From Catalinimonas alkaloidigena (lineage in GTDB: Bacteria > Bacteroidota > Bacteroidia > Cytophagales > Cyclobacteriaceae): DNA of 64,000 bases. The notes below the pieces were generated by a model. That model was not told where the DNA came from. It was given only the letters and a program-made list of their open reading frames with translations, and did not search any database. The stretch covers positions 3,911,001-3,975,000 of the forward strand of contig NZ_JAQFIL010000001.1 in NCBI RefSeq assembly GCF_029504655.1. Direction: 5' to 3'. Shown here one piece after another: positions 1 to 64,000 of the stretch. A program made the translations under genes and the position numbers. How positions within the stretch are numbered: position 1 is the first letter of the stretch; the number at the start of each line of letters is the position of its first letter.

Positions 1-1222
1 TATCTGGATCTATTAGCACTTTCAGCAAACCTCGAGTGCGGTTAGCCTCTATCGCACGAGCTGCGTGAGACATGGGCATCTGAGAAATCTTGTACCTCTT
101 GTTTTCTTTTTTTGCCAGTTTCTCATTCAATCCTATTCTCCCCAGTTCTGGCTTGGTGAACATCGTATATGGCACCATGCGGTTATTTATAGTTCTTTTC
201 TTTTCACCGAAGAGGTAATCATTAATTATACGGAAATCATCATAAGAAATATGTGTAAATTCGGGCCCGCCCTTACAATCACCTAAAGCAAAAACGCCAT
301 TCACATTAGTTTCCAAATGTTTATTGACATCGATATAGCCATGCTTTTTAAGCTTGACATCTGTTTTTTCTAAATTCAGCGTTTCGGTATTGGGATCAGT
401 ACCTATTGCAATAAGTAAATGTGATCCTTGCAGCTCTTTTATGTTATCCCCTTTGAGGCTAACACTTATCCCGCTAGCTGTTTTCCTGACTTTGTCCAGT
501 TGACTGCTTAAATAAATCGCTACGCCTTCCTCTTCTAAAACCTCCTGAATTGCTTCTGATACATCTTCGTCTTCTTTAGGCGCAAGTTGTGTTTCATCCT
601 GAATGATAGATACTTCACTCCCCAGCCTTCTATACATTTGCCCAAACTCTAGACCAATATAACCTCCTCCCAGAATAATAAGATGCTCAGGAAGTTCTGT
701 CAGTGACATCATCGACTTTGCGGTTAAATAATTCACATCAGAAAGTCCCTCAATCTCAGGTACTCTTGGACTGGTACCTACATTGATGAATATTTTGTCA
801 GCGGAAAATTCTTTCAGCGTAAATTCACTTTGATTCTCTTCCTTTATTTTTACCTGTAGCTGCTTATTACTTACAAAACTTGCTTCTCCAAAAAAATAAT
901 CAATATCTTCGGTTTCAGCCATTTTCTTTTCAATGCCTTCTCTCCACTCCTTCACTATGCCATCTCTTCTTTCTATTACTTTTTTAAAATTAGTTTTTGG
1001 CGGGTCGGCTTCTATCCCTACTTCTTCTGCAGTACTGACCATATGGCTTACATGCGCAGAAGCAACCATCGTTTTGGTAGGCGTGCAGCCATAATTTATA
1101 CAACTTCCACCGGGATGTTCGCGCTCAATTACCGCGATTTTCCATCCTTTTTCTGCTAAGGTAGCTGACAGAGGGTTTCCTGCCTGCCCTATTCCTATGA
1201 TGATTGCATCGTATTTTTCCAT
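1..1222 (-). CDS. FAD-dependent pyridine nucleotide-disulfide oxidoreductase (mercuric reductase/LPD-like), 3' end cut by window
   Basis: Class I flavoprotein disulfide reductase, a cytoplasmic NAD(P)H-dependent enzyme related to mercuric reductase and dihydrolipoamide dehydrogenase. The minus-strand frame is open from ATG at 1222 to the window edge, about 407 codons. It begins with an FAD-binding Rossmann motif (DAIIIGIGQAGNPLS), followed by the redox-active pair in GGSCINYGCTPTK, a second NAD(P)H-binding glycine motif (IILGGGYIGLEFG) and the second FAD motif ending in GVFALGD. The dimerisation domain starts before the edge and its end is missing. There is no MerT/MerP/MerR gene nearby and no N-terminal heavy-metal domain, so true Hg(II) reduction is not supported. 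Known of the family: members in Bacteroidota are usually annotated only as mercuric reductase-like. Family is sure, substrate unknown. Confidence 0.88.
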   Translation of the reverse strand, partial: MEKYDAIIIGIGQAGNPLSATLAEKGWKIAVIEREHPGGSCINYGCTPTKTMVASAHVSHMVSTAEEVGIEADPPKTNFKKVIERRDGIVKEWREGIEKKMAETEDIDYFFGEASFVSNKQLQVKIKEENQSEFTLKEFSADKIFINVGTSPRVPEIEGLSDVNYLTAKSMMSLTELPEHLIILGGGYIGLEFGQMYRRLGSEVSIIQDETQLAPKEDEDVSEAIQEVLEEEGVAIYLSSQLDKVRKTASGISVSLKGDNIKELQGSHLLIAIGTDPNTETLNLEKTDVKLKKHGYIDVNKHLETNVNGVFALGDCKGGPEFTHISYDDFRIINDYLFGEKKRTINNRMVPYTMFTKPELGRIGLNEKLAKKENKRYKISQMPMSHAARAIEANRTRGLLKVLIDPD

Positions 1223-1391
1223 TACGGATAAAGGTTCTGATTAAAAAAAATCTTATTACACTAAAAAAATAAGTAGAGGTGCCTTATCATGTAAATACAT
1301 GACTCTTTCTCGCCTATAAAATTTATATATATTTCAATCAAAACTAGAGGATAATGTTTGTATGTATTTGAAAAATTTAAGAGGGTTAGCC

Positions 1392-2249
1392 TTAGAAATT
1401 GACCAGCAAACCTCCACTCACACGATCTGCCAGCCCTACATTTCTGCCACTTACATTTTTGCCATAGCCAAGAGAAATGCCAAACGCTTCTGAAAAAGGG
1501 TAGTAAGCATTCAAACCGATTTGGGTATAGTTTACACGTGTTTCATTAAAAGGTACTCCCCCTATATCTGGAGCATCGCTGTCTGATATTTGAGTTTCTG
1601 ACCATAAGTCTACGTAGAACTCAGCCGCTGCAAAGCCCAGTTTGGCACCTAGGACCGTTGCATTAGGAACATCCTTGGTTCTGACAGAGTAGCCTGCATT
1701 GAGGTTGGCAAACCAGCCGTCATTGGATTGATATTGTATCAGTATTTTGGGGTCTATACGGGTAGATTGATTCCCAATTGAAAGCACGGCGTTGGCTTCA
1801 TAATCGCTCAGTGGTGTAGATATACCTAAAGCCCCAACAAATGATAACATTCCGCTTTCAGATTCTATCTGTATAGGATTCCAGTTTAAAAACAATGTAG
1901 CATCTTGCAGGTCGCTCACATCCTGGTTTACCATAGGATCATCACCTTTTCCCTTTGCTGCGATATAGGGCAGGTTCAGGATAATATCCAGATGATCTGT
2001 AAGCCCATAGACAGTATATAGCGTTAGGCTCTGTGTGGTAATTTGTCCACCATAAGGAGGTGGGGCAGCCATTTTTTCATCGCCAAAATAAAACTCATCG
2101 TAAGATTCCCATGCGTATGAAACAGCAATTGTACCCTTGCCTTGACCTTGATTAAAACCACTAATCAAATTTTGTGCGTTTGCAGAAAGACTGCATGTAC
2201 CAATGATTGTCAATAAAAAAAATAATTTGTGGCTGTAGCGTAAAGTCAT
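1392..2249 (-). CDS. Outer-membrane beta-barrel protein (phenol-degradation MetA-like transporter family)
   Basis: Predicted outer-membrane barrel of 285 residues. The first 25 residues form a signal peptide ending near SANAQ. The mature part consists of alternating short hydrophobic strands with Tyr/Asn-rich turns (for example LYTVYGLTDHLDIILNLPY and INFETRV-like segments) and ends in an aromatic residue (GGLLVNF), typical of a barrel recognised by the BAM machinery. The overall pattern, strands describing a fitted profile followed by a GISTPLSDYEAN segment, resembles the MetA-pathway/transporter barrel family. It stands alone: the flavoprotein upstream in the same direction is 169 bases away and the next gene is divergent. 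The function is unassigned; passive transport or a sensor barrel are possible. Confidence 0.65.
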   Translation of the reverse strand: MTLRYSHKLFFLLTIIGTCSLSANAQNLISGFNQGQGKGTIAVSYAWESYDEFYFGDEKMAAPPPYGGQITTQSLTLYTVYGLTDHLDIILNLPYIAAKGKGDDPMVNQDVSDLQDATLFLNWNPIQIESESGMLSFVGALGISTPLSDYEANAVLSIGNQSTRIDPKILIQYQSNDGWFANLNAGYSVRTKDVPNATVLGAKLGFAAAEFYVDLWSETQISDSDAPDIGGVPFNETRVNYTQIGLNAYYPFSEAFGISLGYGKNVSGRNVGLADRVSGGLLVNF

Positions 2250-2548
2250 TTTTTAAAAGTTTGGATATTAAAGTGACTATTGTTTTGCAAATAGTTGATA
2301 GCATAAGATTCACTTATAAATTTTAGATTAATGTCAAGCAGGTGACATTTGTATTATTAAATACACTTACAAAGTTCCCGGAACTATGGCATGTAATAAG
2401 TGCTTATTTTTTGTTCAATATTATCCACCGATATCCCTTACCTTTAACACATTCTATAAAAAAAGCCTTTACTGGTTTTGATTTATTATGAATATGTACG
2501 GATGCATTACAAATAGTAAATAGTAAGCTTTCACTAAAAGAAATTTTT

Positions 2549-3739
2549 ATGGTGAATTTCACTCAGCAGTCATTCGTCGTACTGTTGCTTTCTATATTTA
2601 TTGGATTCTTCACTACCTCTTTTGCTGTTGGACAAGTATCAATGTTAGATAGGGCATATGTCAAGCTGAAAGAGCAGCAACTGCAAGAAAGTCGGCAAGC
2701 TATTGATATGGCAGCAGAGCATCCTAGTACTTCTGGAGATGCAAGAATGTGGTATTTAAGAAGCTTTATCTATAAGGAGCTTGCTTCTCATGAAAAAAAT
2801 ATCAACCCGCAAAAAGAATTCTTGAATGTTAGCTTAAGTTCGGCTTTCGAATGTTTGGCTATTGACACAGCAGGGCAATATACCAAAGCTTGCCAAGCTA
2901 TTCTCAAGCACAATTATACTGCATATTTAAACCAAGCCATATCATTTTTAAACAATAAAGATTACCAACAAGTACGCTCCACTTTGAAGCATATATTGGA
3001 AAATGAAAACCAATATTCTATTTTTTTTCTTCCTGACGCTTTATTCTACAATGGATATGCATTATTTCAGGAAGGCAAGCAGCGAGAAGCGCGAAATTTT
3101 TTCTTTAAGGCATTACAGTATGGTTACCAAGACCCATTAATTTATGAAATAGAAGTCATTTATAGAATGAATGACTCTCAAATAGATAGTGCCCACTGGT
3201 ATCTTGATAAAGGGAGGAAATTTTTTCCCGGAGATGAAAATTTGCAAATTACTGAGCTCAATTTTTTGATGAAAACAGAAAAATATGAGCTTGCCCAACT
3301 TGCTGTTGAACAATTTCTGGACCAACACCCCCAGCATATCGAGACCTTACTTATGGCAGGAACCATTTACGAAAAGCTGCAACTAACTTCAGATAATGAT
3401 GAGCAATATTTTACTAATCAGGTCTCAGTATACGAGCGCATATTAAAGATAAATGAAGATCACCTACAAGCAAATTATAATTTAGGCATAGCTTACTATA
3501 ACCGTGCGGTTAGATTGATCAATCATGCTGCCCAAAATTATGATATCGATATCCTGGCTTTTAATCAACTCCTTGAAAAATGCAGTGCCTTATTCTTAGA
3601 AGCATTACCGTACATGGAAAAGGTGAGCAAATTAGATAATACCCATGTCAACGCGCTGAAGGCTCTGGAAGGTATTTATTATAATATCAATGACTATGAA
3701 CGCTATAATTTTGTAAAAATCAGATTACAGGAGTTATAA
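2549..3739 (+). CDS. Secreted tetratricopeptide-repeat protein
   Basis: A 396-residue periplasmic or surface protein. Residues 1-29 look like a signal peptide (hydrophobic VVLLLSIFIGFF, cleavage near AVGQ). The rest is helical with degenerate tetratricopeptide repeats. Visible pieces include DALFYNGYALFQEGKQREA, QANYNLGIAYYNRAVR and HVNALKALEGIYY, each with the usual small-residue spacing. No catalytic motif is visible. It lies 8 bases upstream of the YfiR-like gene on the same strand, so the two are probably co-transcribed. They run convergently towards the giant sensor kinase operon. In Bacteroidota such pairs often accompany sensor kinases, which suggests a periplasmic scaffold or signalling partner, but that role is inference. 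Confidence 0.72.
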   Translation: MVNFTQQSFVVLLLSIFIGFFTTSFAVGQVSMLDRAYVKLKEQQLQESRQAIDMAAEHPSTSGDARMWYLRSFIYKELASHEKNINPQKEFLNVSLSSAFECLAIDTAGQYTKACQAILKHNYTAYLNQAISFLNNKDYQQVRSTLKHILENENQYSIFFLPDALFYNGYALFQEGKQREARNFFFKALQYGYQDPLIYEIEVIYRMNDSQIDSAHWYLDKGRKFFPGDENLQITELNFLMKTEKYELAQLAVEQFLDQHPQHIETLLMAGTIYEKLQLTSDNDEQYFTNQVSVYERILKINEDHLQANYNLGIAYYNRAVRLINHAAQNYDIDILAFNQLLEKCSALFLEALPYMEKVSKLDNTHVNALKALEGIYYNINDYERYNFVKIRLQEL

Positions 3740-3747
3740 ATATTTGT

Positions 3748-4269
3748 ATGAGATTTCTACTCGTTATTTTTTTTCTTCTAATTAGTTATTGCGTTGATGC
3801 TCAATCCATAAATGAGTACAAGCAAACTCAAGATCAGATACATACAATTTACCTATACAATTTTAGCCGGTATTTTGTCTGGCCTGATACAAATTATGAT
3901 GAATTTCTGATAGGGGTCATGGGAGAGCATGATGTTTACGATGAGATTCGGAAAATGGCTGATTCTAAAACCGTTGGTGGTAAGCCTATTAAGGTTAAAG
4001 CTTATGAGAATCCAAAAGACATTGACCAGCACTGCCATATTATTTTTATACCTTATGAAAATAGCTACTGGCTTAGTGAGGTGCTGTCCATTACACAAAA
4101 TCATCCCATACTTGTAGTGAGCAGCAAACCTGGTATGGGTAAATTTGGTAGCCTACTCAATTTTGTAGCTCATCAGGGTAAAATAACATTTGAAATCAAT
4201 GAAGAAGCAATTAGAAATCGGCAATTAAAATTTGCTCAACAAATCAAAGCTATTGGCCGCATTCTATAA
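3748..4269 (+). CDS. YfiR-family (DUF4154) periplasmic protein
   Basis: A 173-residue exported protein with a signal peptide of about 18 residues (LLVIFFLLISYCVDAQ). The body carries the hallmarks of the YfiR/DUF4154 family: an N-terminal YLYNFSRYFVWP segment, a central IGVMGEHDVYDEI strand-helix, the KTVGGKPIKVK motif, CHIIFIPY, a serine/glycine-rich ILVVSSKPGMGKFGSLLNF segment and a basic C-terminal helix. Known of the family: YfiR is a periplasmic repressor of the diguanylate cyclase YfiN, and Bacteroidota homologues usually sit next to histidine kinases. Here it follows the TPR gene closely, and its 3' end overlaps by six bases the 3' end of the convergent Reg_prop kinase. A link between the two is plausible but not shown. 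Confidence 0.82.
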   Translation: MRFLLVIFFLLISYCVDAQSINEYKQTQDQIHTIYLYNFSRYFVWPDTNYDEFLIGVMGEHDVYDEIRKMADSKTVGGKPIKVKAYENPKDIDQHCHIIFIPYENSYWLSEVLSITQNHPILVVSSKPGMGKFGSLLNFVAHQGKITFEINEEAIRNRQLKFAQQIKAIGRIL

Positions 4270-7200
4270 TGTATTCTCGTTTTGTAGGTTTTTCTCCTTC
4301 TCAAGATCCTTTTTTGAACCACTTCTATAATTTACTTCAAAAGTAAATTGGGTATAACCATTATCTTCAGTGTAAGCTACACCTCCCGCAAGTTTTTCTG
4401 CAGCCAGATGTGCTATATATAGTCCCAGGCCGGTGCTACTCTTTGTTTCATGCCCACGGAAGAACATGGTAAATACTTTGTCTTTTACTTGAGGAGCAAT
4501 TCCTACACCATTATCTTCCACGCTAATCCTTAACTCGTCTAATTTAGTAACTTCCGCAATTACCCTTATCCATGAGTCAACTTTTTGGCTACTGTATTGA
4601 AGTGCATTTTTGATAAAACTCTTTAATATTAATGTGATGAGTGTTTGATCTGTTAGTATGTACAATTCGGGCTCACAAAGTATTTCAAAAGAAAGAGAAG
4701 ATACTTGATCTCGATAGCTGGTATTTACTTCATCATAAATCTGCTGAATGAGCGAAAGTAAGTTAATGTTTTTAGTTTCAATGTTATGGTTACGAACATG
4801 GTGGATCTGTAATACCTTTTGAAGTGTGGTACGTGCTTTGGTACAATTATCCTGTAGTTTATCAAAATACTGATCTAATCCTGTGTTATCACCAGCCTCC
4901 ATAGCAGCAATTTGCCCTAATCCTTCAATACGCGCAATAGGCCCTATAATATCATGGTATGCGCGATACACAAATAAGTCTAATTCTTTGTTCGTTTTTA
5001 CCAACGCTTCATTTGTAGTAGCTAGCTCTTGGGTTCTTTGATTCACTCTTTCTTCCAAGGCTTCATTTAAATTAATCAAATCATCATTTTTCTGTTGAAT
5101 AGTAAATTTTGCCTCTTCAAGTTTTTGGTTTTGGAGTTGTATATTATGGTGTTGTTTTTCTATAAATTTATTTTTTGCGGTTAGTTCACTTGTCCTTTCC
5201 ATGACCAGAGTCTCCAGCATACGATTACGCTTTTCCACTGAAGTTACCCGGTAATAATAGGCACAACCTGCTACACCAATGACTGCGATAAACACAATGA
5301 TTTTAAATAAAAGCGTTTGATACCATGCTGGATGTATCACTATCACTAATGGATCCATGAGCTCAATAAATTCACCCTGAGAAGCTCGCCCTCTCACATA
5401 AAAGCGATATGTACCAGGCGTTAAGTTGGTATATGAGGCCAGGGTACGATGATTCACCGGCTTCCATTGTTGATCCAAGCCTTCTAAACGATATTCGTAT
5501 TCATGGTGCTCTGAGAATGTAAAGGATTGTAATGCATATGAAATTTCAAAGGCATTATCATCATAAGCTAAATCTACTTGTTGAGGAACAGATTTGTTAG
5601 GTTCAAAACTTATTTGTTGCTCCTTTGAATCAAATTCTGTGATTTCAATGACAGGTTTTTTGTAAGGTTTTTCCTCTGTTGAACTTTCTATTTGTATTAT
5701 GCCATTTAAGGTACCAAGCATTACCTTCTCTGCAGTGGAAGTTTCACTATAATGTACTAGTTCTTTTCCGTTGAGAAATTCCTGATTTGAGTAGTTTTTT
5801 ATTTTTCCACTCGAACAGTTGTAAGAAGAAACCCCCTCAATTGTGGCAATCCAAATTTTGTCAAAGCCAGTCTTGGAGAGTGAAGTGATACGGTTACTAA
5901 CCAGTCCGCTTTGTTCATTAATCTGACTGAACTCTTTGGTTTGAAGATCTAATCGGCATACGCCCTGATCAAAAGTTCCTATATAAAGTTTTCCTTGAGA
6001 ATCCAATGACAGACCAGTAATTTGATTGCTTGGTAGTCCCATTTGACCTTTATCTTTTTTTGTATAATGAGTTAGCTGCCCGGTATTTCTATTCCATTGA
6101 AAAATCCCCTGGCTCAATGTGCCTATCCATAAATGTTCTTCATTTTCGGCAAAAACTTTCGGAGTGAAAACTAAATTTTCTAATGGAATAAGTTCAGAAG
6201 CAGAATGAATATTATCATCCTGTCCGTTCCAGTAAAAAAGTCCATGTTCAAGTACTCCTATCCATAAAGTCCCTTTTTGATCCAGGTATATTGATTCTAT
6301 TGATTCATTAGTACTGAAGGTGAGGGGTAGTGTATAATGTTTCCATTTTTTTTTATTATTATCCCAACGCAAAAGTTTACCTTCAGATGTGCCTATCCAA
6401 ACGCCCTCTCTATCATCAATACTTATCACTGAGATCATACTGGTACTGAAGGAAATGTCTTCAGATTCGTTTAAGCCAATGTCATGTTTTATGAGTTTTT
6501 TTTCTTCCTCTATCCATTGAAACATTGAAGCACCTGCGGTTCCCATCCAGATATTATTTGTACGATCTGTTGCGATGGCTGTAATAGGCTGATTTATTAA
6601 AGACTTTGGATTACTTCCTAAATAAGAAAAGTAAATATTGTCCGAGTGAGCCAAATCAACTCCCGCGGCAGAAATAACCCATAAAGTGCCAAATTCATCT
6701 ATACTTATCTGGGATACATTGTTATCACTAATTGAAAATTGATTGGTTATCGACTGTGAAAAATTATAGAGCAAAGGATATTGAGTGTTCCAGCAGAAAA
6801 CACCTTTATCCTGCGTAGCCATCCAAATGTACCCCCTGTTAAAAAATATATCCTGTATGTATTCGTTGGCAAGCTCTGGAAATGCCTCACTAAATGTTTC
6901 TGTTCGCCGATCGTAATGATATATGCCCTTACCGTAAGTACCAATCCACAAAGTGCCCTCTGCATCTTCTTCCAGACAGAATAAATCATTCGTCAATAGC
7001 GAGCCTTTCTTGTTCGTTGCCCTATATTGTTTAAAAGTCTGATAATGAGGGTCTATTCTGAACAATCCACTGCCAAAGGTGGCAGCCCAGAGCATTCCAT
7101 TTTTGTCTTTGTGTAAATCCATCACCACAGAAGTGCCCAGCATTTGGCTTGAATCGTTTTGATCTTGATAAGATGTGAACGTCTGTTGTTGTTCATCAAA

Positions 7201-7689
7201 ATAATAGATCCCTCCCCCAAAGGTACCCGCCCAAATGGCGTTATTTTCACCTTCACATAAACTAAGTACAGATGTAATTTGTCTATTGGTATTAGATGGA
7301 GAGACTAGTGTATATTGTATGTAAGATTTTTCTTTTGAAATAAACCTTAAAACCCCATAATTTTTTGTACCTATCCAGATATCCTCATCAGATGTCTCAA
7401 TCATTACCTGAACCTCAATACGGTTCAGCGGGATTCCAGTATTAGTAGAATCTACAACCGGTATAACTTCATGACCATTGTAATACACTAGACCTTGCTT
7501 AGTACCAAACCAACTATTTCCTTGCTTGTCCCTCAAAAAACAATTGACTTTTCTACTTGTAAGACTATCCTGTATAGCAGGTTTGAAGTGATCAAAACGA
7601 AAGTTTTTTTCCCATTGTTCGTTGGATTGCCCGTAAGCACTTAAACTCACGATCCAAATTAAGATGAGGATCACTTTTTTATTGATCAT
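4264..7689 (-). CDS. Giant sensor histidine kinase with Reg_prop beta-propeller and Y_Y_Y sensor domain
   Basis: Inner-membrane sensor kinase of 1141 residues, last gene of the fibre operon. A signal peptide (ILILIWIVSLSAYGQ) precedes a periplasmic region of about 700 residues. That region is made of two-component-regulator propeller repeats of the W-I-G-T-x-x-x-G-(V/I/L) type, such as IWIGTKNYGVLRF and LWIGTYGKGIYHY. A Y_Y_Y domain follows (about 730-780, YEYRLEGLDQQW), then one membrane helix (792-813) and a long coiled coil (815-905). The kinase core has His912 in RAYHDIIGPIARI, N-box KNA near 1028, DNGVGI near 1059 and GLGLYIAH near 1087. There is no receiver or AraC output domain, unlike the SusR-type hybrids, so a separate response regulator is needed. 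Its start overlaps the OmpA-like gene by 11 bases. Confidence 0.9.
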   Translation of the reverse strand: MINKKVILILIWIVSLSAYGQSNEQWEKNFRFDHFKPAIQDSLTSRKVNCFLRDKQGNSWFGTKQGLVYYNGHEVIPVVDSTNTGIPLNRIEVQVMIETSDEDIWIGTKNYGVLRFISKEKSYIQYTLVSPSNTNRQITSVLSLCEGENNAIWAGTFGGGIYYFDEQQQTFTSYQDQNDSSQMLGTSVVMDLHKDKNGMLWAATFGSGLFRIDPHYQTFKQYRATNKKGSLLTNDLFCLEEDAEGTLWIGTYGKGIYHYDRRTETFSEAFPELANEYIQDIFFNRGYIWMATQDKGVFCWNTQYPLLYNFSQSITNQFSISDNNVSQISIDEFGTLWVISAAGVDLAHSDNIYFSYLGSNPKSLINQPITAIATDRTNNIWMGTAGASMFQWIEEEKKLIKHDIGLNESEDISFSTSMISVISIDDREGVWIGTSEGKLLRWDNNKKKWKHYTLPLTFSTNESIESIYLDQKGTLWIGVLEHGLFYWNGQDDNIHSASELIPLENLVFTPKVFAENEEHLWIGTLSQGIFQWNRNTGQLTHYTKKDKGQMGLPSNQITGLSLDSQGKLYIGTFDQGVCRLDLQTKEFSQINEQSGLVSNRITSLSKTGFDKIWIATIEGVSSYNCSSGKIKNYSNQEFLNGKELVHYSETSTAEKVMLGTLNGIIQIESSTEEKPYKKPVIEITEFDSKEQQISFEPNKSVPQQVDLAYDDNAFEISYALQSFTFSEHHEYEYRLEGLDQQWKPVNHRTLASYTNLTPGTYRFYVRGRASQGEFIELMDPLVIVIHPAWYQTLLFKIIVFIAVIGVAGCAYYYRVTSVEKRNRMLETLVMERTSELTAKNKFIEKQHHNIQLQNQKLEEAKFTIQQKNDDLINLNEALEERVNQRTQELATTNEALVKTNKELDLFVYRAYHDIIGPIARIEGLGQIAAMEAGDNTGLDQYFDKLQDNCTKARTTLQKVLQIHHVRNHNIETKNINLLSLIQQIYDEVNTSYRDQVSSLSFEILCEPELYILTDQTLITLILKSFIKNALQYSSQKVDSWIRVIAEVTKLDELRISVEDNGVGIAPQVKDKVFTMFFRGHETKSSTGLGLYIAHLAAEKLAGGVAYTEDNGYTQFTFEVNYRSGSKKDLEKEKNLQNENTL

Positions 7690-10600
7690 ATGCTTGTCTT
7701 TTTGTGGTAATTTTAATGATCGTATAGGGAGCGGGTTGAAGCAACAAACCGGGGTTGATTGATAAGAGATGATCTACAGACACTTGATATTTCTCAGCAA
7801 TTTTTTCAAGATCTGGTTTTGCTTCTAATACATATATTTCTTTGGTTGGATTATAGCTTGTATTATTGCCCGATATCTTAAACTCAACCCTCCTGCTGTA
7901 TGATAAATATTTAGAGGGATCAACTTCTTCTTTTCCTCTAGGTACTATCTTTACGCTTTTTGCTGCTACACCATTTTCGATCATGGCCTGGTACACCGCT
8001 GCCCCTCTGCGTTCACTTAAAGTATAATTGTATTGCTGACTCCCAACAGAATCAGCATAGGCATGAATTTCAATGAGTACATCAGGATGCTTTTTATGAA
8101 AATCAACAACGTGACTTATGATGGGGAGGGCCTCTTTGGTGATTTGATATTTATCTGTCTGAAAGTAGATATTATCAAAGGAGGCTACAAACTGAGAGTC
8201 CTCCACCACAGTAATTTCTAAACTTTCTAAGTATAGCGAAAGTATGTCATTCAAGTTATTATTCTGGTCACCCAATAAGATTTGTTGAGACTGTCTGTAT
8301 TTTACTTTTTCAAAAGCAAAGGTACCATCTTCTTTCGTTTGGGTACTAATATTTTTGAGCTTATTGCCAAGAGAAACCTTGATGGGTTGATTTTCCAATT
8401 CATTAGTACCTACTTTGCCCCTGATATTCACGATATCCGGACTTGCCTTAAGAATTGTGTGTAGATTTATTTGCTGATGCTTCCCTTCATTTGCGATATT
8501 AACTTCTGAAAGTGCCTTCATAGCAAATTGTCGACTGTTTACCGCTTTGTTTATTGCGTTTTTTGACTCCTGAGGCAAAACCTGCCAGAAATTATTATCT
8601 TTCCCAGATTCATCAACATTTTGGTTTTGCAACGCTCTGGAGCGATAAACTACCATGAGGTAAAATTTCTTCTTATCTTCTTCCGACAAAGAATCAAGCA
8701 ATCCTGAATCTTGATGTAGTAAAATAGTCGCTGAAGCTTTTTGCTCAAACGAAATTGCGCGAGCCATACGATCTATTTGCTCCTTTCTTTCTTGAGGAAG
8801 TAACTCATATTGATGTTGTACATCATTGATTGTCGCTTCATCTGATAAAGCCAGGTGGGTGAAATATTGATACGTCAAGGCTCGTTCTAGCTTTTCTTTT
8901 TCTTCTGCAGGAAGTGTCTGCCATTGGTACAGTTCTTCTAAACTCACTGAATGATTCAGTAATTCTTGAAAATACTTGATTCCCCGTTCGCTTGATTGGT
9001 CTATCCATGCCTTCTCCTCAACAGATAACTTTTCATAGGTGTAGTTTTCGTCTAGTAGATTATCTTCGCTTTCTTGCAAAAACTCCTTGATCATCATCAG
9101 ATGAACCAGTTTTTCAATCTCCTTTTTTTCTTCCATAGGCAATTCCTCGTACCAATGGTGAATGTCTTCACTCCATGTCGGGATTTGCAGAGAGAGGTAA
9201 AATGACTTTTTATGGGCTAATAAGGCTTGTATCCCTTTTTTATCTATCGGTGAGGTGAACTTATGCTGGCTATCTAGAGCCTCGAGCCCTACATCATCAG
9301 AAATCAAAGCGTTAAAAATTTTTTCACGAACGGTTCTCTGCAACCTTTCCTTTTCCTGGCTGGGCAAAGTTGTATAAAACTTATAAGCTCCTTGTTCTTC
9401 TTCCGAAAACTGAAAATAAAGCTGACTTATCCATTTATCCCATAAGGTTTGGTTACCAAGCGCAAGCAAAACCTTTGGTTCAGGAATATATTGAAATTTG
9501 AAAATATCAAATTTTCCGCTCGTATTACCACGGTTTGAAGTGAGATAACCATTGTTTTCTCCTAACCAAAAATAGGTGTCATCTTTTGAAGAATTAATGG
9601 GTTTTCCCAAATTGAGCACTTGATTTAATGAATTATCTAAAATTTGGTACGACATAAAAATATCATAGCCTCCCCAGCTTTGATGTCCATTAGAAGCAAA
9701 GAATAATATCTTTTGTGATACATCCCAGTAGGGTGAGGTGTCCTGATAGGGTGAATTAATATCGCTCCCTAAATTTTTTGGCTGTTGCCATTTTCCATTC
9801 ACTTGCGTACACATCCATAAATCGCTTTCACCAAATCCGCCTGGCCGATTGGAGGAAAAAAATAAAGTATCTCCAGAAGCTGATAATGAAGGATGCTTAC
9901 TGAAGTAGCCTGGCATATTGATTGTCTCCGGTAAGGCCTCTGGTGTTTGCCAATGTCCGTTTTGAAAGTAACTGACATATATATGATAATCTCCCCGAGC
10001 GGTATATTTAGTTAAAAAGTACTGTGTTTGATCTGTACTGATGGCACCAGGCCCTTCATCCAGGGGAGAATTTGTTGAAGAAAAACGATGCGTGTCTGTA
10101 CTTTCATGCCATCCGTTTGAATCTAAGACAAATAGAAAATTATCACTAAAAGACTCGCCATGTTGATCATGGTACTGATTCCCTCTGCTTTCCTGGCGGG
10201 TAGAGGTTACTACTAGCATATCAGTATTAGGGTAGGGAAAAGCTGCTAAATCATGACTTTCAGAATTGATTGGAAATGGCATTTTGACCATTTCAATATC
10301 TTTGACAGGGGTAAGCGGGTTACTTTTTACTACAGATATACTCGTAAGTTCTTCTTCAGCTTTCGAAATCCAAAATTCATATTCTGGCTGTTTAAATCGC
10401 TCTACATACTGGATAAAGTATCTAAAAAAATATGCTGCCTGATCATACTGAGCAAGTGACTTATGCACTAATCCTAGATTGAGTGTTATCAGTGGATATT
10501 CGCTTTTCTCTTGTAACTTTACTCTTTGATAATGAGTTAAAGCTGATTCGTATTGAAACAGGTAACGGTAACAGTCGCCTAGATAATAATTAGCTTCCTC

Positions 10601-10792
10601 ATGCAAACTATCATAAGTGAGGGCTTTTTGGTAGAAGTTGACAGCTTCATAATATTGCCCCTGATTATACTTTTCAAAAGCAGATCTCAACAGTGCTTTC
10701 AATGGATTAGGCTTGCCCATTCCAAATGCGAAAGTGTTAAATAGAAAAAGTAGATGTATTCCTATCAGTATGGGTTTTACTTTTGTAGTCAT
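7679..10792 (-). CDS. TPR-PD40-OmpA-LysM envelope protein with a 38-residue helical repeat array
   Basis: A 1037-residue exported protein tying the cell surface to peptidoglycan. In order: signal peptide (1-24), TPR repeats (about 32-135), a PD40/WD40-like propeller (about 180-435, with DTLFFSSNRPGGFGESDLW and FFASNGHQSWGGYDIF), a helical array (about 440-765), a carboxypeptidase-regulatory-like beta domain (786-835), an OmpA peptidoglycan-binding domain (about 874-975, with NIYFQTD and LSERRGAAVY) and a C-terminal LysM (about 985-1030). The helical array repeats L-(P/S)-x-E-E/D-K at residues 476, 551, 589, 627, 665, 702 and 739, a period of 37-38. TPR-PD40-OmpA proteins are known partners of PorP/SprF in Bacteroidota; the helical array is not one I recognise. 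The start overlaps the PorP stop by three bases. Confidence 0.88.
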   Translation of the reverse strand: MTTKVKPILIGIHLLFLFNTFAFGMGKPNPLKALLRSAFEKYNQGQYYEAVNFYQKALTYDSLHEEANYYLGDCYRYLFQYESALTHYQRVKLQEKSEYPLITLNLGLVHKSLAQYDQAAYFFRYFIQYVERFKQPEYEFWISKAEEELTSISVVKSNPLTPVKDIEMVKMPFPINSESHDLAAFPYPNTDMLVVTSTRQESRGNQYHDQHGESFSDNFLFVLDSNGWHESTDTHRFSSTNSPLDEGPGAISTDQTQYFLTKYTARGDYHIYVSYFQNGHWQTPEALPETINMPGYFSKHPSLSASGDTLFFSSNRPGGFGESDLWMCTQVNGKWQQPKNLGSDINSPYQDTSPYWDVSQKILFFASNGHQSWGGYDIFMSYQILDNSLNQVLNLGKPINSSKDDTYFWLGENNGYLTSNRGNTSGKFDIFKFQYIPEPKVLLALGNQTLWDKWISQLYFQFSEEEQGAYKFYTTLPSQEKERLQRTVREKIFNALISDDVGLEALDSQHKFTSPIDKKGIQALLAHKKSFYLSLQIPTWSEDIHHWYEELPMEEKKEIEKLVHLMMIKEFLQESEDNLLDENYTYEKLSVEEKAWIDQSSERGIKYFQELLNHSVSLEELYQWQTLPAEEKEKLERALTYQYFTHLALSDEATINDVQHQYELLPQERKEQIDRMARAISFEQKASATILLHQDSGLLDSLSEEDKKKFYLMVVYRSRALQNQNVDESGKDNNFWQVLPQESKNAINKAVNSRQFAMKALSEVNIANEGKHQQINLHTILKASPDIVNIRGKVGTNELENQPIKVSLGNKLKNISTQTKEDGTFAFEKVKYRQSQQILLGDQNNNLNDILSLYLESLEITVVEDSQFVASFDNIYFQTDKYQITKEALPIISHVVDFHKKHPDVLIEIHAYADSVGSQQYNYTLSERRGAAVYQAMIENGVAAKSVKIVPRGKEEVDPSKYLSYSRRVEFKISGNNTSYNPTKEIYVLEAKPDLEKIAEKYQVSVDHLLSINPGLLLQPAPYTIIKITTKRQAYDQ

Positions 10793-11850
10793 ATAAGGGG
10801 GGTATAGCGTTTTTTAGTGAGCTGATTATGACTTTTTAGGGTATATATCAGTGATGCTTCCCATGCATAACCCGTGCTAGAGTAATTAATGGTAGGATGA
10901 TGTGAAAAGTCAGCGCTAAAAGCGAATTGCAAATTGTTGTATAAGACACCGCCAGAAACTGCAATTGCGTCATCCCAACGATACCATAAGCCACCCATCA
11001 AAATAGTCTTATGCTTCTTTCGTACAGTAGCCTGCAATACCTCATACTGAAAATATGAACCAATGCTTAGATGATAGTTTGTATCCTGCCATAGCATTAT
11101 AGTCTGGGGATGAACCTTCCAATTGTTATGTGCATAAGAGATACCTGTGTGCCATTTCAAAAGTAAGGGTAAGCGATTTTCCAAGTTTGTAAAAGAAATA
11201 TCAGGACGGTTCATATGGGCTATTGAAATTCCACCTAACCACTGCCAGGGACTTAACAACTGGTTCTTAAAAGCATTGTATGACCAAACTGCTCCTGCTT
11301 CTGTGGTTACGTATACCAAACCTTGCCTCATGAGGTTTAGAGATGGTACAATATTGGGGTCATAGCCATATTCAGAGTCATACTGAGAGCCCCATTGTAA
11401 ATTATCCGGATCTATGCTCCTTTGTATCAAGCTCGTGGCTATTCCAAATGAAATTACGTGCTGTTGCTTGTAGTCTAAGGGCAAGTTATATGCGCCTGCG
11501 ATCTGAATTTCGTTAAATTTTAACCAGGCTTTGGCACCTGCTACCTCACGAGAAAACTTCAAACCCAATCCGCCCTTAATACTTCTTCTCGGGTATTTTT
11601 GTATGATTGGATAAGTGAGCGATGCCGAATAAATAGGATACGCGTTAGAAAAAGTATTCCATTGGGAACGATGATGAGTAGCAATCAATGGATGGGTGGA
11701 GCTCCCAATCAGGGCGGGATTCACATTAATTGGCAGGACAAAATACTGACTGACCGGCACTTGTTGGGCATAGCAAGTACCAAAACTGATGAACAAAATC
11801 AGCAGGCATAATTTTATTGTGTCATTTCCTACGTATAAAGTACAAAACAT
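10789..11850 (-). CDS. PorP/SprF-family type IX secretion membrane protein
   Basis: Outer-membrane barrel of the PorP/SprF family, 353 residues from the chosen start. A longer frame opens at 11964, but the ATG at 11848-11850 is preferred. It lies two bases after the upstream gene's stop and is followed by a clear signal peptide (IKLCLLILFISFGTCYAQ). The longer form would bury that signal peptide and overlap the neighbour by over 100 bases. The family N-terminus is visible: QYFVLPINVNPALIGS, then HHRSQWNTF. Known of the family: SprF is needed for export and surface attachment of one partner carrying a type-B C-terminal domain, such as SprB. The gene just upstream encodes a protein with such a domain, so this barrel is probably its dedicated partner. 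Confidence 0.88.
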   Translation of the reverse strand: MFCTLYVGNDTIKLCLLILFISFGTCYAQQVPVSQYFVLPINVNPALIGSSTHPLIATHHRSQWNTFSNAYPIYSASLTYPIIQKYPRRSIKGGLGLKFSREVAGAKAWLKFNEIQIAGAYNLPLDYKQQHVISFGIATSLIQRSIDPDNLQWGSQYDSEYGYDPNIVPSLNLMRQGLVYVTTEAGAVWSYNAFKNQLLSPWQWLGGISIAHMNRPDISFTNLENRLPLLLKWHTGISYAHNNWKVHPQTIMLWQDTNYHLSIGSYFQYEVLQATVRKKHKTILMGGLWYRWDDAIAVSGGVLYNNLQFAFSADFSHHPTINYSSTGYAWEASLIYTLKSHNQLTKKRYTPLI

Positions 11851-11852
11851 TG

Positions 11853-12977
11853 CTAAAAATTCACAATTATATCCGAACGCTGAAAGGTAGTTCCAGACAG
11901 AAATTTTCCGGAAATGATATACCTGTATTTTGTAATTGAATGAGATAAGTTGCTCTGTTTCCAACCATTGTCCATAGCATCAAGGAGTGAGGCAGTTTGA
12001 TAAACCCATCTTCCCCACTGGTCCTGTATACCAAAATGAAAGTTTTCAAAGGATATATATTTGCCGTAGACTTTGATGCCTTGATCTTCGATATTGGTTG
12101 CTGAAGTAGAATAGGCATTTGGGACAAACACTCTTTCTAATGCACTAACTTCAGAAAATCCAACGCTAAGCCAGGGAAGTGTTGTTTTTTTGCTGCTGGT
12201 AATTGTGAAACGACTTTCTTCATTTGTCAGGTATTGAACCCCCAAAGTGTTTAGCTTGCCATCAACTTCTTGCAGCGCCATTACTTCCAGCGCATCCTGA
12301 TAATATAAATAATCCTGTTTATTGCTTTGAAAATTCAGGCTAAGGGTTGACCCAAGATAAGTTCCTGATAAAACATTTTGTCTCCAATACGGAATGTTTT
12401 TCTGTGGTAGGTAAGTTACTCCTAAAGTAGTATTCTCTCCACTCACATTATGTAATGTCAGTGGTGCATATTGATCAACTGAACCCACCGGGAAAAACTT
12501 TTCTCCCTCACCTTGATGATATAAATAGCCTTGAATGTATGAAATAGCACTGCTTTGATGAATAGTGGCATTCTCCTGAAGAATAAGTTTGCTTTTTTCA
12601 GGCACCCTCAACATTCCTCTATTTAAGGATAAATGATCCTGAATATAGAAAGTACCTTTTATATTTTTTTTACCTCCATATATTACTTCCACCCCACCGA
12701 GAGTAGTTGATGTACTGCTGATGATTTGGTCTTCACCTTTCAGAACTAAAGTGCCCTCTGATGCTTCATATTCTGAATAGTTGAGTATATCTTCTTCCGC
12801 TACTAAAGTACCCTGATGAATTAGCTTTCCATGGTTAATTACAGATTTGTTTGTTGTAACAAAGGATGTAACACTTTGTGAAAGCACTCCTTTTTGTACA
12901 ACTATTTGACCGGTAGCGAAGTTGATGTAGACCAAATTCATTATTAAAATCAAATACAACGTATTTATTTTCCACAT
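11853..12977 (-). CDS. Secreted protein with diverged gliding-motility-type (type B) C-terminal domain
   Basis: A 374-residue exported protein. The signal peptide ends near NFATGQ. The middle is rich in beta-strand and G/N turns (VINHGKLIHQGTL, GGVEVIYGGKKNIKG), a beta-helix or filament-like stretch. The last 90 residues follow the gliding-associated C-terminal (CHU_C) pattern: VFVPNAYS, then FHFGIQDQWGRWVYQT, then a W-containing turn, KYRYIISGKF and a terminal strand. The usual SPNGDGVND calcium-like loop after the FxPN motif is replaced by an unrelated loop, so this is a diverged member. It lies 41 bases downstream of the fibre-like gene and two bases upstream of PorP/SprF. I infer a T9SS substrate that PorP anchors or exports and that may hold the fibre protein. 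Confidence 0.7.
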   Translation of the reverse strand: MWKINTLYLILIMNLVYINFATGQIVVQKGVLSQSVTSFVTTNKSVINHGKLIHQGTLVAEEDILNYSEYEASEGTLVLKGEDQIISSTSTTLGGVEVIYGGKKNIKGTFYIQDHLSLNRGMLRVPEKSKLILQENATIHQSSAISYIQGYLYHQGEGEKFFPVGSVDQYAPLTLHNVSGENTTLGVTYLPQKNIPYWRQNVLSGTYLGSTLSLNFQSNKQDYLYYQDALEVMALQEVDGKLNTLGVQYLTNEESRFTITSSKKTTLPWLSVGFSEVSALERVFVPNAYSTSATNIEDQGIKVYGKYISFENFHFGIQDQWGRWVYQTASLLDAMDNGWKQSNLSHSITKYRYIISGKFLSGTTFQRSDIIVNF

Positions 12978-13018
12978 AAAATGTAGTTAAATCACTTTTA
13001 CTGAATTATTAAAAGTTA

Positions 13019-15433
13019 TTAATCACCACTGATTAGTACATTCCAAGAAGAACCATTCCATCTCTTTATACTCCCATTTCCTGAACTATCCAGCCACAAC
13101 ATTCCGTTTTGGCGATCAGCTAATGCAGGTTGGGAACCAATGTTGAGTTGTCCGTTCATTCGCTTTCCATTTTCCCCTCCCCCTCCCAGACCGCTAATTT
13201 CCGCCCAATTGTCTGAATCAGTTCCCGTTTTGCGCCAATATCTATCTTCATTATGCCTGTAGTATAAATCTCCTACCTGTCCCCCACTAAAACTGCCACT
13301 TTCAGGATTAATAGTACCCGTGAACCAACGTGCTTCATCATCACTTCTTTCATTTGAAGGCACCCATGCAGATCCATTCCAGCCAAGTACCTGGCCATTA
13401 GCTGGGTTGGGTGCATTGACTGCCTTACCTTGTAGCTTGGATATGTTTGCATTTCCAATAGCGTCCAGTGAAATGTCGCCTGAAATACTTCTGGAAGCCA
13501 CTGTACTACCCTGTCCGATAAGTAGTTCTCCACTATTGGTATTGATGGTCTCCAGGCTTCCATCTACTGCTTGAATCAAACCCGTGCCCGCTACATTGCT
13601 GTTGATCTTGTCACGCGTAACCGCATCGTCTGAGATTTTGGTTTCCGTTATGGCGTTGTTTGCCAGTTTAGCATTTGTGACAGCTCCATCAGCAATTTTG
13701 TTAGTGGTCACTACGGTGTTTTTTAATGTAAATGTACCATCAGATTGTAGTACCAGATCGCCGGTTATACTGACAGAAGCAACTGTTGTCCCATTTCCTA
13801 CTAATATTTGTGCATCAGCACTTGCATCAAAAGCAATCGCCTTATCCGCGTTGCTCCCTACCCATATATTTCCTTCAGTAAGCGTTGTAGCACCTACCAG
13901 ACCACCAAGGTTTACTGTGTTTCCGTTGGAAATTTCTAAGGAGGTTCCACTTGTAGTTAAAGTTTGTGCATCTGTATTATCCAGATAAGAGCTAAGGTCA
14001 ATCGTAGAGGCAGATGCGTTATTGGTTATTTTTAGTTCGTCATTGATTAGTGACAGGTCTTGTATCTCATTTCCAGAATCTGAGTCAGCATCGTTCACAT
14101 TGTCAGTTGCAGAAACAGTGAAATTTGGATAAGTACCGCTAACGCTCACCGCGCCACTGCCAGTGATACTGACAGTCTGGTCGGGGGCTGTATTAATAAT
14201 TTCATCACTACCGTTAATATCTATACCTGAGCCGGCTGTGTAGCTATTTCCCTGAAGACTGCTCAAGTCTACTATGTTTCCGCCAGAAATTTCTAGCTGG
14301 CTACCACTTAATGACAATGTTTGTGCATCTGTATTATCTAAATATGGTAATAGGTTGATGGCAGTTGCCGAAGGGTTATTAGTGATTTTTAACTCGTTGC
14401 TACCTAGAGTCAAGTCTTGAATCTCATTGGTAGGGTTAGCATCAGCGTCATTCAAATCAGCTACAGACACTTGATAATCAGATCCGCTTTTAGTGACTAT
14501 TACCGCTCCGCTTCCGGTTATATCAAACGGAATATCAGGTGCCGTATTAATAATTTCATTCTTACTGTTGATTCCGATACCACTACCTGCCTTATACTTA
14601 TATTTACTGAAATTTACTGTATTACCGTTCGTGATGCTAAGTTCATCTCCCACCAAATCAAGCGCTTGTTTATCTGTATTGACACCAGATAAATCTACAC
14701 TCTCCCCGTTTTCTAATGTTAATGTGTTATTGGAAATGGATAGCTTTAGGTCTTCTTTTTTTACCAGGGAACTGCCTAGCTCAATGGTATTACCACCGCT
14801 GATACTTAAGGATAAAGTTGTTTCATCATACATTAACGACGGAGCGGATAGTTGCTGAAACTGAGTCATTACAAAATTACGAGTAGCAACTTCCTGAGCA
14901 TCTAAGGGGTCCGCTACGTTGGAGATTCGTTTACCTCCAGCATCCGTGCCTAAAGATAAGACTGATGACAAATTTTGTAATTCATTTGTAGAATCCCTAT
15001 CACCAGTATTGTGTATAATATTCTCTTCAAATTTTATTCCTTTTCCTGGTTTTAATTGTGTTATTTCAGGTGATATATCCCCGTTTGATGGGTCAAGTTT
15101 GTGCCAGCTTTCTTCCCACCAGTAAAAAAACTTACCTTCATCTTCTACAAAGATCAGCAAGCCATTATCAGCAGCAGACAATTTTTCGCTTAATGCATTT
15201 GCTTCTATTTTGAGTAAACGGGGTACTAATAAACCTTGATCTCTTTGTGTGGAAACTAACTCAAGTACAGCATTAGGGTTCGGGTTTTCAGTACCCATCC
15301 CTACAATAGTCTGACTTTTAGCGTTTTTCGTCATTAAAAGCAGTAGAGTGATAATGCTTATCCATAAAATATACTTGTCTTTCCAGACGCCTTCCCTAAA
15401 TATGTGTAATAATAGATAAGTAGAACTTGTCAT
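13019..15433 (-). CDS. Tail-fibre-like surface repeat protein, copy A
   Basis: An 804-residue exported protein, first gene of the operon. A hydrophobic segment (about 24-37) ending NAKSQ acts as signal peptide. It is followed by the Bacteroidota surface-protein opening IVGMGTENPNPNAVLEL and LLVPRLLKIEA. The body is beta-rich, with repeated units containing NEIQDL, ELKITNN, SYLDNTDAQTL, SLEISNGNTVNL and GSGIDINGSDEIINTAPD, then a phage-fibre-like stretch (GAVTNAKLANNAI and TETKISDDAVTRDKI). The first 690 residues are identical to copy B; the last 114 are unique and contain GDLYYRHNEDRYWRK and a C-terminal RWNGSSWNVLI. No catalytic motif is present. The structure suggests a long fibrous stalk with an exchangeable tip, like phage tail fibres and trimeric adhesins. 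The role in adhesion is inferred. Confidence 0.75.
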   Translation of the reverse strand: MTSSTYLLLHIFREGVWKDKYILWISIITLLLLMTKNAKSQTIVGMGTENPNPNAVLELVSTQRDQGLLVPRLLKIEANALSEKLSAADNGLLIFVEDEGKFFYWWEESWHKLDPSNGDISPEITQLKPGKGIKFEENIIHNTGDRDSTNELQNLSSVLSLGTDAGGKRISNVADPLDAQEVATRNFVMTQFQQLSAPSLMYDETTLSLSISGGNTIELGSSLVKKEDLKLSISNNTLTLENGESVDLSGVNTDKQALDLVGDELSITNGNTVNFSKYKYKAGSGIGINSKNEIINTAPDIPFDITGSGAVIVTKSGSDYQVSVADLNDADANPTNEIQDLTLGSNELKITNNPSATAINLLPYLDNTDAQTLSLSGSQLEISGGNIVDLSSLQGNSYTAGSGIDINGSDEIINTAPDQTVSITGSGAVSVSGTYPNFTVSATDNVNDADSDSGNEIQDLSLINDELKITNNASASTIDLSSYLDNTDAQTLTTSGTSLEISNGNTVNLGGLVGATTLTEGNIWVGSNADKAIAFDASADAQILVGNGTTVASVSITGDLVLQSDGTFTLKNTVVTTNKIADGAVTNAKLANNAITETKISDDAVTRDKINSNVAGTGLIQAVDGSLETINTNSGELLIGQGSTVASRSISGDISLDAIGNANISKLQGKAVNAPNPANGQVLGWNGSAWVPSNERSDDEARWFTGTINPESGSFSGGQVGDLYYRHNEDRYWRKTGTDSDNWAEISGLGGGGENGKRMNGQLNIGSQPALADRQNGMLWLDSSGNGSIKRWNGSSWNVLISGD

Positions 15434-16204
15434 AGAAATTCAGGATTCAATTATTCCTAAATATCACTGATATAGTCTCCTTATTAAATCTCAGTTAGCC
15501 TAAAATAGCACTTTGCAATATTTCATTGAGTTTTTTCTCTTTTTTAGATTAATATCTGCTAAGAATATTTGTATATACTGGTATATTCTGAGCACTGAAA
15601 AAATCAAAGTTTGAAGCGACTTATTTATATTAGTCTACTTATATCTCTCTTCTTATTACTGTGTATTTTTATTTCCAAAAAAATACCCAAAGATTCATTC
15701 ACAATTCAACTCGCTTCAGGACCTACTACTTTCATGATACCCTGCATAATACGCCAGTGACCGGGGAAGGTACACACAAAAGGATATTCCCCTGGAGTAT
15801 CCGGGGCCATAAAAGTAAGCTCAATGGTTTGTTCGGGATCTACCAGAGGTGTACTGAAAAGCACTTCGGATAGCTCAGGTATATAATTTTTCTCCGCCCC
15901 CTGAGGATCGGTTGCCAGCTGATCTGCTGCGGCACCAACGGTTTCCAGTGTCCCCGGTTGTACAATTAACAGGTTGTGCTGCATAAAGTCAGGGTTTTCA
16001 AATACAATTTTCACCGGCTTTCCTGCTTTTACCACAAACTCACTCAAGTCGTATTTCATTTCGTTCTTCACAGTCCTGATCTGTACTACCTGTGTCTTTT
16101 CCTCGGTAGCGTCTGTCAGCATTGTATTCATCTCACCAGCGGCAGGTTTGTTCCAGTAGTTTTCCATCAGAGCATCTGCTAGGATTTTACCTGCAAATGG
16201 GGAA
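13363..16204. repeat. 2842-bp direct repeat, copy A
   Basis: Direct repeat of 16766-19607 at a constant offset of 3403 bases. It covers the last 499 bases of an azurin-domain reading frame, the 272-base intergenic promoter region and the first 690 codons of the fibre gene. I found six differences between copies: 14266, 14317 and 15284 in the fibre gene (all synonymous), and 15634, 15635 and 15655 upstream of it. Identity stops abruptly at both ends: 13362 differs from 16765, and 16205 differs from 19608. The sharp edges and near identity point to a recent duplication or gene conversion. Confidence 0.95.
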
Positions 16205-16389
16205 TTTCCGTGGTAGATACGCTGATGGACTATACCTCCATGAATAAACACCTTTTCATTGACTGAAATTATAGGTTCATTTCTAACCACCATCACTTAT
16301 ACACCTCGAGTATTTTCCTGTGCAAAAAGCGAATTACACATTAGGTATATGCCAATGTAAAGTTGAAACACTATTATTTTTTTCTTCAT
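15706..16389 (-). pseudogene. Chimeric pseudogene: signal peptide and CHU_C-partner-like N-terminus fused to azurin domain, premature stop
   Basis: An ATG at 16389 overlaps by one base the stop of fibre copy B. It opens a signal peptide (IIVFQLYIGIYLMCNSLFAQ) that runs to an in-frame TAA at 16299-16297. The same frame then continues through NEKVFIHGGIVHQRIYHG, which aligns with NKSVINHGKLIHQGTL of the gene at 11853-12977. At 16204 it passes, still in frame, into the azurin-like C-terminus copied from the gene at 19109. Copper ligands are kept: His in MQHNLL and Cys/His/Met in VCTFPGHWRIM. A GTG/ATG at 16296-16291 could restart translation of 196 residues, but without a signal peptide. I read it as a recombination by-product; a functional restart is possible but unlikely. 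Confidence 0.75.
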
Positions 16390-16765
16390 TATAAAGTCTG
16401 CCATTTAATCGTTCCACTACTCACATCCAAGAGTCTGTAATAGAGTTTTTCTTCATCGCGACTATAATAAAAATCTCCTATTGCACCTATATTATCGCCG
16501 TCCACGGGTTTAACATCACCTAAATAAAGTACAGGGGTACGATAACTATCGGCTTTAGCTCCTATATTAATAGGTGATGAAGGGGCTGTATTGTATCCAC
16601 CCAAAGAGGTCCAGTTTCCGCTCACTTTGTGATAAACTATATTATCATCAGTATCATAATAAAAGTCACCATTCTCAGCGCCAAGTGGATACAAAAGTGT
16701 GGGGGTATTTGTATCTGCATACCATTGTTTACTACCGAACGAAAAAAGCGCAAGCGTCTGAGGCT
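16205..16765. other. Unique 561-bp segment between the two long repeats
   Basis: This stretch separates the two 2842-bp copies and has no near-identical partner. It holds the C-terminal tail of fibre copy B (16389-16765) and the first 62 codons of a paralogue of the CHU_C-domain gene (16205-16389). Position for position it corresponds to about 12802-13362 in copy A, which holds the copy A tail and the start of the intact CHU_C-domain gene. The fibre tail and the neighbour's start therefore diverge together, as one exchangeable block. Confidence 0.8.
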
Positions 16766-18836
16766 CCCATGCAGATCCATTCCAGCCAAGTACCTGGCCA
16801 TTAGCTGGGTTGGGTGCATTGACTGCCTTACCTTGTAGCTTGGATATGTTTGCATTTCCAATAGCGTCCAGTGAAATGTCGCCTGAAATACTTCTGGAAG
16901 CCACTGTACTACCCTGTCCGATAAGTAGTTCTCCACTATTGGTATTGATGGTCTCCAGGCTTCCATCTACTGCTTGAATCAAACCCGTGCCCGCTACATT
17001 GCTGTTGATCTTGTCACGCGTAACCGCATCGTCTGAGATTTTGGTTTCCGTTATGGCGTTGTTTGCCAGTTTAGCATTTGTGACAGCTCCATCAGCAATT
17101 TTGTTAGTGGTCACTACGGTGTTTTTTAATGTAAATGTACCATCAGATTGTAGTACCAGATCGCCGGTTATACTGACAGAAGCAACTGTTGTCCCATTTC
17201 CTACTAATATTTGTGCATCAGCACTTGCATCAAAAGCAATCGCCTTATCCGCGTTGCTCCCTACCCATATATTTCCTTCAGTAAGCGTTGTAGCACCTAC
17301 CAGACCACCAAGGTTTACTGTGTTTCCGTTGGAAATTTCTAAGGAGGTTCCACTTGTAGTTAAAGTTTGTGCATCTGTATTATCCAGATAAGAGCTAAGG
17401 TCAATCGTAGAGGCAGATGCGTTATTGGTTATTTTTAGTTCGTCATTGATTAGTGACAGGTCTTGTATCTCATTTCCAGAATCTGAGTCAGCATCGTTCA
17501 CATTGTCAGTTGCAGAAACAGTGAAATTTGGATAAGTACCGCTAACGCTCACCGCGCCACTGCCAGTGATACTGACAGTCTGGTCGGGGGCTGTATTAAT
17601 AATTTCATCACTACCGTTAATATCTATACCTGAGCCGGCTGTGTAGCTATTTCCCTGAAGACTGCTCAGGTCTACTATGTTTCCGCCAGAAATTTCTAGC
17701 TGGCTACCACTTAATGACAGTGTTTGTGCATCTGTATTATCTAAATATGGTAATAGGTTGATGGCAGTTGCCGAAGGGTTATTAGTGATTTTTAACTCGT
17801 TGCTACCTAGAGTCAAGTCTTGAATCTCATTGGTAGGGTTAGCATCAGCGTCATTCAAATCAGCTACAGACACTTGATAATCAGATCCGCTTTTAGTGAC
17901 TATTACCGCTCCGCTTCCGGTTATATCAAACGGAATATCAGGTGCCGTATTAATAATTTCATTCTTACTGTTGATTCCGATACCACTACCTGCCTTATAC
18001 TTATATTTACTGAAATTTACTGTATTACCGTTCGTGATGCTAAGTTCATCTCCCACCAAATCAAGCGCTTGTTTATCTGTATTGACACCAGATAAATCTA
18101 CACTCTCCCCGTTTTCTAATGTTAATGTGTTATTGGAAATGGATAGCTTTAGGTCTTCTTTTTTTACCAGGGAACTGCCTAGCTCAATGGTATTACCACC
18201 GCTGATACTTAAGGATAAAGTTGTTTCATCATACATTAACGACGGAGCGGATAGTTGCTGAAACTGAGTCATTACAAAATTACGAGTAGCAACTTCCTGA
18301 GCATCTAAGGGGTCCGCTACGTTGGAGATTCGTTTACCTCCAGCATCCGTGCCTAAAGATAAGACTGATGACAAATTTTGTAATTCATTTGTAGAATCCC
18401 TATCACCAGTATTGTGTATAATATTCTCTTCAAATTTTATTCCTTTTCCTGGTTTTAATTGTGTTATTTCAGGTGATATATCCCCGTTTGATGGGTCAAG
18501 TTTGTGCCAGCTTTCTTCCCACCAGTAAAAAAACTTACCTTCATCTTCTACAAAGATCAGCAAGCCATTATCAGCAGCAGACAATTTTTCGCTTAATGCA
18601 TTTGCTTCTATTTTGAGTAAACGGGGTACTAATAAACCTTGATCTCTTTGTGTGGAAACTAACTCAAGTACAGCATTAGGGTTCGGATTTTCAGTACCCA
18701 TCCCTACAATAGTCTGACTTTTAGCGTTTTTCGTCATTAAAAGCAGTAGAGTGATAATGCTTATCCATAAAATATACTTGTCTTTCCAGACGCCTTCCCT
18801 AAATATGTGTAATAATAGATAAGTAGAACTTGTCAT
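16389..18836 (-). CDS. Tail-fibre-like surface repeat protein, copy B
   Basis: An 815-residue paralogue of the protein at 13019-15433, with the same signal peptide, stalk repeats and promoter region. The first 690 residues are identical; the three codon differences seen are silent. The C-terminal 125 residues differ completely and carry two GDFYY units (NGDFYYDTDDNIVYHK, GDFYYSRDEEKLYY), a motif also recognisable as GDLYYRHNEDRYW in copy A. The tails are therefore related in fold but strongly diverged. It ends overlapping a pseudogene rather than an intact CHU_C-domain/PorP set. If the protein is exported through that partner set, it probably relies on the copy A operon. Alternatively it may be a reservoir for tip switching by recombination through the long shared stalk. 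Confidence 0.75.
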   Translation of the reverse strand: MTSSTYLLLHIFREGVWKDKYILWISIITLLLLMTKNAKSQTIVGMGTENPNPNAVLELVSTQRDQGLLVPRLLKIEANALSEKLSAADNGLLIFVEDEGKFFYWWEESWHKLDPSNGDISPEITQLKPGKGIKFEENIIHNTGDRDSTNELQNLSSVLSLGTDAGGKRISNVADPLDAQEVATRNFVMTQFQQLSAPSLMYDETTLSLSISGGNTIELGSSLVKKEDLKLSISNNTLTLENGESVDLSGVNTDKQALDLVGDELSITNGNTVNFSKYKYKAGSGIGINSKNEIINTAPDIPFDITGSGAVIVTKSGSDYQVSVADLNDADANPTNEIQDLTLGSNELKITNNPSATAINLLPYLDNTDAQTLSLSGSQLEISGGNIVDLSSLQGNSYTAGSGIDINGSDEIINTAPDQTVSITGSGAVSVSGTYPNFTVSATDNVNDADSDSGNEIQDLSLINDELKITNNASASTIDLSSYLDNTDAQTLTTSGTSLEISNGNTVNLGGLVGATTLTEGNIWVGSNADKAIAFDASADAQILVGNGTTVASVSITGDLVLQSDGTFTLKNTVVTTNKIADGAVTNAKLANNAITETKISDDAVTRDKINSNVAGTGLIQAVDGSLETINTNSGELLIGQGSTVASRSISGDISLDAIGNANISKLQGKAVNAPNPANGQVLGWNGSAWEPQTLALFSFGSKQWYADTNTPTLLYPLGAENGDFYYDTDDNIVYHKVSGNWTSLGGYNTAPSSPINIGAKADSYRTPVLYLGDVKPVDGDNIGAIGDFYYSRDEEKLYYRLLDVSSGTIKWQTL

Positions 18837-19607
18837 AGAAATTCAGGATTCAATTATTCCTAAATATCACTGATATAGTCTCCTTATTAAATCTCAGTTA
18901 GCCTAAAATAGCACTTTGCAATATTTCATTGAGTTTTTTCTCTTTTTTAGATTAATATCTGCTAAGAATATTTGTATATACTGGTATATTCTGAGCACTG
19001 AAAAAATCAAAGTTTGAAGCGACTTATTTATATTAGCTTACTTATATCTCTCTTCTTGTTACTGTGTATTTTTATTTCCAAAAAAATACCCAAAGATTCA
19101 TTCACAATTCAACTCGCTTCAGGACCTACTACTTTCATGATACCCTGCATAATACGCCAGTGACCGGGGAAGGTACACACAAAAGGATATTCCCCTGGAG
19201 TATCCGGGGCCATAAAAGTAAGCTCAATGGTTTGTTCGGGATCTACCAGAGGTGTACTGAAAAGCACTTCGGATAGCTCAGGTATATAATTTTTCTCCGC
19301 CCCCTGAGGATCGGTTGCCAGCTGATCTGCTGCGGCACCAACGGTTTCCAGTGTCCCCGGTTGTACAATTAACAGGTTGTGCTGCATAAAGTCAGGGTTT
19401 TCAAATACAATTTTCACCGGCTTTCCTGCTTTTACCACAAACTCACTCAAGTCGTATTTCATTTCGTTCTTCACAGTCCTGATCTGTACTACCTGTGTCT
19501 TTTCCTCGGTAGCGTCTGTCAGCATTGTATTCATCTCACCAGCGGCAGGTTTGTTCCAGTAGTTTTCCATCAGAGCATCTGCTAGGATTTTACCTGCAAA
19601 TGGGGAA
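16766..19607. repeat. 2842-bp direct repeat, copy B
   Basis: Partner of 13363-16204. In this copy the azurin segment is continuous with its parent gene (ThuA/PVC-dehydrogenase gene at 19109-22649). For that end, copy B is thus the original arrangement and copy A the derived one. For the other end, the intact downstream operon belongs to copy A. Confidence 0.95.
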
Positions 19608-20509
19608 CTACCCGAGTTGAACTCTCTTTCTACCTGATACTTCCAGTTACCTGCCAGTGAAGTTTTGCTATTGCCCACCTGAATAAACATCTGCTCAGGC
19701 TCACCGCTGAAACCACCCCACCCACGGTAGTCTTCCAGCTTTACTACCACCAGATTGTTACCATGCTTTAATACATCAGCAGGAATAGGATATATTCTTT
19801 CAGTCTGGTAATCGTCCTTTGTCCCCCCTACCCTGAATCCATTCACCCAGACTTCATCGGTTTCATCAATTGGACCTAATGATATGGTGCCTGCCCTTCC
19901 TGCTGAATGTGCAGGCAGATTTATAATCTTCCTAAACCAAACGATACCATCTATGTCAAGGCCCGAGCGTTCCAGAAACTCCGGCAACTTCATCAGTTTC
20001 CAGTCATCATCTGCGTAACCCATATTTTCCCTTGAAGGCATAGCTGCTTTTTGAGCCTGCAACTCTTCATAACGGGGATTAGCAGCCAGATAGGCTGACA
20101 TGAAACCATCCCTATGGCGACTGCCTGCCAGGTAAGCAGCTTTAGCAAGCCAGGCATCATTCTGTACATTTTCATCCTGAGTTAAGGCAAAAAGCTTCTC
20201 CCCTATTCCTTTTGAAGTTGGCATATCCGCTAAAGCTAAAACGGTAGCCAAACGAGTATGAGGGTCTGGATCTTCAGTAATTTGTGAACGCAATATTGCC
20301 TGATTGGCCCAGGGTGTGGAAGGTAAAACTTGTACCGCCGCCTTTCTTACTCCGGCAGCAGGATGATTGAGAGCATCTACAGCCACCCGGTAAGCTTCTT
20401 CATTTACATTATCTTCAAGTACTCCCAGCCCGTGCATTGTCCACAGTGCGTGTAAGGCGGCATTACCAAGACCCATATCATCGGTTTCTTTTGTTTTCAA
20501 CCAACTCAA
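19109..20509 (-). CDS. C-terminal part of split ThuA/PVC-dehydrogenase protein: HEAT, jelly-roll and azurin domains
   Basis: Second half of a gene split by a frameshift; 466 codons from a TTG at 20509 that is probably not a real start. It contains HEAT-like helices (about 10-140, ALHALWTMHGLGVLEDN, HPAAGVRKAAVQVLP), a galactose-binding-like jelly roll (about 175-300, DEVWVNGFRVGG, NNLVVVKLEDYRGWGGFSG) and a plastocyanin/azurin domain (about 335-466). The type 1 copper ligands are His377, Cys445, His450 and Met454 in the order expected of azurin. Such C-terminal copper domains are known on PVC-type membrane-bound dehydrogenases, where they are thought to pass electrons. Without the N-terminal half it has no signal peptide. 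Its last 499 bases are duplicated at 15706-16204. Confidence 0.8.
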   Translation of the reverse strand: MSWLKTKETDDMGLGNAALHALWTMHGLGVLEDNVNEEAYRVAVDALNHPAAGVRKAAVQVLPSTPWANQAILRSQITEDPDPHTRLATVLALADMPTSKGIGEKLFALTQDENVQNDAWLAKAAYLAGSRHRDGFMSAYLAANPRYEELQAQKAAMPSRENMGYADDDWKLMKLPEFLERSGLDIDGIVWFRKIINLPAHSAGRAGTISLGPIDETDEVWVNGFRVGGTKDDYQTERIYPIPADVLKHGNNLVVVKLEDYRGWGGFSGEPEQMFIQVGNSKTSLAGNWKYQVEREFNSGSSPFAGKILADALMENYWNKPAAGEMNTMLTDATEEKTQVVQIRTVKNEMKYDLSEFVVKAGKPVKIVFENPDFMQHNLLIVQPGTLETVGAAADQLATDPQGAEKNYIPELSEVLFSTPLVDPEQTIELTFMAPDTPGEYPFVCTFPGHWRIMQGIMKVVGPEAS

Positions 20510-22649
20510 GGAGTTCAGGCAAAATATCGGTTTCGCCTCTTTCTACCAGTAAGCGTTGAGCAGTGAGTCTCCAGAACATATTGTCATCATTTAGTGCTTC
20601 CACCAAGCCTTCAGGATCTTCCATACTCAGGCTCATATGCTCATCAGGTTCAGCTCCTTTGTAGACAATACGCCAGATACGGCCATGCTGACGGTCACGT
20701 AGGGGGTTCACGTACGCGTTACCTTCGCCAGTTTCTGCTTCATACCCACCTCGCTCCAGTGTAGGGGTTGGGTTATGCTGTACAATAAAGTTATACCAGT
20801 CAGCCACCCAAACCGCTCCGTCAGGTCCTACCCTGGCTTCCACCGGAGACACCCATTCGTCGGCACTTGCCAATAGGTTGCCGCCATTTTTTTCAACAAA
20901 GCCCGCTCCTTCTTTTTCTAGAATGGCAGTGTGCACTACACCTCCGGTTGGCTCACAAACGAATGCAATACGGTTCCAGTAGTTTTTGGGGAAATTTCGG
21001 GCGGTATAAAAATTGTGACCGGCTGCAGCGGTAAACCCACCCCATACATCTACCTGACGTACATTAGGCGTGAGCGTCTGCATGATATAGTGACCATCTA
21101 TTTTGGTACTACCGCTTACTGGCAGTCCGTCTACATTTTCATAGTAAGCATTGGGAATACCCATGAAAACACTATGCGTGTTGTTGGCAGTTGAAGCAAA
21201 AACATCAAAAGTCTCCGTGAAGCCTAGCCCCCAGGTGTTATTACTGGTACGGGTCAGAAACTCAAAGCGGTTCCCCGCCGGTTCACTCGCATCCGGTTTC
21301 AGTCGGTAGATACCCTGACCGAACTGATGATTTTTTCCGCCAATAGTACCTTCAAAACCAGAGTAACCTACTACGCCCCAAATCCAGTTGTCTATACCAT
21401 ACTTAAGGTTAGAGGGTCCGGCATGGGTGTCAAAGGTACCCCAGCCATTTACCAGAACTTTTCGCTCATCGGCCTTATCATCACCGTCAGTATCTTTGAG
21501 AAAGAGAAAGTCAGGTGCCTGAGAGACCACTACGCCACCATTGACAAAAGTCAGACTGGTGGGAATATTCAGTTGGTCAGCAAAAATGGTGAACTTATCC
21601 GCTTTTCCATCGCCATCAGTGTCTTCGCAAATTTTGATTCTGTCATCGCCCACTCCTGAATCATTTCTAACGGTGTTTGGGTAATCAACAGTTTCTATCA
21701 CCCACAGCCTACCTTTTTCATCCCAGTCCATGGCGATTGGGTTGATGATATCCGGTTCTGAGGCAAATAATTCCAAGCTGAAATCCGGTGGAACCTGTAT
21801 GAGCTTTTTAGATTCTTCAGGAGAAAGAGGAAGCTGGTACTTAGGTGCAAGATCTCTTTTCTCGTAGTTGGGTATGCTGTCTTTATCAACATATTCAAGC
21901 TTAGGAATATCCCGCACATATGCCTGCCACTGCTCAATTGCCTGATCACTCACTGCCCATAATACGCCCTGTTCAATCATCTTGTGAAACCCGGGCTTAC
22001 TCCAGGCTTTTTCATCATGACCTGAGGCTGTATAAAATACTCTTCCTTCACCCTGCTCCCGCACCCAGGTCCAGGGCTCATGATGATCGCCTTCTACTCT
22101 TTTCATCAATACAGTACGATCCTCATTATGCTTGTGATGGACATAGGTCTCATCCCATGCGGAAAACTCTTCTACACCTTCCATAGCCGGATGCTCGGGC
22201 TGAATGATATCCGCTACAAATGTAGCCGTATCATGGCTATGAAACTGGGCACCTACCAGGTCTATGTATGCTTCTGAATTCTGGAAACAGAAGCTGGCAC
22301 TATGGATAGGAATAAAGCCTTTTCCTCCTTCCACGAAATCTATTAAAGCTTTTTCCTGGGAAGGCGTAATGGTTTCATGGTTAGCATAAATCATCAGCCC
22401 ATCATATTTGCTGAGCGTTTCAGCATTCAGGTCTGATTGATTTTCTGTATAAGTGAGGTTGATACCTTTCATGAAGAGTGGTGCAGCCAGCATAGGCATC
22501 AATATCTCAGAATTATGATGCTCACTATCGTGACCCAGGAAGAGAATTTGTATGGGTTTGGGACCAGTTTCGGCTTGCTGCTGTTCAGATTTACAGCCCA
22601 GTATCAACAAACACAGTAGGTAGCAGTACCAATTCCTCGCAATTTTCAT
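20478..22649 (-). CDS. N-terminal part of split lipoprotein: ThuA domain and PVC-type dehydrogenase propeller
   Basis: A 723-residue frame with a lipoprotein signal (LLILGC, Cys19). A ThuA-like glutamine-amidotransferase fold follows (about 32-245, ILFLGHDSEHHN, GFIPIHSASFCF). A PVC-type membrane-bound dehydrogenase propeller (about 285-650) has calcium-loop-like DTDGDGKADKF and KDTDGDDKADE motifs and RVGPDGAVWVADWYN. The first HEAT repeat then begins and is interrupted. One extra base in the T run at 20494-20497 (four A on the coding strand) moves the frame. With three A the protein reads ELVENKETDDMGLG and continues into 20509-19109, for a full product of about 1180 residues. Known of the family: periplasmic sugar or aldose oxidation linked to ThuA-type keto-sugar metabolism. 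Either a real mutation or an assembly error. Confidence 0.85.
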   Translation of the reverse strand: MKIARNWYCYLLCLLILGCKSEQQQAETGPKPIQILFLGHDSEHHNSEILMPMLAAPLFMKGINLTYTENQSDLNAETLSKYDGLMIYANHETITPSQEKALIDFVEGGKGFIPIHSASFCFQNSEAYIDLVGAQFHSHDTATFVADIIQPEHPAMEGVEEFSAWDETYVHHKHNEDRTVLMKRVEGDHHEPWTWVREQGEGRVFYTASGHDEKAWSKPGFHKMIEQGVLWAVSDQAIEQWQAYVRDIPKLEYVDKDSIPNYEKRDLAPKYQLPLSPEESKKLIQVPPDFSLELFASEPDIINPIAMDWDEKGRLWVIETVDYPNTVRNDSGVGDDRIKICEDTDGDGKADKFTIFADQLNIPTSLTFVNGGVVVSQAPDFLFLKDTDGDDKADERKVLVNGWGTFDTHAGPSNLKYGIDNWIWGVVGYSGFEGTIGGKNHQFGQGIYRLKPDASEPAGNRFEFLTRTSNNTWGLGFTETFDVFASTANNTHSVFMGIPNAYYENVDGLPVSGSTKIDGHYIMQTLTPNVRQVDVWGGFTAAAGHNFYTARNFPKNYWNRIAFVCEPTGGVVHTAILEKEGAGFVEKNGGNLLASADEWVSPVEARVGPDGAVWVADWYNFIVQHNPTPTLERGGYEAETGEGNAYVNPLRDRQHGRIWRIVYKGAEPDEHMSLSMEDPEGLVEALNDDNMFWRLTAQRLLVERGETDILPELLELVENKRNR

Positions 22650-22945
22650 GATTTTGTAGGTTGTTTATTGCTAAAGTCATTATTTTAATAAATAAAAACA
22701 TACAGTATTTTACCCTATATCTGCACTATTTTATCCCAATTGATAAAGAATACATGCATATCATGATAATTTAGTTTTACCTTTATATATCCGCTTCAAT
22801 TTTACATACCAAACAGACCTTAGAAAGACATTCATTGCATTTAAGTATTACTGCTCAATTCAGAAAAGACTTTATCCTATTCTCTTTTAACATTTGGGTT
22901 TCAATGGTTATATTGGGAAGGCATACCATTTAAGTTAATGCTTGA

Positions 22946-23242
22946 AAAAATTGCCAAGACTCCCTGATATGGCTTATTCCTGCTAATATTTTTATTGTTG
23001 CTTGTACTTTTTTTCATTATACAGTCAATCATAAAGGTGACCCAGGCAATGGCTTTGGATTTTATTTACCTTTTTGTTTAGCTTCTCTCGGTTTTATCAA
23101 TGTCATAGTTGTAAAACTCAAACTGTTCTTATCAACGCTGCTCACCACCATCGTAAGCGGATTCATTGTGTTTATTGCTTACAGTAAGTTTAATGCACCA
23201 GATTTAAATGACACAGAAAGTCAACAGTTGACCTATCATTGA
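22946..23242 (+). pseudogene. Remnant of a small membrane protein, no start codon
   Basis: An open frame of 98 codons runs from just after a TGA at 22943-22945 to TGA at 23240-23242 without an in-frame ATG. The translation shows three hydrophobic helices (WLIPANIFIVACTFF, FYLPFCLASLGFINVIVV, LLTTIVSGFIVFIAY) and a polar tail (NAPDLNDTESQQL). An ATG at 22939 is in another frame and quickly stops. This looks like the surviving end of a membrane protein gene; I do not recognise the family. Confidence 0.35.
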
Positions 23243-23266
23243 CCTGATAGTCAAAAAACGATAGCT

Positions 23267-23502
23267 ATGCCTTTTCAAATAAGTAATTTCGGTCATATTT
23301 TATTGAAAGCACCGTTCAATGATTCCAGAGGGCTATTTTTATTTGACACCGAAGCAGGAATTACTACCATCTAAGTAAACAAGAATTTACCAATGTAGTG
23401 TATTATGAAAAGAGATATGTTGACCTAACCGGTCTACAACTTATCAAAGCTTTTTGTGAGAGCAATACTGGATTATCGTGGTCAAAACTTATATTTGGTT
23501 AG
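23267..23502 (+). pseudogene. Decayed retropepsin-like aspartic protease fragment
   Basis: An ATG at 23267 opens 35 codons reading GHILLKAPFNDSRGLFLFDT, then EAGITTI and a TAA at 23372. Skipping two bases there, the frame continues SKQEFTNVVYYEKRYVDLTG to a TAG at 23500. The FDTEAG matches the FDTGAG active-site motif of secreted retropepsin-like proteases of Bacteroidota, with the catalytic-loop glycine changed to glutamate. A broken frame and a spoiled motif together indicate a pseudogene. The family call rests on one motif and is tentative. Confidence 0.35.
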
Positions 23503-23842
23503 AAAAGATAGGGAAGCGATAATATGAAATCATTAACCATTCTAACAAAGACTAATATTGACGCACAGTATAGCAAAGTAATGAATGAAAAAAGTTTTAT
23601 TGATATTTCGCTTAATCATTAGCTTAGCGAGAATGTACAAAGAATAACGCAAAAAAAAGATGCCACAGACAGCAGATATCCATTCTACTGCGCATCAAGA
23701 ATTTGGGGAAATTCTATAAGCGAAAACGAAAACATTATCAGCAGGGACTCAGTGAAGTTGCCCAATGGGAAATTAAACATGCACCCATCACAATTAATTT
23801 GACCAATGGATACTTTATTGCCCCCTGATGTATCATAAGCAT
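23503..23842. other. Non-coding, decayed stretch
   Basis: No intact gene is visible. A short plus-strand frame ending at TGA 23826-23828 (reading QGLSEVAQWEIKHAPITINL) has no start and looks like another fragment. The stretch continues the decayed region that begins near 22650 and ends at the terminator of the next operon. Confidence 0.5.
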
Positions 23843-23878
23843 AAAAAATTGCCGGAGAGATTTATCCAGCAATTTTTT
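23843..23878 (-). terminator. Rho-independent terminator after the Gfo/Idh operon
   Basis: A 10-bp perfect stem, AAAAAATTGC with GCAATTTTTT, and a 16-base loop lies 22 bases beyond the stop of the oxidoreductase gene. On the minus strand the stem ends in a T run. Confidence 0.7.
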
Positions 23879-23900
23879 CACTATAAAAACCAAATCTTTT

Positions 23901-25031
23901 CTATTGCCGCAGGGTAAAATCAGGCATTTTCATCACTTCACCGTTTTTCTGCGCCGACTCATGGGCAATGATACCCACGCAGGTAATATTGGCTGACTGC
24001 ACCGCATTAGGATAAGGATCTTCACCCTTTACCAGCGCATCCAGGAATGCATGCACCAGATGGGGATGTGAACCGCCATGACCTGCTCCCTGCGTAAAGG
24101 ACAAATGCTGATGCTCATCTTCATCATATACCCCTTTGGTGGTAAAATGCTGTATCTCTTCCGGCAGCAGTTTGGCATAATCCGGACATTCTACCTCTTG
24201 GGGTATTTCCGGCTCAGGCTTCTTGGCGGTATGTACCACCAGAGGATTACCTTCTATCAGGGGCCATTCCACTCCCTTTTTAGAACCGTAGACTTCAAAG
24301 CTCTCCCTGTACTGACGGGCCACATCAAAAAGTGAACGGTAGATATGACCGGTGAGATCAGAGTTTCGGAATTTGATATGCGTAGTTTCTACCGCATAAG
24401 GTGAATTGTAGTGCTTGTGGAGTTCTTCGCGAATGGTACCGGAACCAAAGCAGGAAACGTATTCCGCTTCAGCGCGGGTAAGTCCGAGTACAGGGCCTAC
24501 GCAGTGCGTAGCATAATACATTGGCGGTAAGCCCGGCCAGTAATTGGGCCAGCCGTCCATATCCTGCTGATGACTGGCTTTCAAAAACTGCACTTTGCCC
24601 AGTTCGCCCTTCTCATAAAGTTCTTTCATATACAGGAACTCACGGGCATAGACTACAGTCTCCATCATCATATAGGTCAGACCTGTTTCTTGTGTAAGCT
24701 TTACGATTTGCTCACACTCCTCCACCGTAGTGGCCATTGGCACCGTACAGGCCACATGCTTACCTGCTTTCAGTGCTTTAATAGACTGTGTAGCATGATC
24801 GGGAATGGGCGTATTGATATGTACCGCATCCACTTCGGGGTCTTTCAGCAATTCATCATATGAAGTATAGCGATTTTCAATGCCGAAGGCATCCCCTATT
24901 TCGTCTAGTTTGGACTGGGTGCGCTGGCAAATGGCATACATATTAGCGTGGGGATGCTTCTGGTAGATAGGAATAAATTCCGCTCCAAAGCCTAAGCCGA
25001 TGATGGCAATATTAATCTTATCTTTTCGCAT
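23901..25031 (-). CDS. Gfo/Idh/MocA-family NAD(P)-dependent oxidoreductase
   Basis: A cytoplasmic sugar or inositol oxidoreductase of 376 residues. The N-terminal Rossmann fold opens with IAIIGLGFGAEFIPIYQKHP. It is followed by the family's VDAVHINTPIPDHATQSIKA and the cofactor/catalytic EKP-like segment, here KAGKHVACTVPMATTVEECE, in which EKP is changed to TVP. The C-terminal alpha/beta domain supplies the substrate pocket (GHIYRSLFDVARQYRESFEV). The changed EKP motif removes the usual lysine, which is uncommon and may mean altered catalysis. The gene starts 10 bases after the sugar epimerase gene, so the two form an operon, with a divergent AraC regulator. A role in keto-sugar catabolism is inferred. 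Confidence 0.9.
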   Translation of the reverse strand: MRKDKINIAIIGLGFGAEFIPIYQKHPHANMYAICQRTQSKLDEIGDAFGIENRYTSYDELLKDPEVDAVHINTPIPDHATQSIKALKAGKHVACTVPMATTVEECEQIVKLTQETGLTYMMMETVVYAREFLYMKELYEKGELGKVQFLKASHQQDMDGWPNYWPGLPPMYYATHCVGPVLGLTRAEAEYVSCFGSGTIREELHKHYNSPYAVETTHIKFRNSDLTGHIYRSLFDVARQYRESFEVYGSKKGVEWPLIEGNPLVVHTAKKPEPEIPQEVECPDYAKLLPEEIQHFTTKGVYDEDEHQHLSFTQGAGHGGSHPHLVHAFLDALVKGEDPYPNAVQSANITCVGIIAHESAQKNGEVMKMPDFTLRQ

Positions 25032-25041
25032 AGGTGTAGTA

Positions 25042-25899
25042 TTAATAGTTAAAAGTCTTTTTCATAAATTCCAGACCATCGGAAGCAAACTGGTCCTGAT
25101 CATCCGCCAGATGACGCCAGATACAGACAGCTCCTGCCAGTTCCTTGATCTCAGGTGTGAAGCTTTCAATAGAGATGACACCATCATAGGCTATCCCTTC
25201 CAGCCCTTTGCACAGGCTGTCCCATCGGACTGAGCCGGTGCCCGGCGTACCCCGATAGTTGTCGGCGATCTGCAGGTGGATAAGTTTGTCACCCGCCAGT
25301 TTAACTGCTTTTTCCATATCGGGTTCTTCTATATTCATATGGAAGACATCCACCATGATTTTGGCTGCATCATGATTGATATCTTTGATCAGGCGCTGCA
25401 CATCTTCCACCGTATTGATCAGGTCTGACTCAAAACGATTGAGCGCTTCTATCGCTAAAGAAAGACCTTCTTCGCTGGCCATACTACAGACTTTTTGGAG
25501 ATTGGTAACAGCTCTGTCCCACTCTACTTTTCGCTCTTCCGGACTGAGCATGCGGGTTTTACCTACTGCAGCATACATGGGGCCCGCCAGAAAATCAGCA
25601 TCCCAATCCTTGCAAAGCTTGAAGCAGTCAGCGATATAGTCAAAGCAGGTCTGGTGTACTGCAGGATCAGCATGGGTAAGATCACGGCTAGGCCCAAAAG
25701 CTCCACATACTACTGCTTTGAGACCGTATTCTTCCAAAGCTTCTCTCACTTTTTTGCCATCAATCAGATCAGGATATTCCACCGGAATTTCTACTACATC
25801 ATAACCCATTTTCTTAATTTTCGGAAAGAGGGTCTGAGCAGAAGCTGTATTAAATGGAGATGTCCACAGCCAAGTACTCACGCCAAAAGTAGGTTGCAT
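25042..25899 (-). CDS. Sugar phosphate isomerase/epimerase (xylose isomerase-like TIM barrel)
   Basis: A 285-residue TIM-barrel enzyme of the D-tagatose/D-psicose 3-epimerase type. It begins FGVSTWLWTSPFNT. The metal ligands expected in the family are visible: Glu in LAIEALNRFES, Asp/His in IMVDVFHMNIEE, His in LIHLQIADNYRGTPG and Glu in VISIESF. The length is typical. It is the first gene of the operon with the Gfo/Idh/MocA enzyme, a common pairing in degradation of inositol, keto-sugars or modified hexoses. The substrate cannot be read from sequence. A divergent AraC regulator starts 174 bases away. Confidence 0.9.
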   Translation of the reverse strand: MQPTFGVSTWLWTSPFNTASAQTLFPKIKKMGYDVVEIPVEYPDLIDGKKVREALEEYGLKAVVCGAFGPSRDLTHADPAVHQTCFDYIADCFKLCKDWDADFLAGPMYAAVGKTRMLSPEERKVEWDRAVTNLQKVCSMASEEGLSLAIEALNRFESDLINTVEDVQRLIKDINHDAAKIMVDVFHMNIEEPDMEKAVKLAGDKLIHLQIADNYRGTPGTGSVRWDSLCKGLEGIAYDGVISIESFTPEIKELAGAVCIWRHLADDQDQFASDGLEFMKKTFNY

Positions 25900-26072
25900 A
25901 TGGATATGTTAGTGTCTTAAAAAATGAATTTCAGTTTGCTTTTACCTTTGAAGGGTAAAATACAATGATTGAAAATGTAGTTTACAATTTCATACTGTAT
26001 GTTACCAATTACAAGCACTTTTTTGCCATCATTAGAATATTTTTACTTTTGCTGGGATAAATTAGTGTAACT

Positions 26073-26975
26073 ATGCCACATGCTCTGCGAAAATCGCCTA
26101 TCCCTGAGACCCATACTTTTATCATCAGGGAATTAAAAGAACCTTATTTTGATCCCAACTGGCATTTTCATCAGGAGTATCAGCTTTTTGTAGTGCTTAA
26201 AGGCTCAGGAACACGCTTTGTCGGCGACAACATCAAATCTTTTGAAGAAGGTGATGTGGTATTCACCGGCCCCAACCTACCGCATCTCTGGCGAAGTGAT
26301 GTGATTTATTTTGATGGGAATCCCGATCTATATACCCATGGCATTGTTATTTACTTACATGAACACTTTCCCGGAAAAGACCTGATCAGGAAAGAAGAGG
26401 CTATTCGTCTCCGTCATTTCCTAGAAAGATCAAAATTAGGTTTGGAAATACTGGGTAACTCAGCGAAAAAAATCACCCACATGATGCAGCAACTTCTAAA
26501 AAAAGAGGGCTTGGAAAGCATCATCTTTCTACTTCAGATTCTCAATGAACTGATGCATTCAAATGAAATTTGTGAACTTTCCAGTCCCGGCTACACCAAT
26601 ACGCTCAAGGATGGTGACACTGAGATCATGAACCTTATCCATGCGTATGTAATGGACAACTTCAAGCAAAAAATCAGTCTCAAAGAGGTAGCTTCTATTG
26701 CCAATATGACGCCCTCTTCTTTCAGCAGATACTTTAAGATGCATGCAAACAAAACCTTTACTGAGCTAGTCTGTGAGGTAAGAATTGGCTATGCCTGCCG
26801 CCTCCTTATCGAAAAAAAGATGAATGTATCTCAGGCCTGCTACGAAAGCGGCTATCAGACGATTACCAACTTTAACCGTCAGTTTAAGACGCTCATGAAG
26901 CGAACTCCGCTGCAGTTTAAAAAAGAATATGAAGAAACACCCCATACGCATGCCAAAGTTGCAAGCTCTAAATAG
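26073..26975 (+). CDS. AraC-family transcriptional regulator with cupin sensor
   Basis: A 300-residue DNA-binding regulator. The N-terminal cupin domain (about 18-110) shows HFHQEYQLFVVLKGSG and FTGPNLPHLWRSD. The C-terminal AraC domain (about 190-285) has two helix-turn-helix units (KISLKEVASIANMTPSSFSR and MNVSQACYESGYQTITNF) and the conserved R-TPLQFKKEY end. It is divergent from the epimerase-oxidoreductase operon, the usual place for a sugar-responsive local activator, so it probably controls that operon through the 25900-26072 gap. The inducer is unknown. Confidence 0.9.
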   Translation: MPHALRKSPIPETHTFIIRELKEPYFDPNWHFHQEYQLFVVLKGSGTRFVGDNIKSFEEGDVVFTGPNLPHLWRSDVIYFDGNPDLYTHGIVIYLHEHFPGKDLIRKEEAIRLRHFLERSKLGLEILGNSAKKITHMMQQLLKKEGLESIIFLLQILNELMHSNEICELSSPGYTNTLKDGDTEIMNLIHAYVMDNFKQKISLKEVASIANMTPSSFSRYFKMHANKTFTELVCEVRIGYACRLLIEKKMNVSQACYESGYQTITNFNRQFKTLMKRTPLQFKKEYEETPHTHAKVASSK

Positions 26976-27031
26976 ACTACGATTTTTGTTGGAAAACCAA
27001 TCTTAAAACATATAAGGTTGTAAAAAATTAC

Positions 27032-28217
27032 TACTCTACCCGATGATTTTGAGTAAGAAAAAGAAAAGCTGAATTTTGAGGTTACCATACACTCTAAACT
27101 CAGCTTTACCATGAAATATTTATTAGAATCAAAGATAAAAAAACTTTGAATGCCTTTCCTGTTGTCCGCCATTTGTCACGACAGAAATTTGTCTGGCAGT
27201 TTGTAAAAACAGTTATCAAAATGCGCACTGTGCAATTCTGTGAGTTAGCTACGGAACTGAATGATGAAGTACGAGAGACTTCAAATGAACGGCGCATCCA
27301 AGCTTTTTTCAAAGATGCTCTTCTTGATTATCAACAAGTAGCGGCCCTTCTATCTAGGTTTCTACCCCCCGGAGAAGTGAGTCTGAGTCTTGACCGTACG
27401 GAATGGGATTTTGGCCAGTGCCAGGTTAATATTTTATGTATCACCGCTTGTGTAGGTAAAGTGGGCTTGCCTTTATACTTTGAGATGTTGGATAATAAAA
27501 GTGGGAATAGCAACTATCAAGATCGGATCGATCTACTGAAGCAGTGTGTAAGGCTGCTAGGTAAAGCACGCATCGCTTCAGTCATTATGGATAGAGAATT
27601 TATCGGCCATCAGTGGCTGACTTGGCTTCAGAAGGCTGAAATTCCCTTCTGTGTCCGCGTTCCTAAACATCATACTATCACCTTGCGTAACGGTGAAACC
27701 TACCAAGCCGAAGAATTAATGGCTCACCAGTCTACACGGTACTTTCAAAATGCTATTGTGGATGGAGTAAGAGTTAATGTAGCTATTAGAAGACTGGCTA
27801 ACCGAGAAATGTTGTATGTCATCGGTACTCACTTTGCTAAGCAGCTTCCGCACATATATCGCAAACGCTGGACCATAGAGGTTTTCTTTCAAAGTTTGAA
27901 AGGACGCGGTTTCAAATTGGAAGGTTCACATTTACGAAGTCTAGACAAGTGGAAAAAACTATTTGCTTTAGTGTGTATTGCTTTTGCTATTTGCCTGTCC
28001 TTAGGCAGAGAGTTCTTGGATAAAACACAAAAAGTAGCGATCAAAAAGCACGGCTATCCAGCCAAGAGTACTTTCCGCAGAGGGTTAGATTGGTTCCGGC
28101 AGTATTTAAAAGGCAAGCATCAAGCTGACTTTGATAGGCTGCTTAAACTATTTCTGCGAAGAGTAGAGCGAACTGGGGCCTGCGATTATCAACTGATAAA
28201 TATCATCGGGTAGAGTA
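27032..28217 (+). mobile_element. Complete IS4-family insertion sequence, 1186 bp
   Basis: The element is bounded by perfect 16-bp terminal inverted repeats TACTCTACCCGATGAT (27032-27047; inverted at 28202-28217). It is flanked by a 9-bp target duplication AAAAATTAC (27023-27031 and 28218-28226). It carries one transposase gene whose stop lies inside the right repeat. Intact ends and identical target copies suggest a fairly recent insertion. It sits between the AraC regulator and the small gene upstream of rpoD and breaks no recognisable gene. Confidence 0.93.
27146..28213 (+). CDS. IS4-family DDE transposase
   Basis: A 355-residue transposase, read from TTG at 27146; no better ATG is in frame upstream, and the next Met is codon 26. 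The catalytic triad is Asp83 (LSLDRTEWDFG), Asp149 (IMDREFIGHQW) and Glu245. Glu245 sits in the IS4 signature Y-x2-R-x3-E-x6-K (Tyr238, Arg241, Glu245, Lys252). The frame is intact and fills the element, so it is probably active. The stop codon TAG at 28211-28213 is supplied by the right inverted repeat. Confidence 0.93.
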   Translation: MNAFPVVRHLSRQKFVWQFVKTVIKMRTVQFCELATELNDEVRETSNERRIQAFFKDALLDYQQVAALLSRFLPPGEVSLSLDRTEWDFGQCQVNILCITACVGKVGLPLYFEMLDNKSGNSNYQDRIDLLKQCVRLLGKARIASVIMDREFIGHQWLTWLQKAEIPFCVRVPKHHTITLRNGETYQAEELMAHQSTRYFQNAIVDGVRVNVAIRRLANREMLYVIGTHFAKQLPHIYRKRWTIEVFFQSLKGRGFKLEGSHLRSLDKWKKLFALVCIAFAICLSLGREFLDKTQKVAIKKHGYPAKSTFRRGLDWFRQYLKGKHQADFDRLLKLFLRRVERTGACDYQLINIIG

Positions 28218-28286
28218 AAAAATTACCATAGCAGTAAACTATTCTTTTGTGTTTTGCTTTATTAGTAGGAGCTAAGCTAGACACAT

Positions 28287-28523
28287 ATGCGTGCAAAATA
28301 CTTTTGTTCTAAGGTGGAAAGGGTACAAAACTCTTTGATCGCTCATCTTCATGGCATACAAGGAATAGATACTAATGATGATGTAGATAACAATCAGTTT
28401 AATTTGTCTGCTCCAATTGGAAAACTACAAATCTGGATAGATAACCCTAAAGCTGAACAATTTTTTATAAAAGGAAAGGAATATTATTTGGACATCACAA
28501 AAGTGGATTCAGAAACGTTCTGA
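28287..28523 (+). CDS. Small conserved-looking protein of unknown function
   Basis: A 78-residue acidic soluble protein without signal peptide or membrane helix. The second half reads FNLSAPIGKLQIWIDNPKAE, then a GKEYYLDI end. This pattern, with a polar TP/AP-x-G-x-L strand, an N-P-x-A turn and a terminal G-K-x-Y-Y-L-D, resembles small proteins I have seen annotated in phages and Bacteroidota genomes, but no function is known to me. It lies just beyond the insertion sequence and 286 bases before rpoD. Confidence 0.55.
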   Translation: MRAKYFCSKVERVQNSLIAHLHGIQGIDTNDDVDNNQFNLSAPIGKLQIWIDNPKAEQFFIKGKEYYLDITKVDSETF

Positions 28524-28619
28524 TTATTTAGGAGTAACAAATTGTGTTATTCACTCTTTTAATAACCGGTTTGTGAAGATATTAAAGTAAAAAAGGCATT
28601 ACAAAGAAATTTTAGCAAC

Positions 28620-28647
28620 TTGAGTTCAGTAATTTGTCGTATCTTCA
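28620..28647 (+). promoter_or_regulatory. Possible Bacteroidota-type promoter for rpoD
   Basis: TTG (28620-28622) and TATCTTCA (28640-28647) are separated by 17 bases. This is close to the Bacteroidota primary-sigma pattern TTTG and TAxxTTTG. It lies about 160 bases before the rpoD start. The match is imperfect. Confidence 0.35.
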
Positions 28648-28809
28648 CCGAACTTTGTGAAAAGCCATTGTGTTGAAATGACTTCCCCTTTAAATATCTC
28701 TGGATTTTAGTCATATTTTGAGGTTGAATTTTTAGTGCCGCATCTTCACAAACAATGATTTAATCAATCTCTGTAAACTTTAAAAAAATTACATTTCATA
28801 AAATTATCC

Positions 28810-29673
28810 ATGAGACAACTAAAGATAACAAAACAGATCACCAGCAGGGAAAGCCAATCACTGGATAAGTACTTACAGGAAATAAGCAAAGTAGACCTGA
28901 TCACACCTGATATGGAGGCTGAGTTAGCCAGAAGGATAAGAGAAGGAGATCAGGTTGCCCTCGAGAAGCTTACTAAGGCTAACCTGCGCTTTGTTGTATC
29001 TGTCGCCAAGCAATATCAGAACAAAGGTATGTCGCTAAACGACCTGATCAATGAAGGAAATTTAGGTCTCATGAAGGCAGCACAAAGATTTGATGAAACA
29101 CGAGGTTTTAAGTTTATTTCATATGCTGTATGGTGGATACGTCAATCTATCATGCAATCACTGGCTGAGCAGTCCCGGATGGTGCGTCTTCCGCTCAACC
29201 GTATCGGTACTTTAACCAAGATCAGCAGAATATTCGCTGAACTTGAGCAAAAGTATCAGCGCGAACCTTCGCTGGAAGAATTGTCTGAAATGTTGGATAT
29301 CACAGAAGAAGAGATTGCTCTTAACCTAAAAGTTGCCAATCGTCATTTGTCAATGGATGCGCCTTTCGCCAGCGGGGAAGAAAACGGATTGCTGGATGTA
29401 CTGGAAAATAAAAGTGAGGTAACGCCTGACTCTGACCTGATGCACGATTCGTTGCAGAGGGAGCTGCAGAGATCACTATCTACACTTACGCAGAGGGAAG
29501 CTGACGTAATCACGCTGTATTTTGGATTGAATGGAGGAAAAGCCATGACGCTGGAAGAAATTGGCAGCCGATACGATCTCACCAGAGAAAGAGTACGTCA
29601 AATCAAAGAAAAAGCTACCCGCAGGCTTAGACATAGCTCACGCAGCAGTGCCTTAAGACCTTATCTGGGCTAG
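28810..29673 (+). CDS. rpoD: RNA polymerase primary-type sigma-70 factor
   Basis: A 287-residue sigma factor of the short Bacteroidota RpoD/SigA type, which lacks region 1.1. Region 1.2 is at about 15-45 ([20 protein letters not shown]). Region 2 holds the core-binding and -10 recognition segments ([37 protein letters not shown]). Region 3 follows, and region 4 ends with the -35 helix-turn-helix ([20 protein letters not shown]). Length and sequence fit the vegetative sigma that reads TTTG/TAxxTTTG promoters. It is monocistronic, with a long leader. Confidence 0.95.
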
Positions 29674-29734
29674 TATTTGTTCTTCCCACATAATTACCGA
29701 TATTGTTACTATTCTCATTTACTCAGGATTCAAA

Positions 29735-29929
29735 ATGTTTTATGCTGAAGCCAAGTATTTAAAAACCTTTTGTAGCAATACGGTAATTTACTGTAAGGTC
29801 AATGCTGTTCGTCCCCACCAATATCAGGTGACCATTCACGATCGGCTGTACCTCAACACATCCGATTATCATAAAGCTTTCTGTGCTATCAGAAAGATAT
29901 TGAAGGCCAGGTTTAGTGAACTTAACTAG
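29735..29929 (+). CDS. Small protein of unknown function
   Basis: A 64-residue basic protein (YQVTIHDRLYLNTSDYHKAF, then AIRKILKARF) 61 bases after rpoD on the same strand, with no signal or membrane segment. Codon use looks coding and the frame is bounded by a convergent gene 14 bases later. I do not recognise a family. Confidence 0.45.
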   Translation: MFYAEAKYLKTFCSNTVIYCKVNAVRPHQYQVTIHDRLYLNTSDYHKAFCAIRKILKARFSELN

Positions 29930-29943
29930 CTATTAAGAAGCTT

Positions 29944-31029
29944 TTATGGCATTTTATAAACCACAGCGTTTACATTCATCCCAGCCCCTACTGAAGCAAA
30001 AACCACATGATCTCCCTTACTTACCCGATGGTGCTCAAACTCTCCTCTCAGCAGTTTGTCCAGCAAAATCGGTACTGTAGCTACTGAATTATTGCCCAGC
30101 GTGGCAATGGTCATGGGCATAATATGTTCGGGGATTTCCGGGACGTTTAGTAATTTGAATAATCTTGATAAAATAGCATCATCCATTTTAGCATTTGCTT
30201 GATGGATGAGTACTTTTTTGATCTGTTGAAGACTAACATCGGCTTTATCCAGACATTCACTCAGCAGTTGTGGTACTGTCGTAAGGGCATATTCATATAG
30301 TTTTCGGCCTTCCATCTTAAGGAAAAGCGTATCGTCCTTATAATCCGGATTGTAGGATACGCCCATATTGAGGAGATGGGCATGTTGTAAGGTATCAGAA
30401 CGTGTTTTGTGTGCTAAAACCCCTACCCTGCTCTCCTGCTGTACTGCTTCAACTACTACCGCTCCTGCTCCATCAGAATATATCATACTGTCAATATCGT
30501 GCGGATCAGAGATGCGGGAAAGTGTCTCGGCACCAATCACCAGTATTTTTTTGGCATCCCCCGATTTGATATAGTAGTCTGCCTGTATTAAGCCCTGTAC
30601 CCAGCCCGGACAGCCAAAAGGTAAATCATAGGCAATGGTATAAGGATTTTGGATTCCGAGTTTATATTTGATCCTGGCAGCCAGGCTGGGCACCAGGTCT
30701 GTTTTTTTATTGGCGTGCAGTACGTCACCAAAATTGTGGGCTACTATGATATAGTCCAGACTTTCTTTGTCAATACCTGCTGAGATGACAGCCGCTTCAG
30801 CGGCGTAATAACCGATATCGGAAGTGACCATATCATCTTCCACGTACCTGCGTTCTTCTATTTCGGTGATCTGCTGAAACTTTCGGATGATTTCATCATT
30901 AGATTTGGGTATCCTCTCACCGGAAGCATTGAAAAATTCACTATCAAGAAAAGCTTCATTTTTTACAATTTGGGAGGGTATATATCTTCCTGTTCCGGAA
31001 ATAACAGTGTAATAGGTATCATGAATCAT
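29944..31029 (-). CDS. 3-oxoacyl-ACP synthase III (KAS III/FabH-like)
   Basis: A 361-residue thiolase-fold condensing enzyme. The Cys-His-Asn triad is present: Cys140 in DLPFGCPGWVQGL, His276 in VLIHQANAKM and Asn313 in LGNNSVATVP. KAS III condenses a primer acyl-CoA with malonyl-ACP to start fatty acid synthesis. Length and the FGCPGW context differ somewhat from housekeeping FabH (usually near 330 residues), which suggests a second KAS III-like protein with another primer or a secondary role. It stands alone, with a long AT-rich leader. Confidence 0.88.
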   Translation of the reverse strand: MIHDTYYTVISGTGRYIPSQIVKNEAFLDSEFFNASGERIPKSNDEIIRKFQQITEIEERRYVEDDMVTSDIGYYAAEAAVISAGIDKESLDYIIVAHNFGDVLHANKKTDLVPSLAARIKYKLGIQNPYTIAYDLPFGCPGWVQGLIQADYYIKSGDAKKILVIGAETLSRISDPHDIDSMIYSDGAGAVVVEAVQQESRVGVLAHKTRSDTLQHAHLLNMGVSYNPDYKDDTLFLKMEGRKLYEYALTTVPQLLSECLDKADVSLQQIKKVLIHQANAKMDDAILSRLFKLLNVPEIPEHIMPMTIATLGNNSVATVPILLDKLLRGEFEHHRVSKGDHVVFASVGAGMNVNAVVYKMP

Positions 31030-31182
31030 AAAATTTATGTTTTTTTAAAGCATAAAATTTTAGAAATCACTCTATCTATTTTTATGCTTTAGTTGAAATT
31101 GAAATCTATAACCTTCCAACTTAAGCAAATGCCGGGCAATTTTTTAAGTTCAGTTAAGTTTTCTTTCCTATTTGATGTCTGA

Positions 31183-31926
31183 TTATTCTTTATTTCTCAC
31201 ATAAATCAGCTTGAATTTTCCTTTTTGATTTTCTCTTTGCTCCACATCAAATTTATTGATAGACTTGATCAAGGGCGTAAGCTTCTGAAAACCATAGTTT
31301 CTTGAATCAAAGTTGGGTTGTTTCTTTTGGAGTAAGTTGCCTACATCTCCAAGAAAGGCCCAGCCATCGTCATCGGCAAGGTCGGAGATAGTCGTTGAGA
31401 TCAAACGAATTACTTTGGGCGTAATCTTGTCTACATCACTTTTCTTCTCAGTCTTTCCTTTCCGAGAATCTGTTTCTTCTTCCTTGGATTGATCCTTTAA
31501 GATTTCCAGATAGATAAACTTATCACAAGCGACTATAAATGGATCTGGTGTTTTCTTTTCTCCAATCCCGAATACTTTCATTCCTGCTTCCCTGAGGCGA
31601 GTAGCTAATCGGGTAAAATCACTATCACTGGATACCAGGCAAAATCCATTTACCTTCTGCGAATACAGGATGTCCATGGCATCAATGATCATGGCTGAGT
31701 CGGTAGCGTTTTTACCGGAAGTATAACCATATTGCTGTATTGGAGTGATCGCATTCTCCAAAAGAAGGTTTTTCCATTTAGACAAATTAGGTTTGGTCCA
31801 GTCTCCATAAATTCTTTTGATGGTAGGATTACCATATTTAGCTATTTCCTCCATCATCTCTTTGATATAGGCTGATGGAATGTTGTCACCATCAATCAGT
31901 ACCGCCAATTTTAAATCTGTTTCCAT
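31183..31926 (-). CDS. NYN-domain (LabA/DUF88-like) protein with OST-HTH/LOTUS domain
   Basis: A 247-residue cytoplasmic protein. The N-terminal NYN ribonuclease-like domain (about 5-150) has acidic metal-binding residues in AVLIDGDNI (Asp12, Asp14), NATDSAMIIDAMD and LVSSDSDFTRLA. A charged linker (about 155-175) leads to a C-terminal OST-HTH/LOTUS winged helix (about 178-245, ISDLADDDGWAFLGDVGNLL), an RNA-binding fold. Known of the family: predicted RNA processing or degradation, with LabA-type proteins in regulation. It lies downstream of the cold-shock gene, separated by that gene's terminator. Confidence 0.88.
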   Translation of the reverse strand: METDLKLAVLIDGDNIPSAYIKEMMEEIAKYGNPTIKRIYGDWTKPNLSKWKNLLLENAITPIQQYGYTSGKNATDSAMIIDAMDILYSQKVNGFCLVSSDSDFTRLATRLREAGMKVFGIGEKKTPDPFIVACDKFIYLEILKDQSKEEETDSRKGKTEKKSDVDKITPKVIRLISTTISDLADDDGWAFLGDVGNLLQKKQPNFDSRNYGFQKLTPLIKSINKFDVEQRENQKGKFKLIYVRNKE

Positions 31927-31930
31927 AAAC

Positions 31931-31960
31931 TAAAAAAACATGCCCTTTTAGGAGCATGTT
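31931..31960 (-). terminator. Rho-independent terminator after the cold-shock gene
   Basis: Stem AACATGC/GCATGTT with a 10-base loop. It is followed on the minus strand by a run of seven T. Confidence 0.7.
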
Positions 31961-31988
31961 CTTCATTTCAAAGTGATAATATATTTTA

Positions 31989-32180
31989 TTAAATAACTTT
32001 CACATTGACTGCGTTAAGACCTTTTCTTCCTTGTTCTTCTTCATATTCAACCTTATCGTCCTCTTCTATCTCATCGATAAGTCCACTTGAATGAACAAAA
32101 ATGTCTGCACTTTGATCGGCTGGCATGATAAAACCAAATCCTTTCGTGTGGTTAAAAAATTTTACGGTACCTTCTTTCAT
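31989..32180 (-). CDS. Cold-shock domain protein (CspA family)
   Basis: A 63-residue single cold-shock domain that binds single-stranded RNA or DNA. RNP1 is KGFGFIMP and RNP2 is DIFVHSSG; the opening is GTVKFFNHTKGFGF. Length is typical. A long AT-rich leader of roughly 150 bases precedes it, as is common for cold-shock genes, but no specific element was recognised there. Confidence 0.95.
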   Translation of the reverse strand: MKEGTVKFFNHTKGFGFIMPADQSADIFVHSSGLIDEIEEDDKVEYEEEQGRKGLNAVNVKVI

Positions 32181-32341
32181 TGAATTATTATTATAAGTAT
32201 TAAGGCAATGTAACTGTAATTCATGGATAGTAGTTCAGTTCTTCAATATTTTTTTTTCAAAAAAGGAAAGTTCGTTTGTAATACAAATGATTTCAGTAGC
32301 GAAATACCTTATTATTCAGGTATTTATGGTTATCTTACTTC

Positions 32342-32512
32342 ATGCAAAATATTTTTCCCGAAGGCTCTGTAGTTTACGCAAAAGAAAACCCCGAGCGGAA
32401 GCTCATCATCAGGCGTTATGTGGACCGTATCTACTATTGTGTAGATCAGAATGACACTTCCAAAAAAGAACTGGTGTACTTTGAGCGGGAATTAGTGCCT
32501 AAGCTTAAATAA
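32342..32512 (+). CDS. Small conserved-looking 56-residue protein
   Basis: ATG at 32342 opens 56 codons to TAA at 32510-32512. The product starts MQNIFPEGSVVYAKENPER and continues KLIIRRYVDRIYYCV, then LVYFERELVPKLK. It looks like a compact beta-rich cytoplasmic protein with no signal peptide. The strongly alternating hydrophobic pattern and codon use support a real gene. I believe similar small proteins occur in Bacteroidota, with unknown function. Confidence 0.6.
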   Translation: MQNIFPEGSVVYAKENPERKLIIRRYVDRIYYCVDQNDTSKKELVYFERELVPKLK

Positions 32513-32563
32513 GAGAAATTTGGATTATGCCGGTAATGTAAATATTATTATTTTCTAATGTTC

Positions 32564-32674
32564 GTGCTATAGTAGGGTATTCCTGGTGAATGCCTGTCCG
32601 TTATAGGAATGTAGGGTAGGCATGAGGACTGAAGGAAGCAATTCAACTACGTGTCCTATAGTCAGGTGCTAACA
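32564..32674 (+). ncRNA. Structured RNA segment, possibly a group II intron 5' (domain I) fragment
   Basis: A stretch unlike its AT-rich surroundings opens GTGCTATAG and contains two stems: GCCTGTC (32592-32598) with GGTAGGC (32615-32621, two wobble pairs), and AGGAC (32625-32629) with GTCCT (32653-32657). Sequence such as GAGGACTGAAGGAAGCA and GTCAGGTGCTAAC is reminiscent of the domain I start of bacterial group II introns, and GTGCT resembles their 5' splice motif. No reverse transcriptase or domain V follows, so it would be a remnant. Identification is from memory of the pattern only. Confidence 0.35.
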
Positions 32675-32690
32675 TCATTTTTTTTGAGAT

Positions 32691-32903
32691 TTAATCACAC
32701 GGAATTTTATATGAATTTATTTGCTTAAAATTTACTTCACTTAATTCATAAATCCACATAGAATAGTCACTTGGATAAACCTCATAATCAGTTCGGCAAC
32801 TAAATTCTTTTGTGTCTTCAATATCTAAATACAGTGTTTCAAGTCTTTCCCCAACGAGTAAAACTGTTTGATTATTAATTTCAAAAAAACCAGTATCTAC
32901 CAA
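32691..32903 (-). CDS. Short AT-rich ORF, unknown, possibly truncated
   Basis: A 70-codon frame starting at TTG 32903 (no ATG). The product reads GFFEINNQTVLLVGERLETL and ends SEVNFKQINSYKIPCD. It is AT-richer than the flanking genes and begins six bases beyond the stop of the haem-binding gene, so its own start may be lost. It could be the tail of an acquired gene; no family recognised. Confidence 0.35.
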   Translation of the reverse strand: MVDTGFFEINNQTVLLVGERLETLYLDIEDTKEFSCRTDYEVYPSDYSMWIYELSEVNFKQINSYKIPCD

Positions 32904-32908
32904 CCAAC

Positions 32909-33370
32909 CTATTCCTGAGGAACGTCTAACTTTTGCCTTTCTGTGTCTACCCAGGCTACGATCTGGCTGATCTGTTCTTCACTAAGAATCGCATCTCTAT
33001 GTATCCAGGCATAGGTTGGCAATGGCATATGCCCCTCTTGTACTTCTTCCGCAATTTCTTCCAGCTTATGATCCATGCGTTTGATATCGTAGTCAGCAAA
33101 ATCTGAAAAGTTAAGCTCGCTCTTGCCTTTATTGACATGGCTGTTTAACCACCAGCCTACGGGGTTCACTTTTGAGTACCAGGGGTATGCTGTGTGGTTG
33201 GAATGACAGTCATAGCAGGAAGCCTGCAAAGTAGTCATTACCTGCTCCGGCACATTGATAAAATGCGTCACATCCGTGCTGCTTTCCGCTTCACCCAAGT
33301 TTTCTTCAGGCCTTATAAATTGGATAATGATAAAAAGAGCCAGGAATCCAAATCCGAATATTTTTTTCAT
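32909..33370 (-). CDS. Haem-binding-domain protein with c-type CxxCH motif
   Basis: A 153-residue exported protein. The start at 33370 is chosen because it leads straight into the membrane anchor or signal (MKKIFGFGFLALFIIIQFI); a frame 11 codons longer adds only unlikely residues. The single CYDCHSNHT motif is a covalent haem-attachment site, followed by YPWYSKVNPVGWWLNSHV, the HxxEGHMPLPTYAWIH region and a C-terminal helix ISQIVAWVDTERQ. This is the haem-binding (Haem_bd) family of Bacteroidota, probably a periplasmic electron carrier or haem handler. Neighbouring genes give no partner. Confidence 0.88.
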   Translation of the reverse strand: MKKIFGFGFLALFIIIQFIRPEENLGEAESSTDVTHFINVPEQVMTTLQASCYDCHSNHTAYPWYSKVNPVGWWLNSHVNKGKSELNFSDFADYDIKRMDHKLEEIAEEVQEGHMPLPTYAWIHRDAILSEEQISQIVAWVDTERQKLDVPQE

Positions 33371-33445
33371 GGAATTGAGGTTTAAGATTGATCTGAATAG
33401 CACACATCTAATACAATGAAATACTTCTGGCGAATATTGTCAATG

Positions 33446-33478
33446 AAAAAGCCCGAATTAAGTTAATCCGGGCTTTTT
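33446..33478. terminator. Terminator between receptor and haem-protein genes
   Basis: A 10-bp perfect stem, AAAAAGCCCG with CGGGCTTTTT, has T runs on both strands. It lies about 70 bases past the stop of the minus-strand receptor gene, which it would terminate. Confidence 0.8.
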
Positions 33479-33545
33479 GCACTATGTTGCATTTAGTTAC
33501 AACTTTCTACTGGTATTTTTCAGACTGATCAATTCACCATCTGCA

Positions 33546-36068
33546 CTATTGAGTAATATTCATCTGATTACTTCCGCCTTCTTTCAGGTCGTTATTTTGA
33601 ATAGATTTTCTGCGTTTTGACTTTGGATCCGCATTAAGCTTGCCGATACGATAGCTGAAGTTAATCTTGAAGCCCATATTGCGCATACTGTTGGTGCTAC
33701 TCTGACTGATGATTGGAGAGTTTACTTCGGTAATCATTTTAAATTCATTGGTGAAGAAATTCTCAGCACCGAAGCCGATGCTACCCTTTTTGTCGTTAAA
33801 ATCTTTCTTAATGCTAAGGCTATAGATGCCGAATCCGGTCTGGTAACCTTGCAATTGCACCTGCTTACCCCTATAAAATCCGAAAAACTGCAAGCCCCAG
33901 CTATCGTTGATATTGTAGTTTCCGAACAACCTTCCGCTAAGTACCCAGCCTTCATTTTCTGCCTGATAAAGTGGATTATTCACATTGTTGTCCAAAACCG
34001 CATAGTATAGGTCAGTGCCACCGTTGAGTGAAAACTTATTGGATATATTCACATTGGCAAAGACGCTCATGCCATATGCATCTTCACTTCCTATATTCTC
34101 ATAAGTGGTGAGCACCGTATCCTGACCTATCAGGCTACGTATCGGCTGGATAGATCCACTGGTGTTCCGCATAAAAGTGGAGATATTGAGTGAAGTTCCC
34201 TTGAGGAAAGTACTGTAAGACAGCTCATAATTGTTGGTATACTCCGGCTCCAGATCAGGATTTCCCTGCGTAATATTCAGGGGGTTTGAGGCTTGTAAAT
34301 TAGGGTTGAGAAATTGTAAAGAAGGACGCTGGATACGACGGTTATAAGCGGCTTTGACCATGTCACCGTTCTCAAGTTTTCTGGACAGGTTTACACTGGG
34401 GACTAATATACCATAGGAAGGAATTTCCACCTCCTGCTCATCCTGAAAATTCGCCTGAATGGTGGTGTACTCGTATCTTAGGCCCGGTTTGATGCTGTAC
34501 TTATCCAGATTAAGCGTATAAGATACATAGCCTGCCATCACATTCTGATCATAATTAAAGACATTGCTCAAATCATCATTTTCCACAGCCTCGTAGTTGC
34601 CCTCTTCATCACTAATGTAAAACTGGTAATCGCTGGACACTGTCCGCATGATCTCCTTTCCACCAAACTCAAGCATCTGCTTATCGCCAATTGGCATTTG
34701 ATAGTCTGCCTGTAAAGTAATCTCCTGATTGAAGCTCTGGTTCTCATTTTTAAAACGATCAATCGCGCTCTCATCATTTTGGTTGATGATGTCGTTCACA
34801 AAATCGTTAGTACGGTTATTCCGGCTGTAAAGGCCCATCAGTATGAACTCCTGCTGAGGCTTCTCATAGGAATGAACATAAGTCAGGCTTACATCCATAT
34901 TCTCCGACAAATTGGTCATATTTACATCTCTAAGGCTGCTGCTTAGCAATGCATCATTCTGGAAGGTCTGAGTTAGCAGTGCATCCTGCCTGGAATAAAA
35001 GTTGAAAGCACCCAGCTGCACAGAAGCTGAAACCCAGTTTTTCTCATTGATGTCATAGTCCAGACCCAGGGTATAGCGACCAAAAAGCATATTGTTACGC
35101 GTATCGGCCTGCTGCGTAGTTAAGATCTCATTGCCATCACTATCAGTAGTCAATTGGTTATTCTCAAAACTGCCCAGGATATTGTATCCGGTTCGTCCGA
35201 ATCCGCCCAGCGAAAGCCCTACTTTCCCTTTGCGATAACTTCCATTCAGCCCCAGGTTAGACCCACGGTTACCTACGCTGCTATCAACACTTAGCGTCCC
35301 CCCCTGCAATTTGTTCTTTTTGGTAACAATATTGATGATTCCCCCGGTACCTTCAGCATCGTAGCGGGCGGAAGGAGAAGTGATCACCTCAACGGATTTG
35401 ATCTGGTCAGCAGGAATTTGTTTTAGGGCATCTCCCACATTGGTTGCCGTAATGGTGGATGGCTTATTGTCAATCAGGACTTTGATGTTCTGGCTACCTC
35501 TCAGATATACATTACCGTCCAGGTCAACCGATAGCATAGGTACCCGCTTGAGTACATCGGTAGCATCTCCTCCTTTGGTAGTCTGATCATGTTCTGCATT
35601 ATATACTGTTCTATCAACCTTCTCTTCAATAAGGTCACGCTGCCCCAACACCACAACTTCATCCAGCTGTTTGGTTTCTGAAGTAAGGAAAAGATCGCCT
35701 AGTTCAACTTGCTTTTCATTTCCGCTGATTTCAACTGAGCTTATTTCAATAGCCTCATATCCGATAAAACTGATGCTCAGTTTATAAATACCTGCCGCTA
35801 TATTTTTAAGTTGAAACTTACCCTTTTCATCAGCAATGGTACCATCTATTGGTTGGTCAAGGTCCGGCTTGATGAGTGCTACTGTCGCATAGGGTATGGG
35901 TGACTGGCTTTCTTTGTCCAGGATGATACCGCTTATTTTTCCATCTCCCTGGGGTAGGTTAGACTGGGCTTTGCCTCCGGCCACAGTTTGTGGAGTCTGT
36001 GCTGAAGCTAGTCCGGAAATGGCGATTAAACCGGTAAATAGTATAAGTAAGTTTGCTATGTTTTTCAT
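33546..36068 (-). CDS. TonB-dependent-receptor-like outer-membrane beta-barrel protein
   Basis: An 840-residue outer-membrane protein. After the signal peptide (1-23) comes a carboxypeptidase-regulatory-like domain (about 45-130, GKISGIILDKESQSPIPYAT). A plug domain follows (about 135-245, KIEVITSPSARYDAEGTGGI-type segment with NIVTKKN), then a barrel of about 22 strands that ends RIGKLNADPKSKRRK. This layout matches the outer-membrane beta-barrel family (PF14905-like) related to TonB receptors but usually without SusD. No SusD gene lies next to it, so a glycan-uptake role is not indicated; siderophore, peptide or metal uptake are possible. It is divergent from the LytS/LytTR pair at 36391, which could regulate it. 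Confidence 0.88.
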   Translation of the reverse strand: MKNIANLLILFTGLIAISGLASAQTPQTVAGGKAQSNLPQGDGKISGIILDKESQSPIPYATVALIKPDLDQPIDGTIADEKGKFQLKNIAAGIYKLSISFIGYEAIEISSVEISGNEKQVELGDLFLTSETKQLDEVVVLGQRDLIEEKVDRTVYNAEHDQTTKGGDATDVLKRVPMLSVDLDGNVYLRGSQNIKVLIDNKPSTITATNVGDALKQIPADQIKSVEVITSPSARYDAEGTGGIINIVTKKNKLQGGTLSVDSSVGNRGSNLGLNGSYRKGKVGLSLGGFGRTGYNILGSFENNQLTTDSDGNEILTTQQADTRNNMLFGRYTLGLDYDINEKNWVSASVQLGAFNFYSRQDALLTQTFQNDALLSSSLRDVNMTNLSENMDVSLTYVHSYEKPQQEFILMGLYSRNNRTNDFVNDIINQNDESAIDRFKNENQSFNQEITLQADYQMPIGDKQMLEFGGKEIMRTVSSDYQFYISDEEGNYEAVENDDLSNVFNYDQNVMAGYVSYTLNLDKYSIKPGLRYEYTTIQANFQDEQEVEIPSYGILVPSVNLSRKLENGDMVKAAYNRRIQRPSLQFLNPNLQASNPLNITQGNPDLEPEYTNNYELSYSTFLKGTSLNISTFMRNTSGSIQPIRSLIGQDTVLTTYENIGSEDAYGMSVFANVNISNKFSLNGGTDLYYAVLDNNVNNPLYQAENEGWVLSGRLFGNYNINDSWGLQFFGFYRGKQVQLQGYQTGFGIYSLSIKKDFNDKKGSIGFGAENFFTNEFKMITEVNSPIISQSSTNSMRNMGFKINFSYRIGKLNADPKSKRRKSIQNNDLKEGGSNQMNITQ

Positions 36069-36390
36069 GATTGAGTGCTCGTTTAATATCTTTTTAGTGG
36101 GAATGCAACACGCATGTTGGCCAAAGGATATTTGAATTAACGGGCTAATTTGGTACAGGAAAATTAGAATAGACAGTCGGACAGAACATCACGACAGTTG
36201 ATTTCTTTTCAGCGATGAAACAGGCATACAGGACATTTACAAAGCCATTAAGCAAGGAAATAGAGAAAAAGATGCATTCTGTCGTCATATTAATATAAAC
36301 CATAGATTTGGCTGGCCTCAACTTATTATTTACCGTATGTTAGTTCTATAGTGAGACTACCTTTTCATCTCAGGATTCATTCTCTACATT
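36069..36390. other. Divergent intergenic region, 322 bp
   Basis: It carries the promoters of the receptor gene and of the LytS/LytTR operon in opposite directions. It is AT-rich, with no gene or strong hairpin that I can support. LytTR-type regulators bind short paired direct repeats, and none stood out by eye. Confidence 0.5.
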
Positions 36391-37476
36391 ATGGCACCAT
36401 TCTCTGTACATCTTTCATTTCGTTCTCCATTCATACAGGCTTTGGTGTGGGTAGTGATGGGATTGTTTTTTCTCTTATTTCAGCCTATGGCCTGGCAGGC
36501 CTCTCTTCAGATTATCCTGCCAGTTGAGTTCTGGATCAAGCAGGCTATTCTCTTTTGCTTCCTGGTAGGTATTTTTTATCTGAACTCCGAGCTATTGGTT
36601 CCTAAGCTGTTGTTTCACAACAAAATTGGTTTGTTTATTCTGATGGTTTTAGCGGCAGTTTTCGTGCTGATGCCTGTCATGAAAACGATAGAAGGCTGGC
36701 TCAATCTGCCAGAGCTTATGCATAGAGCTTTCCATCCAGAGAGTGATGAACCCGCCCGGAAAGGAAGCCTCTGGTTTGATTTTTTTTTACTGTTGCTCTC
36801 TATGTTCGTTTTAGGGGTCAGTACCAGCGTGAAAGTCATACAGAAGTGGCAGGAAGATGTACAATTGCGCCAAAGCCTGGAACAGCAAAAGATCAGCTCT
36901 GAACTTTCATTCCTGAAAGCCCAGATCAATCCACACTTTTTCTTCAATACTTTGAATAATATCTATGCCCTCACTTTATCTGATTTAACTACGGCACGCC
37001 AGGCTTTGCATAACTTATCCCGCATGATGCGTTATGTACTCTACGAAACCCGCAAGGATGTTACTTTTCTGAGCCAGGAAATTTCATTTCTACAGGATTA
37101 CATCAAGCTGATGCAACTCAGGCTTACTGATAAGGTCAAGGTAACTTTTAAGTACCCTTCTTCTTTGCATGATAAAAGTATTGCCCCTATGATGTTTTTA
37201 CCTTATGTAGAAAATGCGTTCAAACATGGTGTCAGTACCCAATCTTCCTCCTGTATTTTTATTAATATAGAACAGGAAGGAAACTGCATACATTTAGAAG
37301 TAAAGAATTCTATTTTCAACAATAAGAGTATGATTCTTGAAGAAAGTAATGGCATAGGCTTAGCCAACACTAAAAGACGATTGGACCTATTGTATCCCGG
37401 CAGATATGCTCTTCAGGTCAATGAAAATGCTCCGAAAAATACTTTTCAGGTAGAACTAAAAATTCAGTTATCATGA
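36391..37476 (+). CDS. LytS/YehU-type sensor histidine kinase
   Basis: A 361-residue inner-membrane kinase. Four membrane helices (about 15-33, 50-70, 78-98, 130-150) are followed by the His_kinase (PF06580-like) core with His182 in KAQINPHFFFNTLNN. The ATP-binding part carries MFLPYVENAFKHGVS (N-box) and a GIGLANTKRRLDLLYPG G-box. No separate periplasmic sensor domain is present, so the signal is probably sensed within the membrane. It overlaps the LytTR regulator by four bases and forms a standard Bacteroidota two-component pair. Confidence 0.93.
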   Translation: MAPFSVHLSFRSPFIQALVWVVMGLFFLLFQPMAWQASLQIILPVEFWIKQAILFCFLVGIFYLNSELLVPKLLFHNKIGLFILMVLAAVFVLMPVMKTIEGWLNLPELMHRAFHPESDEPARKGSLWFDFFLLLLSMFVLGVSTSVKVIQKWQEDVQLRQSLEQQKISSELSFLKAQINPHFFFNTLNNIYALTLSDLTTARQALHNLSRMMRYVLYETRKDVTFLSQEISFLQDYIKLMQLRLTDKVKVTFKYPSSLHDKSIAPMMFLPYVENAFKHGVSTQSSSCIFINIEQEGNCIHLEVKNSIFNNKSMILEESNGIGLANTKRRLDLLYPGRYALQVNENAPKNTFQVELKIQLS

Positions 37477-38216
37477 TAAACCTGAAGTGCATAGCCGTAG
37501 ATGATGAGCCTCACGCGCTCAATATGGTGTGTACCTATATTGAACAAACTCCTTTCCTTGAGCTTACAGGACGCTTTTCTAGTGCGGTAGAAGCATTGAA
37601 GATATTACACGAACAAACTGTAGATCTTATTTTCCTGGATATACAAATGCCTGACCTGAGTGGTATTGAGCTTGCCAGGGTACTGGACAGAGGGGGAAGG
37701 ATGAAAGGCCCGCGCATCATCTTCACCACGGCTTATGACCAGTTTGCCCTGGAAGGTTATAAGGTAGATGCGCTTGATTACCTTTTAAAACCATTCAGCT
37801 ATGAGGAATTTTTACGTGCGGTAAGCAAGGCCCAGGCGTATGCCGAATTCGCTCAGCCTAAGGGTAATCCCGGCAGAAGCGCTGAGCCTGAAGCAGATTA
37901 CCTCTTCTTAAAGGTAGAATACCAACTGGTGAAGATAAACTTTAATGACATCCTTTACATACAGGGACTAAAAGATTATGTAAAGGTATATCTGTACAGT
38001 AGCAACAAACCTCTGCTAAGCCTGATCAGTATGAAAGCCCTGGAAGATAAACTGCCTGCAAATCGATTTAGGCGTATTCATCGATCTTACATCATCTCCT
38101 TAGAAAAGATCAATGCGGTAACCAAAAGCAGCGTGCAGATAGGGAAAGAAAGCATCCCAGTGAGCAATCAATATAAAGAAGACTTCGCAAAGCTGATAGA
38201 ACGCTGGATAAGTTAA
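37473..38216 (+). CDS. LytTR-family response regulator
   Basis: A 247-residue regulator. The receiver domain (1-120) has acidic residues at 10-12 (VDDEP), phospho-acceptor Asp56 in LIFLDIQMP and the conserved Lys in YLLKPFSYEEF. The C-terminal LytTR DNA-binding domain (about 145-245) shows LFLKVEYQLVKINFNDILYI and RFRRIHRSYIISLEKI. Co-translated with the LytS-type kinase. The divergent outer-membrane receptor gene is a plausible target. Confidence 0.93.
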   Translation: MINLKCIAVDDEPHALNMVCTYIEQTPFLELTGRFSSAVEALKILHEQTVDLIFLDIQMPDLSGIELARVLDRGGRMKGPRIIFTTAYDQFALEGYKVDALDYLLKPFSYEEFLRAVSKAQAYAEFAQPKGNPGRSAEPEADYLFLKVEYQLVKINFNDILYIQGLKDYVKVYLYSSNKPLLSLISMKALEDKLPANRFRRIHRSYIISLEKINAVTKSSVQIGKESIPVSNQYKEDFAKLIERWIS

Positions 38217-38247
38217 TTGAACCTACAAGCAAAACTCAAACTCTATC

Positions 38248-38775
38248 ATGGACAAGGCTGATGTACAATTGGTCAAAGTAGAACGCCATCATTTGGATGA
38301 ACTTCGGCAACTAAGCCTGACTACTTTTCTGGACGCTTTTGCCGACGCCAATTCTGAAGAGGACATGAGAATATACCTTAATCATGCATTTAGTAAAACA
38401 CAACTTTCAGAAGAACTTCAGGATACAAACACACATTTTTACTTTCTAAGTTTTGAGGGAGAACTCGTAGGCTACTTTAAAATAAAATTTGGTTTGCCTA
38501 AGGTACTTCCTGAAGTGGGTACAGCGCTGGAGATTTGCAGACTTTATATTCACCAGGACTATCAGGGGCAGCAGTTGGGACAATGGATGCTGGATAACAT
38601 CATACAAATCGCCAGAGATCATCGACTGGACTTTGTATGGCTGGGCGTATGGAGCCAAAATCCGGGTGCCATACGCCTGTATGAAAGAAAGGGTTTTAAT
38701 AAAGTTGGCGCTTATACTTTTATGCTGGGCAATGATGCCCAAACTGACTTTATCATGAAAAAGGAGCTTGGCTAA
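38248..38775 (+). CDS. GNAT-family N-acetyltransferase
   Basis: A 175-residue acetyl-CoA-dependent transferase. The core strand ALEICRLYIHQDYQGQQLG contains the acetyl-CoA-binding Q/R-x-x-G-x-G/A equivalent (QGQQLGQWML). It is followed by LDFVWLGVWSQNPGAIRLYE and a C-terminal GFNKVGAYTFMLG, typical of the RimI/YhhY-like group. It starts 31 bases after the LytTR regulator and may be co-transcribed with it. Substrate unknown. Confidence 0.88.
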   Translation: MDKADVQLVKVERHHLDELRQLSLTTFLDAFADANSEEDMRIYLNHAFSKTQLSEELQDTNTHFYFLSFEGELVGYFKIKFGLPKVLPEVGTALEICRLYIHQDYQGQQLGQWMLDNIIQIARDHRLDFVWLGVWSQNPGAIRLYERKGFNKVGAYTFMLGNDAQTDFIMKKELG

Positions 38776-38837
38776 GAATTTTGCCAACCTGGCCGTTATC
38801 GCTTAACAATAATACTATGAAACGTCTGTTAAAGCTT

Positions 38838-39356
38838 TCAGGAATTACTTTTATTGGTACTCCCTTCGCTTGCCTGCTTTAGTTCTTTCAGACTTTTCTC
38901 CATGCCCGCACTTAGGTTTTTCTGAAATGATTTTTTCATCAAAGATGGAAAAAAGCCTTCCAGGCTTTCCTCCACAGTGACGATAGTGTTATCTTTTTTT
39001 TCAGATAATGTCCAGTTGTGAATGGCAAAAGCGCCCATGATTTTACCTGTCCTCCCAAATGCCTGCTGAGGCTCAACTGTATGCAATTGTGAATGAAAGC
39101 TGAGGCCTCCGGCTTTCCAGACAAACTCCCTTCCTTCAGCTACTTCTCCTTTTCCTTTTAGCTTGGCTGATTTGACATTTTCCTGCCATTCCGGCCAACG
39201 CTTGATGTCAGTGAGCACTTTCCAAACTGATTCTACCGGAGCTTTGATTTCAATCTCTTTTCGCTCAATGACTGGTGCCTTCGGGTTGACTTCTCTTTTC
39301 ATAAAGCCAGTAAACTCAGTTAATGATAAGCCAAAAAAGGTGGTTGATAAATCCAA
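38838..39356 (-). CDS. SRPBCC-family (polyketide cyclase-like) protein
   Basis: A 172-residue START/SRPBCC-fold protein with a hydrophobic ligand cavity. The signature IEIKAPVESVWKVLTDIKRWPEW is present, then a WTLSEKKDN beta-turn and a C-terminal helix (MEKSLKELKQASE). The first 18 residues could be a leader rather than part of the fold, and an alternative start is Met19 at 39302. It begins eight bases after the menB stop, so it is probably co-transcribed with menB. No specific link to menaquinone synthesis is known to me. Confidence 0.82.
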   Translation of the reverse strand: MDLSTTFFGLSLTEFTGFMKREVNPKAPVIERKEIEIKAPVESVWKVLTDIKRWPEWQENVKSAKLKGKGEVAEGREFVWKAGGLSFHSQLHTVEPQQAFGRTGKIMGAFAIHNWTLSEKKDNTIVTVEESLEGFFPSLMKKSFQKNLSAGMEKSLKELKQASEGSTNKSNS

Positions 39357-39364
39357 TGTCTAGC

Positions 39365-40207
39365 CTAGGGAATCCATTTGATATCTTTGAAGTTAGGCTT
39401 TCTTTTCTCCAGAAAAGCGTTCCTCCCCTCTTTGGCTTCGTCTGTCATATAAGCCAGGCGGGTAGCCTCTCCGGCAAATACCTGCTGCCCTACCATGCCA
39501 TCATCGGTGAGGTTGAAGGCAAACTTGAGCATCTTGATAGAGGTAGGTGACTTTTCCAGAATTTCCTGTGCCCACTGGTAAGCCGTATCTTCCAGTTCGT
39601 CATGAGGAACCACAGCATTGACCATTCCCATATCGTAGGCTTCCTGCGCTGAATAGTTTCTCCCCAGAAAAAAGATCTCTCGAGCACGCTTTTGCCCTAC
39701 CATCTTCGCCAGGTAAGCTGAGCCATATCCACCGTCAAAACTGGTCACATCGGCATCGGTCTGCTTAAAGATCGCATGCTCCTTACTGGCCAGCGTAAGA
39801 TCACAAACAACATGCAGGCTATGCCCTCCTCCTACCGCCCATCCAGGCACTACAGCAATCACTACTTTGGGCATGAAGCGAATCAGCCGCTGTACTTCCA
39901 GAATATTGAGGCGGGGCATCCCTTCATCATCCACATAGCCCTGATGGCCACGCGCATTCTGATCCCCGCCACTACAGAAAGAATATACACCATCTTTGGT
40001 AGAAGGCCCTTCGGCTGAAAACAAAACTACGCCGATAGCTGTGTCTTCACGGGCATCTAAAAAGGCTTCAAACAGCTCAGCAACCGTTTTAGGGCGAAAG
40101 GCATTGCGAACATTAGGACGGTTAAAAGCGATGCGGGCCACCCCATCCGCTTTACGGTAGGTGATATCTTCGTACTCCTTGACAGTTTTCCACTTATCTT
40201 GACTCAT
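39365..40207 (-). CDS. menB: 1,4-dihydroxy-2-naphthoyl-CoA synthase
   Basis: A 280-residue crotonase-fold enzyme that closes the second ring in menaquinone (vitamin K2) synthesis, converting o-succinylbenzoyl-CoA to dihydroxynaphthoyl-CoA. Diagnostic segments are AFNRPNVRNAFRPKTVAEL, the SFCSGGDQNARG loop, VPGWAVGGGHSLHVVCDLTL (oxyanion hole) and VTSFDGGYGSAYLA, with length typical of MenB. Other men genes are not in the window, so the pathway is dispersed here. Menaquinone is the usual respiratory quinone of Bacteroidota. Confidence 0.95.
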   Translation of the reverse strand: MSQDKWKTVKEYEDITYRKADGVARIAFNRPNVRNAFRPKTVAELFEAFLDAREDTAIGVVLFSAEGPSTKDGVYSFCSGGDQNARGHQGYVDDEGMPRLNILEVQRLIRFMPKVVIAVVPGWAVGGGHSLHVVCDLTLASKEHAIFKQTDADVTSFDGGYGSAYLAKMVGQKRAREIFFLGRNYSAQEAYDMGMVNAVVPHDELEDTAYQWAQEILEKSPTSIKMLKFAFNLTDDGMVGQQVFAGEATRLAYMTDEAKEGRNAFLEKRKPNFKDIKWIP

Positions 40208-40285
40208 AACTATTTTTTTGTGGTCAAATTAGAGGTTTTAAATTTTCTCTCAAATTAAGAATTAAAAATTCATCTCTTTGCAGGA

Positions 40286-40786
40286 CTAATGCGATAGAAA
40301 CAACTGCATAAAGACCAGGTCCAGCCAGCGGTTAAATTTATAGCCTACTTCTCTGAACCTTCCTACTTCCACAAAACCAAATTTCTGATGAAAAGCAAGG
40401 CTAGCCTGGTTATCAGCACTTATGCCTGCTATGATGGTATGAAAACGCTGCTTTTCTGCCAGTTCAATCAGTTTGTGCATCAATTGTTTGCCTACCCCCT
40501 TAGCTCTCATATCTTCAGTCACATAAATGCTATGTTCGACACTGTACTGATAAGCTGCCCAGGAACGAAAGATGCCATAACTTCCAAATCCCACAACCTC
40601 ACCTTCCTGTTCGGCCACGATGACCGGCATCTGAGAATCCTGCTTCTTTTGAAACCATAACTGTTGTTCTTTCAGCGTGTGCGGATCATAGTCATACACC
40701 GCTGTGGTATGAAGAATGGCCTGGTTAACGATTTTCAGAATTGAGGGCAAATCTGTGGGGTGGGCATTTCTGATGATAGTTTCCAT
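40286..40786 (-). CDS. GNAT-family N-acetyltransferase, phosphinothricin-acetyltransferase-like
   Basis: A 166-residue acetyltransferase. The frame opens at 40831, but METIIRNAHPTDLPSILKI at 40786 is the natural start. The acetyl-CoA site is in DMRAKGVGKQLMHKLIELAE. The segment HTTAVYDYDPHTLKEQQLWF and the C-terminal HQKFGFVEVGRFREVGYKF, with RWLDLVFMQ, fit the PAT/MddA group that acetylates phosphinothricin, methionine sulfoximine or similar amino acids. It overlaps neither gene once the start is moved. It follows the Nramp-like gene on the same strand, with a 22-base gap. Confidence 0.85.
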   Translation of the reverse strand: METIIRNAHPTDLPSILKIVNQAILHTTAVYDYDPHTLKEQQLWFQKKQDSQMPVIVAEQEGEVVGFGSYGIFRSWAAYQYSVEHSIYVTEDMRAKGVGKQLMHKLIELAEKQRFHTIIAGISADNQASLAFHQKFGFVEVGRFREVGYKFNRWLDLVFMQLFLSH

Positions 40787-40808
40787 AGCAGTTAAGTTTA
40801 CGCAAACC

Positions 40809-42050
40809 TCACAAGGCTTGTAAGGTAGCAAATATACCCTGATAGCTCATATAACTCATGATGACAGCAAAAATCAATATGGCTATCAGTACGATATTCA
40901 GCGCAGTAGAAAATACATGGTCCTTCATGAGCGAAGCTTTATTTCCTAGAATAATGATACAGGCTACGGTGACCGGTAGCACCAGCGCTCCGAATGCCTG
41001 AGAGGTGATCATGACTGCAATGGGAGGAGCATCAAATACCGGCACAATTAAACCTAGCAAAGAAATAAGCAGTACAATGCCCCTGTAATTCGCCCTTTTC
41101 ATGTCAGGCTTTCTTTGATAATAGTCATCCAAAAGCCAGGGTAATAATGCTGTATTTGGAAATTGAGATGAAACGCCGGCAGCGATGATTCCCAGCGTAA
41201 ATACAGCCACCGCAAAGCTACCGGCTGTGGGTTCAAGTATTTTGATCATCTCAGATACATTGAGCAGGGGCAATGCCTGAGCGTGTAATGTTCCTGCCGC
41301 TGCAGCCATGATCGCGGCACTTACTACAAACATCATAAAGCCAGAGAAGAGCGCATCTTTTCGTTGCGTTTTTAATTCAGCCATCGTCCAGCCCGCCTCC
41401 TTAACCAGTGTAGTTCTCAAAATGAACAAACCAGAAAAGACCGTAGTGCCTACCATAGACGCAATGACCAGAAAAGCACTTTCGTCTGGGCCTGTGTCTG
41501 GGATTTTGGGAATCATTCCACTTGCTATTTCTACCAGCGGAGGTCTCAGCAGAAAGAAGTTCATCAAAAAACTGATAGCCATAATGGCTACAATAAAAGC
41601 CAGCACCTTTTCAAATAAACCAGTCTTTCCCAGAAGAAAAATAAAATATACCAAGCCTATGAAAAATAAAGCAAAATACACGGGAGCTATACCTCCTGGA
41701 ACATACATTTTGGACCACTCAAAACATACATTGGAGACTATGCCCATTACGCCAATTACACTACCGGACACATGAGCTGTAAGGGTAAGAATAAAGAAAA
41801 TACCTACCATCGGATGGATATGTTTCTTAAAAGCGGCCAGGGCTGTCTCTCCACTCACCAAAGTAAATTTGCCATACAAATGGATGAGGAGGAAGGTAAT
41901 GAGGCAGGACAGGAATACTGTCCATAGCAGGGTCATCCCATAATCTGCCCCTGCTTTCGCCATTGAAGTCACACTTCCGGTACCTATGGTATAACCAAAT
42001 AAAAAAATGCCTGGTAAAAGTGATTTTACAATTCTTTTGAGTTGAGACAT
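40809..42050 (-). CDS. Diverged Nramp-family transporter lacking canonical metal motifs
   Basis: A 413-residue inner-membrane protein with about 11 hydrophobic helices. The fold is of the Nramp type by order and spacing (FGYTIGTGSVTSM, MAKAGADYGMTLLWTV, GVSSQFPNTALLPWLLDDYY). In canonical Nramp metal transporters the first helix has DPGN and the sixth MPH. Here the first helix reads GYTIGTGSV and the sixth reads VGTTVFSGLFILRTTLV, so both metal-binding motifs are replaced. Such relatives exist in Bacteroidota, often annotated as divalent metal transporters, but transport of Mn or Fe is not supported by these residues. Substrate unknown. Confidence 0.85.
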   Translation of the reverse strand: MSQLKRIVKSLLPGIFLFGYTIGTGSVTSMAKAGADYGMTLLWTVFLSCLITFLLIHLYGKFTLVSGETALAAFKKHIHPMVGIFFILTLTAHVSGSVIGVMGIVSNVCFEWSKMYVPGGIAPVYFALFFIGLVYFIFLLGKTGLFEKVLAFIVAIMAISFLMNFFLLRPPLVEIASGMIPKIPDTGPDESAFLVIASMVGTTVFSGLFILRTTLVKEAGWTMAELKTQRKDALFSGFMMFVVSAAIMAAAAGTLHAQALPLLNVSEMIKILEPTAGSFAVAVFTLGIIAAGVSSQFPNTALLPWLLDDYYQRKPDMKRANYRGIVLLISLLGLIVPVFDAPPIAVMITSQAFGALVLPVTVACIIILGNKASLMKDHVFSTALNIVLIAILIFAVIMSYMSYQGIFATLQAL

Positions 42051-42096
42051 GCTTGAGGTTTTAGGTTGCGTTAAAGTAATATTGATTTTAGGGTAA

Positions 42097-42663
42097 TCAT
42101 TTAAGTAATTGTAAAAGCTGCTCAGTTGTTAGCACACGTGCGAACTCCCCTTCCAGGCTGGCCAGTTCAGTCGCATGCATGATTTCCGCTGAATATTTCT
42201 TTCCATCCATCCCTAACCTGTCAAAGGTAGCGGTAGCATCAGAAACCAGATAAGTTTCGTAGCCGAGATTACCTGCCATGCGGGTAGTAGTAGAAACACA
42301 GTGGTTGGTAGTAAGCCCGGTAATGACCAGCTTTTTTATGCTTAATTTATCCAGTCGCGGCTGCAGCTCTGTTCCGATAAAAGCACTGTTTACACTCTTT
42401 TCAATTACCGTTTCACTTTCCAGCGGTCTGACAATGTCTTTGATCTCATTACCAGGCTTTCCTTTCGCCAGTCTGGATTCAGGATTGGTAGAATTGTGCC
42501 TGACATGAAAAACTGGCAGTGCATGTTCACGCCAGAACTGCAGTAGCCTCGCGGCATTTTTTTCTGCTTCAGGATTGTTCCTGTGCCCTCCCCAGTATGC
42601 GATGTCATCCATACCTTTTTGGATGTCAATCAGCAGCAGGGCGGGCTGACCTTTTGGTGTCAT
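42097..42663 (-). CDS. Isochorismatase-family cysteine hydrolase
   Basis: A 188-residue cytoplasmic hydrolase. The catalytic triad is visible: Asp13 in LLLIDIQKGMDD, Lys89 in TVIEKSVNSAFIG and Cys122 in TGLTTNHCVSTTTRMA. This fits nicotinamidase/isochorismatase-like amidases. Substrate is not determined by these motifs. It starts 47 bases upstream of the Nramp-like gene on the same strand, so co-transcription is plausible. Confidence 0.9.
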   Translation of the reverse strand: MTPKGQPALLLIDIQKGMDDIAYWGGHRNNPEAEKNAARLLQFWREHALPVFHVRHNSTNPESRLAKGKPGNEIKDIVRPLESETVIEKSVNSAFIGTELQPRLDKLSIKKLVITGLTTNHCVSTTTRMAGNLGYETYLVSDATATFDRLGMDGKKYSAEIMHATELASLEGEFARVLTTEQLLQLLK

Positions 42664-43332
42664 AGGCTAAAGGCTAAATGTATGTATCAATTGTTTAAAG
42701 GAAGAAGCAAAATAATTTATGTTCACTTAAGTTTTGTAAAGGAGCCAATAAATTATCTTTTTTAGGGAGATGTATTGCTTCAGATTGATTTAATGATCAG
42801 ACCAGACTGTTGAAGCGAGTTGACTTCATCAGTTGTTTGTCACCATATTAAATTGTGCCCTGCAATTCATTTTATGGGGATACGTTCGTGACAAAATCAT
42901 CTTACGACCAGGTAAGGCTTAGCGTTCTATGAGTGTAAAGATGTAAAATCCCTCCTTACTTTCCTCATGTTTACTCAATCCTCAATGGCCGCAATGCCCA
43001 ATGGCTTAAGTTTATTTCAACTTCCACAATTGAATTGAAGCTCACAGATACTCGTCAAGTTTGAAACTTGACTTGATCTAAAAGCTTCAGTAACATACTG
43101 AAGCTAGAGTGGGTATCTACAGTCTTAAAGATATCATAATTAGATCAATATCTCCTTTCCCATCTGTCATTCTGGAAGAAACTTTTCCGTAGTGAAGGTT
43201 TAACTATAATGTTTATGCTAAATTAAACTTAAGAAGATATAGAGACAGGCTCAATCTATATTTTTTTATGTCGGAGCACGTAGACTACTGGAACATTCCA
43301 GCCACATAGAGATTCTTATTTGTAGGGCACTG
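42664..43332. other. Intergenic region of 669 bp with palindromes
   Basis: No gene is supported. It contains the palindromes noted separately near 43054-43105. The rest is AT-rich with scattered short stops in all frames. Together with the truncated ATPase gene that follows, it looks like an accessory patch that has lost genes. Confidence 0.5.
43054..43105. repeat. Pair of intergenic palindromes
   Basis: GTCAAGTTTGAAACTTGAC (43054-43072) has 9-bp arms and a one-base centre. Eleven bases on, AGCTTCAG (43083-43090) pairs with CTGAAGCT (43098-43105) around a 7-base loop. Two perfect hairpins in tandem suggest a repeated extragenic element. Confidence 0.6.
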
Positions 43333-43941
43333 TTATATTTTTTGAATTAATTCTATTGTTCTATTAACATAGTTTCTCAACTCTTCGCTATTCATTGGAA
43401 TTTCAAGATAGTTAGGATTTGAATGATGGCAAGATTTTGAATAACCATTAATATCAGATAAATCATCCAAAAATATTTTCAGCTTATTTAATGGATCATT
43501 TTCTTTTGAATCACGGATAGCTTTTAACATATCTCCAAGCCAATCGTCAGATTTAAAGATTGAAAAATATTTAAGTCTAAACATACCTTCAATACTTGGT
43601 CTGATACAGCGAGCTACTTCTCTTTGGTCAAATTCTGAGGTTTCGCCAAATTCCAAGAAATTGTACATGACAGTCAAGTCTTTATATATTCCTGTCATCG
43701 GTTCCAATTCAATATTATGAGGTATTATGGCGCTTGTTGAATTTTTAAAGACAATCTTTAAGCTTAGGCAATTTTCAGATCTTGTTATAAAATCCTTTAC
43801 AAAATTTATATCATGCTTGCCACGCTTTGGAGTAAAAAAAATAAAAGTCTTTGATGCCCAGGGCAGCTTGGTGAAGCTTCCAGTCCGGGAATTCCTGTCC
43901 GGAAAACTGGTTTGAAAGTTAAGACACGCGTTACGCTGCAC
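43333..43941 (-). pseudogene. 5'-truncated AAA-ATPase of the RloC/PrrC (AAA_13) type, C-terminal fragment
   Basis: A 202-codon frame whose first 28 or so codons run through repeat-like DNA and are not protein-like. From about codon 29 it matches the C-terminal end of large AAA_13 ATPases, the family of the tRNA anticodon nucleases RloC and PrrC: YKDLTVMYNFLEF, VARCIRPSIEGMFRLKYF, LDDLSDINGYSKSCHHSNPN and ELRNYVNRTIELIQKI. The Walker motifs and nuclease part, which make up most of the protein, are absent. It is therefore a remnant of a phage-defence-type gene. No intact RM or defence genes flank it. Confidence 0.6.
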
Positions 43942-44063
43942 TAAACGTGCGCCAGATTAAGAAGGATTGAAATATTGTACTGTAAAGCTGGGCACACCTT
44001 AGTAATCGTGTGCCCAATGTCATTACGTTAAGGAAATTTACTAGCTTCAGTCGCAGACTACGC

Positions 44064-44105
44064 GTCCCGGACTGGCGAGTCCCGGACTGGCGAGTCCCGG
44101 ACTGA
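44064..44105. repeat. 15-bp tandem repeat, nearly three copies
   Basis: GTCCCGGACTGGCGA occurs at 44064-44078 and 44079-44093, with a partial third copy at 44094-44105. The related inverse sequence CAGTCCGGGAATTCCTGTCC occurs near 43880. GC content is far above the flanks. Confidence 0.85.
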
Positions 44106-44126
44106 AGCGAGCTTCGGAGCTTTGTA

Positions 44127-44142
44127 CGCGTTAGAAAACGCG
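44127..44142. repeat. CGCGTT/AACGCG hairpin
   Basis: A perfect 6-bp stem with tetraloop AGAA lies just after the tandem repeat. It belongs to the same GC-rich intergenic element. Confidence 0.6.
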
Positions 44143-44216
44143 CGCCAGTTTCCAGTTTTCATTAGACAGGAATACACATATACGCTTTGTTACATTTATG
44201 CCAATTGTATGGGTAT

Positions 44217-44762
44217 TTATACAAACGATATTCCGTGCTCACCACATATTTTGGCTACCTTTTCAAAATCGGGCGGGCCGGGAGGTAGTTCAGATAAAGC
44301 CTTGAACATCTTTTCTATGCCTGCGGGAAAAGCACTGGTAATCATTTTCGCCTTCTTAGTCCCTACTACTTTCCAGGAATGTACTACATTTTTGGGAGCA
44401 AAGGCAATGTCGCCTTCATTCAATACAGTGGCTTTGCCATTGACCATGATCTCAACTTTCCCTCTGATTACCCTGAATATTTCATCTTCCTGAGTATGTA
44501 CATGGGGAGGAATTCCTACGCCCGGCTCAACATCATCTACCCATTCCACAATCTGATTATCGGTTTCACTGCCCAATAGTTTGTGGGTCTGTATGTCACC
44601 TAAGACATTCAATACTTTTCCTTTCCCATCTTTGATGATCTTTGGTTCTGCATGAGATAAGGCTTCTTCTTTGGGCAACAAACTTTTGCCAATAACGGCT
44701 TGTGAAGTTAAAGCAATCCCAAGCCCTATTCCTGAGGTTTTGATAAATTCTTTTCTGTCCAT
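44217..44762 (-). CDS. Exported cupin-domain protein
   Basis: A 181-residue protein with an N-terminal MDRKEFIKTSGIGLGIALTS leader, a signal of the twin-arginine-like or Sec-type pattern common in Bacteroidota oxidoreductases. The start is taken at 44762; an alternative ATG lies at 44783. A cupin beta-barrel (about 60-150) has metal-binding residues in PPHVHTQEDEIFRVIRGK and APKNVVHSWK. The role is unknown; single cupins may bind a metal and a small acid or sugar. It lies 92 bases from the AraC gene, which precedes it on the same strand. Confidence 0.85.
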   Translation of the reverse strand: MDRKEFIKTSGIGLGIALTSQAVIGKSLLPKEEALSHAEPKIIKDGKGKVLNVLGDIQTHKLLGSETDNQIVEWVDDVEPGVGIPPHVHTQEDEIFRVIRGKVEIMVNGKATVLNEGDIAFAPKNVVHSWKVVGTKKAKMITSAFPAGIEKMFKALSELPPGPPDFEKVAKICGEHGISFV

Positions 44763-44854
44763 ATTACTTATTTTAATATTCATCCGAAAGATATGGACAG
44801 CAGGCGCTAAAAAAGTTGCGAATAATACGGTAATACCTTAGAATTTTGTACTGC

Positions 44855-45664
44855 TTATTCTTTTCTAAGCTGAGTAGGTGTACTTCCGCTTTGCTTTTTA
44901 ACGAAAAAACTGAAATACTCCGGTGAAGAAAAGCCTAAATCATAGCTTATTTCTTTGATGGTCTTATCAGTAAATTTGAGTTGGTGCCGGGCAATCATGC
45001 TCAATTGTTCATCTATAAGATTTTTAGCATTTGTACCCAGAACTTCTTTCACACACTCATTCAGATATTTATCAGAAATATTAAGCAGTTTAGCATAATC
45101 ACCCACTTCATGGTATTGCGCAAACCGCTGGTCCACTACTTTTTTAAACTTATATACCAGGCTTGATTTAGCGTTATTACAATGAATTACGGATTTGATA
45201 TTGCATTTACCATCACAGTAGACAAAAAAGGTATTCAGAAGCGAAAGGATGGCTTCTTCTTTATGTTTGAGGTTGGTACTTACAAGTTCATCAAGCATTT
45301 CAAGAATCGCCTGAACCCGTTTTTCAATACCGGGCGTAAGGTTTATCTTAGGGATTTCGCCCGCACTAAAAAGCCGCACTTCACTAATATGAAGGTTCTT
45401 GAAAACAGGATTATTCAGAATGGCGTGAGGAAGATAGAGTATGTAGCCGGATGAAGTGCCTGCCACTTTTTTAATGATCTTCCAATCAAATCCGGGGTTC
45501 AAAAAGAAAACAGCGTTAGCTACATTTTCATACAAAATTTGATCAATCTCTATTCCCTGAATTTCATGCTTTATCCAGCAAACAGCATAAAAATCATCCT
45601 GAGGGTTAGAAGTTATCTTTTCAGTGATCAGCGATATTTTGATGTCATTAGCGTTCATATTCAT
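44855..45664 (-). CDS. AraC-family transcriptional regulator
   Basis: A 269-residue regulator. The N-terminal 150 residues form a diverged cupin-like sensor (ISLITEKITSNPQDDFYAV, GSGYILYLPHAI). The C-terminal AraC domain has the helices VGDYAKLLNISDKYLNECVK and KTIKEISYDLGFSSPEYFSF, ending FVKKQSGSTPTQLRKE. It is oriented the same way as the cupin-protein gene downstream and could control it. Confidence 0.9.
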   Translation of the reverse strand: MNMNANDIKISLITEKITSNPQDDFYAVCWIKHEIQGIEIDQILYENVANAVFFLNPGFDWKIIKKVAGTSSGYILYLPHAILNNPVFKNLHISEVRLFSAGEIPKINLTPGIEKRVQAILEMLDELVSTNLKHKEEAILSLLNTFFVYCDGKCNIKSVIHCNNAKSSLVYKFKKVVDQRFAQYHEVGDYAKLLNISDKYLNECVKEVLGTNAKNLIDEQLSMIARHQLKFTDKTIKEISYDLGFSSPEYFSFFVKKQSGSTPTQLRKE

Positions 45665-45960
45665 TATGCTACCAGCCGGCTCAGTATTTCCATATCTTTT
45701 TTCGGCTTATGGTAAAGCTTAATTTAGTTGTACGTACACATACAATGATATGGCCAATTTTTCATTTATTCAATTTCTCAAGGGCACATCAGAGTTGGGG
45801 CTGTCCTCCTGACTGAAAATATCAGCATCAGTAAGAAAAGTCCAATCGCTCAAACAATATGTAAGTTAGATTTTCGCCCATGATACCGTCCCGGCGGACT
45901 TATACACCCTTACATCACACCCGATTACAGCTTATCTAACACTCTACTCAAGCCTTCTGC
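45665..45960. other. Intergenic region of 296 bp, nothing recognised
   Basis: AT-rich at the AraC side, GC-richer towards the sulfatase stop. No gene, clear hairpin or repeat was found. Confidence 0.4.
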
Positions 45961-47481
45961 TTACTCACGATAGTCGGCGCCGGTCAGGCTCTCAAGTACT
46001 GACTCCTGCCATGCAAGCAATTGCTGTTCTAGCTTTTCCGCGATCTCCGGCTTACTGCTGATCAGGTTATGCTGCTCTTCCGGATCATTATCCATATCAA
46101 ACAGCTCTTTGCCGCTTCCCTCCTCTCCATCAATCACCAGTTTATAGCGATTATCCAGTATAGCCCGTTCTCCGGCATAATTGTCCTCGCCAATATCAGA
46201 ATAATGAAAATTCTGAAATGAACGGGTGTATTGTCCGGCCATGATCTTGACCAGGGGGGTAGTTCCCTGCTGTAGTTCAGGGTCAATATAAGGCTCAGGA
46301 TCAGCGGCAAGAATGGGGCCGGGTTCAAAATCCCAAAAGCAGATGGGCGCCGGACGTTCTTCCATCTCTCCCCTGATCAGGGGCATAAGATTGATACCAT
46401 CCATAGGACGTTCAGGCAGTGGCTGTCCACTTAGTGCAGCCAGCGTAGGCAGCATATCACTGGTAACAGCATTTACCGAGCTGCTTCTTGCTTCCGGAAT
46501 GGCCTGCGGCCACTCAATAATTCCGGGTACCCTTATGCCTCCTTCATACATCATGGCTTTCTGCCCTCGTAAAGAAGCGTTGAACTTCCCGCTGGAAGGA
46601 ACGCCATTGTCTCCACAGTACCAAAGCAGTGTGTTTTTTTGCAAACCCTGCGCTGACAAATGCTCACGTAATTTTCCTATGGCCCTGTCCATGGCGGTAA
46701 TCTCGGCATAGCGCTCCTGCAATACCGAATCAAGGGGCCGCTGCACAGGCTTGCCCGTTTCCATAGAAGTGAGCGTGACGTACTGTTCTGAAAGACTATC
46801 CGGTAAATTCTGATACAAGGCAAGGTCTTCTTCCAGTCCACTGTATGGTTCATGGGGAGAGCCAAACCAGACTACCGCAAAGAAGGGCTTATCCTGCTGC
46901 TGTGCCTCTTCTATAAAGCGTATGGTCTCGTCAATCAGAATTTCCGAACTTTCTCCCTCTATTTTGACCGGTGCTGCTCCATCTCTGGAAAGTACGGGAT
47001 CAATTTCAAAGAAATTATCATGCGAAAGCCAGCTGTCAAAACCCATAGCTCCGGGATTGGTGGGAGAAGCTGCTTTTACCGGCCCTAAGTGCCACTTTCC
47101 GAAATGCCCGCTGCTGTAACCGGCATCTCGCAGAACCTGGGCGATAGAGACTTCCTCGGGACGTATTGACCAGTTAGGGGTGAAGGTACCGTAGCGGTTG
47201 GGATGGCGTCCGGTAATGACACTACCCCGGGTGGGTGAGCAGACCGGAGAGGCCGAGTAAAAACGGTCCAGCCGGAGCCCGGAGGCAGCCATTTCGTCCA
47301 GCACCGGGGTTTGTAGATAAGCATGGCCGTTGTAGGCGGTTTCTTCCCAGCCATGATCATCCCCCATCAGTAAAATGATGTTAGTTGGTTGTTCAACAGT
47401 AGTATCTTCCGATTCTACACAGCTTATCAGGATGGTACAGATTGAAAGTAATAATAAGTTGTAAAAAGATAGTGTGTTCAT
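45961..47481 (-). CDS. Sulfatase (arylsulfatase-type) lipoprotein
   Basis: A 506-residue exported sulfatase. The signal has a lipobox (ILISC, Cys21). Metal-binding Asp41/Asp42 sit in LLMGDDHGW. The formylglycine site is Cys81 in SPVCSPTRGSVITG, which needs an anaerobic or FGE-type maturase encoded elsewhere. The C-terminal signature region is present (MYEGGIRVPGIIEWP). Sulfatases of this kind release sulfate from marine sulfated polysaccharides; no adjacent glycoside hydrolase indicates which. It is preceded by a GNAT gene on the same strand, 38 bases away. Confidence 0.93.
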   Translation of the reverse strand: MNTLSFYNLLLLSICTILISCVESEDTTVEQPTNIILLMGDDHGWEETAYNGHAYLQTPVLDEMAASGLRLDRFYSASPVCSPTRGSVITGRHPNRYGTFTPNWSIRPEEVSIAQVLRDAGYSSGHFGKWHLGPVKAASPTNPGAMGFDSWLSHDNFFEIDPVLSRDGAAPVKIEGESSEILIDETIRFIEEAQQQDKPFFAVVWFGSPHEPYSGLEEDLALYQNLPDSLSEQYVTLTSMETGKPVQRPLDSVLQERYAEITAMDRAIGKLREHLSAQGLQKNTLLWYCGDNGVPSSGKFNASLRGQKAMMYEGGIRVPGIIEWPQAIPEARSSSVNAVTSDMLPTLAALSGQPLPERPMDGINLMPLIRGEMEERPAPICFWDFEPGPILAADPEPYIDPELQQGTTPLVKIMAGQYTRSFQNFHYSDIGEDNYAGERAILDNRYKLVIDGEEGSGKELFDMDNDPEEQHNLISSKPEIAEKLEQQLLAWQESVLESLTGADYRE

Positions 47482-47519
47482 AGTTGAGAGATCAATTGTA
47501 AAACTGAAAAGGTAATATC

Positions 47520-47969
47520 TTACAATATTTTCTCAAAACATAAACTATTCTCCATCTTGACATATTGGCCATAATTTGGAATTATACTATAACCATTCTT
47601 TTCATATAGCCTGATAGCTTCAGACTGTCTTTTTCCTGTTTCCAGCACACACTTGACATAGGCCAGTTCTTTAGCCCAGCTTTCCAGTTCACCAAGTATA
47701 CGACTTGCCATGCCTTTTCCTCTAGCTTGTGGCAGCGTATACATACGCTTTACTTCCATCGCTTCCGGGCTAAATTCTTTTATGGCACCACAAGCCACAG
47801 CATTATCATGCTCGTAGGCGATAATAACATATTTGATCTTGTCTAAGGTATTGTATTGAGCGTAGAATGCATGTTCTTCTCCATCTCTCTGAGCCAGTTC
47901 AACATCCAGCTGTTGTACGAGTATCTCAAAATCATGATGAGAGGCATCAGTACGCATCAGGCTTAACAT
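47520..47969 (-). CDS. GNAT-family N-acetyltransferase
   Basis: A 149-residue acetyltransferase with the acetyl-CoA-binding segment MYTLPQARGKGMASRILGEL (R-G-K-G-M) and a C-terminal AIRLYEKNGYSIIPNYGQY. The core matches the short bacterial GNAT group. Substrate unknown. It lies upstream of the sulfatase on the same strand and is probably not functionally linked. Confidence 0.88.
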   Translation of the reverse strand: MLSLMRTDASHHDFEILVQQLDVELAQRDGEEHAFYAQYNTLDKIKYVIIAYEHDNAVACGAIKEFSPEAMEVKRMYTLPQARGKGMASRILGELESWAKELAYVKCVLETGKRQSEAIRLYEKNGYSIIPNYGQYVKMENSLCFEKIL

Positions 47970-48056
47970 ATATAAATCATATAAGTCCTAGACATGACTA
48001 AAGATAAGCCTTTGACCTGAAATAAAGAACGGCTGAAAAGCTCAGGGGTATGAAAA

Positions 48057-48268
48057 CTATGTCTGCTCACTGTCGACTGCTTCTGCAAATTCTTCCATGA
48101 CCTGCTGTACCCATGCTTCTACCCGCTCTACGGTTAACTCGGGCTGATTGTCTTCGTCTATCGCCACCCCAGGCACCAACCTTCCTGAAACTCTGCTTTG
48201 GAAGCTTCAAAATCATAACCTTCGGTAGGCCATACGCCTACGATTTGTCTTCCGTTTTCAAAGTTCAT
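48057..48268 (-). pseudogene. Flavodoxin C-terminal remnant, frameshifted
   Basis: From ATG at 48268 the frame reads MNFENGRQIVGVWPTEGYDF then EASKAEFQEG and soon hits a TAG. Changing frame at that point gives LVPGVAIDEDNQPELTVERV, then EAWVQQVMEEF and a TAG at 48057. Both parts match the C-terminal third of long-chain flavodoxin (VGYWPTEGY, ALDEDNQ, ERIKAWV). The FMN-binding N-terminal two-thirds is missing. A dead fragment; the organism probably has other electron carriers. Confidence 0.7.
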
Positions 48269-48359
48269 AAGTAAGTGCCCTACAAGCTATTGTCAAATTG
48301 CTAATGCTAGTGTTTATGATTTACTAGTTCTAGTTAGTGTATCTTGTGAACGTTCTAGC

Positions 48360-48869
48360 TTATGTATTTTGAATTAAGAGTGCTTCTTTTTCCAATGCCA
48401 GAAAATGAGCAAGCTGATTCTGGTTATCAAATACAGGATGGATCTCTACATGGCAAAGATACTCTTCACCATTTTTACGATAATTAACTATATCGGCAGC
48501 ACAGAATTTTTTCTGAACCAGTTTTTGTCTGATCAGCGCCTTGGTTTCGGGTGAAGTATTTTTCCCCTGCAGAAAAACCGGTCTTCTCCCCAGCGCAAAA
48601 CTAGCCGGATACCCGGTCATCTGGGTAAATCCATCATTGACCCAACAAATAGTTTGTTGTGAATCAGTAACTACCAGGGCTTCGTATGAACTGGATAAGA
48701 TTGCCTCTAATTCAATCTGCCAATGGTATTGCTTATGTAATTTTTCCAGTGAACGCAGGTCATTGTTTTTTTTTGCTTCATTTTTTCTCTCCAGTAAAAA
48801 CATGGAATAGACATCCCAGCATAATATGGGAGACAATACCTTTTCGGGTATATTTTTACTTACACTCAT
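48360..48869 (-). CDS. PAS-domain protein, LOV-like but without the photoactive cysteine
   Basis: A 169-residue cytoplasmic protein with a single PAS domain (about 55-160). It carries the LOV-like features NDGFTQMTGYP and FLQGKNTSPETKALIRQKL, then an AADIVNYRKNGEEYLCHVEI beta-strand pair. In LOV photoreceptors the helix reads G-R-N-C-R-F-L-Q. Here it is GRRPVFLQG, with Pro at the adduct cysteine. It may bind flavin without forming the adduct, or another ligand. No effector domain is attached, so it may act by protein contact. No partner gene adjacent. Confidence 0.8.
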   Translation of the reverse strand: MSVSKNIPEKVLSPILCWDVYSMFLLERKNEAKKNNDLRSLEKLHKQYHWQIELEAILSSSYEALVVTDSQQTICWVNDGFTQMTGYPASFALGRRPVFLQGKNTSPETKALIRQKLVQKKFCAADIVNYRKNGEEYLCHVEIHPVFDNQNQLAHFLALEKEALLIQNT

Positions 48870-49109
48870 TAATAATAATTTTCTATAAACTGATTAGCCA
48901 CCAATGGATCAAAGATATCTATTATTTAATAAATACAACAAGGCAGATTTGTTCAATATACTGTACTGATTTTTTAAAAATAATACATTTTTTAATAAAA
49001 AAAGTGCAGGTATGCGTGGTAGCGAATGCACTTAGTCATTTTACACCTGCACTTTGCAGATAAACAAAAGCTTAGCTGAAAGCTCTTTTAATTAAACAGG
49101 ATTTATGGT

Positions 49110-49727
49110 TTACACAAATATTAATGTATTCGCCAGGTCTATTTCCTGTTGGCTGATAACATGTCCTCGGTCTTTATAGATCTTGACAGTGACATCAGCA
49201 TGCATGTCTCTGATTATTTCTGCTGACGCATGTACTCTATCAACTGGAATATGAGGATCAGGATCACTACTGCCAATAAAAACAGGCGTTTGCTCAAAGT
49301 CACCATGATATTTTTCTGCATTGAGCTTGTCCCCGATGAGTCCGCCGGTGAGGGCTATGACTCCTCCGTATTTTTTGGCGTGTCTGCTACTATATTCCAA
49401 ACTCAGGCAGGCCCCTTGGGAGAAACCTAAAAAGTAAATATTTTCAGACGCAAAACCCTGATCAATAAGCCCCTGCTCAATCGCTGCCAGCCATTGCAAA
49501 GCAGAAGAAAGCCCCGGCTCATTCTGGTCGGTGGGCATCAAAAAAGAGTGAGGATACCAGGTATGTTGGGTTGCCTGCGGTGCCAGTAATGCATATTTGT
49601 CTACGTTAAGGTAGGATGACAAGCTAAGAATATCCTCTGCTGACCCTCCCCTACCATGAATCATGATCAATACTTTTTCAGCTTCTTCTACTGGTTTTCC
49701 TGCTTTTATAATGTTATTGCCGTGCAT
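49110..49727 (-). CDS. Alpha/beta-hydrolase, MhqD/carboxylesterase-like
   Basis: A 205-residue cytoplasmic hydrolase. The nucleophile Ser lies in YFLGFSQGACLSLEY, the oxyanion region in MIHGRGGSAEDIL, and the acid and His in SSDPDPHIPVDRV and YKDRGHVIS. This matches the phospholipase/carboxylesterase group that includes Bacillus MhqD. The gene upstream on the same strand encodes an MhqO-like ring-cleaving dioxygenase. In Bacillus, mhqNOD answers to quinones and diamide-type electrophiles, so a shared detoxification role is likely. Confidence 0.85.
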   Translation of the reverse strand: MHGNNIIKAGKPVEEAEKVLIMIHGRGGSAEDILSLSSYLNVDKYALLAPQATQHTWYPHSFLMPTDQNEPGLSSALQWLAAIEQGLIDQGFASENIYFLGFSQGACLSLEYSSRHAKKYGGVIALTGGLIGDKLNAEKYHGDFEQTPVFIGSSDPDPHIPVDRVHASAEIIRDMHADVTVKIYKDRGHVISQQEIDLANTLIFV

Positions 49728-49839
49728 AAAAATTTAAGTTTAATTGTAACAAGTTTTGATCTTTAACCATGAGGGATACCCATGCAAGTCTGTATGTGCA
49801 TGGGTACTCACCTGAGCCTCTTTAAAAGCAAATTTACCT

Positions 49840-50784
49840 TTAAACCAATTTAGGTAATACTGCCTCTATCTCTGCTCTGCGTGCTTCGTACTGAGGTGGA
49901 AGAAGCAAACCTGAACCTAACTGATCAAATGGCTCATCAACTCCAAAACCCGGATTGTCGGTAGCGATTTCAAAGAGTACGCCTCCCGGCTCACGGAAGT
50001 AGAGTGAATAAAAATAATTACGGTCAATTTTTTGGGTAATATGCAAACCTTTCTCTACCACCCGTTCCCGAAATTTCATTTGCGTTTCTTCATCTTTTAC
50101 CCGAAATGCTACGTGATGATTTGTCCCAGCACCACCCAAACCTTTAGGTCCATCAGGGGATGCAATCAAATCAACGATATTTGCCTCTTCAACAGCATCA
50201 GTCATATAGCGGTAATGCTGACCCTTCTGTTCCAACAAATGGTAATCAAAGATATCTGTAAGCACCTTAGCGGTTGCCTCTGCGTTGTTTATCGTAAGGG
50301 TCACCCCATGAAATCCCCGGATGGCAACTTCAGCGCTTATTTCGTCAGTCACCCAGGCTATACGTTTATCTTCCTGCTTAGGAACCACCAGTTCAAACTG
50401 TAAGCCATCAGGATCTTCGAACGCAATATATTGTTCACCAAACTTCTCAGCTGCTGGGCTGTAAGTAACATCATATTCTTCAAAACGCTTTGTCCAGAAC
50501 TCAAAACTGCCTTCAGGAACTGCGTAAGCAATTTGCGTAGCCATGCCACTTCCATTTCTGCCCTTTCGGCTTCCTGCATAAGGAAAGAAGGTAAGTATAG
50601 TCCCCGCATGTCCGATCTCATCTCCATAGTATAGGTGATATGTACCGGGATCGTCAAAATTTACCGTCTTTTTTAGCAATCGCAAACCCAATATTTTTGT
50701 ATAAAAATTCAGATTGCGTTGAGCTGATTCAGCAATTGCTGTAATATGATGTAAGCCTAAAATTCTGTTTTCCATGATATTCAA
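49840..50784 (-). CDS. Ring-cleaving dioxygenase of the VOC (glyoxalase) superfamily, MhqO-like
   Basis: A 314-residue protein of two paired VOC halves. The metal-binding pattern of each half is visible: ILGLHHITAIAESAQRNLNF and GFHGVTLTINNAEATAKVL, with acids in YIAFEDPDGLQFELVVP and YFREPGGVLFEIATDNP. Length and arrangement fit the MhqO/LinE-like group, Fe(II)-dependent enzymes that open hydroquinone rings. It precedes the MhqD-like hydrolase with a 112-base gap. A doubled GTATATAC site lies upstream. Function in quinone resistance is known for the Bacillus homologue and inferred here. Confidence 0.88.
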   Translation of the reverse strand: MNIMENRILGLHHITAIAESAQRNLNFYTKILGLRLLKKTVNFDDPGTYHLYYGDEIGHAGTILTFFPYAGSRKGRNGSGMATQIAYAVPEGSFEFWTKRFEEYDVTYSPAAEKFGEQYIAFEDPDGLQFELVVPKQEDKRIAWVTDEISAEVAIRGFHGVTLTINNAEATAKVLTDIFDYHLLEQKGQHYRYMTDAVEEANIVDLIASPDGPKGLGGAGTNHHVAFRVKDEETQMKFRERVVEKGLHITQKIDRNYFYSLYFREPGGVLFEIATDNPGFGVDEPFDQLGSGLLLPPQYEARRAEIEAVLPKLV

Positions 50785-50839
50785 TTTATATAATATTTTA
50801 CTGAAGTATTGCTTTAAATTAATTTACTGGCCAACAAAA

Positions 50840-50862
50840 GTATATACGTATATTGTATATAC
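50840..50862. promoter_or_regulatory. Possible operator: two GTATATAC palindromes
   Basis: GTATATAC (a perfect palindrome) occurs at 50840-50847 and again at 50855-50862, separated by GTATATT. It is 56-78 bases upstream of the MhqO-like start. MarR-type regulators control such genes in Bacillus, but no MarR gene is close by. Confidence 0.4.
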
Positions 50863-51079
50863 AATTGTTTCTCTTTGATCATTTTTTTAGCAAATCGGTG
50901 CAAGCATGGTACGCTTTTTTCTCTTTTAAAATCCAAGTCGGTCATTGCATTATTCCTTAAGAGGTCTTAAGTTTGAGTTAATTTATAATTAGTTTAAATA
51001 AAATTAAAATATTATATCAGTTTGATGGTACTACCATTCGCGGCTGTTTAAATTTTTGACTGTTTTTTGCTCTAAGTAG

Positions 51080-51727
51080 ATGGAACCAACAAAAGTATTT
51101 GTAGCTGATCATCAGGAACTTGCGGTTGCAGGAATAAAACAGCTACTTTCAAGAGAAAAGCAGTTTGAAATTATTGGTCAAACCAGCAGTAAAAGAATGC
51201 TGGAAAAATCGCTTCAACTGTATACGCCTGATATTCTGGTGCTAGACTATGCTAACCTAAGAGATTTCAACCTAAACGATTGCCTGAATCTTTCCGCTGC
51301 TTATCCATATCTTAAGGTTTTTATCATTACTGCTGATCAACATCAGAAACGTATTATGCAGGTGCTGGAATCAGGGGTGCTGGCCTTTCTTACAAAAGAT
51401 TGTAGCGCGCATGAAATCCTAAATGCTTTTCATTCCATTGTCAAAGGGCAAAAATTTTTCTGCAATAAAGTGCTGGATGTGTTGATGAACCATAAAGTGT
51501 ATAAATCAAATGCGGACGAATCTTCTGATAAGCTTAGTGAAAGAGAAGAGCAGATTATCCGATTCATTGCCAAAGGCATGGGTACCCAACAAATCGCTGC
51601 TGAGCTTAACCTGAGCCCACATACAATCAATGCTCACCGAAAAAATATTCTCAAAAAACTGGATGCAACCTCACCGGTTGAGATGATAGTAAAAGCCATG
51701 AGCATGAAAATTATCACCATAGATTAG
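51080..51727 (+). CDS. NarL/LuxR-family response regulator
   Basis: A 215-residue regulator. The receiver domain has VFVADHQELAVAGIKQLL, phospho-acceptor Asp56 in DILVLDYANL and Lys in LAFLTKDCSAHEI. The C-terminal LuxR helix-turn-helix (about 148-210) reads LSEREEQIIRFIAKGMGTQQ then IAAELNLSPHTINAHRKNIL. No kinase is adjacent, so it is an orphan regulator. It is divergent from the MhqO-like gene across about 295 bases. Confidence 0.92.
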   Translation: MEPTKVFVADHQELAVAGIKQLLSREKQFEIIGQTSSKRMLEKSLQLYTPDILVLDYANLRDFNLNDCLNLSAAYPYLKVFIITADQHQKRIMQVLESGVLAFLTKDCSAHEILNAFHSIVKGQKFFCNKVLDVLMNHKVYKSNADESSDKLSEREEQIIRFIAKGMGTQQIAAELNLSPHTINAHRKNILKKLDATSPVEMIVKAMSMKIITID

Positions 51728-51762
51728 CGTAACCAGCTAATTTTATGATATTAACAAATATC

Positions 51763-51960
51763 TCACTTTTCTGCCTCTAATTTTTGCCCGATTTCTTCAA
51801 GGCAGTTTCGGCATAAGCAAGCACTATAATGCTCAAATATATACTCCTTTGCGCTATCAGTAAGTCTTAAGCCAAAACACTGGCACTCACCTATATTTCC
51901 GGGTTTACATTCAAAGGCTTCCATGCATCGGTGACAATATTTAGTTTCGTGCAAAGACAT
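51763..51960 (-). CDS. Cysteine-rich CWC-type small protein
   Basis: A 65-residue protein, start chosen at MSLHETKYCHRCMEAFECK (51960); an upstream ATG at 51984 adds eight unlikely residues. Cys pairs occur at YCHRC, FEC, ECQCF and CLCRNC, the pattern of the cysteine-rich CWC family, likely binding zinc. It lies 43 bases downstream of metE on the same strand and may share its transcript. Function unknown. Confidence 0.8.
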   Translation of the reverse strand: MSLHETKYCHRCMEAFECKPGNIGECQCFGLRLTDSAKEYIFEHYSACLCRNCLEEIGQKLEAEK

Positions 51961-52003
51961 GATAGAAAAAGGGTAGGCAATCAACGATACCTACCCCAAT
52001 ATA

Positions 52004-54322
52004 TTATAAAGCAGTGTCACTTACAAGTTCGCGCATACCTGTAGCTGCTTCTACCATTCTTTTTAAAGCCTCCCTGGTTTCTTGCCAGCCTCTGGTTTTC
52101 AGACCACAGTCAGGATTCACCCAAAGCTGCTCCGCAGGCAAGACTGAAGTGGCTTTTCTGAGCAGAGTGATCATTTCTTCGCTAGTCGGAATGCGGGGAG
52201 AGTGAATATCATATACCCCCGGACCTATCTCATTTGGATACTGAAAATCCGCGAACGCATCCAGCAGTTCCATCTGAGAACGAGAAGTTTCAATACTGAT
52301 CACATCTGCATCCATAGCCGCTATATGTCGGATAATGTCATTAAACTCAGAATAACACATATGGGTATGGATCTGAGTTTTATCTTGTACCCCGGATGCC
52401 GAAACCCTGAAAGCCGATACTGCCCAGTCCAGATAATGTTCCCAATGCTTCCTCAGTAAAGGCAAGCCCTCACGAAGCGCAGGCTCATCAATCTGAATAA
52501 CTTTAATGCCATGATTCTCCAGATCTGACACTTCATCTCGGATAGCGTAGGCAATTTGCCTACAAGTTTCGGCACGGGGCTGGTCATTGCGTACAAAAGA
52601 CCATTGCAAAATGGTGACCGGACCGGTAAGCATTCCCTTGACGAGTTTATCCGTTAAGCTCTGAGCAAAAGTCGCCCACTTTACTGTCATGGCTTCAGGT
52701 CTTGAAACATCACCAAAGATGATAGGAGGCTTGACACAGCGGCTGCCATAACTTTGTACCCAACCATAACGGGTAAAAACAAAGCCCTCAAGCTGCTCAC
52801 CAAAATACTCCACCATATCATTACGCTCAAATTCACCATGTACTAATACATCCAGACCTACCTCTTCCTGCCAGCGGATTGCTTTTTCAGTTTCTTCTTC
52901 AATCAACTGATTATAGGCATCAGCACTCAGCTCTCCTTTTTTGTGCTGTCGTCTCCATCTTCTTACCTCCTTCGTCTGAGGAAAAGAACCAATGGTGGTG
53001 GTTGGGTAAATGTTAAGATTAAGTGCCTCAGCCTGTTTCACCTTACGTACTGCGAAGGGATTTCTACGCTCTGCATCCTCAGTCAGAGCAGCCTTTAGTC
53101 TTTCTTTCACTTTTGAGTTGTGAATAAGTTCGGAAACCTTACGACTTTCTACTGCCTTTTGGTTTGCTCTAAGCTTAGCTTCAACTTCCTCTGTCCCTAC
53201 TTTAGTAGCAAGTTGCTTTAGCGTTACTACTTCATCAATCTTTTGACGGGCGAAAGCCAGCCATTGTCTAACTTCTGTCAAGTCAGCGCTCTGATCTTTC
53301 TCCAGTGCAAGATCATAAGGCACATGCAGTAGTGAACATGAAGGAGCGATAAATACACGCCCATCTCCCAGTTTTTGTACTGCCTGGTTGATAAGCCCTA
53401 AAGATTGCTCATAATCATTCCTCCAGATATTTCTGCCATCTACCACTCCAAGTGAAAGGGTGGTTTTCTCAGGGAGATTTTCCATTACTTCTTCCAACTG
53501 TTGTGTCCTGCGCACCAGATCCAGGTGCAGGGCACATACTGGCAAATTGACAGCTGTTTTCAGATTATGTTGAATGCCTTCAAAATATGTAGCCAACAAA
53601 ATCTTTAGTTCGGGAAAGGTATCACGGATCACTTTATAGGCATATTCAAAAGCACGATTATCTTTATCCTGCAAGTCCATGCCCAGTAAAGGTTCGTCCA
53701 GTTGAACCCAATTTGCTCCCTCTTGCTGCAGTGCTTTCAAAATTTCCAGGTAGACAGGAAGCAGTGAAGAGAGAAGCTCCAGTTTATCAAAAGAAGCACC
53801 TTTTTCTTTCCCTAACAATAAATAGGAAACCGGCCCTATGAGTACCGGCTTAGCAGGTATGCCCATGGCTTTAGCCTCCTTATATTCTTCTACAACTTTG
53901 TTTGAAGTCTTCGTAAAAGTTTGGTTTTCATAAAACTCAGGTACGATGTAATGGTAATTGGTGTCAAACCATTTGGTCATTTCCATAGCCACCACATCAA
54001 GGCCGTCTTTCTGATAGCCTCTGGCCATCGCAAAATACAGATCTGTAGGTGATATACCCTGTTTAAGAAGAGCTTGAAAACGTTTGGGTATAGCTCCTAC
54101 CATCAGCGACATATCCAGCACCTGATCGTAGAGTGAAAAATCATTGACCGGGATTAAGTCAATACCACTCTCTTTTTGCAGCTTCCAGTTTTCAGAACGG
54201 ATTTGACGGGCTGTATCCAGCAAGTCAGCCTGAGAAATTTTGCCTGACCAATAGTTTTCGCAGGCTTTTTTTAGTTCGCGATGGGCACCAATTCGCGGAT
54301 AACCCAGATTGTGCGTTTGCAT
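52004..54322 (-). CDS. metE: Cobalamin-independent methionine synthase
   Basis: A 772-residue enzyme that moves a methyl group from methyltetrahydrofolate polyglutamate to homocysteine without B12. The two barrels are complete: the N-terminal NLGYPRIGAHRELKKACENY and the C-terminal catalytic barrel (TTIGSFPQTKEVRRWR, IQIDEPALREGLPL). Zinc ligands are in THMCYSEFND and WVNPDCGLKTR. A cobalamin riboswitch lies upstream, so expression should fall when B12 is available, implying that a B12-dependent MetH exists elsewhere. Confidence 0.97.
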   Translation of the reverse strand: MQTHNLGYPRIGAHRELKKACENYWSGKISQADLLDTARQIRSENWKLQKESGIDLIPVNDFSLYDQVLDMSLMVGAIPKRFQALLKQGISPTDLYFAMARGYQKDGLDVVAMEMTKWFDTNYHYIVPEFYENQTFTKTSNKVVEEYKEAKAMGIPAKPVLIGPVSYLLLGKEKGASFDKLELLSSLLPVYLEILKALQQEGANWVQLDEPLLGMDLQDKDNRAFEYAYKVIRDTFPELKILLATYFEGIQHNLKTAVNLPVCALHLDLVRRTQQLEEVMENLPEKTTLSLGVVDGRNIWRNDYEQSLGLINQAVQKLGDGRVFIAPSCSLLHVPYDLALEKDQSADLTEVRQWLAFARQKIDEVVTLKQLATKVGTEEVEAKLRANQKAVESRKVSELIHNSKVKERLKAALTEDAERRNPFAVRKVKQAEALNLNIYPTTTIGSFPQTKEVRRWRRQHKKGELSADAYNQLIEEETEKAIRWQEEVGLDVLVHGEFERNDMVEYFGEQLEGFVFTRYGWVQSYGSRCVKPPIIFGDVSRPEAMTVKWATFAQSLTDKLVKGMLTGPVTILQWSFVRNDQPRAETCRQIAYAIRDEVSDLENHGIKVIQIDEPALREGLPLLRKHWEHYLDWAVSAFRVSASGVQDKTQIHTHMCYSEFNDIIRHIAAMDADVISIETSRSQMELLDAFADFQYPNEIGPGVYDIHSPRIPTSEEMITLLRKATSVLPAEQLWVNPDCGLKTRGWQETREALKRMVEAATGMRELVSDTAL

Positions 54323-54527
54323 TTTCTTTAATTATAGTAAAACAATGAGAAAATGTCTTTGCATTACTTCGGTACCTTTGCGAACATCTCGGTGTAGTGA
54401 AGTATTGATACAATAAACCTACAAACAGTTTTATCACTATGCTTAAAAGACATAATTATACTGTTAACTGTATATGATTAAGGTATCAAACTGACTAAAA
54501 CCTCAGAGCGCGAAGGCATTGTCATCA

Positions 54528-54700
54528 CATAACGGGCAGGTCTCCTGGCTTGTAACGTTTTTACCATCCTTCCCGCTTTTGGCAGTGGATAACAAGGGTA
54601 AAAACAGTAGCGTTACTTACAGTTGCGCGACAGCTCGTGATTTTCACACGATTCCCTATTAGTTCACCTTCGGCAAAACCCGCTATGCTTGATAAAATGA
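54528..54700 (-). promoter_or_regulatory. Cobalamin riboswitch upstream of metE
   Basis: On the minus strand the conserved cobalamin-aptamer elements appear in order: GCCGAAGGTGAACTAATAGG, GGGAATC, the GCGCAACTGTAAGTAACGC region, CCACTGCC (B12 box) with GGGAAGG, and the final AGCCAGGAGACCTGCC. About 205 bases separate it from the metE start. Binding of adenosyl- or methylcobalamin is known to repress genes of this kind. Confidence 0.93.
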
Positions 54701-55207
54701 AGCTATCAAAGAACGTTCAATTCAAAACTATAGTAATTCGCTGAGAGAAAAAAATATATTTGTGGGCGTAAAAAACAAAGCTCACTTGTTTTAATTTTAT
54801 AGCCTGTCATTAAACTTAATATGAAACATTAATAAGGAATAATACTTAATCCTTTATTAATTAGTTTCCATGAAGAAGACAAATTTTCACTTTCAAAGTA
54901 GAATCATTTCATAAAAGAACTTTTCTCAGTACACTACCCTATCTTCATAAAATACATTGCCTTTTACAGAAATAATACCTTTTTCGTGTTTCACACCATT
55001 TTTAAAAATAATGATGCTAAGCGAAAAATTAGCGCAAAGAGTTAAATTATGCTCAAGCGCCGGAACCCTGTCTTTTAAACAGTAAAAATTGTTAAGGTCA
55101 ACATCTTTAAACAGTAAAATTCGTATAAATAAGAAATAAATAATAACCTCATTGCCTGAGCCAAGGGTTCCCTGCCCCATTCTGACAACGCTTAAACTTT
55201 TTTAATT
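54701..55207. other. Non-coding region of 507 bp
   Basis: AT-rich, between the riboswitch and the AraC gene. The only longer frame (54926-55180, minus) has poor protein character and is not called. It probably carries the divergent promoters for the metE leader and the AraC gene. Confidence 0.45.
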
Positions 55208-55783
55208 ATGGTAAAATTTAGAAAAAAATGGTGGCTGGAAAAAATCAATAAGATTTCTAGCATAGCTAATACAAAAAAGGAGAGCCTTTATAAAAAAAAC
55301 AACAATTTTAGTGCGTCAAAATCCCGGTTTGATGAGTTGGCAATGTGGAAAAGTATCTTATATAATCAGAGGAAAAAGTTGATTGACCTCTATACCAATA
55401 CCGGTACTTTACCTATACAAAAAAAGAATCGTGTTCCCGGAAAAAAAACCTTTATTTACAAAACAGAACAAATTCTGGAAGCACATCTGACAGATCCGAA
55501 CTTTGGAGTTTGCGCCTTCAGTTTTGAAATGAGCATGAGCCGGGTACACCTTTACCGGCTCACGAAGGATTTCACCGGTCAGTCTCCATCAGAATATATT
55601 CGTAACTACAGGCTCCATAAGGCCACCCTTCTACTTACACAAGCTAATAAGTCGGTCTCTGAAGTGGCCTATCTTACTGGCTTCAACGACCTTTCGCATT
55701 TCAGCAAATGCTTTAAAAAAGTATTTGGCGTTTGCCCATCCGAATACAAAAAAGTGGAAATCATGAGCTATTTATTTGTTTAA
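55208..55783 (+). CDS. AraC-family DNA-binding protein
   Basis: A 191-residue protein with a very basic N-terminus (RKKWWLEKINKI) and no sensor domain. The C-terminal 100 residues are an AraC helix-turn-helix domain (YKTEQILEAHLTDPNFGVCA, SRVHLYRLTKDFTGQSPSEY, then KSVSEVAYLTGFNDLSHFSK and FGVCPSEYKK). It could be the DNA-binding remnant of a hybrid two-component regulator or a stand-alone regulator. Targets are unknown. Confidence 0.85.
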   Translation: MVKFRKKWWLEKINKISSIANTKKESLYKKNNNFSASKSRFDELAMWKSILYNQRKKLIDLYTNTGTLPIQKKNRVPGKKTFIYKTEQILEAHLTDPNFGVCAFSFEMSMSRVHLYRLTKDFTGQSPSEYIRNYRLHKATLLLTQANKSVSEVAYLTGFNDLSHFSKCFKKVFGVCPSEYKKVEIMSYLFV

Positions 55784-56276
55784 GTACGATATGCAACCAA
55801 ATTACCAGAATATGTAACCTCAGTACTGCCTACCCCATCAATAAATCCATTAACTTGATCACATAAAAAGTTATAAAAATGAGCATGAAACCTAATACAA
55901 ATCTATGTCTACTGCAGCTAAGCTATAATTGAGCGATAGCGCAGCAAAAGGGTAAAAAAACATTGTTAAGCTGTTAAAAGGCAGCATTAAGATTTCTCAA
56001 CGGGCTCCAGTAGCCTGATCATTTGCGTTTTAGGAATAGCCCGGGGTTTTACCTCGTGGCTATTTTACTTTTAATGGCAAGCTAAGTATACATCTTGTCA
56101 GTGTATAAGACAATAGGTTACCTTTTTACCAGAAATTGACACATAAGTAACAGCCTAATACGTTTCTAGTACCTACCTTAAGTTTAGTATTTCAAGCATC
56201 GCACCAATGCCAGTCGGAGCGCTAAGCCTGTGCGAGTATTGCAAAGTCAATTTTCAACCATTAACAAGTTTCTACC
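55784..56276. other. Non-coding region of 493 bp
   Basis: No gene is visible. A terminator-like hairpin lies at 56035-56064. The remainder is AT-rich. Confidence 0.45.
56035..56064 (+). terminator. Terminator-like hairpin
   Basis: AATAGCC pairs with GGCTATT around an inner CGGGG/CCTCG stem and is followed by TTACTTTT. It lies 250 bases past the AraC gene, so its target is unclear. Confidence 0.4.
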
Positions 56277-56828
56277 ATGAAACTAACCGCTATTCTATTA
56301 CTAAGCTTACTGTGCTATTTCCAATTCCTCATGGCACAGCCTATTGTAAAAATCGGTGGACATGAAGACCCTTTCGCTATGGAAAAAGAGGTCTACTGGT
56401 ATCTGAATCAGTTGGGTATACAGGAGAACATTCACCTTACGGTTATTTTCACCTCTATCATCCCGAAAGGTTTTGATGGACTTACAGTCAGTAGAAAAAT
56501 TCTTGGAAATGGATATCAGGTACTCATGGTACGTATCAACAAGGCTTTGGTAGAAAGGCAACAGCAAAAAGTGCTTGCTCATGAAATGATACATGTCAAA
56601 CAATACGCGAAGGGAGAATTAAAACTTTTAAAATCCAATACAGTGGTATGGCTGGGCAAAAAACATCGTTTGAGTAAGATACACCATAGAGGGCCGTGGG
56701 AAAAGGAGGCTTACAGAAACGACCATGTGCTGGCAGTTCAGCAACGGCAGAAGCCTGATATCACCACACTTGCATCATTTAAGAGTAAAGCAGATAGCCT
56801 GGTTTATATGCGTGAAGTCCAGCATTAG
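56277..56828 (+). CDS. Exported protein with HExxH metallopeptidase motif
   Basis: A 183-residue exported protein with a signal peptide (ILLLSLLCYFQFLMAQ). The only recognisable motif is KVLAHEMIHVKQYAKGEL, an HExxH zinc site in a helix, followed by a YAKGEL stretch that could hold the third ligand. The rest shows SIIPKGFDGLTVSRKILGNG and RGPWEKEAYRNDHVLA, the latter recalling the glutamate-containing downstream helix of minimal gluzincin-like domains. It may be a small secreted peptidase or an inactive relative. No family named with confidence; the neighbours give no clue. Confidence 0.65.
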   Translation: MKLTAILLLSLLCYFQFLMAQPIVKIGGHEDPFAMEKEVYWYLNQLGIQENIHLTVIFTSIIPKGFDGLTVSRKILGNGYQVLMVRINKALVERQQQKVLAHEMIHVKQYAKGELKLLKSNTVVWLGKKHRLSKIHHRGPWEKEAYRNDHVLAVQQRQKPDITTLASFKSKADSLVYMREVQH

Positions 56829-57277
56829 CGCATGCGCCTGAACAAGCTCCAGAAGAATACATGCTGTCTATTTATCTCAAATTTTTTCCTCTCTAACAAC
56901 ACCATATTTGTAGTGCATTTTCAGTAAGTTACCAAAGTGTTTTTAACAAGCTTGATAAGGTAAGTTGAAAAGTTTTGTTTTATGTTACCTACTTACAAAT
57001 TTGTGTTACCTATGAATAAATCTTATTCAGTCTAATTCCTTACCTTGATAAGGTCAATAAAGTTAAAGGATTTAAGCACATGCTCTGCATCAATACTAAA
57101 ATAGAGAGCAAAACTCCTTTCTTGACAAAAATCATCAATATGGTAATTAGATTGTGTAGCAAATAGAACAGTTCACCTTTGTTTACAAGCATCAAGAAAT
57201 GATCTTCGGCTACAAACTTCATCTCAGGATGCATCGATACTAACCGAATATACCCAATAAGCTTAAACGTACTGATT
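56829..57277. other. Non-coding region of 449 bp
   Basis: AT-rich. A 64-codon minus-strand frame (57040-57234) has a low-complexity hydrophobic product and is not called. Nothing else recognised. Confidence 0.4.
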
Positions 57278-58186
57278 ATGAAAACTCAAATTCTTCTCAT
57301 GCTGACGTTGTTACTTTCTTTTTGTATACAGTTAGTGGCACAGCAGCATCCACTGGTAGGTACCTGGCAAATGATTTCCTCCAAAGTGATAGATGTGGAT
57401 GGTAATGAAATTTTACAGGATAACTCAAACGCAAGGGAAATTAAAATCATTACCCCTACCCACTTTATGTTTATCGCTCACGATATCAAAGACGACTCGC
57501 TCATTTTCAAGGGAAGTATAGCAGGAACTGTAAACGTGGAGGGTGACCGCTATATTGAAAGTCCTATCTATAGCTCAGCTGAGGAATATAATCACTTCAA
57601 AACCAACTTTAGCTGGCAGGTTGATGGTGATCAATTCATTCAAAGAGGCACTATTACGCTGGCTGATGGCAGCAAAGTCATATTGAAAGAGCTGGTATTT
57701 CAGCGGGTAAACTCAACTGAACAATACGTAGAAAACCCTTCGGTAGGAGTTTGGGATCAACTTTCATCATCTTACACCCTGGCTGATGGAACACAGGAAT
57801 CACATACCAATGCCATTGCTACGCGCTTTCAAATTATTACCTCTACTCACTGGATGAGGATAAGTCATAGAAACAATGAGTTTGAAAATGCTATGGGAGG
57901 GCGTTATACTTTGGAAAATGTAAGCGAGGAAGTGAACCTTGAAGATTTCGCTCCCGGATATGGCGGTAAGCATACATCTGAAATTACTAAACTTTACCCT
58001 CAGCTTGAGTATGCATCCTTCTCTGTGAACCCTGAGGAAAAGTATGAATTTATCCAGCGTGTAGAAGACGATAAGCTGTATATCAGTGGATTTGGTAAGG
58101 ACGCGGAAGGAAACAAAATACTAAGCTTTGAAGATATATTTCAAAAAGTAAATTCGCATGCCAATGGAACTACCTTATTAAAATAA
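57278..58186 (+). CDS. Exported protein of two lipocalin-like domains
   Basis: A 302-residue exported protein (signal ends LVAQQ). Two similar halves each open with a G-x-W motif (HPLVGTWQMISSKVIDVDGN, and SVGVWDQLSSSYTLADGTQE). Each continues with an ITPTHFMFIAH or ITSTHWMRISH strand and ends YEF/FIQRG- and FQRVN/FQKVN-type strands. This is the lipocalin-like (DUF4488-like) pattern, duplicated. Such proteins are common secreted Bacteroidota products of unknown ligand. It stands alone. Confidence 0.75.
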   Translation: MKTQILLMLTLLLSFCIQLVAQQHPLVGTWQMISSKVIDVDGNEILQDNSNAREIKIITPTHFMFIAHDIKDDSLIFKGSIAGTVNVEGDRYIESPIYSSAEEYNHFKTNFSWQVDGDQFIQRGTITLADGSKVILKELVFQRVNSTEQYVENPSVGVWDQLSSSYTLADGTQESHTNAIATRFQIITSTHWMRISHRNNEFENAMGGRYTLENVSEEVNLEDFAPGYGGKHTSEITKLYPQLEYASFSVNPEEKYEFIQRVEDDKLYISGFGKDAEGNKILSFEDIFQKVNSHANGTTLLK

Positions 58187-58383
58187 ATTTTGTGCTATTC
58201 TGCTCGCAAGAGCAGTGATCAGTTCTTTTATTTTTCTGGACAGTAATAAATTCGCACTTAGTCCTAAGAAATATAGGGCGGCAAATTAAGGGAGCGCATC
58301 CGCTCACAAATTTATTTCGGTCCACCCACTGTAAAGCTAACATTTGACTTAGAGAAATTTTAAATGCTCAAGCGATATTTACA

Positions 58384-58728
58384 ATGAAAAAAGCAGAAGA
58401 AATTTTAACGAATCACTTACAGGCACTGGGAAGTGGAGACATAGATCAACTCATGCAGGACTACTCAGAAGAGTCGGTATTTATAACTCCCAATGGTTTA
58501 TTCAAAGGTCTTATGGCAATTCAGGAAGAGTTTAGTAATTTACTGAGGGCCTTCCCTCCCGGCTCAACTTTAAACATTCTCAATAAACTCATCAAAGATA
58601 AATACATGCTTCTCATGTGGTCCGGAGAATCTGAAAGTCTAAACATACCCTTTGCTTCGGACACATTTATAATCAGTGACGATAAAATTATCTTTCAGTC
58701 TTTTGCCGGTCAGTTAATCGCCAAATGA
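58384..58728 (+). CDS. NTF2-like (SnoaL) protein
   Basis: A 114-residue cytoplasmic alpha+beta cone-fold protein. It opens EEILTNHLQALGSGDIDQLM then YSEESVFITPNGLFKGL, the NTF2/SnoaL helix-turn pattern, and ends in strands DTFIISDDKIIFQSFAG. No catalytic residues can be assigned. Its stop codon lies inside the first arm of its own terminator. Confidence 0.8.
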   Translation: MKKAEEILTNHLQALGSGDIDQLMQDYSEESVFITPNGLFKGLMAIQEEFSNLLRAFPPGSTLNILNKLIKDKYMLLMWSGESESLNIPFASDTFIISDDKIIFQSFAGQLIAK

Positions 58729-58778
58729 AATGAGCTTAAGCACTTTGGTAGCTTCTGAGTATTTCATTTGGCTTTTTT
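58720..58778 (+). terminator. Rho-independent terminator overlapping the NTF2-like stop
   Basis: GCCAAATGAAAT (58720-58731) pairs perfectly with ATTTCATTTGGC (58761-58772) and is followed by six T. The gene's TGA lies in the first arm. Confidence 0.75.
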
Positions 58779-58828
58779 ATACCTCATCTGTATGTTTAAA
58801 GAATTTTTAAAATTACTTTTTAACTACT

Positions 58829-59518
58829 ATGCTGAGATTTCTATTTACATTGACAACACTCCTTTTTTTTACATTTCAATCATTTGCCCAGGTACCCCCT
58901 AAGCATCATCCAAAAACAAAAGGTGATGATTGGAAACTGCTTTTTCAGCCTGACTTATCCGACGCTATCTATCCTGAGGGCGTATGGTCATTTGAAGATG
59001 GAGTACTAACTGCCACCGAAGACCAGGCCATCTGGACAGAGGAAGAGTATGATAATTTTATCATTAATCTTGAGTTTAAAACAGCAGAAGGTACCAATAG
59101 CGGTGTGATTGTGTATGCCAGTGATATTGATAACTGGATACCCAATTCCGTTGAAATCCAGATTGCTGATGATTATGCTGAGCAATGGGCCAATGCAGAC
59201 CCCACCTGGCAGGCAGGAGCTGTTTTTGGACATCTGGCCCCTAAGCGTAGCAAAGTAAAAAAGCCGGGCAAATGGAACAAATATACCATTACCTGCAAAG
59301 ACCAGATGATCTGGGTGATGCTTAACGGAGAAATGGTAAGTGAGATGGATATGAGCAAATGGACGTCTGCTACAACCAATCCGGACGGATCAGAAATACC
59401 ATCCTGGCTGAGCACTCCCTTTTCAGAACTACCTACACACGGTAGAATCGGCTTGCAAGGTAAGCATGCCGGAGCACCTATCTGGTTCCGGAATATGAAG
59501 GTTAAAATATTGCCTTAA
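58829..59518 (+). CDS. DUF1080 (3-keto-disaccharide hydrolase) exported protein
   Basis: A 229-residue exported jelly-roll protein (signal ends QSFAQ). Family features are LLFQPDLSDAIYPEGVWSFE, IWTEEEYDNFIINLEFKTAE, GTNSGVIVYASD and GRIGLQGKHAGAPIWFRNMK. DUF1080 proteins are known to hydrolyse 3-keto-glucosides or bind glycans. Together with the Gfo/Idh/MocA and ThuA/PVC-dehydrogenase genes in the window, this fits a 3-keto-sugar route, though the genes are not adjacent. Confidence 0.9.
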   Translation: MLRFLFTLTTLLFFTFQSFAQVPPKHHPKTKGDDWKLLFQPDLSDAIYPEGVWSFEDGVLTATEDQAIWTEEEYDNFIINLEFKTAEGTNSGVIVYASDIDNWIPNSVEIQIADDYAEQWANADPTWQAGAVFGHLAPKRSKVKKPGKWNKYTITCKDQMIWVMLNGEMVSEMDMSKWTSATTNPDGSEIPSWLSTPFSELPTHGRIGLQGKHAGAPIWFRNMKVKILP

Positions 59519-59534
59519 GCTTAAGATAAGAGTT

Positions 59535-59568
59535 AATAACCTCTTAATATTCTGATTAAGAGGTTATT
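59535..59568. terminator. Bidirectional terminator
   Basis: AATAACCTCTTAAT pairs perfectly with ATTAAGAGGTTATT around a 6-base loop. It sits between the convergent DUF1080 and membrane-protein genes. Confidence 0.7.
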
Positions 59569-59601
59569 ACAATTTCAATTGAAGAATTGTGTTGATTACA
59601 T

Positions 59602-59949
59602 TTAACCAATACTCTCTGCGATATTATCAAAAATAGCGCCTAGAACTGAGATCACGAGGCTAAAGATCAGTGCCCACCAGAAGCCGGATACATAAAAGTC
59701 GCCTACCATCGCATCGGTCAGGAGTACGATCACCGCATTGATGACCAAAAGGAATAACCCCAGGGTCAGCACAGTCACTGGAATCGTTAGAATTACTAAG
59801 ATGGGGCGCAATACCGCATTAAAAAGGGACAAAATAACTGCGACGAGCAGCGCTGCCCAAAAGCTCTCTACTTCCACTCCAGGCAGTATATAGGCAGCGA
59901 TTAACACAGCCACCGCCGAAAGTATCCATTTGATAATAAATGATAGCAT
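59602..59949 (-). CDS. Four-helix membrane protein (phage holin superfamily IV-like)
   Basis: A 115-residue protein with four membrane helices (LSFIIKWILSAVAVLIAAYI, SFWAALLVAVILSLFNAVL, ILVILTIPVTVLTLGLFLLV and the final WALIFSLVISVLGAIF). The start at 59949 is chosen because the longer frame from 60030 overlaps the neighbour and lacks a hydrophobic start. The motif AVLRPILVILTIPVTVLTLG is that of the widespread Mycobacterial 4-TM holin/YvlD-like family. These are chromosomal membrane proteins; a lysis role is not implied. It lies just after the YdcF-type gene. Confidence 0.85.
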   Translation of the reverse strand: MLSFIIKWILSAVAVLIAAYILPGVEVESFWAALLVAVILSLFNAVLRPILVILTIPVTVLTLGLFLLVINAVIVLLTDAMVGDFYVSGFWWALIFSLVISVLGAIFDNIAESIG

Positions 59950-59995
59950 AATTGTTGGTTCGGTTGATAATTCTCTGAATATGGCTAAAATATCC

Positions 59996-60646
59996 TTATC
60001 TGGCAATAAGATGCTCAGTATATCCTTCATCTACTAACCTTTGATAAGCTTCCCAAACCTCCTGGGGAACTTCCTGAGAAATCTGAAAACCTTTTTCTGC
60101 ATAAATTTTGATTCGCTGCAGATCCCCTACAATGAGGTGAATGACTCTTTCATGATTAATTTCCGGATCACTGGCGATACAGTAATTATGATAATCTAAA
60201 GGAGGTGAAGAGATCAGGCATTTTTTATCAGGAAAATGCTTTTTAAAAGTAGCAAAAGCTCTTCTTTCCATATAGGGCTTTTGAACCACGATAAAATCCT
60301 GAAGATCCAGCCCTTCCGCCTTGATCAGCGACTCAGTTAAACGAAGGTTTTCTCCTGTATTGGTAGACTTATTTTCCAGATATATCCTTTCTTTGGGCAC
60401 TCCTTTTTCAATAGCGACATCAGCGAAAACCTCAGCTTCCGCTCGTTCCCACATGCCTTCTGTAAGCCGGCCTAGTCCTCCGGAAAAGATAAGATGATCT
60501 GCCCAGCCTTCCAGATAGAGATCAGCCGCATGCGCTGCTACACGTAAATCATGGCTTCCCAGCGTGAGGATACAGTCTGCCTTTTCCAGTTGATGATGCA
60601 TAAGGTGATAATCCCAGATAGTCTGAATACATTTGTTTTTGTCCAT
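59996..60646 (-). CDS. YdcF/SanA-like (DUF218) protein
   Basis: A 216-residue protein of the DUF218 fold; the frame is open from 60757 but MDKNKCIQTIWDYHLMHHQL at 60646 is the better start. Diagnostic segments are CILTLGSHDLRVAAHAADLY, LIFSGGLGRLTEGMWERAEA, RIYLENKSTNTGENLRLTES and FIVVQKPYMERRAFATFKKH. No signal peptide or membrane anchor is present, unlike SanA/ElyC, so it fits the cytoplasmic YdcF group, which binds S-adenosylmethionine in E. coli. Function unknown. Confidence 0.9.
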   Translation of the reverse strand: MDKNKCIQTIWDYHLMHHQLEKADCILTLGSHDLRVAAHAADLYLEGWADHLIFSGGLGRLTEGMWERAEAEVFADVAIEKGVPKERIYLENKSTNTGENLRLTESLIKAEGLDLQDFIVVQKPYMERRAFATFKKHFPDKKCLISSPPLDYHNYCIASDPEINHERVIHLIVGDLQRIKIYAEKGFQISQEVPQEVWEAYQRLVDEGYTEHLIAR

Positions 60647-60838
60647 AGTCTGCAATTTAGTATTTTTAGTTTTAGTGGGTTTCCCGTTTACTAAAGTGAT
60701 GTGACGAGCAACCCTAATGATCAATTTGTTCACCAACTCAAGCAAACTTAATCTCATGTTAACAATTTCTTAAACTCCCCTGCCTGAACTAGTTACTATT
60801 TAATGTAATTTTGAGTTTTCATCAACCTAATCTTCAAC

Positions 60839-62233
60839 ATGCAAAGCAATATCCAAAATAGACGTTCTTTCATCAAATCTGCCGGACTGGTAAGCCTGGG
60901 ATTTCTGGGGCTTACACAGTATGTCAACGGAAAATCTTTTCTGACACCTGCGGCTAATAATGCGGGCTATGGCGCATTGTTAGCTGATCCTCAGGGAATT
61001 CTTAATTTACCCAAAGGCTTTTCTTATAAGGTAATTTTTCGTCAGGGAGATAAAATGACTGACGGCTTCTTTGGCCCAGATTACCCTGATGGAATGGCAA
61101 CATTTAAAGGTAAAAATGACAGAGTCATTCTGATCCGTAATCATGAAACTAATCCGGGACACGAGAATGGTCCGTATGGCAAGAATCTGGAACTTTTAGG
61201 TAAACTGAAGCCCGAACAAGTGTATGATTATGGAGAAGGGAAACAACCGGGAACCGGAGGTACTTCCACTCTCATTTTTAACGAGAAAACGGGAGAAGTA
61301 GAAACTTCTTACCTCAGTCTGGCCGGTACAGTCCGTAACTGTGCCGGTGGCATGACGCCCTGGAGAAGCTGGATCAGCTGCGAAGAAAATACCAGCCGTG
61401 CCGGAGAGGGGCTGGAAAAAGACCACGGTTATAACTTTGAAGTTCCTGCCTCTGAAAAAATCAATCTCGCTGACCCGCTTCCTTTAAAAGAAATGGGGCG
61501 CTTTAACCATGAAGCAGTATGCGTTGACCCCCGTACCAGTATCGTCTACCAGACTGAAGACCGTGGGGATGGATTAATTTATCGCTTCCTGCCCAACAAA
61601 AAAGAAAAACTGCACAAAGGAGGTACGCTACAGGTGCTCGCCATCAAAGGACAAAAAAGCTTTGACACACGCAACTGGAAAGATCTGGAAACTCCTAAAA
61701 TGCCAAAAAACGAAAAAATGGAGGTAGAGTGGCTGGACATTGACAATGTGGAAGCTCCTGAAGATGATTTGCGACTCAGAGGTTTTGAAAGTGGGGCAGC
61801 GAGATTTGCCCGCGGTGAAGGTATGTGGTTTGGCGATGACGAACTTTATTTTGCCTGTACCAATGGTGGAGAGATAGGCAGTGGGCAGGTTTTCCGTTAT
61901 GTGCCCAGTACATACGAAGGAACAGAGCGTGAGAAAGAAGCTCCCGGCACTGTAGAGCTTTTTCTGGAACCCAACGATCAGGATATTTTAAAGAACTGTG
62001 ACAACCTAACGATCGCACCCTGGGGGGATATTATCCTCTGTGAAGATCACCCTGAGCCTTTTGTCGTTGGCGTAACCCAGCAGGGAGAAATCTATAAGCT
62101 GGCTGAAAATGTAGGCTACCGTACAGAATTTGCCGGAGGTGTATTTTCTCCTTCCGGAGATACGTATTTTGTGAATATACAGGGGGCAGGAATCACCCTG
62201 GCAATCACCGGTCCCTGGAAAAAACCAGCCTGA
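60839..62233 (+). CDS. PhoX-like (DUF839) exported phosphatase
   Basis: A 464-residue exported protein. The leader QNRRSFIKSAGLVSLGFLGL has a twin-arginine signal. Family segments include VILIRNHETNPGHENGPYGK, NCAGGMTPWRSWISCEENTS, HEAVCVDPRTSIVYQTEDRG and TIAPWGDIILCEDHPEP. PhoX enzymes are calcium- and iron-dependent alkaline phosphatases of phosphate-starved marine bacteria. The residues named recall the acidic and Cys metal ligands of PhoX, but this shorter branch is often annotated only as DUF839. Activity on phosphate esters is inferred. Confidence 0.9.
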   Translation: MQSNIQNRRSFIKSAGLVSLGFLGLTQYVNGKSFLTPAANNAGYGALLADPQGILNLPKGFSYKVIFRQGDKMTDGFFGPDYPDGMATFKGKNDRVILIRNHETNPGHENGPYGKNLELLGKLKPEQVYDYGEGKQPGTGGTSTLIFNEKTGEVETSYLSLAGTVRNCAGGMTPWRSWISCEENTSRAGEGLEKDHGYNFEVPASEKINLADPLPLKEMGRFNHEAVCVDPRTSIVYQTEDRGDGLIYRFLPNKKEKLHKGGTLQVLAIKGQKSFDTRNWKDLETPKMPKNEKMEVEWLDIDNVEAPEDDLRLRGFESGAARFARGEGMWFGDDELYFACTNGGEIGSGQVFRYVPSTYEGTEREKEAPGTVELFLEPNDQDILKNCDNLTIAPWGDIILCEDHPEPFVVGVTQQGEIYKLAENVGYRTEFAGGVFSPSGDTYFVNIQGAGITLAITGPWKKPA

Positions 62234-62257
62234 TCTGGTAGATAAGCTGATATAGAG

Positions 62258-62290
62258 GGATCTCGTCAGGTTTTGATGAGGTTCCTTTTT
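62258..62290 (+). terminator. Likely Rho-independent terminator after the PhoX-like gene
   Basis: GGATCTCGTCA pairs imperfectly with TGATGAGGTTCC and is followed by five T. It lies about 25 bases after the stop. Confidence 0.5.
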
Positions 62291-62342
62291 AGTTTAACCA
62301 TGTCAGCAATTCATTACATTAAAGTGCACATCATTTCTACTT

Positions 62343-63149
62343 ATGAAAAAATTATTTGCCGTATTATTTAGCTTGCTGATTATCAACAGTCTACAAGCGC
62401 AGGTGATCCCTTTACCTCACGCCCACGCCCACAATGACTACAATCATGAACGCCCTTTACTGGATGCGCTTGCCCACGGATTTACCAGCGTTGAAGCTGA
62501 TGTATTGCTCATTGATGGTGAGCTGTATGTGGGACATGATATGCCTGAGGGAAAGCACGCTTTGCCTACATTCAAAGCATTGTACCTAGATCCATTACAA
62601 CGGATCGTACATAACCACAGAGGCAAGGTTTACCCAGATTATGAAGGTGATTTTTACCTGATGATTGATATCAAAACTGAAGCTGAACCTACTTATGCAG
62701 TACTCCGTGAACAACTGGCTGCGTACACCTCCATGCTTACTTACTCTGAAAATGGAGAGGTCCATAAAGGGGCGGTAACTATCTTCCTCTCGGGCAATCG
62801 CCCCATTACAAGCGTGGAAAAGCAAAGTAAAAGCCTGGTTGCTATTGACGGAAGGCCGGAAGATCTCGGCAAAGATTATCCAAGCTCCCTTATGCCATTT
62901 GTCAGCCAACATTTCAGGGCAGTAGTAGATTGGGATGGCGAAGGAGCTATACCGAAGCAGGAGATGGAAAAACTAAGTGCGCTTACTGCCAAAGTCCATG
63001 CCGAAGATAAAAAAGTAAGGCTCTGGGCTTCTCCTGAAAATGAAAACACCTGGAAAATACTGATGCAGGCTGAGGCTGATCTGATCAATACTGACAAACT
63101 CAGTAAGCTACAGGATTTTCTCATCAGAGGTTATAGCAGTAGGCACTAG
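62343..63149 (+). CDS. Exported GDPD/PI-PLC-superfamily phosphodiesterase-like protein
   Basis: A 268-residue exported TIM-barrel protein (signal ends LQAQ). The N-terminal catalytic His lies in HAHAHNDYNHERPLLDAL. The metal-binding acids are in FTSVEADVLLIDGELYVGHD, where E-x-D and the second His match the glycerophosphodiesterase pattern. The third ligand is in LMIDIKTEAEPTY. The group, AIM6-like PI-PLC/GDPD, is of unknown substrate. It follows the PhoX-like gene and its terminator, both fitting phospholipid or organophosphate use. Confidence 0.85.
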   Translation: MKKLFAVLFSLLIINSLQAQVIPLPHAHAHNDYNHERPLLDALAHGFTSVEADVLLIDGELYVGHDMPEGKHALPTFKALYLDPLQRIVHNHRGKVYPDYEGDFYLMIDIKTEAEPTYAVLREQLAAYTSMLTYSENGEVHKGAVTIFLSGNRPITSVEKQSKSLVAIDGRPEDLGKDYPSSLMPFVSQHFRAVVDWDGEGAIPKQEMEKLSALTAKVHAEDKKVRLWASPENENTWKILMQAEADLINTDKLSKLQDFLIRGYSSRH

Positions 63150-63432
63150 TCTTCAAGATAACTTAACATTGGGTTAATATTAAGAACATACTACTATCGT
63201 ACATTTACCGCTGTAGATTTGATTTTCATAATGGACGGTCACAAAGAGCTGGGAACTTTCTCAGCTTTTTGTATTATATCCAAATCAAGAATTATTGGGA
63301 TCCAGAAAGTTAAGCAGGCAAACTTGAAGAAAGCGTACCCCTTAGCCTGAGTATCCGTAGCTCAGGCAGGTATAAGTGGTGCAGTGAGGTACAACAGTCG
63401 TAGTGCTGGCTTTTGTCAGAGTTTTTCCCTTT

Positions 63433-64000
63433 TTATTTGTTGCCAGCTACTTGCACTTCATGCGTAAGCATGTATTTTTCACCTACGTCCATAAACTTAA
63501 GCTCACCATGAATACTTCCTCGCTTTTCTAGGTCTTTTAAAATATTGACAGGCTCCCCCAAAGGCTCATCTGAAAGGTCATACGTACCGTAGTGCATAGG
63601 AATCATTACTTTACCCCCCAAATCATTGAAAGCATGCACTGCTTCACCGGGATGCATATGGGCGGCTTTCATAATATAAGAGGGCTTATAGGCGCCTACC
63701 GGTAACATACAAATATCCGGACTACCTAAAATATCGCTGATCTCCTTGAAATGATCGGCATAGGCAGAATCTGCTCCGAAGTAGATACTCTTGTTCTTAG
63801 TTTTGATCAGAAAGCTTCCCCACAATTGCCGGTTGAAGTCCTTTAGGTACCGACGGTTCCAATGCTTGGCAGGTAAAAAATACACAGCTACATCTTCATT
63901 CAATGTATACTGCTGCCACCATGCTGCTTCCTGGAAACTGACATTTTTTTTCTTTTTGCCCAAAAGATCGCTGATTTTTAGTGGTAAGAGCAACTTCATT
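63433..64000 (-). CDS. Metallo-beta-lactamase-fold hydrolase, cut by the right window edge
   Basis: The frame is open to the window edge, so the start lies outside; Met at 63999 is probably internal. The visible 188 residues are the C-terminal half of an MBL-fold protein of the NAPE-PLD/UlaG-like group. They show VAVYFLPAKHWNRRYLKDFN, SIYFGADSAYADHFKEISDI (metal-binding Asp), MLPVGAYKPSYIMKAAHMHP and GGKVMIPMHYGTYDLSDEPL with the last His. The N-terminal HxHxDH motif would be upstream. Substrate unknown; N-acylphosphatidylethanolamine-type hydrolases and lactonases share this half. Confidence 0.88.
   Translation of the reverse strand, partial: MKLLLPLKISDLLGKKKKNVSFQEAAWWQQYTLNEDVAVYFLPAKHWNRRYLKDFNRQLWGSFLIKTKNKSIYFGADSAYADHFKEISDILGSPDICMLPVGAYKPSYIMKAAHMHPGEAVHAFNDLGGKVMIPMHYGTYDLSDEPLGEPVNILKDLEKRGSIHGELKFMDVGEKYMLTHEVQVAGNK

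Follow-up and report, generated by a model that had tools for sequence, protein, structure and literature searches.

The closest described systems are type IX secretion system (T9SS) operons with type B, PorP and PorE genes, which are known as anchoring complexes. In the portion of the published account that was available, P. gingivalis PG1035 belongs to a complex of PorE, PorP and a type B C-terminal domain (CTD) with an anchoring function (PMC9143113). For F. johnsoniae, the available part of the report lists five operons with a PorE homologue, a type B substrate and an SprF-like gene, and a static complex was suggested (PMC12618676). In the present locus, such an operon is associated with long fibres whose caps are exchangeable. 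A limited set of literature gave no description of a fibre layout of this type.

The window analysed is a stretch of 64 000 nucleotides from Catalinimonas alkaloidigena (C1:3911001-3975000), located on a 7.7 Mb contig of a 3-contig assembly. The locus is a T9SS operon of fibre, anchor-type gene, PorP/SprF, PorE-like gene and sensor kinase (Table 1). On the minus strand, the ThuA/DUF7133 and HEAT/cupredoxin frames are followed by fibre B, a spacer, a cupredoxin fragment, fibre A, the anchor-type gene, PorP/SprF, the PorE-like gene and the sensor kinase. As in the PorE-PorP-type B complexes, to the extent covered by the available parts of the two reports (PMC9143113, PMC12618676), an anchor-type gene of the type B family precedes PorP/SprF and a PorE-like gene with TPR, propeller and OmpA domains. 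Unlike in these complexes, the operon opens with a long fibre gene, which in this genome has been duplicated and given a different cap, and the anchor-type protein lacks a CHU_C (PF13585) match at E 0.1, though its gene lies directly upstream of PorP. Among 13 anchor-type homologues, PF13585 was over the cut-off in nine, below it in two and absent from two; it was also below the cut-off in P0008, and the anchor-type proteins of genomes G001 and G147 had no CHU_C match at E 1. The PorE-like protein was so named, rather than PorE, because it missed the cut-off of the NCBIfam T9SS_PorE model (207/600 bits); it was also below that of CHU_0125_OmpA (233/620 bits).

Table 1. Features of the locus, with positions in the window
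Feature	Position	Strand	Remarks
Upstream gene, ThuA + DUF7133 part	20478..22649	-	with the HEAT/cupredoxin part, a single 1170-aa frame in G001
Upstream gene, HEAT, galactose-binding-like and cupredoxin parts	19109..20509	-	domain matches
Repeat copy 1 (upstream copy)	16766..19607	-	3' end of the cupredoxin gene, 272 intergenic bases (presumed promoter), stalk of the fibre
Fibre B, 815 aa	16389..18836	-	signal-peptide-like N-terminus (by eye), repetitive stalk 1-690, tip B 691-815
Tip B coding end, including stop	16389..16765	-	two GD-YY...W modules
Spacer	16205..16388	-	cut-off start of a second anchor-type gene, joined at 16204/16205 to cupredoxin fragment
Truncated cupredoxin reading frame	15706..16296	-	about 31 spacer residues + copied cupredoxin C-terminus; PF00127, E 4e-10
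Repeat copy 2 (operon-side copy)	13363..16204	-	six mismatches with copy 1
Fibre A, 804 aa	13019..15433	-	stalk 1-690 identical to fibre B; tip A 691-804
Tip A coding end, including stop	13019..13362	-	two GD-YY...W-type modules
Anchor-type gene, 374 aa	11853..12977	-	family with type B T9SS C-terminal domain; homologue searches
PorP/SprF family T9SS barrel	10789..11964	-	PF11751, E 7e-33, 114.8 bits (cut-off 22.3); TIGR03519, 157.1 bits (cut-off 90.55)
PorE-like protein	7679..10792	-	TPR_1, PD40 propeller and OmpA over Pfam cut-offs
Sensor kinase	4264..7689	-	two-component regulator propeller, Y_Y_Y, HATPase_c; operon end

The fibres themselves recall two other systems. With phage tail fibres and tailspikes they share a repetitive shaft and, according to a structural model, C-terminal modules that resemble trimerisation folds; in the part of the report available, a phage K1 lyase was described as having the collagen XV/XVIII trimerisation fold at its N-terminus (PMC8822698). 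The proteins P0002 and P0003 gave weak, below-cut-off matches to Tail_spike_N and Phage_T7_tail. Unlike phage genes, these fibre genes lie in a chromosomal T9SS operon, and the ten neighbouring genes scanned against PHROGs lacked a phage gene set: head, tail and packaging families were unmatched at E 0.001, five genes had no match at that threshold and the others matched regulators, a sigma factor and families of unknown function. The Pfam names of the neighbours (genes scanned up to 31926) were metabolic, regulatory, a transposase and T9SS. With Rhs loci carrying main and orphan tips, as presented in the accessible part of PMC3967940, the locus shares a conserved core, alternative C-terminal ends and a tandem arrangement. 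It differs in that the core and the start are complete in both copies, searches of Pfam and PHROGs gave no toxin-type match for either tip and a crossover cannot move tip B to the operon side.

The repeat and the two fibre ends

The two segments were compared base by base at an offset of 3403. They are direct copies of 2842 bp each, 99.8% identical, with mismatches at positions 14266, 14317, 15284, 15634, 15635 and 15655 of the operon-side copy. Three mismatches are coding and all of these are silent (codons 390, 373 and 50; L/L, L/L and N/N); the remaining three fall in the 272 bases separating cupredoxin and fibre. A repeat of this length and identity lies far beyond what chance would be expected to produce. 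A DNA search of the whole genome (7.92 Mb, 3 contigs) revealed no occurrence of the repeat other than these two, and the 561 bases separating the copies matched elsewhere over 18 and 33 bases only. Judged from these comparisons, the duplication is real on this assembly and recent; it is known from one assembly, and the degree of divergence of the copies would be less certain had short reads served to polish that assembly.

The initial annotation, which had proposed 2842-bp copies with six differences (three of them coding and silent) and 690 common fibre codons, was borne out on these points, the first 690 residues being identical in both proteins. Its list of copied parts held the presumed promoter region and the stalk and omitted the final part, about 165 codons, of the cupredoxin-domain gene that lies upstream. 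Because the repeat includes these codons, a truncated cupredoxin frame lies between the fibres. The tails had been described as completely different. The ends do diverge after residue 690, but each has two GD-YY...W modules (at residues 721/777 in tip A and 723/787 in tip B), and the two profiles matched with an hhalign probability of 93.5% (E 2e-7) on shallow alignments of 7 and 3 sequences. The pair score was 29.5, and the highest score among 300 shuffles was 23.0.

In the predicted structure of tip B, the first module may resemble collagen XV/XVIII trimerisation domains, the fold of a 54-residue module; the model gave 29 Foldseek matches at E 0.001 to collagen-like and tail proteins, with TM-scores by query of 0.27-0.42. 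Neither tip had a Pfam match at E 10, and the best PHROGs match was at E 0.4. Profile searches found no T9SS sorting domain in either fibre. Each tip matched only itself in the genome, so that no further copy of tip A or tip B was found.

The start codon of the spacer overlaps the stop codon of fibre B and begins a signal-peptide-like start (by eye), with one stop after 30 codons. The spacer matched best to the beginning of the G001 anchor-type gene (score 48; 0/500 shuffles as good), followed by the anchor-type gene of this genome (score 42; 6/500 shuffles as good). Matches to the anchor-type genes of G147, G197, G026 and G120 were weak (43, 36, 43 and 84 of 500 shuffles as good, respectively). 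The repeated unit therefore breaks off within a second anchor-type gene, at a junction with the middle of the cupredoxin gene.

Related loci and the exchange of tips

Of the two congeners compared, G001 has the locus: a single fibre of 683 aa with tip B is preceded by the upstream genes seen here and followed by the same operon. Since G001 carries one fibre there, with tip B, this tip is probably the ancestral one. In the other congener (G002), the matches included a paralogous operon only, and neither tip A nor tip B was matched. One-fibre operons with tip B or a B-like end were found in G001, G147, G197, G120 and G026. Beyond the kinase, two genes paired by position with those of G001 were unlike (15 and 21%) and so gave no sign of synteny on that side. 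Counting this genome, tip B was present in 6 of 295 genomes of the family. Tip A was present in 3/295, including this genome and a weak match in G302 (E 6e-4), and in 2 of 390 genomes of the order, this one included and the other being a partial match. In the protein collection, tip B had four relatives and tip A, besides itself, one (P0002), from Roseihalotalea indica, which belongs to Cytophagales.

Among the loci read, a fibre stood directly before an anchor-type gene and PorP in 12. The fibre was single in eight (G001, G147, G197, G120, G026, G040, G017 and G013) and a tandem pair in four (this genome, G036, G033 and G025), a ratio that is no frequency because the last three genomes were chosen for having several matches. 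PorP was recognized by Pfam in 10 of the 12 loci and by eye in G033 and G025, both of which have a second, single-fibre set beside the pair. The regions of G038 and G030 (L105, L106) held no fibre-anchor-PorP set. Within the pairs of G036, G033 and G025, identity was 58%, 55% and 32% over 426, 533 and 598 aligned positions, respectively. The last 120 residues of the paired fibres had no match to each other at E 1 in G036 and G025, and matched at E 0.15 over 22 residues in G033. A C1q end was just below the cut-off in G036 and over it in G033; G033 also has a phage-depolymerase-like end, below the cut-off, and G025 an S74 chaperone end, over the cut-off. C1q was found at E 0.001 in 8/295 family genomes, six of them over the cut-off; of these loci, those of G036 and G033 were read. 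On sequence comparison, the three pairs represent the same layout at older divergence and a pattern recurring in the family.

The tips occur on different stalks. Tip A sequences (this genome, G026 and R. indica) are 50-63% identical, and tip A is found on other stalks in R. indica and in another genus (G026). Eight tip B sequences are 52-82% identical (64% between this genome and G001); tip A is 21-40% identical to B and B-like ends. In the tip tree, the A clade was supported at 100/100 and the grouping of tip B of this genome with that of G001 at 81/90, which is not strong. A tree of the last 110 stalk residues grouped G001, G120, G026 and the tip-A-bearing P0002 (96/99), with both stalks of this genome outside. 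The two trees disagree, and the histories of stalk and tip therefore differ. The tip was more conserved than the stalk between fibre B and G001 (64 vs 55-56%) and between fibre A and P0002 (63 vs 51-52%); between G147 and G197, it was not above the N-terminus (tips 59%, N-termini 63%). The initial reading of a conserved stalk with exchangeable ends is supported by the occurrence of tips on different stalks across genera, by the conflict of the trees and by the older tandem pairs in three genomes. In the tree of anchor-type genes, the gene of this genome grouped with P0008 (98/98), not with the congener. Joint transfer of tip and anchor gene was considered and is unproven, the gene not grouping clearly with P0013 of R. 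indica.

Origin of the second fibre

We consider a recent duplication of a surface-fibre gene in the T9SS operon, with replacement of the cap, to be the best explanation (probability of about 0.6): a second fibre would have been born, rather than a switch. Tip B would be the old tip of the locus. The tip A allele and the downstream anchor gene would have been imported when DNA of a related strain or species recombined with the stalk. Both alleles would have been retained as a tandem pair through a join of the spacer into cupredoxin that was partly illegitimate. Import of the tip A allele from a relative is not proven; the operon genes are about equally close to G001 and G147 (PorP 54/53, PorE-like 45/46, kinase 51/46% identity). 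The fibres would be trimeric, with their ends acting as trimerisation/head modules, and, by analogy with the described complexes, would be held on the cell surface by a PorE-PorP-type B base. With the same stalk and different caps, one cell would display two specificities on one base. The pair would be prone to loss, as a crossover of the repeats removes tip B, and incoming DNA could bring a third tip.

An artefact of assembly, in which two strains were assembled together or a repeat was joined wrongly, is improbable. A 2.8-kb repeat may mislead short reads, short-read polishing blurs copies and, in comparison with G001, a frame change divides an adjacent gene. Against this, the contig is long and the assembly is in few pieces, the join lies inside two genes, the spacer is otherwise unmatched in the genome except for the short matches given above and other genomes have the same layout at an older divergence. 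It is less improbable, though still unlikely, that fibre B is already a relic of a neutral duplication, in which tip B has lost its anchor gene and fibre A alone works. The truncation of the anchor-type gene after fibre B, with a stop, and the position of fibre A in the operon agree with a relic. Fibre B nevertheless has its full length and, since its stalk does not differ from that of fibre A, could presumably use the same base. In addition, the tandem pairs of G036 and G033, whose stalks are 55-58% identical, persist with two open frames each.

Frequent or programmed switching (antigenic or phase variation), in which the common stalk serves to change the tip expressed by the operon, was judged very improbable. 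Long, near-identical direct repeats with different ends would suit such a system, and Rhs loci gain new ends by recombination, according to the part of PMC3967940 available. A crossover between the copies would, however, only delete or amplify the 3403-bp unit carrying tip B, and a different sequence follows each tip. As the repeats are direct and every product keeps tip A next to the anchor gene, the tip swap in the operon put forward initially does not follow. Inverted repeats of at least 40 bases were absent from 10000-24000, and each copy has its own upstream region, from which both are predicted to be transcribable without switching. The likeness to antigenic-variation loci was not upheld either: searches of the genome found no silent donor tips and no stalk DNA beyond the two copies, and the tip families are conserved across genera.

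Recent duplication with cap replacement, at 99.8% identity in one genome and with an aged layout in others, offers a route to follow the gain of a second fibre specificity. It also raises the idea of how identical stalks avoid mixing. As a tentative and rather speculative extension, this group of Bacteroidota might possess a general fibre-display system, in which trimeric fibres with exchangeable caps are shown on a T9SS base that is static and consists of a type B anchor, PorP and a PorE-like protein. New specificities would arise by tandem stalk duplication and cap replacement at a fixed 'WNGxxWxP' boundary. If the caps are trimerisation modules, different caps would keep fibres with the same stalk from mixing, giving two pure fibre types per cell on a common base.

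Contig edges in G026 coincide with the start of the tip A end and of one B-like end, in each case 23 codons ahead of the point where the WNGxxWxP motif finishes. A break of the assembly at near-identical stalks remains a guess, because the first bases of both contigs differ. In the paralogous operons L066, L067 and L071, the fibre is placed after the PorE-like gene. This genome also has a distant fibre paralogue at C1:680352, with 39% identity in its N-terminus.

Surroundings of the repeat

In the window, the ThuA/DUF7133-HEAT-cupredoxin gene upstream of the fibres is broken up into frames of 723 and 466 aa that overlap each other. The same gene was read as one uninterrupted frame of 1170 aa in the congener G001, and the split is either a genuine frame change or a sequencing error. 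The transposase lies about 7.5 kb away from the 2842-bp repeat and does not flank it.

Coordinates of the features (positions within the window or the region named)
Location	Positions	Feature
Window	20478-20509	Overlap of the two frames
Window	27146-28213	Transposase (DDE_Tnp_1)
L067 (G000:C1:672000-690000)	3485-10293	Second operon
L068, L069 (G026 contigs 14, 12)	First 415-418 bases	Truncated fibre ends
L093 (G197)	9627-10246	Stretch without a long frame
L102 (G033:C64:14000-30000)		Consecutive sets
L103 (G025:C2:326000-345000)		Consecutive sets
L106 (G030:C265)	753-4996	Adjacent frames

Paralogous and consecutive operons

A second operon of the kind seen in the window is carried by the same genome (L067), and there the PorE-like gene precedes a fibre of 653 aa. 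Such an operon was also present in the congeners G002 (L066) and G001 (L071). Two consecutive fibre-anchor-PorP sets, one with a tandem fibre pair, were found in both L102 and L103.

Fibre ends and spacing in other genomes

Both G026 fibre ends, with no anchor operon behind them, are interrupted by contig edges at the identical codon position. The fibre is separated from the anchor-type gene by about 620 bases in G197, whereas almost no bases lie between them in other genomes. The adjacent 661- and 676-aa frames of G030 share 68% DNA identity across 2.1 kb and differ at the C-terminal end.
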